Shown here piece after piece: positions 1 to 64,000 of a stretch of 64,000 nucleotides of DNA. This DNA comes from Apium graveolens (Eukaryota; Streptophyta; Magnoliopsida; Apiales; Apiaceae). The notes under the pieces were generated by a model. It saw nothing but the letters and a program-made list of their open reading frames with translations. It did not search any database and had not been told where the DNA came from. The DNA is taken from NCBI RefSeq assembly GCF_009905375.1, contig NC_133652.1:18216850-18280849 (forward strand). The letters are read 5' to 3'. Numbering within the stretch: position 1 is the first letter of the stretch; each line of letters opens with the position of its first letter. A program made the position numbers and the translations under genes.

Positions 1-482
1 TTGGTGGAAATTAACAACACAAAGACAGTATAAATATCAAAACACATTTCTTTGCTTCCTAACCAGAACATTAACACGGAAAGTGTCTCGATCAGCAACT
101 CTTCAGATATAACAATACCGGAAATGATAGAAACGCGACAAAAAGCTTAATATAGTTAATTTTCAATAAGAATCTTGCTGGAAGACCTGTATATTCTACG
201 AACAAGAGAGGTAAATAGTATTCACAAGGGAGGGATTTTCAATAAGGTACTTGAAAAAAGCATGCGGGGGATTTTTTTTCAAACTTATGCAGGTTTGTTC
301 ATCATTTTTAGCTTTAACTTTTACCATTAAAAAACTTTAAAATGAACTCTAAATTATACACATAATTCAAACAAATGTACTTAGACTGCCAGAAAAATGA
401 AAAGGCACGGTCGAAAGATAAGCACATAGAAAGATATCACTCTTTTACATAATTATGTATATACAGTAGTGTAGATAACTAC
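1..482 (-). other. ABCG7: ABCG7 intron 5 (partial)
   Basis: This is AT-rich sequence 3' of the exon ending at 483, which is followed by a GT donor at 482-481. I see no further ABC-transporter exon before the window edge, so the next exon lies outside. Confidence 0.6.
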
Positions 483-3009
483 CCAAGTTTTGAGAAATAT
501 GCTAGTGGTTCTTCACGTGCAGGACCAGCATAAACTAATGTGCCATCTGTAAGCAACACAATGTCATCAAACTTCGCGTAAACTGAACCTCTAGGCTGGT
601 GAATAGAGCAAATAACAGTGTGTCCGTCTTGTGCCAGCTGCCGGAGCGTTTCCATTACTTTTTCTGCTTGGAAGGCATCAAGACCTGAAAGCACAATCCA
701 CCAAATTTCTTTGAATTTTTAGTGAATATATGTAGAAACAAATCAAACTCAAGCCCAGCCTTTCTATATCCAAAATTTTAATCCAGTCAAACAATTTTTT
801 TTTAAAAATAAATCAAGCCAAACAACTTAATTAAAGGCTATTTAGCATTTTCTTTTAAAAGGAAACCGAACTTCTGCACCTACAACTAAATGCTTATACG
901 CCGGTTATACAAAGTTATTAGCATATATAAGAGAAATAGAGTTCATGTTTCAGGGTTATTTTTAGACTGCTGGTTCAAAAGACTTACTTGTTTCTATTCT
1001 AGACCAAAATGGTATTCTGGTTAGTGCTGACTCAAAAATGTAGATTTTTTACGGATTTTATTATGGCTATATTTTGTGAAGAAGAATATAATACATATAT
1101 GCCTCATTTTCCTAATTTATATAGAATTTTTTTACATGGGTGATGAGCCAGGTCAAACAGATAACACCACCTTTGACTTGGGATTCTTAACATCAATTAA
1201 ACACAACGTCCATAACATTAATATGAATAGTGGAGTCAAAAAAGCACACAGACCTGTCGTCGGTTCATCTGCGAATATGACTGAAGGGCTTGCAATAAGC
1301 TCACATGCCATTGATAAGCGTTTCTTCTCACCGCCACTGATTCCACGAACTTTTGCATCCCCAACACGGGAATCAGCACAACTGACCTTTAGGAAGTGCA
1401 TAAAGTAGCACAAGAAAGAAAAGAAACCACAGATTTCATTATTGTTTCTAAAGAGGAAGAGTAGCTTTAGTGTCCGCTTCTTATTACATGATTTAAACAG
1501 AAACGTGTTACTAAATGAATATTTTAATTATTGACAAAAAAACGGCAAAGTAGAAGGTAGTTAACCTAAAAAGAGGTTAGTTACTATGCCACGATGGTAG
1601 GTTCTTAACTGCAATTATTCGTAGAAACAGAAAGCATCAAATGATCAAATCAGCATCAAATAATCAAATCAGCCTTACCAAACCTGTTTTGAATATGAGA
1701 CTGTTCACATATTCATCTCTATCTTCTACCGACGAGATCTCCCGAAGCTGGAGTTCAGCTGCAAGAGACAATGTTTCTCGAACTGTCAACTGAGAGAAGA
1801 AAAGGTCCTCTTGTCTCACAAAAGCATATCTGCGAAAGCAAACACATCCTACCTTAACCAAAGACGGAAAAGAAGAATTTAAAACCTTTGAGCAACTCCA
1901 ACAACTTATTTATAATGGATCATTACCTAAAATTTTAAAGGATTGAATCAAAATTGGCACTCCAACAGCATCCTAGTAATTCCCTAAAAACTTAATATTC
2001 ACTTTTGCTTCCTTAAAGATAAGGAATGCATAACCATTCCTTATCTTATTTTCATTAATTAAATATTCATTTCCCTCCTTTTTCATCCTCCTTTTCTCAC
2101 ATCTTTTTCTCTCTCTTCTTTAAAAAATTTGAACAGAATTTGAATTTATTATTATAATAATATTAAGGAACCAAAATAGGGATTGTTGTTGGAGTTGTTC
2201 TACCCTAAAATGTCTTAAATAACTAGGATCCTATTTATTTATATTATTTTTAAAGAACGCATAAGGACTCTGTTGGAGTTGCTCTTAAACTAACAAGTAC
2301 TACAAACAAGCAACATGGATCATAATACACAAAATGTTTATCCAAAACATACTTATAAGCTTTATTCGCCACAGGCCTTCCATTAACCTCTAAAAGGCCA
2401 GACAAATGCAACCTCGGTGAGGACACTGTCTGACCTGCCAAAACATTGAGCAAGGTAGTCTTCCCCGATCCTGACGGTCCCATAATCGCAAGCAATCTTC
2501 CTGGTTTTGCTTCTCCATTCACATTTTTTAGCAAGAATCTTACCTAACAATTTGGAAACACATAAAATAAACTACTCAGTATACTAACTAAACACTAATT
2601 ACCTTATCCTATTTTATTTATTTAGAGCTATAGATTTAAAATAATCTAGCCTTAATACTATCATTATATATCCAATCTACAAATCTCAATTTGAAATACT
2701 AAAAACTACATATATACATTAGTCATTGTGCGTACAATATGTTAGTAATTAGGAGAAGAGACTTACTGATTTATTCGATTTATCGGAGAGAGAGCAAGTG
2801 ATGTTTTTCCACAAAATAGTCACCGGAGAGACCTTTCCAGGTACCGGAGCATCGCCGGAGTCATCTTCTCCTCCGTCATCCACAATCTCATCTTCCGGCA
2901 ACACCGCCGGTCCAGGACCGGAGAACAAACGGAGCAACAAAGCCGCCGCGACGGCCGTCAGAATCTGAGCTACGCCGCCTTTCCCGCCAATTACAACCAT
3001 ATCTTTCAC
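483..3009 (-). CDS. ABCG7: ABCG7-type half-size ABC transporter, 5' exons only (partial)
   Basis: The protein is a WBC/ABCG-subfamily ATP-driven membrane transporter with the nucleotide-binding domain first. Five exons read in phase with GT/AG borders: 3009-2767, 2543-2353, 1829-1679, 1386-1254 and 684-483. The remaining exons lie left of the window. Exon 1 gives an N-terminal hydrophobic helix ([16 protein letters not shown]) and an acidic linker. Exon 2 has Walker A (GPSGSGKT). Exon 4 has the ABC signature (ISGGEKKR) and the start of Walker B (VIFADEP). Exon 5 has the H-loop region (SIHQPRG) and ends with [17 protein letters not shown]. The N-terminal helix ahead of the ABC domain fits the plant ABCG7 group. 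The substrate cannot be read from sequence. No stop or frameshift is seen in the exons. Intron 2 carries a MITE. The start was taken as the first Met of the exon. Confidence 0.88.
1890..2284. mobile_element. MITE-like element in ABCG7 intron 2
   Basis: The element starts with GAGCAACTCCAACA (1890) and ends with its reverse complement TGTTGGAGTTGCTC (2284), so it has 14-bp terminal inverted repeats. Internal copies of the same words occur (CACTCCAACAGC near 1960, TTGTTGGAGTTGTTC near 2185). It is about 395 bp, AT-rich and noncoding. Flanks are T-rich, so I could not fix the target duplication or superfamily (PIF/Harbinger or hAT-like are both possible). It lies wholly in the intron. Confidence 0.6.
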
Positions 3010-3329
3010 TGCTAATACAGCTACACTTAATCAGTAAGTGTATCTAAAGCTCAAATTACAACTAAAATGTCCTTTAAAAGGGGAAGTTTTTAACAGTCCT
3101 TTAAACGACATCGTTTAGAGCCTCTCAACTTTGACTGTACTTGCTCAAAACTCAAAAGAAAGTTGACACGTGTTCCGATTTAAAGATAAGATAACGGTCC
3201 GGGTCGGGTCGATTTAAGATCATTTAATAGGCTCCGATATCTAACCGACTTCCCGCCAAATATAAATTTTAGTCAAATAGTTAGTTATAAACACACACAA
3301 CACACACTCCCCATTTCACCAGAGCAACA
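3010..3329. promoter_or_regulatory. Bidirectional promoter between ABCG7 and the fasciclin gene
   Basis: The two genes are divergent with only 320 bp between start codons. Visible sites are a palindromic G-box/ABRE-like ACACGTGT at 3166-3173 and an E2F-like TTCCCGCCAAA at 3250-3260 (reverse strand TTTGGCGG, matching WTTSSCSS). A TATA-like TATAAATT at 3261-3268 lies about 60 bp before the fasciclin ATG. No clear TATA faces ABCG7. Sites are by consensus only. Confidence 0.45.
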
Positions 3330-4382
3330 ATGGCGGCGAGAGCTTCAATACTGCAACTAATCACTTTCTCTGTCATGATTTTCTCTCTCTTATCTCTCTC
3401 CACATCTCTCCCAACCGAATCGATTCTCAACGCCGTCGAGACGCTCGCAAACGCCGGCTATGTGGTGATGTCTCTCACTCTCCAAGTCACCTCCGAGGCG
3501 GTTTTAACATCTCAGTGCCGTTCCGCCACCGTGTTCGCACCGCCGGACTACAGTTTCGCCCGGTTCGGTCAGCCTTCTCTTTCGCTTCTCCGATTTCATT
3601 TCTCTCCTCTCGCTTTATCTGTAGAAAGTCTCAAATCTCTCCCGTACGGCACCAAAGTTCCGACTCTATTCGCCGGAAAATCACTCACCGTCACTTCCTT
3701 CTCCTCCGATGATCAAATCTCGCTGAATGATGTTAAGCTTAGTCGGTGGCCTATTTACGATGACGGATCATTAGTGATTTTCGGAATTGAGAGCTTTTTT
3801 AATCCGGCGTTTAGTAGTGCTGTTCAAATTAGAAACCCTAGCTTTGATGCAGGATGTGTGGCGGTGAATGATTTTCCGAAAACGTCGTCGAAAGGCTTTA
3901 TGTTTGGGGAAGCTTCGGAGACACTGAGAGCTAGAGGCTATTCGATGATGGCATCGTTTCTAGATTTGCAATTGCTAGGGTTTATTGGTCAACCTAAATT
4001 GACTGTTTTCGCTCCGGTTGATGAAGTGATGGTTAATTTGGCTGGGGATATACCTGAGTACTCTTCGCTATTTTTGCGACACGTTGTTCCGTGTAAGCTG
4101 TCTTGGATTGATATGGTGAATGTGAATCAGGGAACAGTGTTACAGACTTACTTGCAGGGATTTGGTATGAATGTGACAAAGGCTAATGATCTTTTTGTGG
4201 TGAATGGAGTTCAAGTCACGTTTCCGGATATGTATTACAGTGATTGGCTTGTTGTTCATGGTCTTCCTGAGGTACTTCCATTGCCGAGAACTCCAGAGCA
4301 TGATGGAAGTGATCCTGATGATAATGGTGGCAATGAAAAGTTCCCTAGGGCCTCGATTGCGTCTAGCAAAGCTAAACCTTGA
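3330..4382 (+). CDS. Fasciclin-like arabinogalactan protein (FLA19/20/21 group)
   Basis: This is a single-exon gene of 350 residues. It has an N-terminal signal peptide (residues 1 to about 26, ending STSLP), so the product enters the secretory pathway. Two FAS1-type adhesion domains follow. The first (about 27-165) has the H1-type motif TVFAPPD. The second (about 185-325) has TVFAPVD followed by a FLRHVVPCKL segment. The C-terminus is short and hydrophilic (acidic, then KFPRASIASSKAKP), with no obvious GPI-anchor hydrophobic tail and little proline-rich arabinogalactan sequence. That resembles the small atypical FLA19-21 group rather than classical anchored FLAs. Role by family: cell-wall adhesion and matrix signalling; the specific function is not known. 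The ATG is the first in the leader and precedes the signal peptide directly. Confidence 0.85.
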   Translation: MAARASILQLITFSVMIFSLLSLSTSLPTESILNAVETLANAGYVVMSLTLQVTSEAVLTSQCRSATVFAPPDYSFARFGQPSLSLLRFHFSPLALSVESLKSLPYGTKVPTLFAGKSLTVTSFSSDDQISLNDVKLSRWPIYDDGSLVIFGIESFFNPAFSSAVQIRNPSFDAGCVAVNDFPKTSSKGFMFGEASETLRARGYSMMASFLDLQLLGFIGQPKLTVFAPVDEVMVNLAGDIPEYSSLFLRHVVPCKLSWIDMVNVNQGTVLQTYLQGFGMNVTKANDLFVVNGVQVTFPDMYYSDWLVVHGLPEVLPLPRTPEHDGSDPDDNGGNEKFPRASIASSKAKP

Positions 4383-7300
4383 TTTGTTCATAAGAAGTTT
4401 ATTTGTAGTTGCTATTACTGATAATGAACATGTAGATTTGTTGTTTTTGATGTTAATGTTGTATGCTTAGGCTGTATAGCTGCTATGTTCAGTGAAATTT
4501 CTATGAAATCTGAGAATCTGCTTTCGTGTTTCAACTTATTTTATTTACTACAATACGATAGTTTACTGTTCTTCTGCTTTTGGTTTCTACATTGATTCAT
4601 TTTTCCTATAATTTGTGTACTTCTACGGAGAGTGGTGGGGTGGGCACTGAGTCAATGCAGCTTGAGAGGAATGGTAAAAAAGCACACTTTTATTCAATTT
4701 CATAATCAGGACCAGAGTATGAAGGGTGTGATTGTTATGAGGTAATTAACAGTTCTGCTACATGGTAATTTTGTTATGTAATTTGAGCATGAAGAATTGT
4801 TATATGCTCCATTGCTGCTGTATAAGCTAATTTGAATTACTTAATGATGGTCAATAAGAAGAGACTGGCTTTGAGTTTGTTGAAGATGTTTTGTCATATT
4901 CTTTTGATAATAATTGCAATTTGCAACAGTGAGCGTGAGGATAATGAAGCAGGCAAGGAAGAGGCTAACTGCAACAAAGTTATTCGGCTATCCAGAGGTT
5001 ACACCTTTGTCTTGCCTTTTCCATCTGATATCTCTATAGTTTTTCATGTGCAAATATTTGGGTTAAGGTGCTCTTTTAATTATATGGTGTTCTGATCTTT
5101 GACTTGATCGTGATTTTTGAATAGTTGATATGTTAAGATTGCTTGGAGCCTGGTTTGTTTAATTGATTACCCAAAAGACTTTGATACTCGTTCAGCCAAT
5201 CTAATGCAACTATAAGCAACTGGAAGATCCTAAGTTATATTAGTCTTATTATCTCACTCTCTCCACTGTTAGGCTATGCTAGCTAGACTAATTTCGCATC
5301 TGACCGGTCACCTTCATAAGCTTCCACATTTGCCTCTATTCATAAAACACAATATAAATACCAATTGTTCTCCTCTAGGATGTGAGCATAAATTTCAGTA
5401 TTTCACCATGCAGTCTTGTATTTTGCACAGTGGTCAGCGTATCAGCCTGCACTTATATTAGGAATTGTTATATATTTATGTGTTGAGTTGTGTCCAGCAG
5501 GTGTAGTAGGTACTATGTATAATATTCGAGGAACCAAAGAACCAACATAATCTACTGTCTCTAATTTCGACTAGTTTCTTGTAATACATAGACATCATTG
5601 TGATTTGTTACGGTTGTTAAGTTTTTTGTTTCAGAAATGTGCAAGTCTCAAGTGTCAGTTTGTGAGTATTGAGACCTGAGTTATGTGAACTCAAGGGGAA
5701 ACCAATATGCACTTGAACTTGATAGTCGGCATAGAAAAATAAGGTAGGGTATCAAGTGACTTTAAATATTCATATACAGAATTATCTGGAATTTTTATTG
5801 ATCTAGCAAACTGCAAGTGGGAGTTGCCTTCCCAGACACGATGATCTTGAAAACTAAACAGTAAACCAAACTAACAGACCCCTGTCTCGTGTGCTAGGTG
5901 AACTGAAGTACTGGTGCTTTTACACCTTACACTAGTATAAGATACAGGAGCAGACCATTTGTCATATAGGTTTATATTTTCAGAATGAAGGTACACTACA
6001 CTAGGTTCGCAGCTTTCTTTTTTAGTAGAAGTTCCAGCTTGAGATATAACTTAACTAATTTCTTTTCAGGCGAAGTACCAGCTTGTGTACTGAGTTCAGT
6101 GGGATTCTTAGAGTCCCTAGCAAATTGATATTAAAGACAACATTATATACGACATTAGTAGACTATTTACTAAATATATTAAGCAATGTGCAAATGTTGT
6201 CATTTTGAATTTCAACGTGTAACATAGATCTTCGGTTACTGGCATGTTGGGACTCCGTAACAGGGAAAAAGAACCAGGAAGCTACCAATTAGGCTATTCT
6301 TGATGATTCTTCTACTGCATGCGGTTCCTGTGAATTGTGAAGCCTAGTAAACTTTAGCTAATAAGATATGAACCACGATATCTACTAGTAGGGGAGCAAT
6401 AGGCTCTCAAACTCAAACACTTGATATCATGGTTAGTTAGTTAACCTATGGGTGTTTTGTGTTTCACGGAAGGAAGTCAATTCGAAGATCTCTACATGAA
6501 TGCAAGACTTATTTGCAGAAACTTAAATCGAGGTTGTCAGGCACAAAAGCAGCGTGCAGAAACAAAATCAAAGAGTATCAGGATTCATGGGTGAGTTGTT
6601 TGATGCAAGCCTATCGAGGTTGCTCATTCTTGGTTTTGTTCATATTGCACTTATGGGCTGATATCCAATCGACAGTTGCATTTATATGAAGCAATTCTTC
6701 CCTAATCTTCATAAGATTGAAGTTGAAAATTCGAAGATCCAACGTTATATATATAGACACACACACGCAATGTATTGTTGAAAAATCATCCGATAGGATC
6801 ATAATGCCATCATACTGCGATCCCCCCATATAAAATGCTCATCTCTTTAAAAATAAATAGGTTGTTGGAAGTGAATATAGGTATGAGCTCTGAGGCCTAT
6901 TAATTTGTGTAAAGCATATCATTATTACATGTATCTGAAATTTTATGTATGCAGACAATTTGCAGTGCAGGTGAGGACTTTAACAATCTGATGTTCAAAA
7001 ACGTAATTCTAGATTTGAAAAAATGGAACAATGCCTCTGCACTCAGAAATGAAGGCAATTGATACCACCAAATGCTTCTACAATGAGAAATTCGGGTAAC
7101 TTCGCCAGAAAGGGAATACGTGTACAACTTGTAAGTATATTTTGCGGACCCTTTTCCCTAAATATTTAACAGCCATTTATACTGGGAAAATGTGTCCTAA
7201 CCATTCTACCTTTTCCCTCTACTTCAAGCTATCAATATACCAGCTTTCTTCATTGGATGCCTTGCTGTATAAACATTTTATTGATCCGTTTGAAGAATCA

Positions 7301-9100
7301 GCCAAGCTGGCTTCATAGATAATAGTATATTACTCTGTCTTTAAACAGTGAACAATTTCACCATTAGATTTGTTGGTAATTTTACAAACTTCATTGTCAC
7401 AGGTTGTTAGATAGTGTTAGAATAATATAAGATCCTGGAGAGGGCCTTCTTGTGTTAGAATAATATAAGGGAATAGATAGCCTTTATCACTAAATTGACT
7501 GATGCTCAGAATGATGCCTAGGCATAAGGGGTTCTTTGGGGATTATGAGTATTTGGTGTTTGCTGAATTGTTTTCTTGATGAAGGGTACATATTGAGAGT
7601 GTTTTTGTAGCCGGGCACATAAGTTGCAGCAAGTTCTCTCAAGCATAGCCTTTTTATATATATATGCTTTAAAGGGTAAAATTACTCAAAGACTTAGCAC
7701 GGGTGTTTCGAGATGAGCAAAATAAAAGCTTATATGGGTTCTATAAGACATACACAATTTGAATCTGAGGATTTCATGCTCCTTTTGGTTGGTTAGAAGC
7801 TCTGATACTGATCTCGCATGTCAAGTGTTGATCAATTTCTTACTCAATCTATTATCAATAGTTTAATACATTCATGTTGTATCGGTCGAAGATTTTACAT
7901 GGTGACCAATGTACTAGATGAACGTATTGTATTTCCAGGTCATGCGATCAGAAATTTTGGCGCCTTAGATGTTCCTATAGTATGATGTTGATTTACATGA
8001 ATCTAGTAGCCTTAGCCTTTAGTATATTTGGTTTTTTTCGAGGGATTACGTGTATATGATTTATTGTGAGGTCAATAGTAAAGTCACGTGGTCGATAATA
8101 AAATAAATGGAAACATGTAATGTTCATTTTTTTGCGGCAGATTGGTGATCGGTTGTATAGTTAGGGAAAACACTATTGAAATGGCTAAGAAATGTCATGA
8201 TTGTCAAAGGCTCAAGAAACTTGTTGAAATTTATAAACTAAAGTCAATCTGCTCATGTTGCATATGATTCACTTAGTTTATCTTTTATGAAAAAAACAAT
8301 TAGATTTTTTGTTTCCGTGGTCAATTTACATCCAGGAAACTTATATCACTGGTTTGATATTCTTCATTTTTATAGCCCTTATACAACTATGATGGACGCT
8401 GGTTTATTGGTTCATATGCTATTTGGCACTTGCTATATGCCTATAAGATAAAAATACAAGGTGATGGATTAAATGAGCAGATATGTTGGACACTTTCACT
8501 CTCAATGTCAAAGATTGGATTAGAAGCCAAAGGATCTATACACATACTACAATATAAGACAATTTTTAGTCCAATCTTGAACCTGTGATCTGGTTTAATT
8601 CCGGTCCAAATCTTCTTATATTTGCATTATGTCCAGTGTATTGGCTGTTGTAGATGAAACATGGAATAAGAAGCATATTAATATTTTAGAATGTTTTTGA
8701 ATTATTGGACTGATTTTGCTTTGTCTAACAACAAAAGAGAAAGCATGTCTAAGGGATATTGAAACTCACAGCTTATATTCATATTTTGCCATAAATAAAA
8801 CTATAATACATACCATATATAACAATACATTCAATTATTTGCAAAAAGGCTTCCTTTTCACTCAGTTTGAACCTAATTGATATGTTGAGTACACAGGTGA
8901 GAGAGAAGTTTCTAGACATTACATACAACAACTAAATTTAACACCGAATATAAATAAATAATTACATACAGGAAAGTGGAAACAAACAACCTAGCTCCCG
9001 TAAATGAGTAACAGAATCGGAGTTCCAATGCATGTAGTAGTGAATATCACGTGATAATGAGAAATGCAGGCCAGAAGTTTCGAGTCAATGCAATTTTCAG
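4383..9100. other. Intergenic region, no recognised gene
   Basis: The fasciclin 3' UTR probably occupies the first few hundred bases. The rest is moderately AT-rich with only short ORFs. One 76-residue ORF (6459-6689, plus) is lysine-rich with a hydrophobic tail and no family I recognise; lacking splice or homology support I do not call it a gene. No TIRs, LTRs or tRNA-like structures were found by eye. Confidence 0.4.
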
Positions 9101-9829
9101 GAGCTGATGTGACATCTCTGGACCCCATGTGTTTTTTACTTTTTAGGAGAGATTACCGGTTTTACTGATAAAAAGTTATTAATGAGTAAAGTGGTTTGAA
9201 AAGAATTTATTTAAAATTGATTAATTATTATTAGGAGATAATAAAGAAATTAGCTAATAAATACATTTTATATGATTTGTTCAACCTATTTCTTAAATAA
9301 AATAGTACACTTTTATAAATTTTATATTTTTTACCAAGTTAATATGTTGTCTTAATTTAAACAATTATTAAGTAGCATTTGATGTCAAAAATACAAAACT
9401 AAGATAACAGTTAGTGTGTCACTATATTTTACTTGCTCAAAATAAGTGCAATTTATGGATACATAATCTTTTTTAATATTATATAATTTTTTTAAAAAAT
9501 TGAATTGAATTCTTAAATTTGTTCATTATTTTGTTTATTTTCCCTTTTTTAAAATAATATTACTTCATGATAATTATATTAATACATAGTATATGTTCAT
9601 AATTTTTTAAAAACAGTTAAAACTACTTAAGATAATAGCCTCCTTACCGGGAAAAAATATATATTATTATAGCGATTTTATAGTTGTTTTAGAGTATCAA
9701 TCTTATCAAAAATATTATTTTAGACGGGATATGGATAAATCATAAGAGCTATTTGAAACTGATTCTTGTTTTATTGATCATTTTATGCGAGATTTAAAAA
9801 ATAATAATTATTATGTTTAGTTAAAGCTA

Positions 9830-10265
9830 ATTTTTGGTTCATATCAATAGGATATGAATTATATTTAATCTGATATTTATTTTATTTATCACGTACCAGT
9901 AGTTTACATTATTTTATTTTAACACGAGGCCTATAAATACGACTAAATCAAACTAATTATTTTTATTTTTTATGTCTAAGTCAATAATATAATTTTATTT
10001 TAGCCTAGATAATTAGTCTATATAATTTTGTTTTAGTTTGTCAAATTATATTTTAATTATAAATTCGTGTTAGTTTGGATCAACTGTATATTTTTTATCT
10101 TGGATGACTAATATATTTTATTTTGTTTATCCTAATTCAATAGTATAATTTGTTTAGCCGAATCAATAATATTTATTATTTTTTTCTTAACCCGAGACAC
10201 ATTATATCAACCAAATTCAACTAATTATATTTAGCTTGCTTAAATTAATTTTAGTCTGAAATATT
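9830..10265. repeat. AT-rich dispersed repeat with TTTTAGCCNGA units
   Basis: Loose tandem units combine ATTATTTTGTTTTAG-like stretches with GCCTGA/CCGAG and ATTATATCAACCAAAT words. The same word set recurs at about 23290-23550, 24170-24500 and, across the gypsy insertion, 59878-60060. This suggests a dispersed noncoding repeat family, possibly the interior of the Helitron-like elements. Noncoding. Confidence 0.4.
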
Positions 10266-10414
10266 AATTAGAATAATATAGACTAAATATGATTTATAAT
10301 TTAAAATTGATAGAAGAAGTTGACTTTAATTCCAATTAATAATAATAAAGAGTTCAATATTAAATAGAATTAAATTGATAGAATAAGTTTACTTCAATAT
10401 CAATAATATATATT

Positions 10415-10480
10415 GAGAAAAAGGGATATAAGATTAAGATGATGTAAGTATACATATTATATCAGGTTAACACGACACCG
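10415..10480 (+). repeat. MULE left terminal inverted repeat
   Basis: This pairs with 14480-14552 in inverted orientation. The outer 23 bases are identical; the inner part is diverged but keeps ATATCAGGTTAA. Confidence 0.7.
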
Positions 10481-10627
10481 CATGATGTGTTTTGTAACAA
10501 CCTTAAAACCCACGTTCCATAAAAACAATACACTAGCCCCATTTTTTCATATACACTATCCTTCTTTTATACGTGACTTATATATACAATACAAGCATAT
10601 AATCCTTGTTTAATAATTCACAAAGGA

Positions 10628-13018
10628 ATGACCAGTGATCAACAAACATCAAGGCATTCATTCGATGATTTAGAAATTATACATGATGATGATGATTTCA
10701 ACGTTGAAGATAGTATAAAGGCATCACATGTATCTCGTGAGGGTTTACAATTTCAGACCCATGAAGAGGCCTACAATTTTTACAATCATTTTGCTTTGAC
10801 GGACGGGTTTGCAATTCGAAGATACTCCACCTACAAGTCTAGAAATAGTGATGTTATTACAAGAAGAACATTTATGTGCAATATGGAGGGTTTTAAAAAA
10901 AAGGAGGAGAATAATGAGAAAGATGTAAAACGTCGGCGAGAAAGTAGATGTGGTTGTAAAGCTTTAATGGAAATTATTCTAAATAAAATTGGGTCTTGGG
11001 AGATCAAGAAATTTATTAATAGTCATTCACACGACCTACTGAATAGTCCCAACAAGAAAAAGAAATTGCGTTCCCATAATAAGTCTCATCAAGAACCTGC
11101 GTGCAAGAAACTAATGGACAATTATCGTAGTTGTGGTATTGGACCTGCCAAGATATCTCAGATAATTAATAGTACAAATAGTAGTGGTACCGATATCATC
11201 ACACCTCAACAATGTTCAGATTATTTGAAAATTAGAAGGAAGAACAACATTGGTAAGGAGTGCATGATTGTGATACAAAATTTTTTGGAGCGGAAAGCGA
11301 GGGATTCAGAATTTTATTATGCCATTCAACTTGATGATACACAAAGTTGTAGAAGTATTTTTTGGTGTGATGCTAGAGCCAGAAAATCTTACATGAAATT
11401 TTGTGACGTGATAGTGTTTGATGTCATATACAAGACAAATAACTTCTTAATGCCATTTGCACCTTTCACAGGTGTTAACCATCATAAACAGTCTATCTTA
11501 TTGGGTTGTGCATTACTTTCAGATGAACAAGAAGAAACATTTATTTGGTTATTTGACCAATGACTAAAGTGCATGGGGAATCAGGCCCCTGAAGTAATCA
11601 TTACTGACCAGGACTCTGCAATCTGTAATGCCATTGCTAGGATGTTTCCACGTACACATCATCGGTACTGTAAATGGCATCTTGGACTTCATGAGTGTGA
11701 ACACATTCTTTCACTACATTGTGCATATCCCACTTTCAATGAAGATTATAATAACTGGTGTAAGAAATCTAAATCTATTGAAGAATCCGAGAAATTCTGG
11801 ATCATGTTATGTGAGAAATACAAGCCAGTTTATCAAGGGCAGTTGAGTGAGACTCAAAAGAATATGATAAAGTCTTGGAAATGGATTAAAAGTATGTACG
11901 AAAAAAGACGTCACTGGGTGAAGGCGTATTTGAGAAACACATTTTTTGCAGGTATTTAATTTTTTTTTGTAGATAATAGTCTTATTGTTATTTTATTTTT
12001 GACGCATAGCTTAACTAATCTAAAACTAACCATACACCTGTTCAATTTTATCATGGGTATGAAATCTTCTCAAAGAAGTGAGAGCATTAATTCATTTTTT
12101 GATGGATACGTTAATAACAACACTTCTTTATCATAATTTATTGAGCAGTATGAGAAAGCAATAAAAAGTCGACGTGATACGGAAGAGAAGGAAGATTTGG
12201 TTTCGATGACAACAACTCTTGATTTCACAGAGTTGCATTCTTTAGAGGCTCATGCTGGACGAGTTTATTCTAGAAATATTTTTAAAATATTTAAGGATGA
12301 ATTTAGTCAAATTCTGCACTGCCAACATAACAAGGGAGTGAAAGAAGGTGTTCTTACCACATATGAGGTAGACTTCAAGGAGAAGGGAAGGGCACACATT
12401 GTTAATGTGGACGTTTCTACAAAATTTTGTAAGTGCTCTTGTGCCAAGTTTGAGACCTGGGGAATTCCTTGCAAGCATATATTATATATAATGAAACATA
12501 AGTTACGTTTAAAAGTTATACCAGATGAATATATTTTACCAAGATGGACCTTGAATGTAAGATATAGAACTTCATCTACTGGTTTTGGCCACAATGAAGC
12601 TGAAGCTGAATATGGTGACACTTGTAATTCAAATGTGGTAACACCGTTAGAAGCCTGGACATTACGAGGTGATCTTAACAAACTATATGAAAAAGCAATA
12701 TGTTGGAAGGACCTATATGAATCAGTGGTGAAAGAAGCACATAAGTGGTGGAAAAAAATTGAAGAGATTGAAAAGATACAAATGTCACCACCGTTGAGCG
12801 ACAATGTTGAAACTAATATTGCAGGGGAATGTTCTCAATCAGCCATCTTAAATTTTACTATTCGTGATCCTGCCAAATGCAAGACTAAAGGTAGGCCAAG
12901 AAATGCATCACGTATTCCTACTGGAATGCTGGAAAGTCAAGATCTAAAACAGAAAAGAAACTGTAGTTTGTGTGGTGAAAAAGGACACTACCGGAGTACT
13001 TGTAAAAAAACTGACTAG
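10628..13018 (+). pseudogene. FAR1-related (FRS) / MULE transposase, broken
   Basis: Domain order is that of FAR1/FRS and related MULE transposases. There is an N-terminal FAR1 DNA-binding region (EEAYNFYNHFALTDGFAIRR, a Cys/His cluster to HSHD). A MULE transposase core follows (CDVIVFDVIYKTN, ITDQDSAICNAI, HHRYCKWHL). Then come a SWIM zinc finger (CKCSCAKFETWGIPCKH) and a C-terminal CCHC knuckle (CSLCGEKGHYRSTC). Breaks: an in-frame TGA at 11561-11563 where the family has Trp, and a TAA in the exon after the intron (near 12135). The intron starts after GCAG at about 11951, and its expected acceptor near 12057 reads GG rather than AG. The remaining frames are well preserved, so inactivation is recent. 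Its place between MULE TIRs argues for a transposon copy rather than a domesticated FRS gene. Confidence 0.8.
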
Positions 13019-13554
13019 TTCATGTAATCTTTTGATATATATATGATGTTCTTCCAAAATCTATTTGTTAACTAAATGTTCAATTACACTCTACTAATAA
13101 GGCTGTTAAAATATTTATATGATTATGAAATAAGCATATCAGTCTTTGATGGCAGTGTTTTGAAGAAATTGACAGGTACATAAGGCATCTTGTTTCTAAA
13201 CCTAGGATGGCGCAACCAGTAACTCTTCTACAAACTAGTGAAAATCATACATAACTATTACTTTCAAGAAGATAAACAGAAGATATCATTTTAATCTATG
13301 TATTCTGTCTACAGAAAATAATTAACAGAAATTTAGACTTCCGAAAGCCAAAAGATAAACATGATCCAATAGCTAGTTAAAATGCACCAAAAATAGAAAA
13401 GAAAAAAGAGTTTGCGGTGGTGGTCGCCAGTAGCACATACAATGATTAAATGGCAAAGTGAGAGGAGTTTTGGGCAACAAAACATGATGCCAAAGACATA
13501 TTAGTTGGTTAATAAAGTATTAACATCAGTAGAAGAAATGTAGAAACAACTTAC
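13019..13554. other. MULE interior, noncoding
   Basis: AT-rich sequence between the transposase stop and the captured BEL1-like exons. No ORF or motif of note was seen. Confidence 0.4.
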
Positions 13555-14335
13555 GGATGGAGGAAATGTTCGAAAAGCCACGACCGCAGGATTGTGACTG
13601 AATTTTCAGGCAATCCTCTTATTGGCCTCCAAGTTTGGCGCGTGCTATGAATCATTCCAAGCTGTTGCAGTGATAGACGATTTTCTTGATCATTCAAGCA
13701 AAGTTATGACAAACTCGAGTTGAGTTTTGGCATATGTTTTCTTCTTATAACACAGATTTGATAAATGATGGCATCTTTTAAGCTGCAAAAATGTCTTGAC
13801 ATTGCTTGAAGTGCAAGAGCAGTGTATCATCATGTCTTGATGATATACATATTATCATCATGTCTTGACTTGCCTGAACCTAAACCAGCTATCACCTCAA
13901 ATGAAGAAACCACCTCTTCCATATGATGATAATATTGCTCAAATGTCCTCTCAACCTGTAAAATACCACAAGAAAAAGCAACTAGTAAAGAAACAACTTA
14001 AATGACAGAATCATTAAACGCACGAACTTATGTTAAAAACTAACATTCTAAATAAACTTATGTTAAAATATATAATAAATAAAAATCGGTAGTTTCTTGG
14101 TGCTTCAACACAAACCTCCTCCAACAAAGAAATGAGTTTTCATAGTTTAGCTTCAAGTTGTGGTTTCCGCGAGGATAACACATTGTTGAGCAAGTCTGAT
14201 CTTAGTTCAGAAGAAACCCCCATGGACCCTTTTTTGTCAGTGGGAGATAATTTTTTTGATATATTCCTCATTGCTCACTTGGACTAATTTTCCACCAACA
14301 CTAATAGCTTCTTCAAGAAGGGACTGAGTTGGTTT
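13555..14335 (-). pseudogene. Captured fragment of a BEL1-like homeodomain (BLH) gene
   Basis: Reading the minus strand, two adjacent exons join across a GT/AG intron (donor at 14115, acceptor just before 13955). They encode the POX/BELL region: KLISLLEE, then [20 protein letters not shown]. After a short disrupted stretch come [12 protein letters not shown] and LKDAI, then [20 protein letters not shown] and [16 protein letters not shown]. The last is the start of the homeodomain exon, ending at a GT donor (13554). Stops at the disrupted stretch (near 13845) and before LCLNDQE show it is not functional. The family is a TALE homeodomain transcription factor that partners KNOX proteins. The homeodomain recognition helix is absent. 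Retained introns mean the capture came from genomic DNA. Confidence 0.8.
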
Positions 14336-14479
14336 CAGATATTTTGAATCCCCTACATCAATCATATAAGACCCTGTTCCATATAATTCGATATGCAGAG
14401 TTTTAAAACAACTGGAGATGCAGTGTTTTTTATTTTTCTTTTTAATAAAAGGAGTTATTTTGAAAAGATGAGTGCAACG

Positions 14480-14552
14480 CGGGTGGTTTTGTCATTTTAA
14501 CCTGATATATCATTTATGCTTATCTCAGGTTAATCTTATATCCCTTTTTCTC
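14480..14552 (-). repeat. MULE right terminal inverted repeat
   Basis: Reverse complement of the left end: it holds TTAACCTGATAT twice and ends TATCCCTTTTTCTC. It is followed by an (AT)n tract. Confidence 0.7.
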
Positions 14553-14649
14553 ATATATATATATTTATATATATTATACTTTCATTTATAATTTTACTAC
14601 CTCCTATTTACAGTTTCATTTCTATACTACAGTTATATTAATTTTAGGG

Positions 14650-14735
14650 TTCTCTATCTCTTTCTCTCTCTCGCTCTCTTTCTCTCTGTCTCTATCTCTC
14701 TCTCGCTCTCTTTCTCTCTGTCTCTATCTCTATTT
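14650..14735 (+). repeat. CT-rich microsatellite
   Basis: A (TCTC)n-type tract with about two copies of a 30-odd base sub-unit (TCGCTCTCTTTCTCTCTGTC). Further CT-rich and (CA)n tracts follow to about 14800. Confidence 0.8.
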
Positions 14736-15222
14736 TGCTATTTTTTTTCTCTTTCTCCCGTTCCCTCTCTCACTCTCCCTCTAACACACACACACAATAT
14801 AGATTGAAGTATTGGAAGGTTTGTGATTATGAAATTGTTTTGTGATTATTCAAGTAGTTGCTCATTTCATTTATAATTGTTTTGTTAACTATCATTATAC
14901 TTACTGCCCTAATGTTTGTGTTTTATTGGAATGTTGTTAAGTGCTGATGAACATAAATCATGGAAAGTTTGAAGATAATATATGTGTATCAGTTTCTATG
15001 TAGAACTATAGTTAATGCCAAACAAATTATACCTAGTTAAAATATAGTCTGCATATTGCACAAAATAGCAACCTCGGTTTGTAGATTAGCCGTAATATTG
15101 TTTGTGATTTTTTTGTTAGTTGTCATTATGTAGGCTTGTCTGTAAAGATTATGTAGGCTTGTAATAAGTCGACAATTACACCTGATTTACCGATCTTCAT
15201 CAGTTTTATACTACATACTCTA

Positions 15223-15236
15223 GGCCCCGCAGGGGC
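15223..15236. repeat. GGCCCCGCAGGGGC palindrome, copy 1 of 4
   Basis: A near-perfect inverted 14-mer. Further copies lie at 15680-15693 (one mismatch), 16731-16744, and inverted at 19803-19816. All are inside the second MULE. Confidence 0.75.
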
Positions 15237-15354
15237 GTACATCAGTTTTATACATACTATGTTTGCTAGATTCTTTGAATTTACTACGTGCATCAGTGTT
15301 GTTTAGTTTTTGTCTAAACATATAATTGTTACATATATTTTGGCAGTTGTAAAC

Positions 15355-16511
15355 ATGGTTCACACAAGGTTGTCGTCAACCCCAAGTTCGACGTCCAAAT
15401 CAGATTTGCCACCAAAGCAAAAGATAAATAAAAAAAATTTAAGGCAACCTTGAATACTAAGAAGGTTAGGCCAACTATCCAAAGTGATCAGGTTTCCATT
15501 GATGAGGCTTCCCCGGGCTCAACATCCAATATAACTACGCCTTCAAAATACAAGATAACTCAAAAATCTAAGACCGTAGTCAAAGATAAGAGGTCCAAGT
15601 TAGCCATTCACGATGATCCAATTCCTGTTAATGAGGTACTTACCTATTCCTATTTTTCCTTTCTTGTGTTATCTTTGTAGGCCCCACAGGGGCACTCATA
15701 AAAACTATCTATTTATATCAGTTCCAACCTTTAAACCATGTTTGCAATTTATATCAGTTCCAACCTTTAAACCATGTTTGCAACTTCTGCAAACATGGTT
15801 GCAACCATGTTTGCAACTTCTACAGAAATGCTTGCAAAGGTTGCAAACATGGTTGTAGCTTTTAATTAAATATTTGTAAAGGCTTACATATTGCTGACAC
15901 ATGTCTTGTTTTCAACTACAGGGGATGGATTATGTTATTCCAGTTAAAGATCACAAAATAGCGAAGGTCAGTACCAACAAAAAGTACAAACTTATTACAG
16001 ATATATGGGACACATTATCATCACACCAGTTATCTCTTTTTGCTTCCGCTTTGGAAATTTTACCTGACTATCATCATTCAAGATACAATACCAGCTCATC
16101 CACAATCTTTTACTTAGGCAAATAAAGCAGCCGAACCCTCTTGAGATTTGGATTGGTGTTGGCGGAATGAAGCTGTGTTTTGGTATCAAAGAATTTGCTC
16201 TTATCACCGGGCTTAGGTGTTTTGGTTCAGTTGACAAGAAGCGTTATGCTAGGGCTGAGAACAACTTCATATGCCGAGTATTATGCTACTATGCGGACTT
16301 TTCTAAAGGTGCACTAGATGTGAGCATCAGGCTTTCCCTATTGTTTTATTCATATGGAATGTCAAAACAAATATACGGCTATGAGAGTGAGTCAGATAAC
16401 ACTTCAAAGGCTCCACCAATAGAGGCTCCATCAAAAAAGCCTCCATCAACAAAGGCATATGAGAGAAAGAGAAAGACGAAAGATGTGGAGACAAAGGATG
16501 TGAAAGAATGA
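15355..16511 (+). pseudogene. DUF1985-type ORF of a MULE, frameshifted
   Basis: The leader exon starts MVHTRLSSTPSS at 15355, shifts frame near 15445, and runs to a donor at 15635 (GAG/GTACTT). The intron (15635-15921) holds the palindromic repeats. The second exon starts after CAACTACAG (GMDYVIPVKDHK) and shifts frame near 16080. It then gives the diagnostic block EIWIGVGGMKLCFGIKEFAL-ITGLRC and a basic tail ending at 16511. DUF1985 sits N-terminal of Ulp1-like proteases in KI-MULEs. No protease domain (His/Asp/Cys) is present here, so the copy is truncated. Function unknown. Confidence 0.6.
15720..15865. repeat. Cluster of GCAACCATG/CATGGTTGC words
   Basis: Repeated alternating copies of TTGCAACTTCTGCAAACATGGTTGC-type words in both orientations. 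A 31-bp unit ending in AACCATGTTTGCAA is also duplicated in tandem. Other clusters lie at about 16797-16870, 17690-17745 and 19690-19775. Confidence 0.7.
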
Positions 16512-17104
16512 CTTGTATTCTTTATTTAATGACATTAGGTAGTAGAGAATCAAGGTTGCTGACAGTACTTTGTATTTCTTTTGGTTTGATGAATTCGATA
16601 ATTAAAACTTTATGCAATTATCAATGTTGATAATGTTCATTATTTTGAGATTTTATGATTTTAAATAGAGTACAATAATTTATTTAATATATATTCATTA
16701 TTAAAACACTTGATGATTTTATGTACAATAGGCCCCGCAGGGGCAACCATCTTAATAGTAAGATTTCAAAAAAAAAAATTGTCAACTAAGTCATATTACA
16801 ATCTTGTTTGCAGAAGTTGCAACCATAGTTTGCAGAAGTTGCAACCATGGTTGCAGAAGTTGCAAACCACATATGCTATATCCGACATATAGTTTTTCCA
16901 TTTAAAAAAATACGCAACCTTTTTGCAACTTAATGAACATGTAATTCTACTCAGAGTTAAAAGAACTTGAAAATTTGTAAATACAAGTCATATCGGCTCC
17001 ATTAGTATTTTTATCTTAATCAATTTAGCAATTTAAAATTTGCAAAGGTATTTGCAACAATATTTGCAACTTGCTTTGTAAAGAACTAAGTTTTTTTATT
17101 TAGA

Positions 17105-19648
17105 TGATGGGTTTCTATAGGTTCTTCTATTATGTCCACATTGACCACATTTCCTGCAGTTGAATTGTTGAGTTGGCATATTTGTCTCCCATGCAGCCTT
17201 GTGCCTTATCTTTTTGGGTCTCCCTGAACTGATTCTACCTTTCGGTGGGTACATTATCCTTACATTGATCTCTTCTGGTACTTTTCATGTGTCTTTCTTG
17301 CCAACATGATACACCAATTCTTTATAAGCAGCAACCATTGTTTGTTTAGTGTAATATGATGAACAGTAATCATAAGGATCGTGATTTACTTTCTGCAAGA
17401 CAGCAATTGCATGTACACATGGAAGTTGATCCATCTAAAACCTGTTTTAAAACAACATATATATAATATAAAGATAAACGAAGAACATGTATTTATGATA
17501 TTTAATTAAAATAATATTGAGAATCACCTATTGCATGTACAACTTTTGGTGACCAAATTGATTGTCCATTTTTTGTCAACATTACAAATTTCGAACACCG
17601 ATTCATTTGATGGGTTCACCTATTGATTAGACATCATTTCAATGAAGAATATAATGTGTGTTTTTTTTAATTTCATTTGAACAACAAAGGTTGCAACCTT
17701 TTTTGCAACTCCTGCAAACATGGTTGCAACCATGTTTGCAACTTATAGAACTAGTTAAAGTAGAAATATTAAAATAGTCACATAAGTACCTTCATATTTG
17801 CTGAGTAGAAGTAATTGTTCTTTAGTATCTGCTCATACTTGTTTGTCAATTTTGTTGAGGTGTCATTTTCTATTTTCCTGTTAGTCCAACTCCACTTTTA
17901 TACAAAAGCACGCAAAGACTCTAACATTGTGCATATCGGCAACTCCCTTATCTCTGTGATTACAACATTCAAAAATTCTGCAACGTTAGATGTTAAGTTC
18001 GAGTATCTATTATTTATTGAGAAAACCCTTGACCATTTGTCATACCCAACTTGCTCTAAAAATGGTCGAATCCTGCCGTCAATCTTTACAAGTCGGTTCA
18101 TGTGGTACTCAAATTTATTGACAATGTATGCATTGGCAGCATTAAAGAAATCATCCTTTATCTTGTTTGAGTTCTTCTTAAACTTACTTTTTATGTTGCT
18201 AAAGAGATGAAAGATGTTAAATCCATGTGGTACTTCAGGATATACTTTGCTTGCTACCTTTATGATGCTTTCATGATGATCAGAGATTATTTTCATGTCT
18301 TCTCTTACATTATAAGCTTGCCTGAACTTGTCAAAGAACCATTCCTATGCCAAATCATTTTCTGAGTCCACTACGGAAAATGCCAAAGGAAATATTCTAC
18401 CCCCTGCATCTTGAGTTGTTGCAACCAATAATGTACCTCCATGTGCCGATTTCAAGAACGTGCCATCGACAATGACCACATATATGCAATTTATCCAGCC
18501 TTTCATCGAGGCATACAGTGCCATAAAACTGTACCTAAAAGATCCATCTTCATCTTATTTTACGATCACTACTGATCCTGGATTTGAAGTATGCAATATG
18601 TATAGATAAGGGAATAGTTCATAATATGATTCAGTTACAGTTCCTCTCATCAGTTCCAAAGCTTTTTCTTTAGATCTCCAAGCTTTTCCATAGTTGACTT
18701 GTAATTTATGATCGTCCTTCATGTCCCTCATGATATCCATAACCGTGTACTTTGTTTTAATATTTGAAAACTTGCTTTTAATCATATCCGCTATGAATGA
18801 TGAGCTTGCTTGTCGTTGGTCTTTAAACCTAATTTCAAAATCATATGTATGGATATCATGTAACTTTTGGATAATAAAACAACTTGTTTTTCCATTCCTT
18901 GATGCTCGTAACATCCAGTTGTAACTTTTGTCAACACAAGAAACGAAATACTCTTTTTTACAAGACTTCTGCACAAAATATTGGAAGTTGTTATCAATTT
19001 CATAGTGGGCCAAAACAATCTTCAGTTTCTCTTTATCAATATAAATCTGATCAAAATGCTATGTACTTATGATTTTTGTTGCTGATGGCCACCTCCCTGT
19101 TCAACTGGTTTTGTTCAATGCAGTTGTCCACAACTTCATCAACTACAACAATCTGCCCAACAATCAGTTCTGTAAACTCAACATAGTCCGCAACCACATC
19201 CGAAACAGTACCAACAGACTGCTCATTAATGATATTTGAAGCAACATCTTCTGATTGTGTAGCCTCAAAACACACCTCATCACTTGTTGTAGAAAATGGT
19301 TGGATGCTTTTCATTTCATTGGTTAGGCATAAAGGGAACTTTGTGAAATCAAATTTCTTTTTTTAGCTCTATATAGAACATGAGTTGACCATCATCTGTT
19401 ATCTTAAAAGGAGGATATCCATCTCGTGCTTGATACTCTATTCTAATCCCAACTAAACCAGATTCCAACTTCAGCTCATTGTATATCATTGCGACCAAGT
19501 TGTGGTTGTTACAATCATTGGAAATCAATAATCCACATACCTCAAAGTTGATGTAGTTTCTGTTTTCATCCCATTCATTGTTGTGTTGGACTATAACATC
19601 AATGTTTTCCATTTTTCTGCAACCAAATATAAAATCGAAATTTGACAA
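17105..19648 (-). pseudogene. MuDR-type transposase, broken by stops
   Basis: Reading minus, the N-terminal MuDR domain starts at about 19611 (MENIDVIVQHNNEWDENRN). A plant MuDR-type zinc/DNA-binding block follows (SYNWMLRASRNGKTSCFIIQ). The catalytic region is VVIVDGTFLKSAHGGTLL, then DAGGRIFPLAFSVVDSEND and IISDHHESI. A SWIM finger spans an intron (CTCNR / PCVHAIAVL), and a degenerate knuckle ends it (CRKCGQCGHNRRTYRNP, last Cys replaced by Tyr). In-frame stops sit at about 18555, near 18343 (Trp site) and near 17285 (Trp site). It is the transposase of the second MULE, no longer functional as read. Confidence 0.72.
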
Positions 19649-19912
19649 TTGTCTCAGTTACAGATAATATTGATGTATAAATAGTATTTGCCATTTCTGC
19701 AACCATGTTTGCAACTTCTGTAACATTTGTTACAAAGATTGCAAACATGGTTGCAACTCTTGTAACTTATATATATATTTTAATCTGAGTATTGATATAG
19801 GTGCCCCTGCGGGGCCAGTTCCACGTAATATAATGAAATTAATAAATATCATATCGACTCTATTCATAATAATTCAGTAAATGAACAAAATCAGCAAATT
19901 CAATATTGAAAT

Positions 19913-20317
19913 TCAATAAAGCACAAATTGTATTGATTCTTTTTGCACAACTTGTACAACATGTCTTTCATATCTAGCATAAAAATATCGAGCTGCCCTA
20001 ATTACATTAGTAATTGAAATAACTCCTAATTGATCAAGATAATCCATTACGTGAAACCTAAATCTAGATCTAAAACCCTCATCTGAAGGTGTAAAAGTCA
20101 TCCAGAATGTGAAATTTATCCAGCATTTGTGGATTCTTAGAGCTCTTCGGAGATTATTGTTAAAATGAATTTGAATTTCTATAATATCCAAATTCATGTT
20201 AAATGGCCTTTGTAGATGCCTTACTACCCTGAAATATATAGGATTTGCAATATCCCAAATGAGTATCCCACTAATGCACTGAGAGAGAGTCAATTCTGCC
20301 ATGGTTCTTTCGTCCAT
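19913..20317 (-). CDS. Uncharacterised 134-residue ORF upstream of the MULE transposase
   Basis: An uninterrupted ORF rich in Ile, Arg and aromatic residues. It includes HKCWINFTFWMTFTPSDEG and ends in a Val/Gln-rich segment. I recognise no family. It lies about 300 bp upstream of the transposase on the same strand, so it could be a MULE accessory ORF, a captured fragment or chance. Its length in AT-rich DNA is mildly above expectation. Confidence 0.3.
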   Translation of the reverse strand: MDERTMAELTLSQCISGILIWDIANPIYFRVVRHLQRPFNMNLDIIEIQIHFNNNLRRALRIHKCWINFTFWMTFTPSDEGFRSRFRFHVMDYLDQLGVISITNVIRAARYFYARYERHVVQVVQKESIQFVLY

Positions 20318-21426
20318 TTTTTCAAAGTGCCCTGCAATGTATCACGACTTTTATATACCAACTGACCAAGATCCTCAACATATCATTCACATATTTCAGA
20401 ATGGTCTCGTGTGTGCAAGTACCTAGAGTATATGCAACATATACTAGAATAAATCGGTGTAGAAATACATGTGGGATCGGGAGCATATCTCAGCCAAAGG
20501 TACTTATAAACCTACTACTCATAAACATAACAAATATTCAAAAATGTGAGCCTCTACGGGACCTCCTCTACGGAATGTCACAAAATAGTAAATACTTAAT
20601 CTAATAAAGCATGAAAAACATCATAAAATAACAAACATCATATCAAAAATACGCATTCACTTGCCAAAATACAAAACTACACTCAAACAAACACTCATGA
20701 CTGCATAAGATCGATACGTAACTGAATTTTATTAGTATTTATTCAACTACTCTTTACCAGCTGCAACTTTTGCTATCTTATTTGCAACTTTTATGAATGT
20801 TTATATGTATTTGTTCCTAATCATATGCTTTTGTCGGTGATTGTATATTCAATTCAAGCACAACTCTAAAAAATCAACATATACTACAATCATGAATATA
20901 TAAATACCGAATATAAACAAATAAGCATATATACACACTGCTCTTCTACAACAAAATTTATCATCTCAATTTATTATCTCTATATCAATTTCAATTCTTC
21001 ATATATACATACATTAAACACATAAATTCGCTTACAAATCTCCGTCGTTGCCACTTGTCGCTGTCCGTTGCCGCTTGTCGCCATCCAATTCAACTCGAAA
21101 TCAATATCAAACTGTCCCTGCGAGGCCAATTAAGCGCAGAAGAGCGAGCGTTGAGAGAGAAGCTGTTGAGAGAGAAGCTGTTGAGAGAGAAGCTGAGAAG
21201 AAGCAACAGATGTATTTTTAAAAAGAAGAAACCATAAACCGTACGCTTGCAATATGAGAAAAGATGGGCCGTATATTTAAAAGCCCAATAGTTAAGTTGG
21301 GTAGTTATACAATTAACCCATTAGAATTTAAATTATCCAAGAATAATTAGTTGAGGGTAATCAAGTAATTTCAGCAAGTAACCACCGACCGACTACTAAA
21401 CTTTTACAATTTCGTTTATTATAATA
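20318..21426. other. Right part of second MULE, no recognised gene
   Basis: AT-rich sequence with a short tandem repeat at about 21150-21195 (three GTTGAGAGAGAAGCT units) next to two CCGTTGCC/CTTGTCGC words. A 60-residue ORF here only reflects the repeat. Confidence 0.4.
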
Positions 21427-22949
21427 CTAGCCTATAGCCCATGCGATGCACGAGCTGATTATAACATACTATTATTATTTATATAATATTTTTTAAAAAA
21501 ATAAAAAAATTACAAAAGATAATTAAATTAAATATAATATTATACTTTTGATGAGTTCAAATTTGGATATTTAAAATATTAAAATTTAGAATATTGTTCA
21601 TACTGAATATAACGATTCTCATATATTTCTTTTAAAATTTAATAATACAATCACATATGAATACTATATTATTAAAATCGAAAAGTAGTAAAAATGTGAC
21701 ATGACTACTCATATTTTAATACTTACACAATAAATTCTTATAACTAAAATTTTAGTGTATAAATCATAAATTCAAATTTTCTTTCTATTTCGAAAACATC
21801 CATTTTTTAGTTATAGGTGTTTCTTAAACATAAAAAACTCCTATTTCAACATAAGGAATCCTATTTCATGTTGGCATATATAAGACCTTAAGAGAATACA
21901 AGTTTTATATTTTTTTTTGCAATTTCATGTATTTTTAATTTAAATTAGTATTTGTATTCATCTAATGTGTATTAACTATTAAGAATTAATTGATTATGGG
22001 ATTATTTGATCTCCGACTCGGAGAGAATTATATTTTGAATTAATTTTAGAAGAGTCAAGGATACATATTTTTTCTTATTTTTAATATTAATAATATTTTT
22101 GAAAGTCGTATTGACTATGTTTTAGGAAGTATTAACCAAAATAATCTATTACGTTTAAAATAGCAAATAACATGTGCGATGTATGATTTAATTTTAATAT
22201 TTCTTATCATGTTACTATTATTATTATATTTACTTTTTATTATAAATGGTAAATTATAAAACAAAATAAATAAGTTTTTGAAATTTATGATATTAATTTT
22301 AATATATTTAATTAATCTTATTTTTTTTTTCAAATTTATTTATTAATATTGAGATCCAAATATGTTTTTTGATATAAATGACCAATGGAGTAGGTTTTTA
22401 GTAGTTAGTAATGTGACAACAACGTGAAGTGTGCCGACTCTGGGAACTTTGACGAATGGATTTAAAGTTTGTCTATATGGCATTTTTTAAATTAATTATA
22501 TATATATATTTTTAGTCAGGATGAAAGAAAAGTGTTTTTGTTGAGAGGGAGATCCATACATTGAGTCAGCGTACATGTAACGTAGAATTTTATTTTTATT
22601 TTTTAATGAAAAATGATAAGCGTTAGGTTGATATTAATTTTTCAATTTTTTTTATTTTTTTTCTTGATTTATTAATTATATTGTTATATTATAATTTGAA
22701 TTATCAAAATTAATTTTGAAAATGCTTGGTTTCCTACAAAAGAGATAAGAAAGAAGTTATAGTATAATTAGATATTAAGTTGGATAATAATTCATAGAGT
22801 TTGTAGTTATATTAGATACTTGATTTAATTTTTTAATAAAATTATATTTGTTTAAACTTTATTTTGGAAGGTAGTATCATACTTTTTTAGAAGGTGTTAA
22901 TTAACCGACCAAACGAAACCATGTTTCGCTTATAATATTATTGTATAGA
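21427..22949 (-). mobile_element. Helitron-like nonautonomous element
   Basis: On the minus strand the 5' end is TCTATACAATAATATTATAA (from 22949), preceded by A. The 3' end is CTAG (21430-21427), followed by T. Eleven bases before the CTAG a hairpin GCTCGTGC-ATC-GCATGGGC can form. A-to-T insertion, 5' TC, 3' hairpin plus CTRR and no target duplication are the Helitron signs. The 1.5-kb AT-rich body has no Rep/helicase, so it would need a partner. Confidence 0.5.
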
Positions 22950-23020
22950 TAGTACTACCCTAAAACCCGTGCGATGCACGGTTTTTTTTAATATTATATA
23001 ATTTTTTGAATTTAATTTGA
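22950..23020 (-). mobile_element. Second Helitron-like 3' terminus
   Basis: On minus, a CCGTGCATCGCACGG palindrome is followed by GTTTTAGGGTAGTACTA, abutting the first Helitron's 5' end. The matching 5' terminus is probably TCTATATTATTATATTAAAT at 60474 (minus). If so, this element was later split by the MITE, the SINE and the 35-kb gypsy insertion. Confidence 0.35.
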
Positions 23021-23557
23021 AGAAAAATTATAAATAATATTTATTTGAAATTATAATATAATTTTATAATAATTATAAATACATACATAGGTGTATAAGG
23101 AAGTGATAATTTAGTTTTAAAAAATTTATTTATTTGAATAGTACATATTCATTATTTTAGTCTGACTCTATTATACTAACAAATGAATCATCCCTATTTT
23201 CGTTTTATTAAAATAATATGTATATGATAGAAATTAAAGAAAACCCATAACTATATAAACTCATATATTGTACATACAAATCAACTATCAAATTTTAATA
23301 TTTCGGCTAGTTTGGATCCTAGTTATCCTACTCTTTTAAGCCTATATTATACCTACCATCAAATTAGTTAGATTCTTTGATTTTATTTTATCTTGAATCA
23401 ATAATATAAGAATTATCTTTAATTTGAATTTATTTCTGGTTTTAGAGAAGTTCAATAATATATATTATTCTTTTTTAACCCCAGGTCGTTATATCTGACA
23501 GATCCGGCTAATACCATTAGTTGTTTTAAATTTCATTTTAACTCTAGGTAAATATTA

Positions 23558-23855
23558 CTCCCTCCGTCCCTTCCAATTGTTATCGTTTATAGGAGAGTGT
23601 CCGACACGTAATTTAAGATGAATCGAAAGTATAGTTCTATAATTTTTTTTAAAAAGTTTCTTTTTCTGAATGAAAATAGAATGTTTAAACTTTTTTTGAG
23701 AAAAATAAAATTTTTAAAAAAAGTTAAATAACTATACTTTATCTTCATCTTAAAATGTGTTGACTTATTTGGTTAAAAATGGGATAACAATTGGGAGGGA
23801 CACATGGAGTATAATATTTGCCAAAAACGATAACAATTGGGAGGGACAGAGGGAG
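23558..23855. mobile_element. Stowaway-like MITE
   Basis: The left end is CTCCCTCCGTCCCTTCCAAT after TA; the right end is its reverse complement (GGGAGGGACAGAGGGAG) followed by TA. This fits the Tc1/mariner-type TA target and the plant Stowaway CTCCCTCCGT terminus. About 298 bp, noncoding. The right terminus is duplicated: a near copy of the last 40-odd bases lies just inside (about 23770-23815). Confidence 0.8.
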
Positions 23856-23865
23856 TATAATATTT

Positions 23866-24130
23866 GCCCGCAAGGGTTGGCTTACTTGGTTAAAAGGGGA
23901 TAATTATCCTCTTGGTCACAGGTTCGAATCACACGGGAGGAGAATTTATGATTATGCCTCATGTTTACTTTAAGATAGCTCGGGTGGGCACTCTTAGCCA
24001 GAGTCTGTCGCTTAAATGCGGTTTAACTTGGTTCACGTGGTTTGCAGGCTACTGTGTGAACCCGTGGGGTTTACCCAGTGCACACTCGAAGGGTAGCGGC
24101 TGCGGGTTCCCTACGATAGAAAAAAAATAT
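23866..24130 (+). mobile_element. tRNA-derived SINE
   Basis: It is flanked by a perfect 10-bp target duplication TATAATATTT (23856-23865 and 24131-24140). The head has RNA polymerase III promoter boxes: A box TGGCTTACTTGG (23878-23889) and B box GGTTCGAATC (23931-23940). It ends in an A run (24120-24127). No LINE-type ORF. Its left duplication overlaps the TA border of the MITE. Confidence 0.8.
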
Positions 24131-24504
24131 TATAATATTTTAAAATGAATAAATATATATTTTATTTTGTTTTAGCATATTGACATTATACCCATCAGCA
24201 AATTACCATTCAATTTTTTTTATCTCGGTTCAATAATATATTTTTTAGTCAGATCGGTAGTATTTATTATTTTATTTTAGCATGAGTTATCAAATCTTTA
24301 TTTTAGCTTGAGGCCCATTATATCAACTAAATCCGGGTAAATATAATTAATTTTTTGTTTAATTTAATTTTAGCCCGTGGTGTATATTATTTTGTTTTAG
24401 ACCTAAATGAATAATATATATTATTTTGTTTTAACTTGATGACATTATATCGACCAAATAAATTTTCTTTCAAAATTTTCTTTTATTTTAGTCCGGTTCA
24501 ATAA

Positions 24505-25049
24505 TGTTATACCCAAAATTTGGTATGAGATCAATACGGGTCAAACGCGGACTAAGTACTGTCAAGCTCGGTATTGCATTGTAAAAGGTGAGGACGCGTC
24601 AATAAATACAGGACGCGCCCAACTTTGAGGGGGTGTTTTATGAAGGATGGTTTTATGAAGGATGCATTATCCGTGAAGTTCTACGATTACGGACGAGCCT
24701 TGGGCCTTTGCGTTTGGGCCTCATAGTTGGACATTGCTAAGCTAGCGGAAGATGGATTCTGGATGGGCTTCTACCAGGCCTAGGAATAAGAAGTCTAAGC
24801 CCATTAGATTTGTTGTTCTCCAAGAACAACGTCAGGCTTGATCCCTATATAAAGGGTACATAGGCACATTGAGAGGGGTAAAAAGTTGAGAGCTGATAAG
24901 GGAGCCAACACTTACTCTGATCAATCTCAGTCTGAAACAACCACAAACTACCACACACTGCTAGATTTTCCGGCGAAGAACCACCGTCATAGATCTTAAT
25001 TCCGGCGAGAAACCTCAATCTTTGTTGTTACCAGATTCCCCCGTCAACA
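24505..25049 (+). repeat. Gypsy 5' LTR (shortened)
   Basis: 545 bp against 1,237 bp for the 3' LTR. The missing sequence corresponds to about 58795-59505 of the 3' copy, which holds most of the GACGCGTC words. A TATA box lies at 24846-24853. Confidence 0.9.
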
Positions 25050-25051
25050 AA

Positions 25052-25068
25052 TTGGCGCTAGAAGGGGG
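25052..25068 (+). other. Gypsy primer-binding site
   Basis: TTGGCGCTAGAAGG starts two bases after the LTR end and begins TGG as expected for a tRNA 3' CCA complement. The tRNA is not assigned. Confidence 0.6.
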
Positions 25069-25103
25069 GCTGTTGTTTAAGATCGTAATCTTGGGAGGAA
25101 AAG

Positions 25104-26080
25104 ATGTCTTATAATCATGATGGAAGTTCTTATGATGGAAATGATAGTAGATCTGAAGGAGAAGGCGAGAGAGGCTACACTCGCCATGAACCCTACGTGC
25201 CCAGAAACATAGCAGATCCCCCGAGAGCTCCAGATGTGGGAGGAACACCTCCAGTTCTCATCAGGAACGCTCATATCCTAGAACAGTTGTACCGCATGGG
25301 GATACACTTAATAGTTTTCAGTCGAGGCTGAATACGGTGGAGCGTCGCAAGACGAGGAGGGGTCGTCGTTTTCCCCGTCACGGCCACGCCGTGGAAAAAG
25401 CACCCGTAGTTGAGGGAGATGCCCAGGCTAGCGGAGAAAACCCGCGAATCACTCCGCGGCGCTTGGAATATTCTGATGATGTAGAACCCATTGTGGAGAT
25501 TGTCGATGAGGACACGGACGGTAGAGCGAGGCCTCGTCCCGTCAATCAGGATGTACCACATCTACATAGGTCTGGGCGTATGATGGACGAGCGTCGTCGT
25601 GCGGAAGATTCAGAACCCAGATGAGGAAATAATAGATTTTTCGACCTTGAAGAGAAGGCTTGGCATAAGGTTGGGAGATGATGATTTGAGAATGCTGCTG
25701 GTGGAATGACAGAAAAAAAGAAACGCTGAAGAGACGAGGCCCCGTGATACAACGCGTGTGGCCCTACATACCCAAGGGATGATAGGGTGCGGCACCGCGA
25801 GCACGAGCGTGCCCCTCCGCGAGGAAGGTTTGGAAATTATGGCCGAGGCTATCAGGAGAATGGACGAGAAATGATGGGATACCATCATGGAAGGGCGCCA
25901 TACAATGAAAGAAGAGATGGCACGCCCTCTATTGGGGAACCCCTCGTCATTGTTCCTGTAGCTTCCCACAGTGTTACGGGCAATGGAACCAAAACGCGTC
26001 CTCATGACCGGGATGACGCACGAGGTCAAGAAAGGTTGCAAAACAATGATGAGATACCACAGCGCGGTCAGGAGGAACTT
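25104..26080 (+). pseudogene. Gypsy gag, 5' part
   Basis: The frame starts MSYNHDGSSYDGNDS at 25104. It continues through a conserved segment (NSFQSRLNTVERR) after a frameshift near 25300. More shifts and stops follow at about 25622, 25706 and 25770. The sequence is Arg/Gly/Glu-rich and hydrophilic. It is cut at 26080 by copia A and resumes at 39298 in the same sense. Confidence 0.7.
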
Positions 26081-27133
26081 TGTTAGGAATATGTGTATTA
26101 GTTTGATGATAAGTTAAGCAAAACACTTAAGTAGAAATCTAGTGTTTGTAGCCTCAACGGATAAGACCATCTTCGCTATCCGTTGAAGGAGTAGCCTTAC
26201 TTAGCAATAAGTTTGGTATTGTAGCACATTTCACTCTCTAGTTTCAAGCTGTAATTTTTAGATGTTGTTAGGAAATAATCAGTCATGTTGACTACTAATG
26301 GATGTACAAATAGGAAGGCTAATTGTAAATATTTCATGCCTTGTAATTTTGTATAAGTGAAGAAGTGTCAACGGATATTGAAGACCTTCAACGGATAAGA
26401 AACAAAGCTTCAACGGATGTCTATAATGCTTCAACGGATAATATCCATCAATGGATAAGTGCTTCAACGGATAAAGCTTCAACTGCTAGAGTATCAACGG
26501 ATAAAGCCATCAACGGATGAAAGCTTCAACGAATGCTCAGTCTCATAGCAGTTGATAGTGACAGTTAACAAAGCTGACAGAGGCACATGGATTGACAGAG
26601 ATGTGGTAGCCTATTTCAGGAACAGCAGAAAAAGCAGCCATTTTTAGTCTGGTTCAAAAGGAAAGTCAACAGATAATTCCATATTACACTGGATAAAAAT
26701 GGAATAGAAACAAGTGGAGAACTATTTTCTTATTGTACTTTATCTTTGTCTTCACTTGTAAACTTGGTGATATATAAACCAAGTAGTAGCTAGTAATTAG
26801 ATGTGAATTTTCCCTGAGCTGTTTAGAAATATCAAGAGAGAAAATCATCTAGTTTGTACTAGGAAGCAGCTGTGATTTAATTTTGAATCACAGATTTTCT
26901 GAAATAACACATCTCTGGTGGAACAACAAATCCACCAGAAAAGTTTTTAAGTTCTTTGTGTTCATTACATTTGTGTTTGAATATATATCTGTCTGCATCA
27001 GCTCCAAGCAATTCACACACATTTGATCACTCAAACACTTAGCCTTACAAACTGCTCAAAACTTGAAAAAGTTTTGAGATTTACATTCAACCCCCCTTCT
27101 GTAAATCTCATTGTTAGTCCACTGGGAATAACA
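26081..27133 (+). repeat. Copia A 5' LTR
   Basis: Begins TGTTAGGAATATG and ends GGGAATAACA. It holds about 11 copies of TCAACGGATA or its complement (26153-26530), then a TATATAAA box at 26771-26778, so it looks like an upstream-element-plus-core-promoter layout. Confidence 0.93.
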
Positions 27134-27134
27134 A

Positions 27135-27147
27135 TTGGTATCAGAGC
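27135..27147 (+). other. Copia A primer-binding site
   Basis: TTGGTATCAGAGC directly after the LTR, the usual initiator-Met tRNA complement of plant copia elements. Confidence 0.88.
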
Positions 27148-27193
27148 AAGCTCTTAACATATAAAGAGTTTAAAGATCTATTCTGCTAATATC

Positions 27194-29631
27194 ATGAGTG
27201 CACAGAAGAACTCTCCTGTTACCATCATGAATAGGAAGGATATTGGTGTAAAGATTCCAGTCTTGGAAAAGAATAATTATCATCACTGGAAAGTGAAGAT
27301 GCATTTACATCTTCTTTCTCAAGATGAAAGCTACATCAACTGTATTGAAAATGGTCCTCACATCCCTCACAAGGTAGCCACAGCTGCTACTGCAACAGTT
27401 GCTGTTAGACAGTCTATTCCCAAGCCAAGAGCAGAATGGACTATTGAAGACATGGAAGAAATCCGCAAGGATAAGAGAGCCATGAACATTTTGTTTAATG
27501 GCTTAGATCAAGATATGTTTGACAATGTCATCAATTGCCAAACTGCAAAGGAAGTTTGAGACACTGTACAAATTATCTGTGAAGGTACTGAGCAGGTCGG
27601 AGAGAACAAAATGCAGCTTCTTATTCAACAGTATGAATATTTTCACTTTGAAGAAGGTGAATCATTAAATGATACCTTCAACAGGTTTCAGAAACTGTTG
27701 AATGGATTGAAGCTGTATGGTAGAGTGTACCAAGTCAAGGATTCCAACTTAAAATTTCTTAGGTCTCTGCCAAAGGAATGGAAGCCCATGACTGTCTCTT
27801 TGAGAAACTCTCAAGATTATAAGAACTTCACACTTGAAAGATTATATGGAATTTTGAAGACTTATGAACTTGAAATGGAGCAGGATGAGCTGTTGGAAAA
27901 GGGAAAGAGAAAAGGAGGAACAGTTGCTCTTGTAGCTGACTGTGAGAAGATGGAAGCCAGGAATGAGGAGAAGACAATGCCAAGTCTCAAAGTTGGTACA
28001 AACAAATCAGAATCAAGCAAGGGTAACGAGCAAGTTGCTGAGGATGAAGACAATTCCAGTCAGGATGAATCTGATGATATTGAAGAACATTTGGCCTTTC
28101 TGTCCAGGAGGTTTGCAAAGATGAAGTTCAGGAAAAACACAAGTTCACTAAGCCAAACAAAAACATGGCGGACAAATCAAAGTTCAAATGTTACAACTGT
28201 GGCATTAGTGGACACTTTGCAAGTGAGTGTAGGAAGCCAAATTCTGAGAAAAAGAAATTTGAGCAAGTTGATTACAAAAAGAAGTATTTTGATTTGCTCA
28301 AATAAAAGGAAAGAGCATTTCTCACTCAAGATGATTGGGCAGCAGATGGGGCAAACGAAGATGATGATGTGGAATATGTCAACCTAGCCCTGATGGCTAA
28401 TTCTGATGAAAATGAAACTAGTTCATCAAGCAACCAGGTAACTACTACTGATCTCTCTCAGCTCTCTAAACATAAATGCAATGAAGCCTTAAATGATATG
28501 ACCAATGAATTATATCATTTGCGTGTTTCCCTTAAATCTCTAGCAAAAGAAAACACTAGGATCAAGGAGAATAATGTGTTTTTAAGTGATAGGAATGCTG
28601 TGTTAGAGGATCAGGTAATTGAGCTTGAAAAGATAAAACTTAAATGCCTGACTGTTGAGAGTGAACTAGCAGAAGCTGTTAAGAAAGTGGAAATTCTTTC
28701 TAAACAGTTAGAAATTGAGCAAGAGGTAATCAAGGCCTGGAAAACATCTAGAGATGTCAGTGTTCAGATTGCAAAGGTCCAGGGAATTGAATCATTCCGT
28801 GAGGATGCCTGGAAGAAAAACAAAAAGAAATTAGAATTAATTGATGGATTGTCAACGGATGTGGAATCAACGGATGATGAAAGTTATCCGTTGAAGGAAG
28901 AAAAGGAGCATCCGTTGAAGGCTCATCAATTAAAACAGGCAAGTTCTTTTAAAAATAAAAATCTAAATAAAAAGAATGATTCAACTCTCAAGAACTTTGT
29001 CAAAGAAGGAGCTAGCACATCCAGAGATGTTAGTAAGGTGAATATAGGATATATGACTTTAGATCAGCTAAAAGATCGACTTAAGTTGGTTGAGGATAAG
29101 AAGGAAACTAAAAGAAAATCTAAAAGAAATGGGAAGGTAGGGATTAATAAATACAACAATTACACACCTGATAGGTATGCTCCTAGAAAAAGCTGTGTGC
29201 ATTGTAAAAGTGTTAATCACCTATCTGATAATTGCAAATCTGTTAAAAATACTCCCATGCCTTCAAATCCCTCCATACCTAACATGTCTATGTCATCTCT
29301 GCATGCTATGCCTGTTATGTCTCACCAGAATCCCCATGCACATTTTACAAACATGCCATACAGTAACAATCCTTATTTTACTGTATTTAGTATGCCTCAA
29401 ATGCCATACAGTATGCCTATGTGGAATAACATGCTTGCACAACATATGCCTTATCAAATTCAATCAAATGTGTTAAATGATTCTGTGACTAACCCTACAC
29501 TTCAACCAACCACATCTGAGACCAAGGTTGACCCAAAGTTACCTAAGTCAAAAGATGCAGGAGGAATGAAGTCTAGGAAAAAGACTAACAAGGGTGGACC
29601 CAAGGAAACTTGGGTACCAAAATCAACATGA
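27194..29631 (+). pseudogene. Copia A gag, three breaks
   Basis: It begins MSAQKNSPVTIMNRKDIG with the copia gag pattern (NNYHHWKVKM, LYGILKTYELEMEQ). Breaks: TGA at 27557-27559 (Trp site), a one-base shift near 28138, and TAA at 28303-28305. The zinc knuckle CYNCGISGHFASEC lies after the shift. A coiled-coil segment (about 28490-28800) follows, then CVHCKSVNHLSDNC. A Met/Pro/Tyr-rich tail ends at 29631 (PKETWVPKST), before pol in another frame. The DNA word TCAACGGAT/TATCCGTTG encodes STD and YPL/HPL repeats at about 28852-28920. Confidence 0.82.
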
Positions 29632-29644
29632 TTGACTTTGTTAT

Positions 29645-32600
29645 GTGCAGGGACAAAGAAGGAATCTATGGTACTTGGACAGTGGTTGTTCAAGACACAT
29701 GACAGGAGATTTCACCCTGCTCACAGAGTTTAAGGAGAGAGCTGGCCCTAGCATAACCTTTGGAGATAACAGCAAAGGATTCACTATGGGATATGGCTTG
29801 ATTTCAAGAGAAAATGTCATCATTGATGAGGTTGCATTGGTTGATGGTCTCAAACACAATTTATTGAGCATCAGTCAACTATGTGACAGAGGGAATACTA
29901 TTTCCTTCAATTCTGAAGCCTGTATTGTCACAAGTAAAAAGGACAATAAAGTGGTTCTAACTGGAGTTAGAAAAGGGAATGTGTACTTAGCTGATTTCAA
30001 CTCTACAGATGCAGAATCCATTACTTGTCTTCTCAGCAAAGCAAGTCCAGTTGAAAGTTGGCTATGGCACAAGAAGCTGTCCCATTTGAATTTCAAGACA
30101 ATGAATGATCTAGTCAAAAAGGACTTAGTTAGAGGAATGCCTCTAGTGGAATTCACAAGGGATGGACTGTGTGATGCTTGTCAGAAAGGAAAGCAAAAGA
30201 AAGTATCATTCAGTAAGAAGCTTGAATCTGCAATTGATGAACCACTGCAACTTCTATACATGGATCTTTTTGGACCAGTCAATGTATTGTCAATTTCAAG
30301 GAAAAGATACTGCCTAGTGATTGTAGATGATTTCTCAAAGTTTTCATGGGTTTATTTTCTTGGATCAAAGGATGAAGCTAGTGAAATCATCATCAATCAT
30401 ATCAAGCAAGTCAACAATCATCCTGATTTCAAAGTAAGGAATATTAGGAGTGACAATGGAACTGAGTTCAAGAATTCAACCATGAAGATGTTCTGTGAAG
30501 AAAATAGGATCATGCATGAGTTCTCAACTCCAAGAACTCCACAACAAAATGGTGTGGTGGAAAGGAAGAACAAATCACCAATTGAAGCTGCAAGGACAAT
30601 GCTTGAGGAGTCAAAACTCCCAACTTATTTTTGGGCTGAGGCTGTTAACTGTGCATGTTACACTCAGAATATTTCTCTAATCAATCAAGCAAAATGCATG
30701 ACTCCCTATCAATTATTCAAGAGAAGAAAACCAACTTTAAACTTTCTACATGTCTTTGGTTGCAAATGCTACATCTTAAGGAATCAATCTGATCACAAAG
30801 GAAAGTTTGATGCAAAGGCTGATGAAGGAATATTTATTGGTTATTCTGCTAGAAAATCATATAGGGTCTACAATCTAAGAACCAATATTGTCATGGAATC
30901 TGTACATGTTGTGTTTGATGATAAAAAGATTGATGGACTAACAGATGAGGGACATCATGAAGGACTCAAATTTGACAATATTGAGATATATTGTGATGAT
31001 AGTGAAGATGAGAATGATGAAGAAGGCATCTCAAGAAGAAACCCGAGTCTGCCTTTGGATAATGCACAGAATGCTGCATCCGTTGAAAGTCATAATTCAG
31101 CTTCCGTTGAAAGAAGCAATGCAGCATCCGTTGAAAGACAAAGTGCATCATCCATTGAAGTTCATAACGAAGCATCCGTTGATCACAGTCTGTCAACGGA
31201 TAATCAATTCACCTCATCAATTGATAGAACTCCCAATTCCTTTCAAAGGATCAGCAACTCAGGGGGAGTTTCAACAAATCAACATTCTATCTCACATCAT
31301 GACAATACTGAGGCAACCTCATCAAGGGCTAATCTACCACCTCAAAGGAAATGGACCAAGAATCACCCTTTTGAACTAATCATTGGTGATGCTACATCAA
31401 AAGTACAAACTAGAAGGGCTACTCAAGATGAATGTCTGTATAGTAGCTTTCTATCACAGGAGGAACCTAAGCGAGTGGAAGAAGCTCTTTTGGATCCATA
31501 TTGGATTTTAGCAATGCAAGAGGAGCTAAACCAATTTGAGAGGAACAAAGTATGGAAGCTGGTACCCAAGCCAAAGAACAAGAGTTCTATTGACACAAAA
31601 TGGGTATTCAGAAACAAGATGGATGAAAATGGCATTGTCATAAGAAATAAAGCCAGATTGGTTGCTAAAGGCTACTCTCAACAAGAGGGAATAGATTTTG
31701 ATGAAACATTTGCTCCAGTTGCCAGACTTGAAGCCATCAGAATCTTTCTAGCCTATGCAGCTAATGCCAATTTCAAAGTCTATCAGATGGATGTCAAGAG
31801 TGCATTTCTAAATGGAGAATTGGAAGAAGAAGTTTATGTAAGCCAACCTCCAGGTTTTGAAGATCCAAATTTTCCAGACCATGTGTATTATTTGTTGAAA
31901 GCACTCTATGGACTAAAGCAAGCACCTAGAGCCTGGTATGAGACTTTATCAAAGTTCCTTCTAGATAATCACTTCACAAGAGGTATTGTTGACAAAACTC
32001 TCTTCTTTAGAAATGTTAATGGCTCTAAGATACTTGTACAAATTTATGTAGATGATATTATATTTGGATCTACAGATGATAAACTTTGTAAAAAGTTTGC
32101 TAAATTAATGCAAAGTAAATATGAAATGAGCATGATGGGAGAGCTAACTTACTTTCTTGGTTTACAAGTTAGACAAGTTAGTGGTGGAATTTTTATTAGT
32201 CAAACTAAATATATTTATGATCTTTTAAAGAAGTTTGACTTAATGGATTGTTCACCTGCAAAAACTCCCATGGCCACTGCCACTAAGCTTGAATTAAACA
32301 AGGCTGAAAAGTCTGTGGATATTACAAGTTATAGAGGTATGGTTGGCTCACTTTTATATTTAACTGCTAGTAGACCTGATATTATGTTTTCTACTTGTCT
32401 CTGTGCTAGATTTCAAGCTGACCCTAAAGAATCTCACTTAGTGGCTATTAAAAGAATTTTCAGATATCTCAAGGGGACTCCAAATCTAGGAATTTGGTAC
32501 CCTAGAGAGTCTGGTTTTGATCTAATTGGCTACTCAGATGCAGATTATGCAGGTTGCAAAATAGACAGGAAAAGCACAACAGGCACCTGTCAATTTCTAG

Positions 32601-32989
32601 GGAACAAGCTTGTATCATGGTTCAGCAAGAAGCAGAATTCTGTTTCCACATCAACAGCTGAAGCTGAGTACATTGCAGCTGGTAGTTGCTGTGCACAAAT
32701 ACTATGGATGAGGAACCAGTTATTTGACTATGGTATAACTGTTGACAAAATTCCAATATTTTGTGACAACACAAGTGCCATTGCCATTACTGAAAATCCA
32801 GTGCAGCACTCAAGAACCAAGCACATTGATATCAAGTACCACTTCATTAGGGAACATGTGATGAAAGGTACAGTGGAACTTCATTTTGTTCCAAGTGAAA
32901 AGCAGATTGCAGACATATTTACCAAGCCACTTGATGAATCAACATTCACAAGATTAGTAAGTGAGTTAGGTATGCTTAACTATTCATAA
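29645..32989 (+). CDS. Copia A pol polyprotein (protease-integrase-RT-RNase H), open
   Basis: 1,114 residues without a stop. Protease: [10 protein letters not shown] near residue 13. Pre-integrase: [10 protein letters not shown] and CDACQKGK (HHCC). Integrase core: [16 protein letters not shown], then NGVVERKN. A low-complexity linker with ASVE repeats lies at residues about 478-520. [28 protein letters not shown] region and the YVDDIIFGS active site. RNase [15 protein letters not shown] and [10 protein letters not shown]-terminus: [21 protein letters not shown]. All catalytic blocks are present, so the enzyme could be active in trans although the element's own gag is broken. It follows gag in a different frame. 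Confidence 0.92.
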
Positions 32990-33520
32990 TCTATGTCATC
33001 TATGTAATCTGTCTTGTAGCCTGAAATGAATTTGCTGCAAGAACAAAGTTGGCTTTAATCAAGACTTATCCTGTCAACGGATATTCCCTATCCGTTGAAA
33101 GCCAAAATTGCTCTATCAACGGATATTCGTCATCCGTTGAAAGACAAATACATTTCTGGTAATTTTATCCTTCAACGGATAAAATGGTGTTGTTCATCAA
33201 CAGATAACTATTTACCTTATCCGTTGATGTGTCACGTCAGTGAGTCACAGCCGTTGATTCTTTTACTCAACCGTTGATACAGATATACAGTGTTGTATGT
33301 ATTTGTATTTACGGTAGTTTTCAGAATTTCTACAGTTTTATTTATTCCTGAACGGCTGTCACTTACTTAAAAGTATCATTTAATTATTTTATTTATGTTT
33401 TAATTCAAGAAAGTATAAAAGCCCAATTGAATTCTTATTTTCACTTTACGCTTTCTTGCAATTATCATTCTCTTTCTCTCTTAATTCTCAAGTTTTTCTC
33501 TGCAATCTCTACTCACAACA
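32990..33520 (+). promoter_or_regulatory. Copia A internal promoter-like region before the extra ORF
   Basis: Noncoding, 531 bp. Two 25-bp inverted pairs of the TCAACGGAT word (33074-33098, 33115-33139) and further single copies (to about 33275) precede a TATAAAAG box at 33414-33421. That box lies about 107 bp upstream of the extra ORF ATG, with a CT-rich leader between. The layout mirrors that of the LTR. Confidence 0.5.
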
Positions 33521-36500
33521 ATGGCACCAGTAGTCAAAATTATGTCTCAAACAGGATTTGTTTATGAAAAGAATAATTTCATAGTCTTAGTTGAAAAGAA
33601 TGAAGCCCATTCTGATTATCACAAGATGATGGACTTCATCAAGAACTGCAAACTGAGCTATGCAATGCTGGAAGCCCCAACCATCTACTGTGAAGTGATT
33701 GAGGAAATTTGGACAACTGCAGAGTTCAACTCCACAGATATGACTATTGCCTTCTCTCTCAAAGGTAAGGACTATTGCATTAATTGTGATGATATACAAT
33801 CTTGCTTTAAGTTGCCTGAGAATAATGCCATGACACCACATACTGATAAAGATGTCTCTGCAATGCTAGATTCCATAGGCTATGCTTTTGATTCTGCTAG
33901 TTTAGGTAGTATTAGAAGGAAAGGCCTTAGGAAAGAATGGAGTTTTCTTAAAGATACCTTTATTAAGGTTTTCTCTGGGAAGATTAGCAATTTTGATGCT
34001 ATCACTTCATCTCTTGTTAATATGCTCTATATGCTAGTTTCTGATAGGTACTTTAATTTTAGCAACTATGTTATGCTAGAATTAGGTTCCAGATTAGGTA
34101 ACAAAGCTAATAGACCACATAACATCTACTATGCTAGATTCTTTATGTTATTGGCTAACCATGTTGCTGAAGGTTTGGTTATATCCAATGAGAATAATAA
34201 ACTCAAATGCTGGGCACAAGAGAAAAGGGTCCTTGCAGACCTTTTGAGAATGAACCTCAACAGCCAGGTGCCATTGGTATACTTGCCAATCATGAATGCA
34301 CCACCGGTAAGTGAGGTAAATGTTTCTATAACTCCTACTATTTCCAACCCCAATGTTTCTTTGCCTTCTAGTGTGGCTATGGAACCTGTGTCTTTGTCCA
34401 AACAGGCTCCTACCAAAGCCACCAAATCTAAAGTTTCCAAAGTCAAGTCAAAGAAACCTACCTCTGTTGTTTCTCAAAAGACAACAGTTGTAACAACTAC
34501 CATAAACCCTGAAGGGAGTGAACAGGGTGTGAGTGGTGAGGGGAGGGGTGAACATCAAAAAGCCCCCCAGGATAAGGTGGGAGAGGTGAGTGGTACCCAA
34601 ATCAGCCAAGCCACAGTCTCTCAAAAGACTGTGGTGGTTCAAAAGGAGTCCAACACATCCCTAGTTGCATCCTCCCAAAAGGTTGTAACTATTGAAAATA
34701 GTCCCCAACCAGGGACACAGAACAAAAGAGGGAGGGACACTGAAGCCACACATTCACCATTTAAAGCCTTTTCAAGGAAGTAGAAGGCCAAGACCCTAGT
34801 TTCCACACAAGGGACACACACAGCACAGATACATCCACCTGTATCTGTGCCTTCTCAAATTCAGCTTGATGTGATTCCAACAAATGTGGAATCACAGCCC
34901 CATTCTCTCAATATAGAAACATACCATTCATCAAACTCTCCAACACCCTCTCTGGATGTGGATATGATATTCACATCAATTCCTGATTCTCCCTCATTAA
35001 AACTCAGGGAGGAGCCCCACTCAAAACCTGGTGATCATCATCTTTTAGATGATTTGTTGGATCATCAGCCAATTCTTTCAGATGTAGTTGCAGAATCTGT
35101 GTCACCACACTTAAAATCAATCCACACAGATTCAACAATTATGTCACTTTCTATATTTACATCTTTTCCTTCTTCAACGGATATCTCTCATCCGTTGACA
35201 AATGGTTGTTCTTCAACGGATAAGCTTAACAGCAGTTATCCGTTGATACCATCAGTTTCCACTTCAACGGATACTCCCTATCCGTTGATGGCCTCTACAC
35301 ACTTAACAGAAACAATTCCAACTGTAGAGGACATGGCAACTGTACAATCACTTTTAGGCTTGAGGGAAGGGAGTGATTTTTTGAGTGAGAGGCTGGGTTG
35401 CTCCCAGGCAAAAGGAGAGGTTGAGAGTCACCAAATGCATGCTATTTCTTCCAGCATGGCAAAAGTAAGTGAGAGGAGTGCCACCTTAGAAGGTGAAGGT
35501 GAGGGTGTGAGGGTGTGTGTGAGCCAGGGGGAGCCCCTGATGCAAGAACAGAGAGAAATTGAGAGAAAGGCAGGTACAGAAGCTATAAGGGTGGATCCAG
35601 CCATTGCTAGTGAGTTAATGAAAGTGGATGAAGCAGATAAGGAAAGACAATTTCAGCAACATTATAAAGCTATCATTGATAACATTTCCTTGGATGCTGA
35701 CACTTTTACTCACCCTGTTTCAGCCTTTCAATTTTTGGCTGCTCAGGGCAATGTGGAGGCAGAACAGACACTACACATTGTACACACTTCAGAATCTCTT
35801 CTCAGAGACAAAGCTGCTGTCAACAGGCTGCCTTCTCAAGCTGGTGAGCCATCTGAAGAATTTGGAGTAAATTCTAATGATGATGACTCTAATTCTTTGA
35901 ATGAGAGCATGAACTTAGGGGGAGTAGAAGGCCCAAGTTCTGCTCCTGCTCTTCCTGAATGGGCACTGGCCAAATCACCAACACCAGGAGAATTTGGTGT
36001 CACTTTGGTCAGACAAGTCATGACAATTCAGAAGGCCTTTCAGGAGACTCAAGATGCTGGTACCAAGGCAATTCTTCAAGCTCATCTGGAATCTCTGCAT
36101 CTCTTGCAGTTGCAGCATTACCAGCAAAATCTAAGTGTGGATGAGCTCAAGCAGGACATTGCTGATCTGAAATCCTACAATGCTGAGAAATTGGATTCAG
36201 TTATACCCTATGGTACTATGCAAGATTTGTTGGGGAGACTGAGGAAAGCATCTGATGCTGACAAGAGGCTGGCCAGATTGGAAGATAGGGTTCAAATCAT
36301 TGAAGACTCTATGGTCACCATTCTTCAGAATCAACAAACTCAAACAAATCTACTCATGCAGCTGGAAAAAGCACAAGGATTGACCCCTACCCTTGATGAT
36401 AACAAAAAGGGGGAGAATAAAGGGGAAGGGGAAGGAGAGCCATCTACAACAGTTCAGATTTCTCAAGTGCTAGTTCCTGTCATCACAACTTCTCCACCAA

Positions 36501-38050
36501 TTTAAGTCAAAGGAAAGCTAGATGGAATTGATCTAATCCAGATAGCAGCAGCTGAATTGCAAGTCAAAGAGCAAAGGAAGAAGATTGATGAAAAGATGCA
36601 ACTAATATTTGGTTATACAACTTCTCAATCACAATCTGTGAAGCATAGCACAAAAGTGGAATCAATTATTATGGAACTCAAGCCAGTAGGGAGGCATAAG
36701 GATGGAGAAACTTCTTCCAAAGATCTGCAACCTATGGTTCTCAAGCCCAACAACAGCTTCAACAAGGACTCTATAAAGAACCCTCTAAGCCTTGCTCAAA
36801 TGAAAGGAGTGGATTTTCCTCTTCCAAAGCCTGATGAAGACAAGCTTTTGGGTAGAAGTATCATAAAGCTCAAAGAGAACATGGATGAGGCTGTAAGGAG
36901 GAACATGGCTGTTATCTTTAGAGAGGGAAAGAGCATCTATGTGATGCAAGGACATCCCAAATTCTCAATAGCCAAGAGGGAAGAAACCAAGAGGTTGAAG
37001 GAAGAAGCCAAACAGCTAAAGGCTAACAAAAGAGCACAAGCAAAGCTTGAAAAATAGCTAAAGTTAAGTCAGGCTGAAGAACAGAAAGAAATTGAAGACA
37101 AAGGTGAAGATAGAGCTATGGGGGACATGGTTGGTACTAAGATGGAGGAAAGAAGTAAGGAAGAATGGCAGAAAGGGAATAGAAAGAAGGTCAATGCAAA
37201 GAGAAAGATGGTAGATGAGACTGAAGAAAACCAATCAATATCCAAACCACTACCCTCTATTCCTGAACCCATTGTGCCTGACCCCTTCATAAACATTCAT
37301 GGTGAACCAATCATTCCTAAGGAGGAACCAATTGATTGGGGCACCATCAAATTGCCCACCTTCCTAACCTCTTTTACACCATCAAAGAAGCAGAAAAGAA
37401 GAATCAAATCAACACCCTCTAAAGCCTCAATCAAATTCACACAGAAGCCTAAGCCTAAACCTCAAACCTCTAAAGATGATTATGTTCACATCTGTGACAT
37501 AAAAGAATTTTCAGACATTGAACTCTATCTGGATGAGCTGGAGGATGTAAGGGGAATAACTGCCTACAGACAGCTACTAGAAAGACTAGTGTTCAAATAC
37601 AAAGGAGCTGGGGAAAGAACATGGCCTCTTCACAGAATTCTGAATGAAGGCTGCTCTACCTTGATTAGAGTCTACTCAGCCATACAAAAGGATTCTGGCT
37701 TTACCAGGACTGCCAGGACTGAGATTCTCAATAAGATTGCCAACATAAGGAAAACTTGGTGGGAGCCCAATGCCTTGCCTAGAACTTTACTCATTCAAGA
37801 GAGAGGTATTACAATTCACAAATCACCTCATTGGTTGATGGAGTTCAGAGACAACAAAGGAGTCAGAAGATTTTTCAGAATTGAAGATCAGCTAAAGATT
37901 GCCAGTAATGAAACTCTCAAGGATATGCAGTCTAAGTTAGATATCAATGAAGAAGATGAAGCTGAATTCTACAGACAACTTCAACTTCAAATAGAGGAGA
38001 ATGACAGGAGGTTAGGAAAGAAAACCAGGGATCAAAGGAAAAGAAAGTAA
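33521..38050 (+). pseudogene. Copia A extra ORF after pol, 1,509 codons, three in-frame stops
   Basis: One reading frame runs from MAPVVKIMSQTGFVYEKN to RDQRKRK, broken only by TAG 34781-34783, TAA 36503-36505 and TAG 37055-37057. The N-terminal about 250 residues look globular (FSLKGKDYCINCDDIQSCFK, WSFLKDTFIKVFSGKISNFD). The middle is Ser/Thr/Pro-rich with STD...YPL repeats from the DNA word. Then come coiled-coil stretches (LQHYQQNLSVDELKQDIADL) and a Lys/Arg-rich C-terminal part (KKQKRRIKSTPSK). Sireviruses often have an env-like ORF here, but I see no signal peptide or clear membrane span. The basic regions would equally suit a nucleic-acid-binding role. Function unknown. Confidence 0.72.
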
Positions 38051-38225
38051 TTTGCTCAGGCTAAAGGAGCACCCTTGGAAACAATGTATTTCTTCAACTT
38101 CATCTCAGCATATACACTTTTGTAGCACTTTTGAATTTCTGCTTTGTTACAGTTTATATATTTGTTAAGTGTTTTGTTATCATCAAGCTAAACCCAAATT
38201 TATGCCTACAGTTCTAGTAGACATA

Positions 38226-38238
38226 AATAGGGGGAGAT
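38226..38238 (+). other. Copia A polypurine tract
   Basis: AATAGGGGGAGAT sits immediately before the 3' LTR (TGTTAGG). Confidence 0.88.
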
Positions 38239-39292
38239 TGTTAGGAATATGTGTATTAGTTTGATGATAAGTTAAGCAAAACACTTAAGTAGAAATCTAG
38301 TGTTTGTAGCCTCAACGGATAAGACCATCTTGGCTATCCGTTGAAGGAGTAGCCTTACTTAGCAATAAGTTTGGTATTGTAGCATATTTTACTCTCTAGT
38401 TTCAAGCTGTAATTCTTAGATGTTGTTAGGAAATAATCAGTCATGTTGACTACTAATGGATGTACAAATAGGAGGGCTAATTGTAAATATTTCATGCCTT
38501 GTAATTTTGTATAAGCGAAAAAGTGTCAACGGATATTGAAGACCTTCAACGGATAAGAAACAAAGCTTCAACGGATGTCTCTAATGCTTCAACGGATAAT
38601 ATCCATCAACGGATAAGTGCTTCAACGGATAAAGCTTCAACTGCTAGAGCATCAACGGATAAAGCCATCAACGGATGAAAGCTTCAACGGATGCTCAGTC
38701 TCATAGCAGTTGATAGTGACAGTTAACAAAGCTGACAGAGGCACATGGATTGACAGAGATGTGATAGCCTATTTCAGGAACAACAGAAAAAGCAGCCATT
38801 TTTAGTCTGGTTCAAAATGGAAAGTCAACAGATAATTCCATATTACACTGGATAAAAATGGAATAGAAACAAGTGGAGAACTATTTTCTTATTGTACTTT
38901 ATCTTTGTCTTCACTTGTAAACTTGGTGATATATAAACCAAGTAGTAGCTAGTAATTATATGTGAATTTTCCCTGAGCTGTTTAGAAATATCAAGAGAGA
39001 AAATCATCTAGTTTGTACTAGGAAGCAGCTGTGATTTAATTTTGAATCACAGATTTTCTGAAATAACACATCTCTGGTGGAACAACAAATCCACCAGAAA
39101 AGTTTTTAAGTTCTTTGTGTTCATTACATTTGTGTTTGAATATATATTTGTCTGCATCAGCTCCAAGCAATTCACACACATTTGATCACTCAAACACTTA
39201 GCCTTACAAACTGCTCAAAACTTGAAAAAGTTTTGAGATTTACATTCAACCCCCCTTCTGTAAATCTCATTGTTAGTCCACTGGGAATAACA
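38239..39292 (+). repeat. Copia A 3' LTR
   Basis: Near-identical to the 5' LTR; differences include CTTCGCT/CTTGGCT, CGAATG/CGGATG and CAATGG/CAACGG. Several 5'-LTR changes fall inside the repeated word, while the 3' LTR keeps the consensus. Confidence 0.93.
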
Positions 39293-39297
39293 AACTT

Positions 39298-40170
39298 CAT
39301 GCACAAGGGAATGCTCAAAATCAAGATGGAAACATACCACAGCCGCAGACTCAGGGCGAGGGGCGGCAAGATCCACCAGTGCACCCGAGGGGTAACCAAG
39401 GGGAACAACCCAATGTCCAGACCATTCCTGAGGTAGGGACGTTCAATGTGAATGATCTTAAGAGGTTTCTCAACCACCTTGAAAGAGGTAGGGTAACAAC
39501 GACTTTGCAAGCTCCATCCCCTTTTGCTGCTGTTGTAAGGGAAGCGCAGTTGCCTGCAGGATATAGGAACACAACCAATGACTTGCATTTTCATGGGAAC
39601 TCCGACCCCGTGGAATTCCTGGTGCGTTTCAACATTGAGATGAATGTATATCAAGTACCTGTCTTGGCATGATGCCGTCTCCTGGCAGCCACCTTCAGAG
39701 AAGGTGCTCAATAATGGTTCCAAAAACTTGGTCCAGGGGTGATCACATCTTGGGAACAGATGAAAACCTTGTTTCTAACTCAGTTCCAGGCTGCGATGAA
39801 GTATACGCCACCAGTTACCACGCTGGCCAATGTGAAACAGAAAGAAGGGGAAAGCTTGACCTCATACTTTAAAAGGTTCAATGCAGAGTCTACTTTGGTA
39901 AGGGGCGCAACTGATGAGACACTGGAAATATTCCTTATAGCTGGTCTGCGCGTGGGAACGGATTTCTGGATACACATGCAATAAAAGGACCCTGTGTCAT
40001 TAGCTGATGTACTTGCGCAGGCGAAGTCCTTCAAAGCAATCGAACAGTCACTCGTCGAAATAAAGAAAAATAATAATACTCATAACTCCAAGGTGCGAGC
40101 TAAGAGGAGATATATATATGCGAGCCCAGATTACCGGCGGAGTACCTGAAGCCCTAATAGGGTAAAAGAT
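39298..40170 (+). pseudogene. Gypsy gag, 3' part (retrotransposon gag domain)
   Basis: It continues from 26080 after removal of copia A and one AACTT. It holds EVGTFNVNDLKRFLNHLERG and the Retrotrans_gag core (FHGNSDPVEFLVRF, ITSWEQMKTLFLTQF, TSYFKRFNAE). Stops: TGA 39670-39672, TAA 39982-39984, TGA at about 40147. All are explainable as C-to-T changes of CGA or CAA codons. Confidence 0.75.
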
Positions 40171-41754
40171 GTGAACACGCGGAGAGAATGGAGCCCACCG
40201 TCAAACTATGAAAGGAGGGTAAACAATTACACTCTGCCGGCAGCATCCATTGATCATATCTTCGAGGTGAATAAGGATAGAGGAATATTCAAGAAACCAG
40301 ACCATCTAACCTCATGGCAGAGTAGAGACAAGAAAAAACATTATGACTACCATGAGTCTACCGGCCACGACACCCACGAGTGTCGTCACCTAAAAGATGA
40401 AATTGAAAAAATGATCAAGGCCGGATATTTGGGTGAGTGGATTGATAAGGTGAAGCGACACGGAGGAAATGATGATAAAGGAAAAGATGAAAGACCTGCG
40501 AAGGATGTCGAAAATGCGGCGGAGGTTAAGTTTCAAAGGGATGGAAGTATTCGGGTGATCTTCGGAGGACATCTGTTCGTTGGCGATAGCAATCGAGCGT
40601 TGAAAAGGAATGCACGAGAGGCGCGACACCCGCCGCTCACCAACATTCATAGCTTGGAAGACAGACCTCCAAAAATATTTAAAGGGGAATCTGCTGATAT
40701 TACATTCAGGGAAAGAGAATCAATGTGGGTGCATCATCCCCATAATGATGCGCTGGTGATTACTATGCTTATTGGGGCAATGAACGTGCATCGAGTTTTC
40801 TTGGACAATGAGAGATCTGCTAACATCCTGTATTACAGCACGTATAAAAAATTGGGTTTCCCAGATAGCGACATGTATTTCGAAGATGCACACGTCTATG
40901 ACTTCACTGGGGAATCAGTGAGAGTTATGGGGTCGGTTAGGCTTCCAGTTACACTTGGGGAAGGAGCTCTGTCTGTCACTCAAATGATAGACTTCAAAGT
41001 GCTGGATCAGGACTCCGTGCACAACATGCTGATGGGAAGACCTTGGTTGCGAGCGTTCAGGGTGATAACCTCGATACATCACTTGATGATAATAAAGTTT
41101 CCAACACCTAACAGAGTGGGCAGTCTGAGAGGGTCGCAATACGAATCACGCGACTGCTATCACAAGGCTGTTAAAGAGTTTCGTATAAGAAGATATGAGG
41201 GAAAAGGTCTTCCATTTGAGGATGCAGAGGACATTCAGACAAAGCCAAGTGGAGAGGTTCATGCCCATTATTTTGTGGTAGGTCCAGAGGAAGAAGAAAC
41301 TCAGGCTACCGAGACCCCTGTTTTGATATTGAGGAATGCTTCGAGGATCCGTAGTGTGGAAGAAGTTGTGGTGAACTATGTAGAAGGGATCACACAAAGG
41401 GAGGTTAACGGAGAAAAGTTGGAAGGCAGAAGTGAGATTTTACAAAGTCTCGAAAGTAGCCTCAAGGTGGACGCTCCTCGAAATGAGGACGCGCCCTTGA
41501 AGAGTGAAAATGGAAGTGAGGTTGATGCTCCTCGAAAGGAGGACGCACCCTCCACACCTGCATTGCACAAAGCCATGCCTTATTCTGAGGTAGATGCTCC
41601 CACACATGGGGACGCGCCCTCGGATGCTAGAATGGAGGTCGAGGAACCCCGAGACTTTGATTTTGATCTGGATCCCACGATCCCTATGCCTGCCGAGAAA
41701 ACGGGGCCGGTCGAAGACACAATATCTGTTCCGGTCGACAAGGATGACCCATGA
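40171..41754 (+). pseudogene. Gypsy gag C-terminus and aspartic protease
   Basis: 527 open codons. The degenerate gag zinc finger DYHESTGHDTHEC has Asp at the usual first Cys. The protease follows (about 40750-41060) with VFLDNERSANILYYSTYKKL and NMLMGRPWL. The usual D-G-G/S active-site neighbourhood reads DNERSA, so activity is doubtful. The C-terminal spacer carries VDAP...EDAP repeats at about 41467-41625, encoded by the element's GACGC(T/G)CC/GGACGCGCCC DNA word. Confidence 0.75.
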
Positions 41755-41760
41755 AAGGTT

Positions 41761-43167
41761 TTGAAGGTGGGATCCCAGCTGAGTGATGAAATGAGGGAAA
41801 TACTTACCCGTTTTTTGGTTAAAAATCTCGATGTCTTTGCATGGAGTCATTCAGACATGGTGGGAATCGACCCATGGGTAATGTGTCATCGGTTGAACAT
41901 CTTCCCTAATTACACGGGCATACGACAAAAGCGTCGCCCGGTGAGCGAGGAAAGGGTGATAACATTAAAGGAAGAAGTGGACCGGTTGTTGGAAGTGGGG
42001 TTGATTAAAAAATCTTACTACCCCGAGTGGCTCGCGAATCCGGTGCTTGTGAAAAAACCGAATGGGAAGTGGAGGACATGTGTAGATTTTACAGATCTAA
42101 ATAAGGCTTTACCGAAGGACAACTTTCCGCTCCCACGAATTGATCAGCTGGTTGACACGATGGCAGGGCATGCCTTGTTAAGATTTATGGATGCATACTC
42201 CGATTACAACCAAATTCCCATGTACGGTCCTGATCAGGAGCATACATCCTTCATTATTGATAGAGGACTATACTGCTACGTAGAGATGCCATTTGGATTG
42301 ATCAACGCAGGCACGACCTACCAAAGATTGGTGAACATGATGTTCAAGAATTAGATTGGGAGAACCATGGAGGTATATGTGGATGATATGTTGGTAAAAT
42401 CCAAGAAGGCAAATGATCATGTCAAGCATTTGATGGAAATGTTCAACATTCTAAGGACCTTTCGCATGAGGTTAAATCCGCAGAAGTGTGTGTTTGGAGT
42501 AGAGTCAGGAAAGTTTCTGGGGTTCATCGTCAATCACAGAGGAATTGAAGCTAACCCTGCAAAGATTAAAACACTGTTGGTTATGAAATCTCCCACCAAT
42601 GTGAAGCAGGTGCAAAGTCTAATTGGGAGGATCGCCATGTTGAACAGATTTGTCTCTAAATCATCCGACATGTGCAAAGAATTCTTTAAGGAAATCAAAG
42701 TGGTAGGGAAGGACTTTGTATGGACACCAGAATGTGCTGAAGCTTTTAGGAAGATCAAGGAACAACTGGGGAACCCTCCTATGTTTTCAAAACCATTAGA
42801 TGGAGAATCCCTAATCCTATACCTTGCAGTTTCTGAGTATTCAATCAGCGCTGTGCTGGTAAGGGAAGAGGATGCGCAACAGTCACCGATATATTATGTG
42901 AGCAAGTGATTGCACGATGTTGAAACTCGCTATACAAGTATGGAGAAGTTGGTTTATGCCTTGATCCTCGCGTTGAGGAAGCTTCGCCCCTACTTCCAGG
43001 CTTATAGAATTGAAGTTCGTACAACATACACTCTGCGGCAAGTCGTTCACAAGCCAGAATCATCGGGGAGAATGCTGAAATGGGCCGTGGAATTGGGACA
43101 GTTTGACTTGGTAGTGTTGCATCCCCCTCATACTGAGGAATATTTAGAGGAATTTCCATATACCTGA
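41761..43167 (+). pseudogene. Gypsy reverse transcriptase and first RNase H
   Basis: RT blocks are all visible: WLANPVLVKKPNGKWRTCVD, LPRIDQLVD, FMDAYSDYNQI, MPFGLINAGTTYQ and the active site VYVDDMLVKS, then FLGFIV. The first RNase H (SLILYLAVSEYSISAVLVRE, YALILALRKLRPYF) follows. Stops: TAG 42352-42354 (Gln site), TGA 42907-42909 and TGA 43165-43167. It is otherwise readable. Confidence 0.85.
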
Positions 43168-43173
43168 TGGATC

Positions 43174-43544
43174 TTGCATGTGGATGGGGCGGTTAACAAT
43201 GGAGGAGCAGGCGTAGGCATAGTGCTCGTATCTCTGGAAGGCCATCATCTGATGAGTGCAATCCATTTCAAATTTTACGCAACGAATAATGATGCGGAAT
43301 ATGAGGCATTGATCAATGGCCTCAAGATCACTTTGGAAATGGGAGTGCGGAATCTAATTGCAAAGAGCGACTCGGAGCTGGTGGTAAACCAGGTCAATGG
43401 AGGGTTTCAGGCTCGAGGACCGTGAACGGAATTATACCTAAGGTGCACGCAGCGCCTGACTGAAAGATTGAAAGAGGTTAGGCTGGAATGCGTACCGCGG
43501 GAGAAGAATAGCAACGCAGATGCCCTGGCGAAAATGGGATCCTA
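43174..43544 (+). pseudogene. Gypsy second (archaeal-type) RNase H
   Basis: LHVDGAVNNGGAGVGIVL, then NNDAEYEALINGL, SDSELVVNQVNG and NADALAKMGS: an RNase H I fold with the D-E-D pattern, separate from the RNase H that follows RT. Tat-lineage elements have acquired such an additional domain. Stops at 43423-43425 and 43542-43544. Confidence 0.78.
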
Positions 43545-43554
43545 GCAGGAGGAT

Positions 43555-44882
43555 GTGTTGTTGGGATCTATACCTTTAGAAATCCAGGAAATTCTTAGTA
43601 TCCCGGAGGTAGAGGCGATGCAAGTAGATGAGGCTCCCAAGGAAACATGGATGACGCCCATTTTTGCCTACATTCACAAGGGAGCACTCCCCAAGGATAA
43701 GTTCAAGGCTCATCGACTCCGCTACCAGGCTGCAAGGTATGTGGTATACGATAAAGTTCTGTATAAGAGAGGCTTCAATCAAACGCTGCTCAGATGTGTC
43801 GATAAAAAAGAAGGAAATTATATTCTAAGGGAGGTACATGAAGGAATTTGTGGTAATCACTCGGGGGGTAACTCGTTGACAATGAAAGTTTTACGCCAAG
43901 GATACTATTGGCCCACGATGAAAGAAGATGCTGCGAATTTCGTCAGAGCATGCGATCGCTGTCAGCGCTTTACAAACTATTCATCTATGCCGGCAACGCT
44001 CCTAACACCTATGGTGAGCCCCTGATCATTTGCCATGTGGGAAATAGATCTTATTGGAGAATTGCCCAAGGCTAAAGGGGATGTCAAATATGCGGTGGTC
44101 GCGGTTGATTACTTTATTATATGGGCAGAAGCTATGCCATTGGCAACTATCAGAGCAAAGAAAATCAGAGATTTTGTCTTTAACTCCATCATGTGTAGAT
44201 TTGGAATCCCTTACATGCTTGTGTCTGACAACGGAAAGCATTTTAACAGCAAGGAGTTGTGATGGTTATGTGAGGATCTCAAAATCAAGAAGGAGTTTGC
44301 AGCGGTCTATCATCCTCAAAGCAATGGGAAGACAGAGGCTGTGAATAAAATAATAAAGCATACTCTCAAGACCAAACTGGAAGTGCGCAAGGGAAATTGG
44401 TCTGAAGAACTCTTAAAAGTGATGTGGTCCTACAACACTACTCCATGATCTACTACGGAAGAAACTCCGTTTATGCTGACTTACGGCTATGAAGCTATGG
44501 TCCCGTGGAAGTTGGTTCAGGATCGCTTCGTAGAGATCGTTACACGGAGGAAGATGCAGAGGTTAATCAAAGGCTTCATTTGGATCTTTTGGAAGAAACA
44601 AGGGAAAATTCTCAGCTGAGGCTTGTAGTATATCAACAGCGTGCTGCAAGGTATTACAACAAGAAGGAAAAGGGACAACTGTTGAAGGTAGGGGATTTGG
44701 TGCTTAGGAAGGTGATGCCAAACACTAAGAATCCCCAGCATGGAGTGTTTAGAGCTAATTGGGAAGGACCATACAAGATAAAAGCAATCTTGTGGAAAGG
44801 GACTTATCACCTTGAGGATTTGGAAGGAAAGCTGGTTCCGCGAGCGTGGAACGCAGAACATCTCCGAAAGTATTATCAGTAA
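43555..44882 (+). pseudogene. Gypsy integrase
   Basis: The H2C2 zinc region (HEGICGNHSGG, YYWPTMKEDA, CDRCQRF) is followed by the catalytic core (MWEIDLIGELPKAKGD, SDNGKHFNSKEL, YHPQSNGKTEAVNK) and a C-terminal domain (LKVGDLVLRKVMPNTKN, WEGPYKIKAI). Breaks: TGA 44023-44025 (Trp site), TGA 44260-44262, TGA 44446-44448, and a one-base deletion near 44503 that moves the last 120 codons to another frame. The final codons end at 44882. Confidence 0.85.
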
Positions 44883-44884
44883 GG

Positions 44885-45930
44885 CGCGACTTTGGCCCCT
44901 TACATATCTTTTTTATTATATACTTAGGGTTGTGCCCAGATTATAGACTAGAAGCAATAAAATTCCTCCTAGCCTAGGGGGGTAGTGCATGTACTACTTA
45001 CTTTAGAACTAGTTGAAAGATCATTTTTTCGAATAAATTCCCCACAGAGCATAGTAGCCGTGGGACTGGTGCACTTTTGACACCAGAGCGCACTATTAAT
45101 AAAAACTTTGAAAAATTCCAATGGTTGTTTGCTTGTGGATCTGCTTGGTTATATGACGCGTCCTCATAACAAGATGCGCCCTAATAAATAATCCTTTACT
45201 TACATTTACAAGAACACGATTGGCAAAAGGGAAACTAAATAAAACTCAAGTAAAGATGGAGGCAAGACGCGTCTTGTGTCTAAGGACGCGCCTAAGTGAT
45301 CTTGGTTGATGCTCCTTGAGTTTTATGTTTCTTTGATTTTAACATTCTATAACAAAAAATGAAGACACATCCTCACTAAGGACGCGTCCAGCCTGACATG
45401 TCAAAATCATTATCTTCAGGAATAAAAGATAGACGCGTCAGGAAACTAGAACGCGCCCATCTATATTGTGCTTTGCCTAAATGCAAAAATATATGACATG
45501 TTATCATGCTAAGAGAAGAATATACCATCCAGAAAGTTCAAAATAGCCTAAGTAAATGGAATAATCTAGACGTACCCAAGTATAAGGACACGCCCTACGG
45601 TCTATGGTGTTGGAAATGAATTAATAAGGAAGATGTGTCCAGAAGCGAGGACGCGCCCTTGCATAAAATCTTATTAGCTTGTAATGAGGAAGGGGAGAAT
45701 AGTAAGATTGAAAAGGCAACACGTCCTCAGCGTAAGACGCTCCCATATGCATGACATAACAAGATTAAGAAAATAAGCATAACATGCATAAAGGTAATTA
45801 AAGGAGAGAAATCTCATGAAAAGTGCAAACAAACGAAGTCCAGAGATAATCATTACAATTTGCAATTCTTGAAAGGGCCCACACCCTTAAAGTAGTTCAG
45901 ATAAAAACTGCATGAATAGACATAAGACGC
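44885..45930. other. Gypsy 3' noncoding region rich in GACGCGTC pairs
   Basis: No gene. Pairs of GACGCGTC and GGACGCGCC recur with start-to-start spacing of 18-19 bp, for example near 45158, 45267 and 45432, with decayed copies (GACACGCC, AACACGTCC) between. Confidence 0.6.
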
Positions 45931-45933
45931 GCC

Positions 45934-48900
45934 CTAAGCAGGAGGCGCGTCCTGGGGCTTGTCTTGGTTGTCTGGAGGAGGAGGCTGAGTCTGAAGTGGA
46001 GAAGGTGCCGGGGACGCGTCATCTTCTTCCAGGCCAAGGATGATTCTCTTGTTTTTGATGGAATCTGCAGCCCTGATTTTGAAATCATTTATCCACTTTT
46101 GGGTGTATTCATCAAACTTGGAAAAAGTGTATTCTGGGTCATTGGCTATGAACCCAGAAAACCACTCTTCAAACCCAGCTGCAAAGCCATTCTGGTAAAC
46201 CAATTTTTTCTCTTCCTTCCATCCATGTAACCTGTCATCGTTTAAAGTGTCCAGCTCCAGTTGCATGGTGGAATTTAAGGCTACAACACTCTCCATGGCC
46301 TTCTCCACAGAGGTAACATTACCTTCCAGCAGTGCCTTCTCACCCTCAAGACGCGTCCTGTCTTCCTGTAGTCGCTTGATTTCAGCATCTTTCTCGTGGA
46401 TAAGCAAAGTAATGTTCTTTTCCAGAAGTTTGATCTTGTCTTCGGCCTAGTTTTTAGCAGTGTCAGTAACAGCAAAACGCGCCCTGAGTCTAGCGGCCAT
46501 GTTTACACTTTGTCTAGCATGCAAGTGGAGCTCGACTGCGGCTCTCACCATGGCTTGCTCTGTTTGTTCTTCTGTCCTGAAAGTCCACCCTCGAACTTCA
46601 TCTTCAGTGAAGTCTCCAGCCGAGGACGTTCCCAGATATCTGAGAACAAAGGATTGCTCATCTGACACTATTTTCTGACACTTTGAGGGCGTGTCCTCCT
46701 TATCAGGGATGTCTGAGATTGTGGTATCAATGATTCTTGGTGGAGGGGGAGGAGTGACAGCAGGCATGGGGTCTCTAACCTTTGGATCAGGCTTAACAGG
46801 AGTTTGCTTTATGGCTCTCAGCTTTTTGATGGCCCCAATAGCAAATCCTTTTGGGAGAGAAGTCATATATGTGACATAAACATGGGAAAATTATTATCCA
46901 AGTAATGTAGACGCGTCCTGTGTGGTATGACATACCTTTTGAAAACTATGTAATGCAATAATATTATATGGGATGCCAGGATGCGTCCTGATAGTAAGAC
47001 GCGCCGAGAATTTTTTTTATAAATTGTCAATACATATATATATGTCAAGTAAAGTGCATGTAAAGGCCTGAAGGACACATCAACTATAACATGGATTATG
47101 AGGAAAGTAAGTAACAAACTAACAACATCAGTCATGAATATTATAAGAAGACGCGTCCTAATAGTAAGGCGCACCCAAAGCAAAAACATGGATGTGGGAA
47201 ACATCTGCAGGTTAGATTAAGTTAAAGTTATGCATTTAAGAGAAAGGGCGAACATATGCATGGCGCGTCATAAACGAAGGACGCGTCTTAATGATTCTTA
47301 CCTTGCTCTAAATCCACTTGTCTACTAATGTCCAGTTGGACAAATTCTGTTGCGTTGAGCCCTCTAGCTATCTCAGAAGCAGTTAGGACATGTTTTCCAT
47401 TGTAAAAATCACGGTATGTTAGGTCCCAATAAGTTTGTAGAGGGGGGGGGGTTGGATACAAACTATACCGTTTAATCGAATTTAATGCGGAATAAAAAGG
47501 TTGACCAAAATTTAAGTTAAATGAAACTATTATTAAACTTGAAAGGTGTTACAACAACGGTATCGTTTACAAGGGATTAATCTCAAATAAATTATCACAA
47601 ATCTAGAATAAATTCAACATTAACTTTTTCTATTTTTGTAATAAAAAGATCAAATGCTAGAAGCAATTTGAGATTAAGTTCTAGGGATTTTGATCCGCTA
47701 GATAGTTACACAAGAACAAGAGAATGATTTCTAGTGGTTTAGATTTAACTTTAATTGCTAGAAATATATGATCTTGAATTGCAGTAGTGAAGAGATGAAA
47801 TGTTGTATTTTTATTTTCTGCGGCTGCTGCTTATGTTCTTGAGTAGATGAAGTGTATTCACTGTGTGTTGAATGTCTGTTGCTGTTGTCTTTTAATAATT
47901 CAATCAACAGAGATCAAATGAACTGGCAAGACAATCAGTGAGACAATCTGTTGAACTAGCAAGACAATCGGCATTACAATCTGTTGAACTAGCAAGAGAA
48001 TCGGTGAGACAATCATTTGAACTAGCAAGACAATCAGTGAGACAATCATTTGAACTAGCAAGACAATCCCATAGCTGGTAGAACTTTCGGTATGACAATC
48101 CATTTGAACTAGTATGACTTTCAGTATGACAATTGATTGTCATACTGGTTCAATTGATTGCCATGCTGAATTAATATTGAATATAAATTCAAAATCATAT
48201 CTGAAAATTCATAATATTAATTCAGAATTAATTAATCAATTAATTCAATTAATCAATAAATTAATCTTTGGAGATATAATTTATTTTCTTAATTAAATTA
48301 TATGACTTAATTAAATAATAGAGAATTAATACTACTCTTGAACAACAACCACTCTTCTGAAAATCTTCTGAAAATCACTGAAAATTATGAATCAATTCCA
48401 CCACTTCAATGTTGACACTCGATGTACTGTCTGGTTCATGAGTGACTAACTTCCGTGACATTTCTTCATGTCTTGACTTTGATAACTTGATTTTCTTCAG
48501 ATTAAAACCCTATAATTATCTGATACCCTGACAAGATCTCTGACACTTGATTAAATCCACAATCTTGATTTATATCACTGAGACTTGATCAATTTCTTGA
48601 ACTTCTTCCAGTGAATTAATTCCTCAAGTCTGTAGATGAACATTGTTTCTGAATCCTTTGACAGATGTTATTTTGAGAGATCTCTTTGACGGTAGATCCA
48701 CTATTTACTTGTTACATTTTTATTTGAGTTGAGTAAAATCCTCGAATAAACAAATAGGCTATGACATATGCCTTTCACGGTATTTACAAATGGAACCAAC
48801 CCTTGCAGATAAAGCCCCAATCTTTTTGAGATTGGCCTCCATAATCATATCCTTAAGGTTAAAATGCTTCTCAACATACTTCAACACCTTCTCTGCCCTC

Positions 48901-50203
48901 CTTTTCTTTCTTCCTGTCAGCTCTTTCTGAGTTCTTTTATCTATGGAAGAAAGATAAGGGTTACAAAAGGGAAAAAGGGAAGGATAACAAAAGAGAAGAC
49001 GCGTCATGTAGAAGGGGACGCGTCCTAGACGTCGCACTTACTTGGCTCTAAGTTAAAACGAACGCGAGCCCTTTTGACATCATAGATGTAGAAAAATGGC
49101 TCCTTCCAGTCTCGTTCATGGCTGATCTTGCCCTTATTAAACCCTTTATTGTTCAACCATTTGTTAACAACCAAGAAGTGGTAGCCTTGGATGGACTTCC
49201 TAATACTGAAGAAATAGCTGAATTCTTTCATGGAGGGCACGCCCAACCTTAAATTATGATACATAATGTACAAGGCCTATGCTAGTTTGTATGAGTTTGG
49301 GGACAGTTGGACTGGAGCCACATCATACTACTTCAGAATTTTCTTGATGTACGGGTGCAAGGGCGCGCCCATACCCAGGGAAATGAGCTTTGGAGTGAGG
49401 ACCATTCTTGGGATCCTTAGATTCTCCATGTTAAAGATGTGGGGTCTCATCATCCTAAGAGGACGCGCCCAGATGCCTTCCATGTCATAATACTTCATCG
49501 TCCAACCAATCTCCAAATCTGTTACAGTAGATTTCATGCCAACACAGGCCGATTTATTTTCCCTCTTCCTCCAAACATTCTTCTCAGTCTCACGGAGGTC
49601 TTCTAGCTCTTTCTAATCGAAATCGAGCTCTACATCGCTTGACTCCCAATGCTCCAATAGGGAGACAGACTGTTGAGGGGAGACGGGGTACTTGTCAGGC
49701 TGAGGGATTCTCTTCCCAAATTCACCCTCACTATGAGGTGAGGGCGCATCCTCAACAGGAGACGCGTCCCTGGCTGGAGATGTTTCTTGAGCAGGAGACG
49801 CGTCCTCATCGAGAACAATTACGCGTGAGGGCTGTTGGCTGGTTGTGGGGACAATCTCATCATCAGACCAATCTTCAATGGTCGATATAGTATTGAGAAT
49901 TGGAGTTCTTTTGTGATTTAATTTTCCTCTTTTCATCCTAGCGCTTATAGGGACATGATCCTTAGAGTCAGAACTCGAGTCTGCCATGATCGAGGATTAT
50001 GATTTGAGAGACTCGAAGACGCGTGCTTCTGTCTCAAGAAAGGGAGTAGTCCTATGGAAGTCAGATGGTTGGGGTTCGAAAGAAAGTGGGGGAGGAGAGT
50101 AGACCCCTATACGCTTGTTGAGAGCCTTAAAAGGATGAAAAGGAGAAGAAGACGTGTCCTCCAGCTGAAATAAGAAGGAAAAAAATTTCGAGGACGCGTC
50201 CAT
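45934..50203 (-). pseudogene. Antisense spliced extra gene of the gypsy element, interrupted
   Basis: Reading minus, exons join in phase at GT/AG sites: 50203 or 49987 to 49042, 48940-48783 plus 47416-47302 (one exon split by a solo LTR), and 46847-45934. The first part is acidic and Ser/Pro-rich with DASP/EDAP repeats. A conserved central part follows (GMGAPLHPYIKKILKYYDVA, MKEFSYFFSIRKSIQGYHFL, WKEPFFYI, KHFNLKDMI). The last exon begins FAIGAIKKLRA and has a long coiled coil (DAEIKRLQEDRTRLEGEKAL), then EEWFSGFIANDPEYTF. Stops: TAA 49997, TAG 49613, TAG near 49281, TAG 46447. Antisense ORFs are known in Tat elements; biochemical function is unknown. Confidence 0.7.
47417..48777 (-). mobile_element. 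Solo LTR of a copia-B-related family, reversed
   Basis: On plus it begins TGTTAGGTCCCAAT and ends TATGCCTTTCA, that is, TGAAAGG...AACA on minus. The target duplication is CGGTA (47412-47416, 48778-48782). Its minus strand aligns with copia B LTRs throughout: the start word CATATGTCATAGCC, the GACAATC/TTGTCTTGC repeats, the end word TTGGGACCTAACA. No internal region is present, so it is a recombination remnant. It splits an exon of the antisense gene. Confidence 0.9.
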
Positions 50204-50624
50204 GTTTACAAAAAAAAGATATTAAAAAAAATAATAATAATAAAGAAAGTGGGAAGAAAGAATTCAATAGGAAGGCGCGTCATACGAGTGTGACGCGTCC
50301 TGGTATGGTCGCGTGTCCTTAATATATGCGATAAACAAGCACTAGGATGCGCCCTACATGGTAGACGCATTCTAAACTAGCAAAAATACATGGGAATTTT
50401 AATCGACTATGAGCGATTTGGGGAAAATTCAATAAAACCCTAGAAACATATACCCAGGAATCAAAGAAGCAAAATATGTTACTTTAATCGATACATACAT
50501 ACACACACACAATAAAGATGAAGAACAGTTCGTGGGGAAATGAAGTACATGAACAGTTTTTTATCTATTACAGTCGATTTGCTCGGTGAAATTAAGATGT
50601 AATGAAAGATTTACATACCTTGTG
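50204..50624 (-). promoter_or_regulatory. 5' UTR/intron of the gypsy antisense gene
   Basis: Lies upstream of the antisense start codon, with GACGCGTC words at about 50190-50360. At its outer end the minus strand reads CAAG/GTATGTAAATC, a strong splice donor, so most of this stretch is probably a 5' UTR intron. Confidence 0.45.
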
Positions 50625-52024
50625 TGTAAGTCATATGTCATAGCCTATTTGTATATTCGAGGATTCAACTCAACTCAAATAAGAATGTAATAAGTAAATA
50701 GTGGATCTACCGTCAAAAGAGATCTCACAGAGTAATATCTGTCAAAGGATTCAGAAACAAGGTTCATCTACAGACTTGAGGAATTAACTCACTAGAAGAA
50801 GTTCAAGAAATTGATCATGCCTCAGTGATATAAATCAAGAGTGTGGATTTAATCAAGTGACAGAGATCTCGTCAGAGTATCATTAATTACAAGGATTTAA
50901 TTTGAAGAAAATCAAAGTATCAAAGTCAAGACATGAAGAAACGTCACGGAAGTTAGTCACTCATGAACCAGACAGTACATCGAGTGTCAATGTTGAAGTG
51001 GTGGAATTGATTCATAATTCTTAGTGATTTTCAGAAGATATTCAGAAGATTGGTTGCTGCTCAGGGTTAGTATTAATTCTCTATTAATTAATTAAGTCAT
51101 ATAATTTAATTAAGAAAATAAATTATATCTGCAAAGATTAATTTATTTGATTAATTAAATAAATTGATTAATTAATTCAGAATTAATATTAAGGATTTTC
51201 AGAATTTAAATTGGATTAAAATTCATTTAAATTCAGCAAGTCAAACTGATTGTACTAGTATGACAATCGGTATGACAATCAATAGTCATACCGAAAGTCA
51301 TGCTAGTACAAACAATTGTCTTGCCGAAAGTTACACTGGAAGAGAATTGTCTTGCTAGTTCAATCAGATTGTCTTGCTAGTACAAACAATTGTCTTGCCG
51401 AAAGTTACACTGGAAGAGAATTGTCTTGCTAGTTCAATCAGATTGTCTTGCTAGTACAAACAATTGTCATACCGAAAGTCTCTCCAGTTCAACAGATTGT
51501 CTTGCTAGTACAATTGGATTGTCTCACCGATTGTCATTGCAGTTCATTCTATTCTGTTGTTTGATTAAAAGAAGCAGAAGCAGAACACATTCATTCAATC
51601 CAACAATACAGAACCCGAGAACAAAAGAAAAAGAAGCAGAACAATATTTCATCTTCTCTGCAAAACTTCAAGATCAATTTCTAGATTGTAAAGTTAAATC
51701 CAATCAACTAGAAATCTTTATCTTGTTCTTGTGTAACAATCTAGCAGATCAAAATCCCTAGAACTTAATCTCAAATTGCGTTTAGCATTTGAATCTTTTT
51801 ATTACAAAAATAGAAAAAGTTCATGTCGAATTTATTCTAGATTTGTGATAATTAATTTGAGATTAATTCCTTGTAATCGATACAGTTGTTGTAACACCTT
51901 TCAAGTTTAATAATATTTTATTTAACTTGAATTTTGTTTCACATTTTTTTATTCCGCATTTAATTCGATTATTCGGTACTGTTTGTATTCAACCCCCCTT
52001 CTACAAACACATTGGGACCTAACA
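50625..52024 (+). repeat. Copia B 5' LTR
   Basis: TGTAAGTCATATG...GGGACCTAACA. An internal array (about 51240-51540) repeats TTGTCTTGCTAGT, TTGTCTTGCCGAAAGT and GACAATCGGTATGACAATC. One unit of about 74 bp is tandemly duplicated (about 51310-51455). A 123-codon ORF over the array (51390-51761) is an accident of the repeat and recurs in the other LTR. Confidence 0.93.
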
Positions 52025-52025
52025 A

Positions 52026-52038
52026 TTGGTATCAGAGC
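52026..52038 (+). other. Copia B primer-binding site
   Basis: TTGGTATCAGAGC, initiator-Met tRNA complement, two bases after the LTR. Confidence 0.88.
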
Positions 52039-52120
52039 CTTCTGATTAACGAACAAATCAAGATCCTAGACTTTTGTGATTTTTCAACTCTTTGAATTTT
52101 TATTCATTCAAAAATTCATA

Positions 52121-54352
52121 ATGACTTCACATAAAGTTGGAACCGTTAAAATTCCACAATTTGATAAAGAGAATTATATTATGTGGAAGAAGAAGATGCT
52201 CTTGTTTTTACAAGTTGCAAATCCCAAATATTCAAGCTTGTTAAAAAAGGGTATAAAAACTCCGATGGTTATTGAACCGGAGGTAATAATAGATGGTGTG
52301 GTGACTACTAAAGCTAGAACCTATCCAAAAGAGCCCGAAGATTTTACTCCTGCTGAGAAGGAAGAAGCCTCCTTGGATGCCAGCCTTCAATTAATATTAA
52401 TTGATTCCCTTGATCCTTTGATGAACAGACATGTGATGAACTGTAAAAATTCTAAACACATGTGGGAAACTATTGAGGTAATTAATGAAGGCACAGAGGA
52501 AGTTAGGGAGAACAAGTTGGAAATCCTAACCTCTGAATATGAACATTTCAAATCAAATCCAGGAGAAGGAATTACTGAAGTGTTTGAGAGGTACAATGCG
52601 TTGATCAACAAACTGAACATCAATGGAAAGTATTATTCAATCAGGGAGGTCAACAAAAAGTTCCTTTTAACACTGCCAGCTCATCTTGAACATAGAATCA
52701 CTGCCATTAGAGAAGCTAGAGATCTGAGTGAGATTTCTTTGGACAGGCTCTATGGAGTGTTAAAAACCTATGAGTTGGAGCAGATTCAACAGAAGGAAGT
52801 CTACGGGAAGGATAGAATGATCAGCACATCTACTGCACTTGTAGCTGAAGGTCAACAACAACAACAATCTCAACAGTTAGAAAGAATGGTACAGTTTTCC
52901 AAGGGTGAGGAAAATGAGTTAGTAGCAGAATATGATCCTCCTACTACAAATCAATCAAGTGATGATTTTTATTCCTTGGAAGAGCTGGAGCAATTGGAAG
53001 ATGAATCAATGGCCCAAATTGTCAAGAGATTCTCTAATGTCAGATTCAGGAGGAATCCCAAGCTTAAGTACAAGTCCAACTATAACAAATTCCAGAAAGG
53101 TGGATCTTCATCCTCTAACACCAGCAGTGGTGGGTACAAAACATGGATGGTTGATCGAAGCACCATTAGATGCTATAACTGCAATGAGTTGGGACACTTT
53201 GCCACAGAATGTAGGAAGCCAACGCAAGTAAGAAAGAACTCTGAAAGGGCTTATCTGGCAAAGGGAAGATGCTGGGATGATACTGACAGTGAAGATGAAG
53301 AAGAAGGAAATCTTGCTCTTATGGCTATTGATGGAAAAGCTTCATCGTCAAGAATAGAGGTAAAACTTTCTGATGCTGAAATGATTTATCATCTAAGAGG
53401 TAACTTAGATTGTGCACGTCGTGATAATGAACTGTTAAGTTTACAGATCACAGACCTTGAGAAAGAGGTCAATGAATTAAGACTTGTGCACATTAATCAA
53501 GACAAATTAAAAGAACAGGTATCTTTTCGAGAGAATAGAGTTGACTGTTATAGAAAACTCGAAACTATTCTCAAAGACAAGATCACCGGTCTTGAGACTA
53601 AGGTTAGAGCCTACTTCAATTCTTGTTCGAAGGCTAAAGAGTTCTACAGTAAGCAAGCTGTTAATCAAACATCTGGAATAGGTTATGATTACAATGCTGC
53701 TATTGGAGAATTAGGCATAAACTCCCCTACTCATGTCTGTGCTAAAGGGAGGGAAGTACCACATGTGCTTAAGGGTGTTGATGAACCCCTCTATAAAGCA
53801 TCAATTGCTGAACCATTTGATGCGACCTCTTCTGTTATTCAAGAAGAAATACGTGCTGAGGATCATGCTTATGAGAATATTGTTTCCAAGTCATGTGAGT
53901 CGAAAGTTCCAGTCAAAGTTGTGCAAGCAACTGAGATTAACTCAGACACACATGAGTTGGATAACAATAATGCCATGTCTACCATGCATAAATTGCCTGC
54001 TGTTAATCACTCTCATAGAGCATGTAGTATTGCTAATTGTATGTCTTGTGCTTTTAATATGATATATGCTTATTTTAATGGTAAGCATGTGTCTAATGAT
54101 AAGACTACTCCTCGTCAGCATGTGAATAACAAGAAGCATGATAGGTCTAAGACTGCTAGTCCTTCTAAGGCTAGAAAGGAGACATTTGTGCCTAAGCCTA
54201 ACCAGAAATTTGTTAAGGCTATTTACAAGGTCAAATGTTCAGTCATTGAGAATGTTGAGATCGTTAAAATTAAAAATGTTGTTTTGCCTGACAAAGGACA
54301 ATTCTACAAGTATGCCGGGCCCAACCAAGTTTGGGTTCCGAAGAAGGTCTAA
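52121..54352 (+). CDS. Copia B gag, intact
   Basis: The ORF is open from 52076, but the family start MTSHKVGTVKIPQFDKENYI is at 52121 and is preferred. It gives 743 residues: a copia gag capsid part (MWKKKMLLFLQVANPKY, KKFLLTLPAHLEHRI, LYGVLKTYELEQIQQ), then an acidic linker, a zinc knuckle CYNCNELGHFATEC near residue 365, and a coiled-coil segment (NELLSLQITDLEKEVNELR). A C-terminal part ends in NQVWVPKKV. Gag makes the virus-like particle and binds the RNA. Keeping this frame open while pol is lost suggests that gag is still used, in cis, by this family. Confidence 0.9.
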   Translation: MTSHKVGTVKIPQFDKENYIMWKKKMLLFLQVANPKYSSLLKKGIKTPMVIEPEVIIDGVVTTKARTYPKEPEDFTPAEKEEASLDASLQLILIDSLDPLMNRHVMNCKNSKHMWETIEVINEGTEEVRENKLEILTSEYEHFKSNPGEGITEVFERYNALINKLNINGKYYSIREVNKKFLLTLPAHLEHRITAIREARDLSEISLDRLYGVLKTYELEQIQQKEVYGKDRMISTSTALVAEGQQQQQSQQLERMVQFSKGEENELVAEYDPPTTNQSSDDFYSLEELEQLEDESMAQIVKRFSNVRFRRNPKLKYKSNYNKFQKGGSSSSNTSSGGYKTWMVDRSTIRCYNCNELGHFATECRKPTQVRKNSERAYLAKGRCWDDTDSEDEEEGNLALMAIDGKASSSRIEVKLSDAEMIYHLRGNLDCARRDNELLSLQITDLEKEVNELRLVHINQDKLKEQVSFRENRVDCYRKLETILKDKITGLETKVRAYFNSCSKAKEFYSKQAVNQTSGIGYDYNAAIGELGINSPTHVCAKGREVPHVLKGVDEPLYKASIAEPFDATSSVIQEEIRAEDHAYENIVSKSCESKVPVKVVQATEINSDTHELDNNNAMSTMHKLPAVNHSHRACSIANCMSCAFNMIYAYFNGKHVSNDKTTPRQHVNNKKHDRSKTASPSKARKETFVPKPNQKFVKAIYKVKCSVIENVEIVKIKNVVLPDKGQFYKYAGPNQVWVPKKV

Positions 54353-54393
54353 TCTATTTGAAGTGCAGGGCAGTATACAGGTGTAACCGGTAG

Positions 54394-54560
54394 TGTGGAT
54401 TCTTGACAGTGGATCATCAAGACATATGACCGGAGATAGAGCCCTGCTATCAAATGTGGATTGAGAAAGCTGGCCCCCTGGTTACCTTTGGAGATAACAG
54501 CAAAGGTTTATCTGAGGGATATGGTTGTTTGCAAGCTGGATATGTTATCAGTGAAATTTT
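54394..54560 (+). pseudogene. Copia B protease remnant
   Basis: WILDSGSSRHMTGDRALLSN, then a one-base shift and [18 protein letters not shown]: the first 55 or so codons of a copia pol with the DSG active site, after which homology stops. It marks the left edge of the deletion that removed pol. Confidence 0.75.
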
Positions 54561-56880
54561 GTATATTGTGCTAGGTTATTATCAGGAAGCAGTATCTAAC
54601 ATATAGCACCAGTGACGAGACTTGAGAATATTACGACATATCAGGCACTTGCTGCACATTACACTTGGAATTGTACTCTAGTAAGATGTGTACAAGTGTA
54701 CTCCTGGTTGGTGAGTTAAAAGAGGAAGTCAGTGCACCACAGTTCATGGACTTTGCAGCTGCAGATCTATTGGACTATGCAATCTCTTCTTCACATTCTC
54801 ACTTCTGGTTTGTATGAACTAGTATACTGCTCAAGCAATCGTCAAGGACATGGTATGGCACTCTAACTGCAGTTACAGTTTTATATGAACTAGTAGAGTC
54901 GTCATATTTATAACTATCTTATCATTAGGCACAATCATATTGTTTTATATGTGCAGTGATATATTGATAATGCAACATAACAATTAGTATCTAAAGTACT
55001 TGACAAGTATCGGTCAATGATATGTTGTTAACATTATGTTGCAGATATTTGTAAGCTTTTGACATGAATGAGAATTACTTAGACTTTACCCTAAGTGATC
55101 AATGTTTTATCAAAAACTCATTCATATTGAAAAACAAAATTAAACTTCTTTCTACATTAGTGATTTCTTATTTCATGTAAAATCTTTTAAAATCACTATT
55201 GTAAATCATTTTCTCTCTATTACCATATATTCTATGATACAGGTTCAGTCTCCATTGACTTTCTTTCATTGACAGTCATGAGGTTGAAAACCCACAACGT
55301 CTATCCCAGACTGTAAAGACAAACACAAAAACAGAACCAACCAACACTCTCTTATCACTAAATGTAGTATGAATGAGCGTGAGGGAGATAGTGCCTCAGT
55401 GCACCACATAAGGATGGTTCTGTAGTCAACCCAGTAGCTCTGTCTCCTACATAGATGAGTAGTATTTAAACCGAGATAACTGCTAGCCCCCATACATCTT
55501 CTCAAAAAGATGTAATGGCTGAAAAGGCACAAAAACAGTTACTAGATTCATTCTCTCAACAGGGTGTGTCTATTGAATTTTTCCTGTCGGCCAAGGTATC
55601 CGATGTAGTGTCACCACTTCAAACATAATCAATTCTTGATGCACAAGGAAAGGTTACACACACAAAGGATGAGTTGACGGAAACAAGAGTTTTGACCATT
55701 TTAAGGTCAGATTCGATTGTTTAAGGTTCGTTAATGAACCAATTGCCTTTACAGGTGTTAGGAGAGGATACTGATCCAAAAGCCATATGTCAGTGGTCAG
55801 TGTCTACCTCCCCAGGCTTAAATCCCCTGGATGCATCTGCGGATAGTGGATCTGACATAGGCGCAGATCGGCAACTTGTTGACAATGATTCAGATATTAC
55901 CTGATGAGTCACAAGGAAATGTCTTCACAGACATTAGAAGGGAACCTTGATCTTTATGCTAAATTCTTTGGATCATTGTTTACCTTCCCAGAACTCAAAT
56001 CTGGAACCCTAAAAGGGAAACTAGCAACTTGTAAATTATGACTCAGATTCATCTGACGAGTTTAACAAGGATCGGGATTTGTGAACTCCCATTGCACCAC
56101 CTGTGACCTCCTTAAGGATGGCTAAGGTGATTTTCCTTGCAGGTACAGCTGGAATATGGAGCTATGAGAGGAGTGATACACTTGTGAGAAAGAGTGTAAA
56201 CATGAGTGGAGAGAAGAGTGAAACTCATGTGAGGTACACTAAACAGAATCACACACTCACAATGAGGAAGAAAGAGAAACTACTTGTTATTTGTTTTCCA
56301 ACCAAGTGAATATGAGAACTCCTTCAGACGACGGCATACATTCCTTCTTTAAGGGGGAGATAAAAGCTTAAGTAATAGTTTGGAGGATTCCTCAACTAAG
56401 GGGGAGAAATAGCAGGGAGGAAGAAAAAGGTGAAGAAAAAGATCCTACATGTACACTACACCACACCATTGTTGTTTGTAACTACGGATCCTATTGTACG
56501 GGAGAGGTGGTAAACACAAGGTGATTTTCTAGTAAGGGAAAAAGCTGTTTTCAAAAAAGGAGTACCATTGGCTTTTATCTGCGGATCCTATTGTACGGGA
56601 GAGGTGGTAAACGAAGGTGATCTTCTTTAATCAGTTGATTCTCATAGGGGGAGAAGCAAGAGAGATATGGGCTTCTCAACAGGAAATGTGGTTGTACAAA
56701 TGAAGATGGAACTACTTGAAGATATGTTCAGTCTAGAGGAACATCTACTTGGAATCTGGAAAATGTTAAATCTAGTCCAGAACTTTTCTACTATTTACTT
56801 TGCATTTCTTTTTATATCTTTTTCTTATTTGTTATTTGAGTTATCCTCTAGGTATTTGTGTGTTATTGTCTAACAAACAA
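54561..56880. other. Copia B 3' noncoding region with internal polypurine tracts
   Basis: No gene recognised. AAGGGGGAGA-type tracts occur at 56351, 56398 and 56645, ahead of the true one at 56883. A direct repeat of about 38 bp (GGATCCTATTGTACGGGAGA and following bases) lies at about 56487 and 56583. Multiple internal polypurine tracts are reported for Sireviruses. Confidence 0.6.
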
Positions 56881-56881
56881 A

Positions 56882-56892
56882 TAGGGGGAGAT
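56882..56892 (+). other. Copia B polypurine tract
   Basis: TAGGGGGAGAT immediately before the 3' LTR. Confidence 0.85.
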
Positions 56893-58293
56893 TGTAAGTC
56901 ATATGTCATAGCCTATTTTTATATTCGAGGATTCAACTCAACTCAAATAAGAATGTAATAAGTAAATAGTGGATCTACCGTCAAAAGAGATCTCACAGAG
57001 TAATATCTGTCAAAGGATTCATAAACAAGGTTCATCTACAGACTTGAGGAATTAACTCACTGGAAGAAGTTCAAGAAATTGATCATGCCTCAGTGATATA
57101 AATCAAGAGTGTGGATTTAATCAAGTGACAGAGATTTCGTCAGAGTATCATTAATTACAAGGATTTAATCTGAAGAAAATCAAAGTATCAAAGTCAAGAC
57201 ATGAAGAAACGTCACGGAAGTTAGTCACTCATGAACCAGACAGTACATCGAGTGTCAATGTTGAAGTGGTGGAATTGATTCATAATTCTTAGTGATTTTC
57301 AGAAGATATTCAGAAGATTGGTTGCTGCTCAGGGTTAGTATTAATTCTCTATTAATTAATTAAGTCATATAATTTAATTAAGAAAATAAATTATATCTGC
57401 AAAGATTAATTTATTTGATTAATTAAATTAATTGATTAATTAATTCAGAATTAATATTAAGGATTTTCAGAATTTAAATTGGATTAAAATTCATTTAAAT
57501 TCAGCAAGTCAAACTGATTGTACTAGTATGACAATCGGTATGACAATCAATAGTCATACCGAAAGTCATGCTAGTACAAACAATTGTCTTGCCGAAAGTT
57601 ACACTGGAAGAGAATTGTCTTGCTAGTTCAATCAGATTGTCTTGCTAGTACAAACAATTGTCTTGCCGAAAGTTACATTGGAAGAGAATTGTCTTGCTAG
57701 TTCAATCAGATTGTCTTGCTAGTACAAACAATTGTCATACCGAAAGTCTCTCCAGTTCAACAGATTGTCTTGCTAGTACAATTGGATTGTCTCACCGATT
57801 GTCATTGCAGTTCATTCTATTCTGTTGTTTGATTAAAAGAAGCAGAAGCAGAACACATTCATTCAATCCAACAATACAGAACCCGAGAACAAAAGAAAAA
57901 GAAGCAGAACAATATTTCATCTTCTCTGCAAAACTTCAAGATCAATTTCTAGATTGTAAAGTTAAATCCAATCAACTAGAAATCTTTATCTTGTTTTTGT
58001 GTAACAATCTAGCGGATCAAAATCCCTAGAACTTAATCTCAAATTGCGTTTAGCATTTGAATCTTTTTATTACAAAAATAGAAAAAGTTCATGTCGAATT
58101 TATTCTAGATTTGTGATAATTAATTTGAGATTAATTCCTTGTAATCGATACAGTTGTTGTAACACCTTTCAAGTTTAATAATATTTTTATTTAACTTGAA
58201 TTTTGTTTCACATTTTTTTATTCCGCATTTAATTCGATTATTCGGTACTGTTTGTATTCAACCCCCCTTCTACAAACACATTGGGACCTAACA
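56893..58293 (+). repeat. Copia B 3' LTR
   Basis: About 99% identical to the 5' LTR by eye, including the repeated TTGTCTTGC array and its tandem duplication. Confidence 0.93.
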
Positions 58294-58624
58294 TTGTGAG
58301 TTGGGGATTTGATTAAGCTAAGGAAATCGAAGAATAGGCGGAGGAATGACCGGATTCTTGAACTTAAAACCTCTGCTTGAACGATGGTGATGGTGACAGT
58401 TGAGAGAGAGGAGAAATGGTGGAGAAATTTTATTCTTTGGGGTATTTATAGAAAAGGGGATGGCTGACGTGTATCAGCTATCAAGCAATGGTCAATCTCG
58501 GGAAAACGAATTTTGGGCGCGTCCAGTGTTCAAGACACGTCCTGATTTTTAACAGATAGGCAATCCAAAATTTTGCTTATGGTTTTAAGTAAAATTCCAA
58601 TTTTGTTTTCAATTGCAAATAGAA
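58294..58624 (-). promoter_or_regulatory. Promoter and leader of the gypsy antisense gene
   Basis: On minus: GACGCGTCC-type words at 58515-58553, then a TATAAATA box (58450-58443), a CT-rich leader (TTTCTCCACC, CTCCTCTCTCTCAAC) and a splice donor at the copia B junction. This looks like an ordinary plant gene start, pointing inward from the 3' LTR. Confidence 0.55.
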
Positions 58625-58637
58625 TTTGGGGGGTAGT
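58625..58637 (+). other. Gypsy polypurine tract
   Basis: TTTGGGGGGTAGT just before the 3' LTR start TGTTATACCC. Confidence 0.8.
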
Positions 58638-59874
58638 TGTTATACCCAAAATTTGGTATGGGATCAATGCGGGTCAAATACGGACTAATTACAGTCAAAC
58701 TCGGTATTGCATTGTAAAAGGTGAGGACGCGTCAATAAATACAGGACGCGCCCAACTTTGTGGGGTGTTTTATGAAGGATGGTCTTATAATAAGAAAGCT
58801 TGAATGCACATGATTAGGACAGAACGCGCCTAGGCGTTGTGGACGCGTCCACCGTTGTGGAAGTATTTAGTAAATGTAGTCCTTTTTGGTAATGAAGGTT
58901 GGAACACGCGCCTAGAGGTCGAGGACGCGTCCTGTCTTTATGGAATGTTATGAGAGGTAGTTGCTGGAAGAACAATACAGGTTTCATGAAGGTTAGGACG
59001 AGCCCAACATCCTAGGACGCGTCCTATGTGTGGTAAATGCATTCTCAAAGGTGACCTCAGGACAAAGCGTGCATGTGAAGGAGCAATGGAGATTATTTTC
59101 ACTAACATATTTGTTGCAGGTACTCTTTGAAGAATTCCCTCCTTGAGACGGTCAAAGAGGGGGGGTGTCCGTGAAGAGCTTGAAGACCTCCAGGGGTATG
59201 CCTGATGATTGAAGGTCTCCTCCTGTATTCAATGGATGTCCTCGTTGGAGATGCGGGGTTAACTTTGGTGTGTGCTTTGGAAACTCTGTTCTTGTATTCA
59301 ACGGGTATCCTCGTTGGAGAACTTTGGAGTCATCCTACCCTTTGCACCCAAGAGCTTGGGATCACCTGTCCTGCTATCAGGTGGGTTATCCTCATTCGGG
59401 GGACAGAGACGCATCCGGCATTTGGGGTGAACCGTGGCTATACCTGCGTCCGTAAATCAAGGGAGATAGTTGTAGCGGAGTGTTATCCTTGCGCAGGATG
59501 AATTCCTACGATTACGGACGAGCCTTGGTCCTTTGCGGTTAGGCCTCATAGTTGGGCATTCCTAAAGCTAGCGGAAGATGGATTCTGGACGGGCTTCCAC
59601 CAGACCTAGGAATAAGAAGTCTAAGCCCATTAGATTTCTTGTTCCCCAAGAACTACGTCAGGCTTGATCCCTATATAAAGGGTACGTAGGCACATTGAGA
59701 GGGGTAAGAAGTTGAGAGCTGATATGGGAGCCACCACTTACTCTGATCAATCTCAGCCTAATTAACCACAAACTACCACACACCGCTAGATTTTCGGGCG
59801 AAGAACCACCGTCATAGATCTTAATTCCGGCGAGAAATCTCAATCTTTGTTGTTACCAGATTCCCCCGTCAATA
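58638..59874 (+). repeat. Gypsy 3' LTR (full length)
   Basis: 1,237 bp with six or more GACGCGTCC/GGACGCGCC words between 58725 and 59030 and a TATATAAA box at 59672-59679. It ends CGTCAATA where the 5' LTR has CAACA. Confidence 0.9.
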
Positions 59875-60474
59875 AATAATATAATATTTTAGCGGGATCA
59901 ATAGTCTATTATTTTATTTTAGCCCGAGCCTAAAAATCCAACTAACTACATGTATTTATTTTCATTTTTTTATTTAAGATTTGATCAATAGTATAATTTT
60001 GTTTAACCCGACCTAGGTGAATTATATATTTTTTTGTTTAAACCAAAATCATGAGACATATTATAATTATGTTGTGAATATATATGTTATGAGAGTGTTT
60101 ATTTTAAATATTACTATAATTACTATAAATATTATAGAAGATAGATCGATTGATAGATAGATAATCAGCATATATTAAAAATAATTGTCCATAATATTTT
60201 AGAGAAAGATTTGTTTTATTTGGAGAAAATAAAAAAGAAAACATATTTTACTTATAAAATGTATAAATTAAAAAGAAGTGTCTAAAATATTTGTAGAGAA
60301 CGAGTTGTTTTAGTTGGTGTAAATAAAAGATGCAACATATTTTACTTATAAAGGTAATTAGTTAGATATTAATTAAGTAAGGGCAATTGAGTAAAATATT
60401 AATTTTTTAAGAAAATGCAATTATGTAACTGAAGGAAGAACAATAAAGTTTCGTATTTAATATAATAATATAGA
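59875..60474. repeat. AT-rich repeat, right flank of the gypsy insertion
   Basis: Continues the TTTTAGCCCGA-type repeat seen left of the gypsy element (24170-24504), as expected for an interrupted repeat. At 60474 on minus a Helitron-like 5' terminus TCTATATTATTATATTAAAT is preceded by A. Confidence 0.45.
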
Positions 60475-60664
60475 TAGATAAATAAGTCGACTTCAAAAAT
60501 TAAATATTTATTTTATTTTGTTTATGTAATTGAATTGTAAGCTAATGCTTACTTTACGTATATTTGTCTTTACATTAATAGGAAAAATTATATAAAATAA
60601 ATATCTTTTATTGTGAAGCCGTATAAAATATATATGCGACAACTACCGGTTAAATGTGCATATG

Positions 60665-61610
60665 ATTTTGACTTATGCATTGTTTTAAGAACATAGGGTT
60701 TTTGCCTTAAACGATGGGATGTGAATATTGTTGTTGTTGTCAAATCAATAAGGATGATGATACTAAGTTGTTCTTATAGAGTTAAGAAATTATGGATTGC
60801 TAAAGTCAAGAAACTTAACAAAGTTTTTAAGTAAAACAATAATTAAATAAAATAAACAATTAAGTAACTGATAATAGTAATTTATTAGTTATTAGTGGTT
60901 ATAACATTATTATTCTATTTTATTAAATAAATTTATCCGTGATATTTAGAGAATTTGTTTTAATTGAGATAAATAAAAAAAGATAACTTGTTATAATTGA
61001 AAATGATTTTTATTTATTTTTCTATTATAATTCGATTACTAAGGTTAATAAAATAGAGTACTTCAGTAAATTGCGTGTATATCAAAAAATATGCACGGTA
61101 CCAAAACTTTCAACGTTTCGTCTTTTATATTTTGACTTTTGCATTATTTTAACAACAAAGCGTTTTTGCATTGTTTTAAACGATGAGATGAGATGGTTGT
61201 TGTTTTCAAGTAATAAGGATGACAAAGTAATAAGGATGACAATTAAGAATTTATGGATTGTTATAGTCAAGTAGAAACAATAATTAAATAAAATAAACAA
61301 TTAAGTAGCTGAAAAAGGTAATTTATTAGTCATTAGTGGTTGTTATTTATTAGTTATTAATAGTTATAATATTATTATTTTATTTTATTATATAAAGATA
61401 TTTAGAGAAATTATTTTAATTGAGAGAAATAAAAAATATAACGTGTTATAGTTGACAAAGAATTTTTTTTTTCTATTATAATTTGAATCCTAATGCTAAT
61501 AAAACTTTTAAATAAAATAAGGGTAATTCAGTAAATTCAGTATGTACCAAAAACATGTACTGTACCAAATTTTTTAATATTTCGTCTTTTATATAATAAT
61601 AATAATGGAT
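60665..61610. repeat. Tandem pair of about 464-bp AT-rich units
   Basis: GATTTTGACTTATGCATTGT at about 60665 recurs as TATTTTGACTTTTGCATTAT at about 61129. The rest of the unit matches in order (AATAATTAAATAAAATAAAC, TTTATTAGT, CGTCTTTTATAT). The outer end near 61614 carries another Helitron-like 5' word on minus. No coding potential. Confidence 0.55.
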
Positions 61611-62624
61611 AGATAGATAGTGTAGATTAATGTAATACTGGTAAGAAAAATTGGTAAGGAGATGACTTTTTAAAAATAAACATTTGTTTATAAATTAAAT
61701 ATTAAATAAATAATTGTTATAAAAAGGTTACCATAAGATATAATTTATAAATATATAGTTAGCTAATAATTGTATATCAAATAAACTATGTTAAAAAATT
61801 CTAAAAATTATAATTTAGTACAAACAAAGTAATTAAATCAAAGATAAATGCATTCCTTCATTTTAGACTTTTGGATTATGTTATAATGATATTTCAAATT
61901 GTTTACTTAAATTTTGCATAAAAGTTTATTATATTAACAAATATTTAAACAAAAATTTAAAAATATTCTTACAAAGAATATACATGATAAATTTTAAAAC
62001 ATCTAATATACCCGCTAAATCTTAATATTTTGAAAAATGCATTTAATTAAATAAGAACTATAAATACCAGCAAAGTTAAGTAATGTAAATTGTAGCTAAA
62101 TTAAAACAAACCAATACTTTGTAGATTGATGTATATAAATATAAACGCATGACTTTTTTTTGCTTTTATTTCACTATCTTTATTTTTCTTCTTTTGATTA
62201 AAATATGTTTTTTAATGTAATATAAATGTAATCTTAAAAACTTTGACCACTAATTTTTTAAAAAAAAAACTTTGATCAGTACATTAATCTTGTACCGTTA
62301 CTAAATTTTTCTTCAAAAATTTAAATAATTAAATATATACAATTATACACGTTATACATATTTAAGTTAAGGCACATATGTGTCATCAAAGAACCGTGTT
62401 TGGATTTCATTGAGCCACGTTATGCTTTGCATGCTACGTGTTATTTTACCAAGCTCAATGAACGGTTGAGATTGAAACAAGCCTTTTTTACATAGCTCTA
62501 ACTCGGTCACTAAAGTGGTCTGCCGTCATTTCATCTCTCTCAGTAGCAAATAGTCCTCCTCAGTTCTCCACACCTCCATCGAGTCTTTATCAAAATATTT
62601 CTTCTTAGACCAAAACCTAATATA
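61611..62624 (+). promoter_or_regulatory. Upstream region of the PP2C gene
   Basis: AT-rich to about 62350, then promoter-like. Two ACGT cores lie close together: CCACGTTA at 62416-62423 and TACGTGTT (ABRE core ACGTGT) at 62435-62442, about 190 bp before the ATG. Clade A PP2Cs are abscisic-acid induced, so paired ABRE-like sites fit. A CT-rich leader follows (ATTTCATCTCTCTCAG). Confidence 0.45.
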
Positions 62625-64000
62625 ATGGAGAAAACTATGTCTGGAGACATTAAGAATGATAGCTCAAACACAAACTCGAAACAGAAACTATCAGCATCGT
62701 GTATAAGAAATGCACGAGCTTCTCGTCACCAGAAGTTGGAGTCAGAGTCAGGCCGAGCTAAGGATGTGGGTGGTGGTGAAGAGGGCAGCAAGCGTCGAAA
62801 GATGCAGATGTTCCCGGGTGGTAAAGGTGTGGGTGGAGTGGACAAGGGAGATTTAAGCCAAAAGATGGAGGCAAAACTAGAGGAGGAGAAAGATGGTGAG
62901 AGTTTGGACAAGTGTCCTAAGTTTGGACTGGCGTCCATTTGTGGACGGAGGAGAGACATGGAAGATTTTGTTGCTATTCACCCTTCCTTTTGCAGCAAAG
63001 TGAAAGGAGATGCTTCTGAGTTTCATTACTTTGCTGTTTACGACGGCCACGGATGTTCTCATGTATGTTATAGTATCTCTTATTCAAATTCAAATCAATA
63101 TATACATAAACATAATAATTTGTATCTAGTTTATACAGTCCGTAGACCAAAATGAACATATGTATGGTTTTTTTTTAACTTATTTGTAATATGTTTAATT
63201 AAAGGTGGCGAAGAGGTGCAAAGAAAGGTTGCATGAGCTTGTGAAAGATGAGCTTGGAGGCAAGGAGGTGGTGGAATCTGTGGAGTGGAAAGAAGTTATG
63301 GAAAAAAGCTTTGGTCGGATGGATGAAGAGGTGATTACGTGCAAAGAAGCTGTGATATCAGCTGCTGGTTGTAGATGCCTACTACCTTCACCAGAGTCTG
63401 ATGCTGTCGGCTCCACAGCCGTGGTTGCTCTTGTCACTCCTGATAAGATTGTGGTGGCTAACTGTGGTGACTCTAGAGCTATTATGGCTCGAAAGGGGAA
63501 AATTATTCCCCTCTCCATCGATCATAAGGTGATCATTTAACTGATCTATATATTATTCATACTTGTTTTGTTTCTGAATATATTATATTTGATGATATTA
63601 TGCTTATTTATGTGTGCAGCCTGACCGTCCTGATGAACTTAGCCGGATCCAGGCTGCTGGTGGCCGAGTCATATACTGGGATGGAGCACGAGTTCTTGGC
63701 GTTCTCGCCATGTCACGAGCTATAGGTACAAAGTATAAATAAATAAATACTCTATTGATTACTTATAATCGCTTTAGTTCAATTAGAGATTCATTTAGCC
63801 TACAAACTGAAACAGTGTGATTCATGTAACCTGTAAGTTTACTTGAAATTGTTCAAATTCTAATCGAATTGCAAATAATTAAGTGTATTTTGTGTTCAGG
63901 TGACAGCTTTTTTAAGCCATATGTGATTAGCCAACCTGAGGTGACAATCATAGACCGTACCGAAGAGGACGAATGTTTGATACTGGCAAGTGATGGACTA
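62625..64000 (+). CDS. PP2CA: Clade A protein phosphatase 2C, PP2CA/AHG3-like (partial, 3' end outside)
   Basis: Four exons with GT/AG borders: 62625-63062, 63205-63528, 63620-63725, 63900 onward. The N-terminal region is basic and Ser-rich. The PP2C domain starts near residue 100 with [16 protein letters not shown], followed by the metal-binding YDGHGCSH. Next come [70 protein letters not shown] and ILASDGL at the window edge. The Trp in IYWDGARV is the conserved residue that contacts ABA receptors of the PYR/PYL/RCAR family. By family the enzyme dephosphorylates SnRK2 kinases and is inhibited by ABA-bound receptors. No disruption seen. Assignment to PP2CA rather than HAI/HAB types rests on the PDRPDEL...[11 protein letters not shown] block. 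Confidence 0.9.

Follow-up and report, generated by a model that had tools for sequence, protein, structure and literature searches.

A short DNA word kept in coding and noncoding parts of a celery Sirevirus-type retrotransposon, and its candidate reader

The Copia A element and its surroundings

The stretch of Apium graveolens DNA that was analysed (64 kb of contig NC_133652.1, hereafter the window) contains the LTR retrotransposon Copia A, whose features are collected in Table 1. Its two LTRs are identical in 1038 of 1054 alignment columns, and the primer binding site is presumably that for initiator Met tRNA. A domain search found that the pol ORF encodes integrase and Copia reverse transcriptase (RT; RVT_2) domains, and pol is followed by an extra, envelope-like ORF, a Sirevirus feature present in many members but not in all. 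Positions 38229-38240 read AGGGGGAG-AT-TG, and this polypurine tract followed by AT/TG at the 3' LTR is described as a Sirevirus signature (PMC2829016). The octamer occurs five times in Copia A (31261, 35526, 35917, 36408, 38229), once within 0.5 kb of the LTR; Sireviruses are described as having several identical tracts near the 3' LTR, mostly after ENV (PMC2829016). Boxes of the Sirevirus RM type with a CGG-CCG core lie in the LTR and before ENV. By the polypurine tract, the extra ORF and the RM boxes in its sequence, Copia A is a Sirevirus-type Ty1/copia element.

Table 1. Features of Copia A (coordinates are those of the window)
Feature	Position	Strand	Remarks
Target-site duplication AACTT	26076-26080 / 39293-39297		flanks Copia A
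Copia A, Sirevirus-type LTR retrotransposon	26081-39292	+	13,212 bp
5' LTR	26081-27133	+	9 exact words at 26154-26519
TATA-like TATATAAA	26771		within 5' LTR
Primer binding site TGGTATCAGAGC	27136-27147	+	read directly from the sequence
gag word cluster	28852-28918	+	4 exact words; peptides STD/STD/YPL/HPL
pol ORF	29645-32989	+	Pol_BBD, GAG-pre-integrase, rve, SH3, RVT_2 domains
pol word cluster	31077-31202	+	4 exact words and decayed ones; peptides SVE/SVD/STD
pol/extra-ORF gap word cluster	33074-33227	+	6 exact words, facing pairs included
Extra (envelope-like) ORF	33521-38050	+	pieces 33521-34783, 34847-36505, 36557-37057, 37118-38050
N-terminal domain of extra ORF	33521-34225	+	VANC21-like predicted fold
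Extra-ORF word cluster	35174-35288	+	6 exact words as three facing pairs
Polypurine tract AGGGGGAG + AT	38229-38238	+	immediately 5' of LTR TG
3' LTR	38239-39292	+	11 exact words at 38312-38693

The copy is degenerate, with gag broken across several frames and the extra ORF, whose four pieces share one frame as derived from their coordinates, interrupted by three in-frame stops. Of 3815 first-look candidates for a 651-bp piece of pol, 40 were scored, and these were the piece itself and 39 further copies, at 99%; the family is therefore large and includes young copies.

Around Copia A lies an element that by eye is Gypsy-like, with a terminal repeat pair at 24739-24933 and 59565-59759 (94%). 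It carries a different CpG palindrome, GGACGCGTCC, at 24593-25995, 41488-41611, 45155-50294 and 58518-59018. The GACGCG core of this palindrome matches 55 times over both strands of 24.3 kb, which corresponds to about 35 places because a self-complementary site is counted on each strand; shuffles counted alike gave a mean of 1.5 and a maximum of 5. Some of the sites belong to the coding sequence of a gag-like ORF and are read there as EDAP peptides; antisense ORFs give DASP/DAPP peptides. We see in this a comparable seeding of an unrelated element, and the strategy of seeding an element with a word may be general. The window also holds a second, shorter Copia at 50625-57192 (repeat pair starting at 50625 and 56893; 758-aa ORF at 52076-54352 with Retrotran_gag_2 and a zinc knuckle), an ORF with FAR1 DNA-binding and MULE transposase domains (10628-11563), and an ORF with a fasciclin domain that is probably a host gene (3330-4382).

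A nine-base word and its CpGs

The exact 9-mer TCAACGGAT, hereafter the word, is found 40 times in Copia A (27 on the plus strand, 13 on the minus strand) and nowhere else in the window. In 300 dinucleotide shuffles of Copia A its mean was 0.013 and its maximum 1, and the interior alone holds 20 copies against 0.013 in the shuffles, so the excess reported in a preliminary description of this DNA is real, and the case for it is stronger than had been stated there. With at most one mismatch allowed, the 10-mer TCAACGGATA has 45 sites in the window, and 44 of these fall within Copia A, whereas 100 shuffles of the window gave a mean of 3.09 and no more than 7. The exact words are distributed over the 5' LTR (9), gag (4), pol (4), the gap between pol and the extra ORF (6), the extra ORF (6) and the 3' LTR (11), and when one LTR and the interior are counted, 14 of 29 sit in gag, pol or the extra ORF. 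The clusters recur roughly every 2-3 kb along the element; within the LTR the main cluster occupies the stretch 287-438 bp from the LTR start, upstream of the TATA-like box, and the pol cluster falls in the linker between the integrase SH3-like domain and RT. Their coordinates and their reading in different frames (STD, YPL/HPL, SVE) had been correctly described. In gag, the integrase-RT linker and the extra ORF the words seem to sit where a variety of peptides is tolerated and coding DNA can accommodate them.

The preliminary description spoke of "40-odd copies of one palindromic word"; the number holds, but TCAACGGATA alone is not palindromic, and a palindrome requires two words in facing orientation. 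In the LTR and in pol the majority of words share one orientation and have no near partner. The facing pair TCAACGGATA-N5-TATCCGTTGA, with starts 15 apart, occurs four times in the window, twice with an A-to-G change in one arm. The five-base gap is common but not, as had been claimed, constant, other close facing pairs being 18, 23 and 24 apart. Genome-wide, the full self-complementary pair has 8545 sites and its reversed control none, while the one-base-short version, which is how the pair was first spelled, has 25 forward and 26 reverse matches.

Copia A contains 63 CpGs where 479 are predicted from base composition, and 40 of the 63 belong to exact words. Outside the words the observed/expected ratio is 0.047, compared with 0.65 in the rest of the window, and from this depletion we infer that Copia A has probably lived with CG methylation. 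In individual copies word CpGs decay too, though at lower rates (0.07-0.16) than other CpGs (0.25-0.50), as measured in the four segments with both kinds; the extra-ORF segment has no non-word CpG in the window. The CpGs of the word persist, either selected or protected.

Constraint on the word and its change in a sister family

Family copies were fetched through the exact one-base-short pair, and all 20 loci hold the same kind of element. This pattern drew more divergent relatives (about 68-98% identity by segment), and such a choice favours conserved sites in the gap and the extra ORF, not in the LTR, gag or pol. With the two most distant loci (L009, L026) and uncovered segments omitted, and with word columns set by a third sequence, the non-CpG letters of words show 0-37% of the difference rate of other letters: 0.027 vs 0.110 in the LTR, 0 vs 0.108 in gag, 0.029 vs 0.078 in pol, 0.021 vs 0.147 in the gap and 0.018 vs 0.114 in the extra ORF. 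At third codon positions the rates inside and outside words are 0 vs 0.163 in gag, 0.032 vs 0.128 in pol and 0.030 vs 0.162 in the extra ORF; the weakest contrast is at the first codon positions of pol (0.037 vs 0.053). Of 500 random placements of 9-mers, no more than 0.2% reached the observed word rate. Ordinary decay of the word sites, which the preliminary description had named as refuting it, was not found in the copies examined.

The celery extra-ORF relative P0014 (AgCh_028948) has PTD and HPS in place of the STD and YPL of Copia A. Ten loci (L035-L044) were taken from its genomic relatives as family 2, 67 of 91,473 candidates having been scored. At the DNA level their word is CCGACGGAT or TCGACGGAT, as read in the extra ORF and the preceding gap. 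The third base of NC?ACGGAT sites is A in 365 and G in 5 cases in the 18 loci of family 1, and G in 50, A in 1 and C in 1 in the ten loci of family 2. In the alignment each of the six extra-ORF word sites of Copia A has its own counterpart among six CCGACGGAT-type sites. Of the resulting 60 site-by-locus cells, 56 have C at position 1 and 56 have G at position 3, positions 7, 8 and 9 are unchanged in 59, 59 and 60, and the spacers between the sites differ at 1119 of 3295 positions (34%). Four of the six sites show exact CCGACGGAT, each in 4 to 7 of the 10 loci. CCGGTGGAT is the form of the first site in six loci and CCGATGGAT that of the fifth in eight, and 26 of the 60 cells have T at position 5, as CpG decay would give. 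The word has changed in concert across the extra-ORF coding DNA of the sister family, and since homologous sites changed together, one reader probably switched specificity between the families. Given this change and the constraint on the words, the word functions as DNA, in coding and noncoding DNA alike, and the earlier proposal that selection acts on DNA is borne out by words kept in both, third codon positions included, and by the joint change at homologous sites.

Peptides suggest that pol and gag underwent a similar change in relatives. The celery pol relatives P0063, P0064, P0065 and P0090 (4 of 35 linkers, peptides only) have SVG at at least one site where Copia A has SVE, and all four retain SVE at the first site, where TCAACGGAT and TCGACGGAT would both encode it; HPS or YPS replaces YPL in 12 of 45 gag relatives (10 named celery; likewise peptides only). 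A third family, represented by L009, has the CCGACGGAT type in the LTR and a mixture elsewhere. Several gags of Heracleum and carrot carry STD/HPL peptides, which suggests that the word predates the genus; counterexamples are the Heracleum extra-ORF relatives P0006, P0008, P0013 and P0020 and the carrot pols P0070 and P0071, in which word-type peptides were not found. The gag P0154 of Heracleum sosnowskyi has tandem peptide units, each able to hold one word per orientation, and suggests that word clusters grow by tandem duplication.

Known boxes and candidate readers of the word

Bousios 2010 described RM boxes in the LTRs and before ENV of 13 Sireviruses, 12 of the 13 with a CGG-CCG core and two elements, Osr10 and HOPIE, with a few boxes at the start of ENV, and left open both the reader of the boxes and the function of ENV (PMC2829016). 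Copia A belongs to that kind: it shares with these boxes, already and rightly invoked in the preliminary description, the many LTR copies, the further copies before ENV, the CGG...CCG dyad pairs and the CpG islands. It differs from the boxes as described there in the added clusters in gag, the pol linker and within the extra ORF, read in different frames, in the motif switch between sister families and in the constraint measured at third codon positions; gag and pol boxes do not figure in that account (PMC2829016). The maize Sirevirus palindromes CACCGGACNNNGTCCGGTG (Bousios 2016, via PMC10760457) are likewise CpG-bearing and located in LTRs, but they are a different word and are discussed there as small-RNA targets. 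As far as the literature was searched, the seeding of gag and pol with measured third-codon-position constraint, the concerted motif switch in coding DNA, the near confinement of CpGs to word clusters and the VANC21-like predicted fold of an envelope-like product appear to be new.

Models of the N-terminal domain of the extra ORF gave one outstanding fold match, at modest scores, to VANC21 bound to its target DNA. The domain is conserved (dN/dS 0.08 among family copies). Synonymous divergence among family copies is 0.47 in the N-terminal piece (33521-34783), compared with 0.15 in the ORF's own tail and 0.22 in RT, for which recombination between families is one option. Among 30 members of the extra-ORF family, DUF1985 was absent at E values up to 1 and PF20167 ("putative plant transposon protein") was present in four (best E 3.5e-5). 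One relative, P0053, is filed under Klebsiella pneumoniae, probably through contamination of that record.

VANC21 is described as a transposon-encoded anti-silencing protein that binds a 9-base word and causes local methylation loss, with effects spreading into coding regions (PMC5735166, PMC10398659). As portrayed by Hosaka 2017 (PMC5735166), the VANDAL21 system resembles Copia A in a plant protein encoded by the transposable element, in a short 9-base word densely repeated within its own element and in sister families with related but different words; the predicted fold of the extra-ORF domain would add a further likeness. In the same account VANDAL is a DNA transposon, whereas Copia A is an LTR retrotransposon; VANC21 sites are noncoding and tandem, whereas the words of Copia A are not confined to noncoding DNA (14 of 29 in the three ORFs); and VANC21 binds and demethylates (PMC5735166), while for the Copia A domain both are hypothetical.

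We hypothesize, at about even chances, that the word is the binding site of Copia A's own VANC-like extra-ORF protein, which would counter the silencing of its own family. The word would be an element-specific protein-binding site on double-stranded DNA, and its placement in five kinds of location would provide binding spots at a spacing of about 2-3 kb along the 13-kb element. The envelope-like protein is the candidate reader, to which the predicted N-terminal fold points; of the two options raised earlier, the element's own protein and MYB3R, that fold favours the former. By analogy with VANC21, binding at the clusters could counteract CG methylation and silencing, and words spread through the element would extend the anti-silencing cover. 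Such local action would explain sites along the whole of Copia A, even in gag and pol, and the marked drop in CG methylation between the LTRs of sunflower SIRE elements (PMC12844716) would fit it.

A host transcription factor, MYB/MYB3R or other, could also bind the word, with the LTR sites acting as enhancers and the internal sites adding to them or driving the extra ORF. CAACGG fits plant MYB core sites, the AACGG core is shared with the mitosis-specific MSA element of MYB3R, and the main LTR cluster lies upstream of the TATA-like box. The MYB core requires AACGG, however, and the GACGG of the sister family (50 of 52 NC?ACGGAT sites) removes AAC at homologous sites; in Copia A, moreover, the base after GG is A and not the pyrimidine of the MSA consensus, and an array of MYB3R/MSA sites is not supported, family 2 lacking the core. 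Factor binding in general gains from the stress-related sites that RM boxes are described as mainly holding (PMC2829016), but concerted switching between families is not readily explained by a host factor, and neither are sites deep inside the coding DNA of gag, pol and the extra ORF; we consider such a factor unlikely. It is improbable that Gag, integrase or a chromatin factor reads the word in order to package the genome, target integration or serve nuclear retention: the sites do extend over all of Copia A and are jointly conserved and jointly switched, and gag and integrase are also element-encoded, but packaging of RNA would distinguish between the two orientations.

The word could instead act through RNA, facing words forming hairpins in genomic RNA whose arms co-vary between families. 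Perfect 10-bp arms with 5-base loops at 8545 sites, arms that change together in family 2 and the small-RNA excess reported at palindrome clusters of maize Sireviruses (PMC10760457) agree with hairpins, yet most LTR and pol words run one way without a near partner, the spacing of facing pairs varies and stems need not all have the same letters, which makes this very improbable. Least probable of all is that the repeats have no function, having arisen by slippage and been homogenised by conversion. The tandem units of P0154 do suggest local expansion, but the words stay in position against a divergence of 8-15% in other letters, the CpGs that persist are mainly those of words, and conversion would implausibly have to act in 9-bp tracts at dispersed sites of either orientation.

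If the word is bound by the extra-ORF protein of Copia A, the reading could extend to Sireviruses at large, and we propose tentatively, with less than even confidence, that their "envelope-like" genes encode VANC-type DNA-binding anti-silencing proteins instead of envelopes and that the RM boxes are target words placed at intervals through the whole element, coding DNA included, with word and reader co-evolving by family. The conserved word, the near-exclusive hold of the words on CpGs, the concerted switch and the VANC21-like predicted fold reduce the question to one binding experiment, for which TCAACGGAT and CCGACGGAT provide a ready-made specificity control. If true, the anti-silencing strategy of some DNA transposons would extend to an abundant lineage of plant retrotransposons, and protein-coding DNA would double as regulatory address space.
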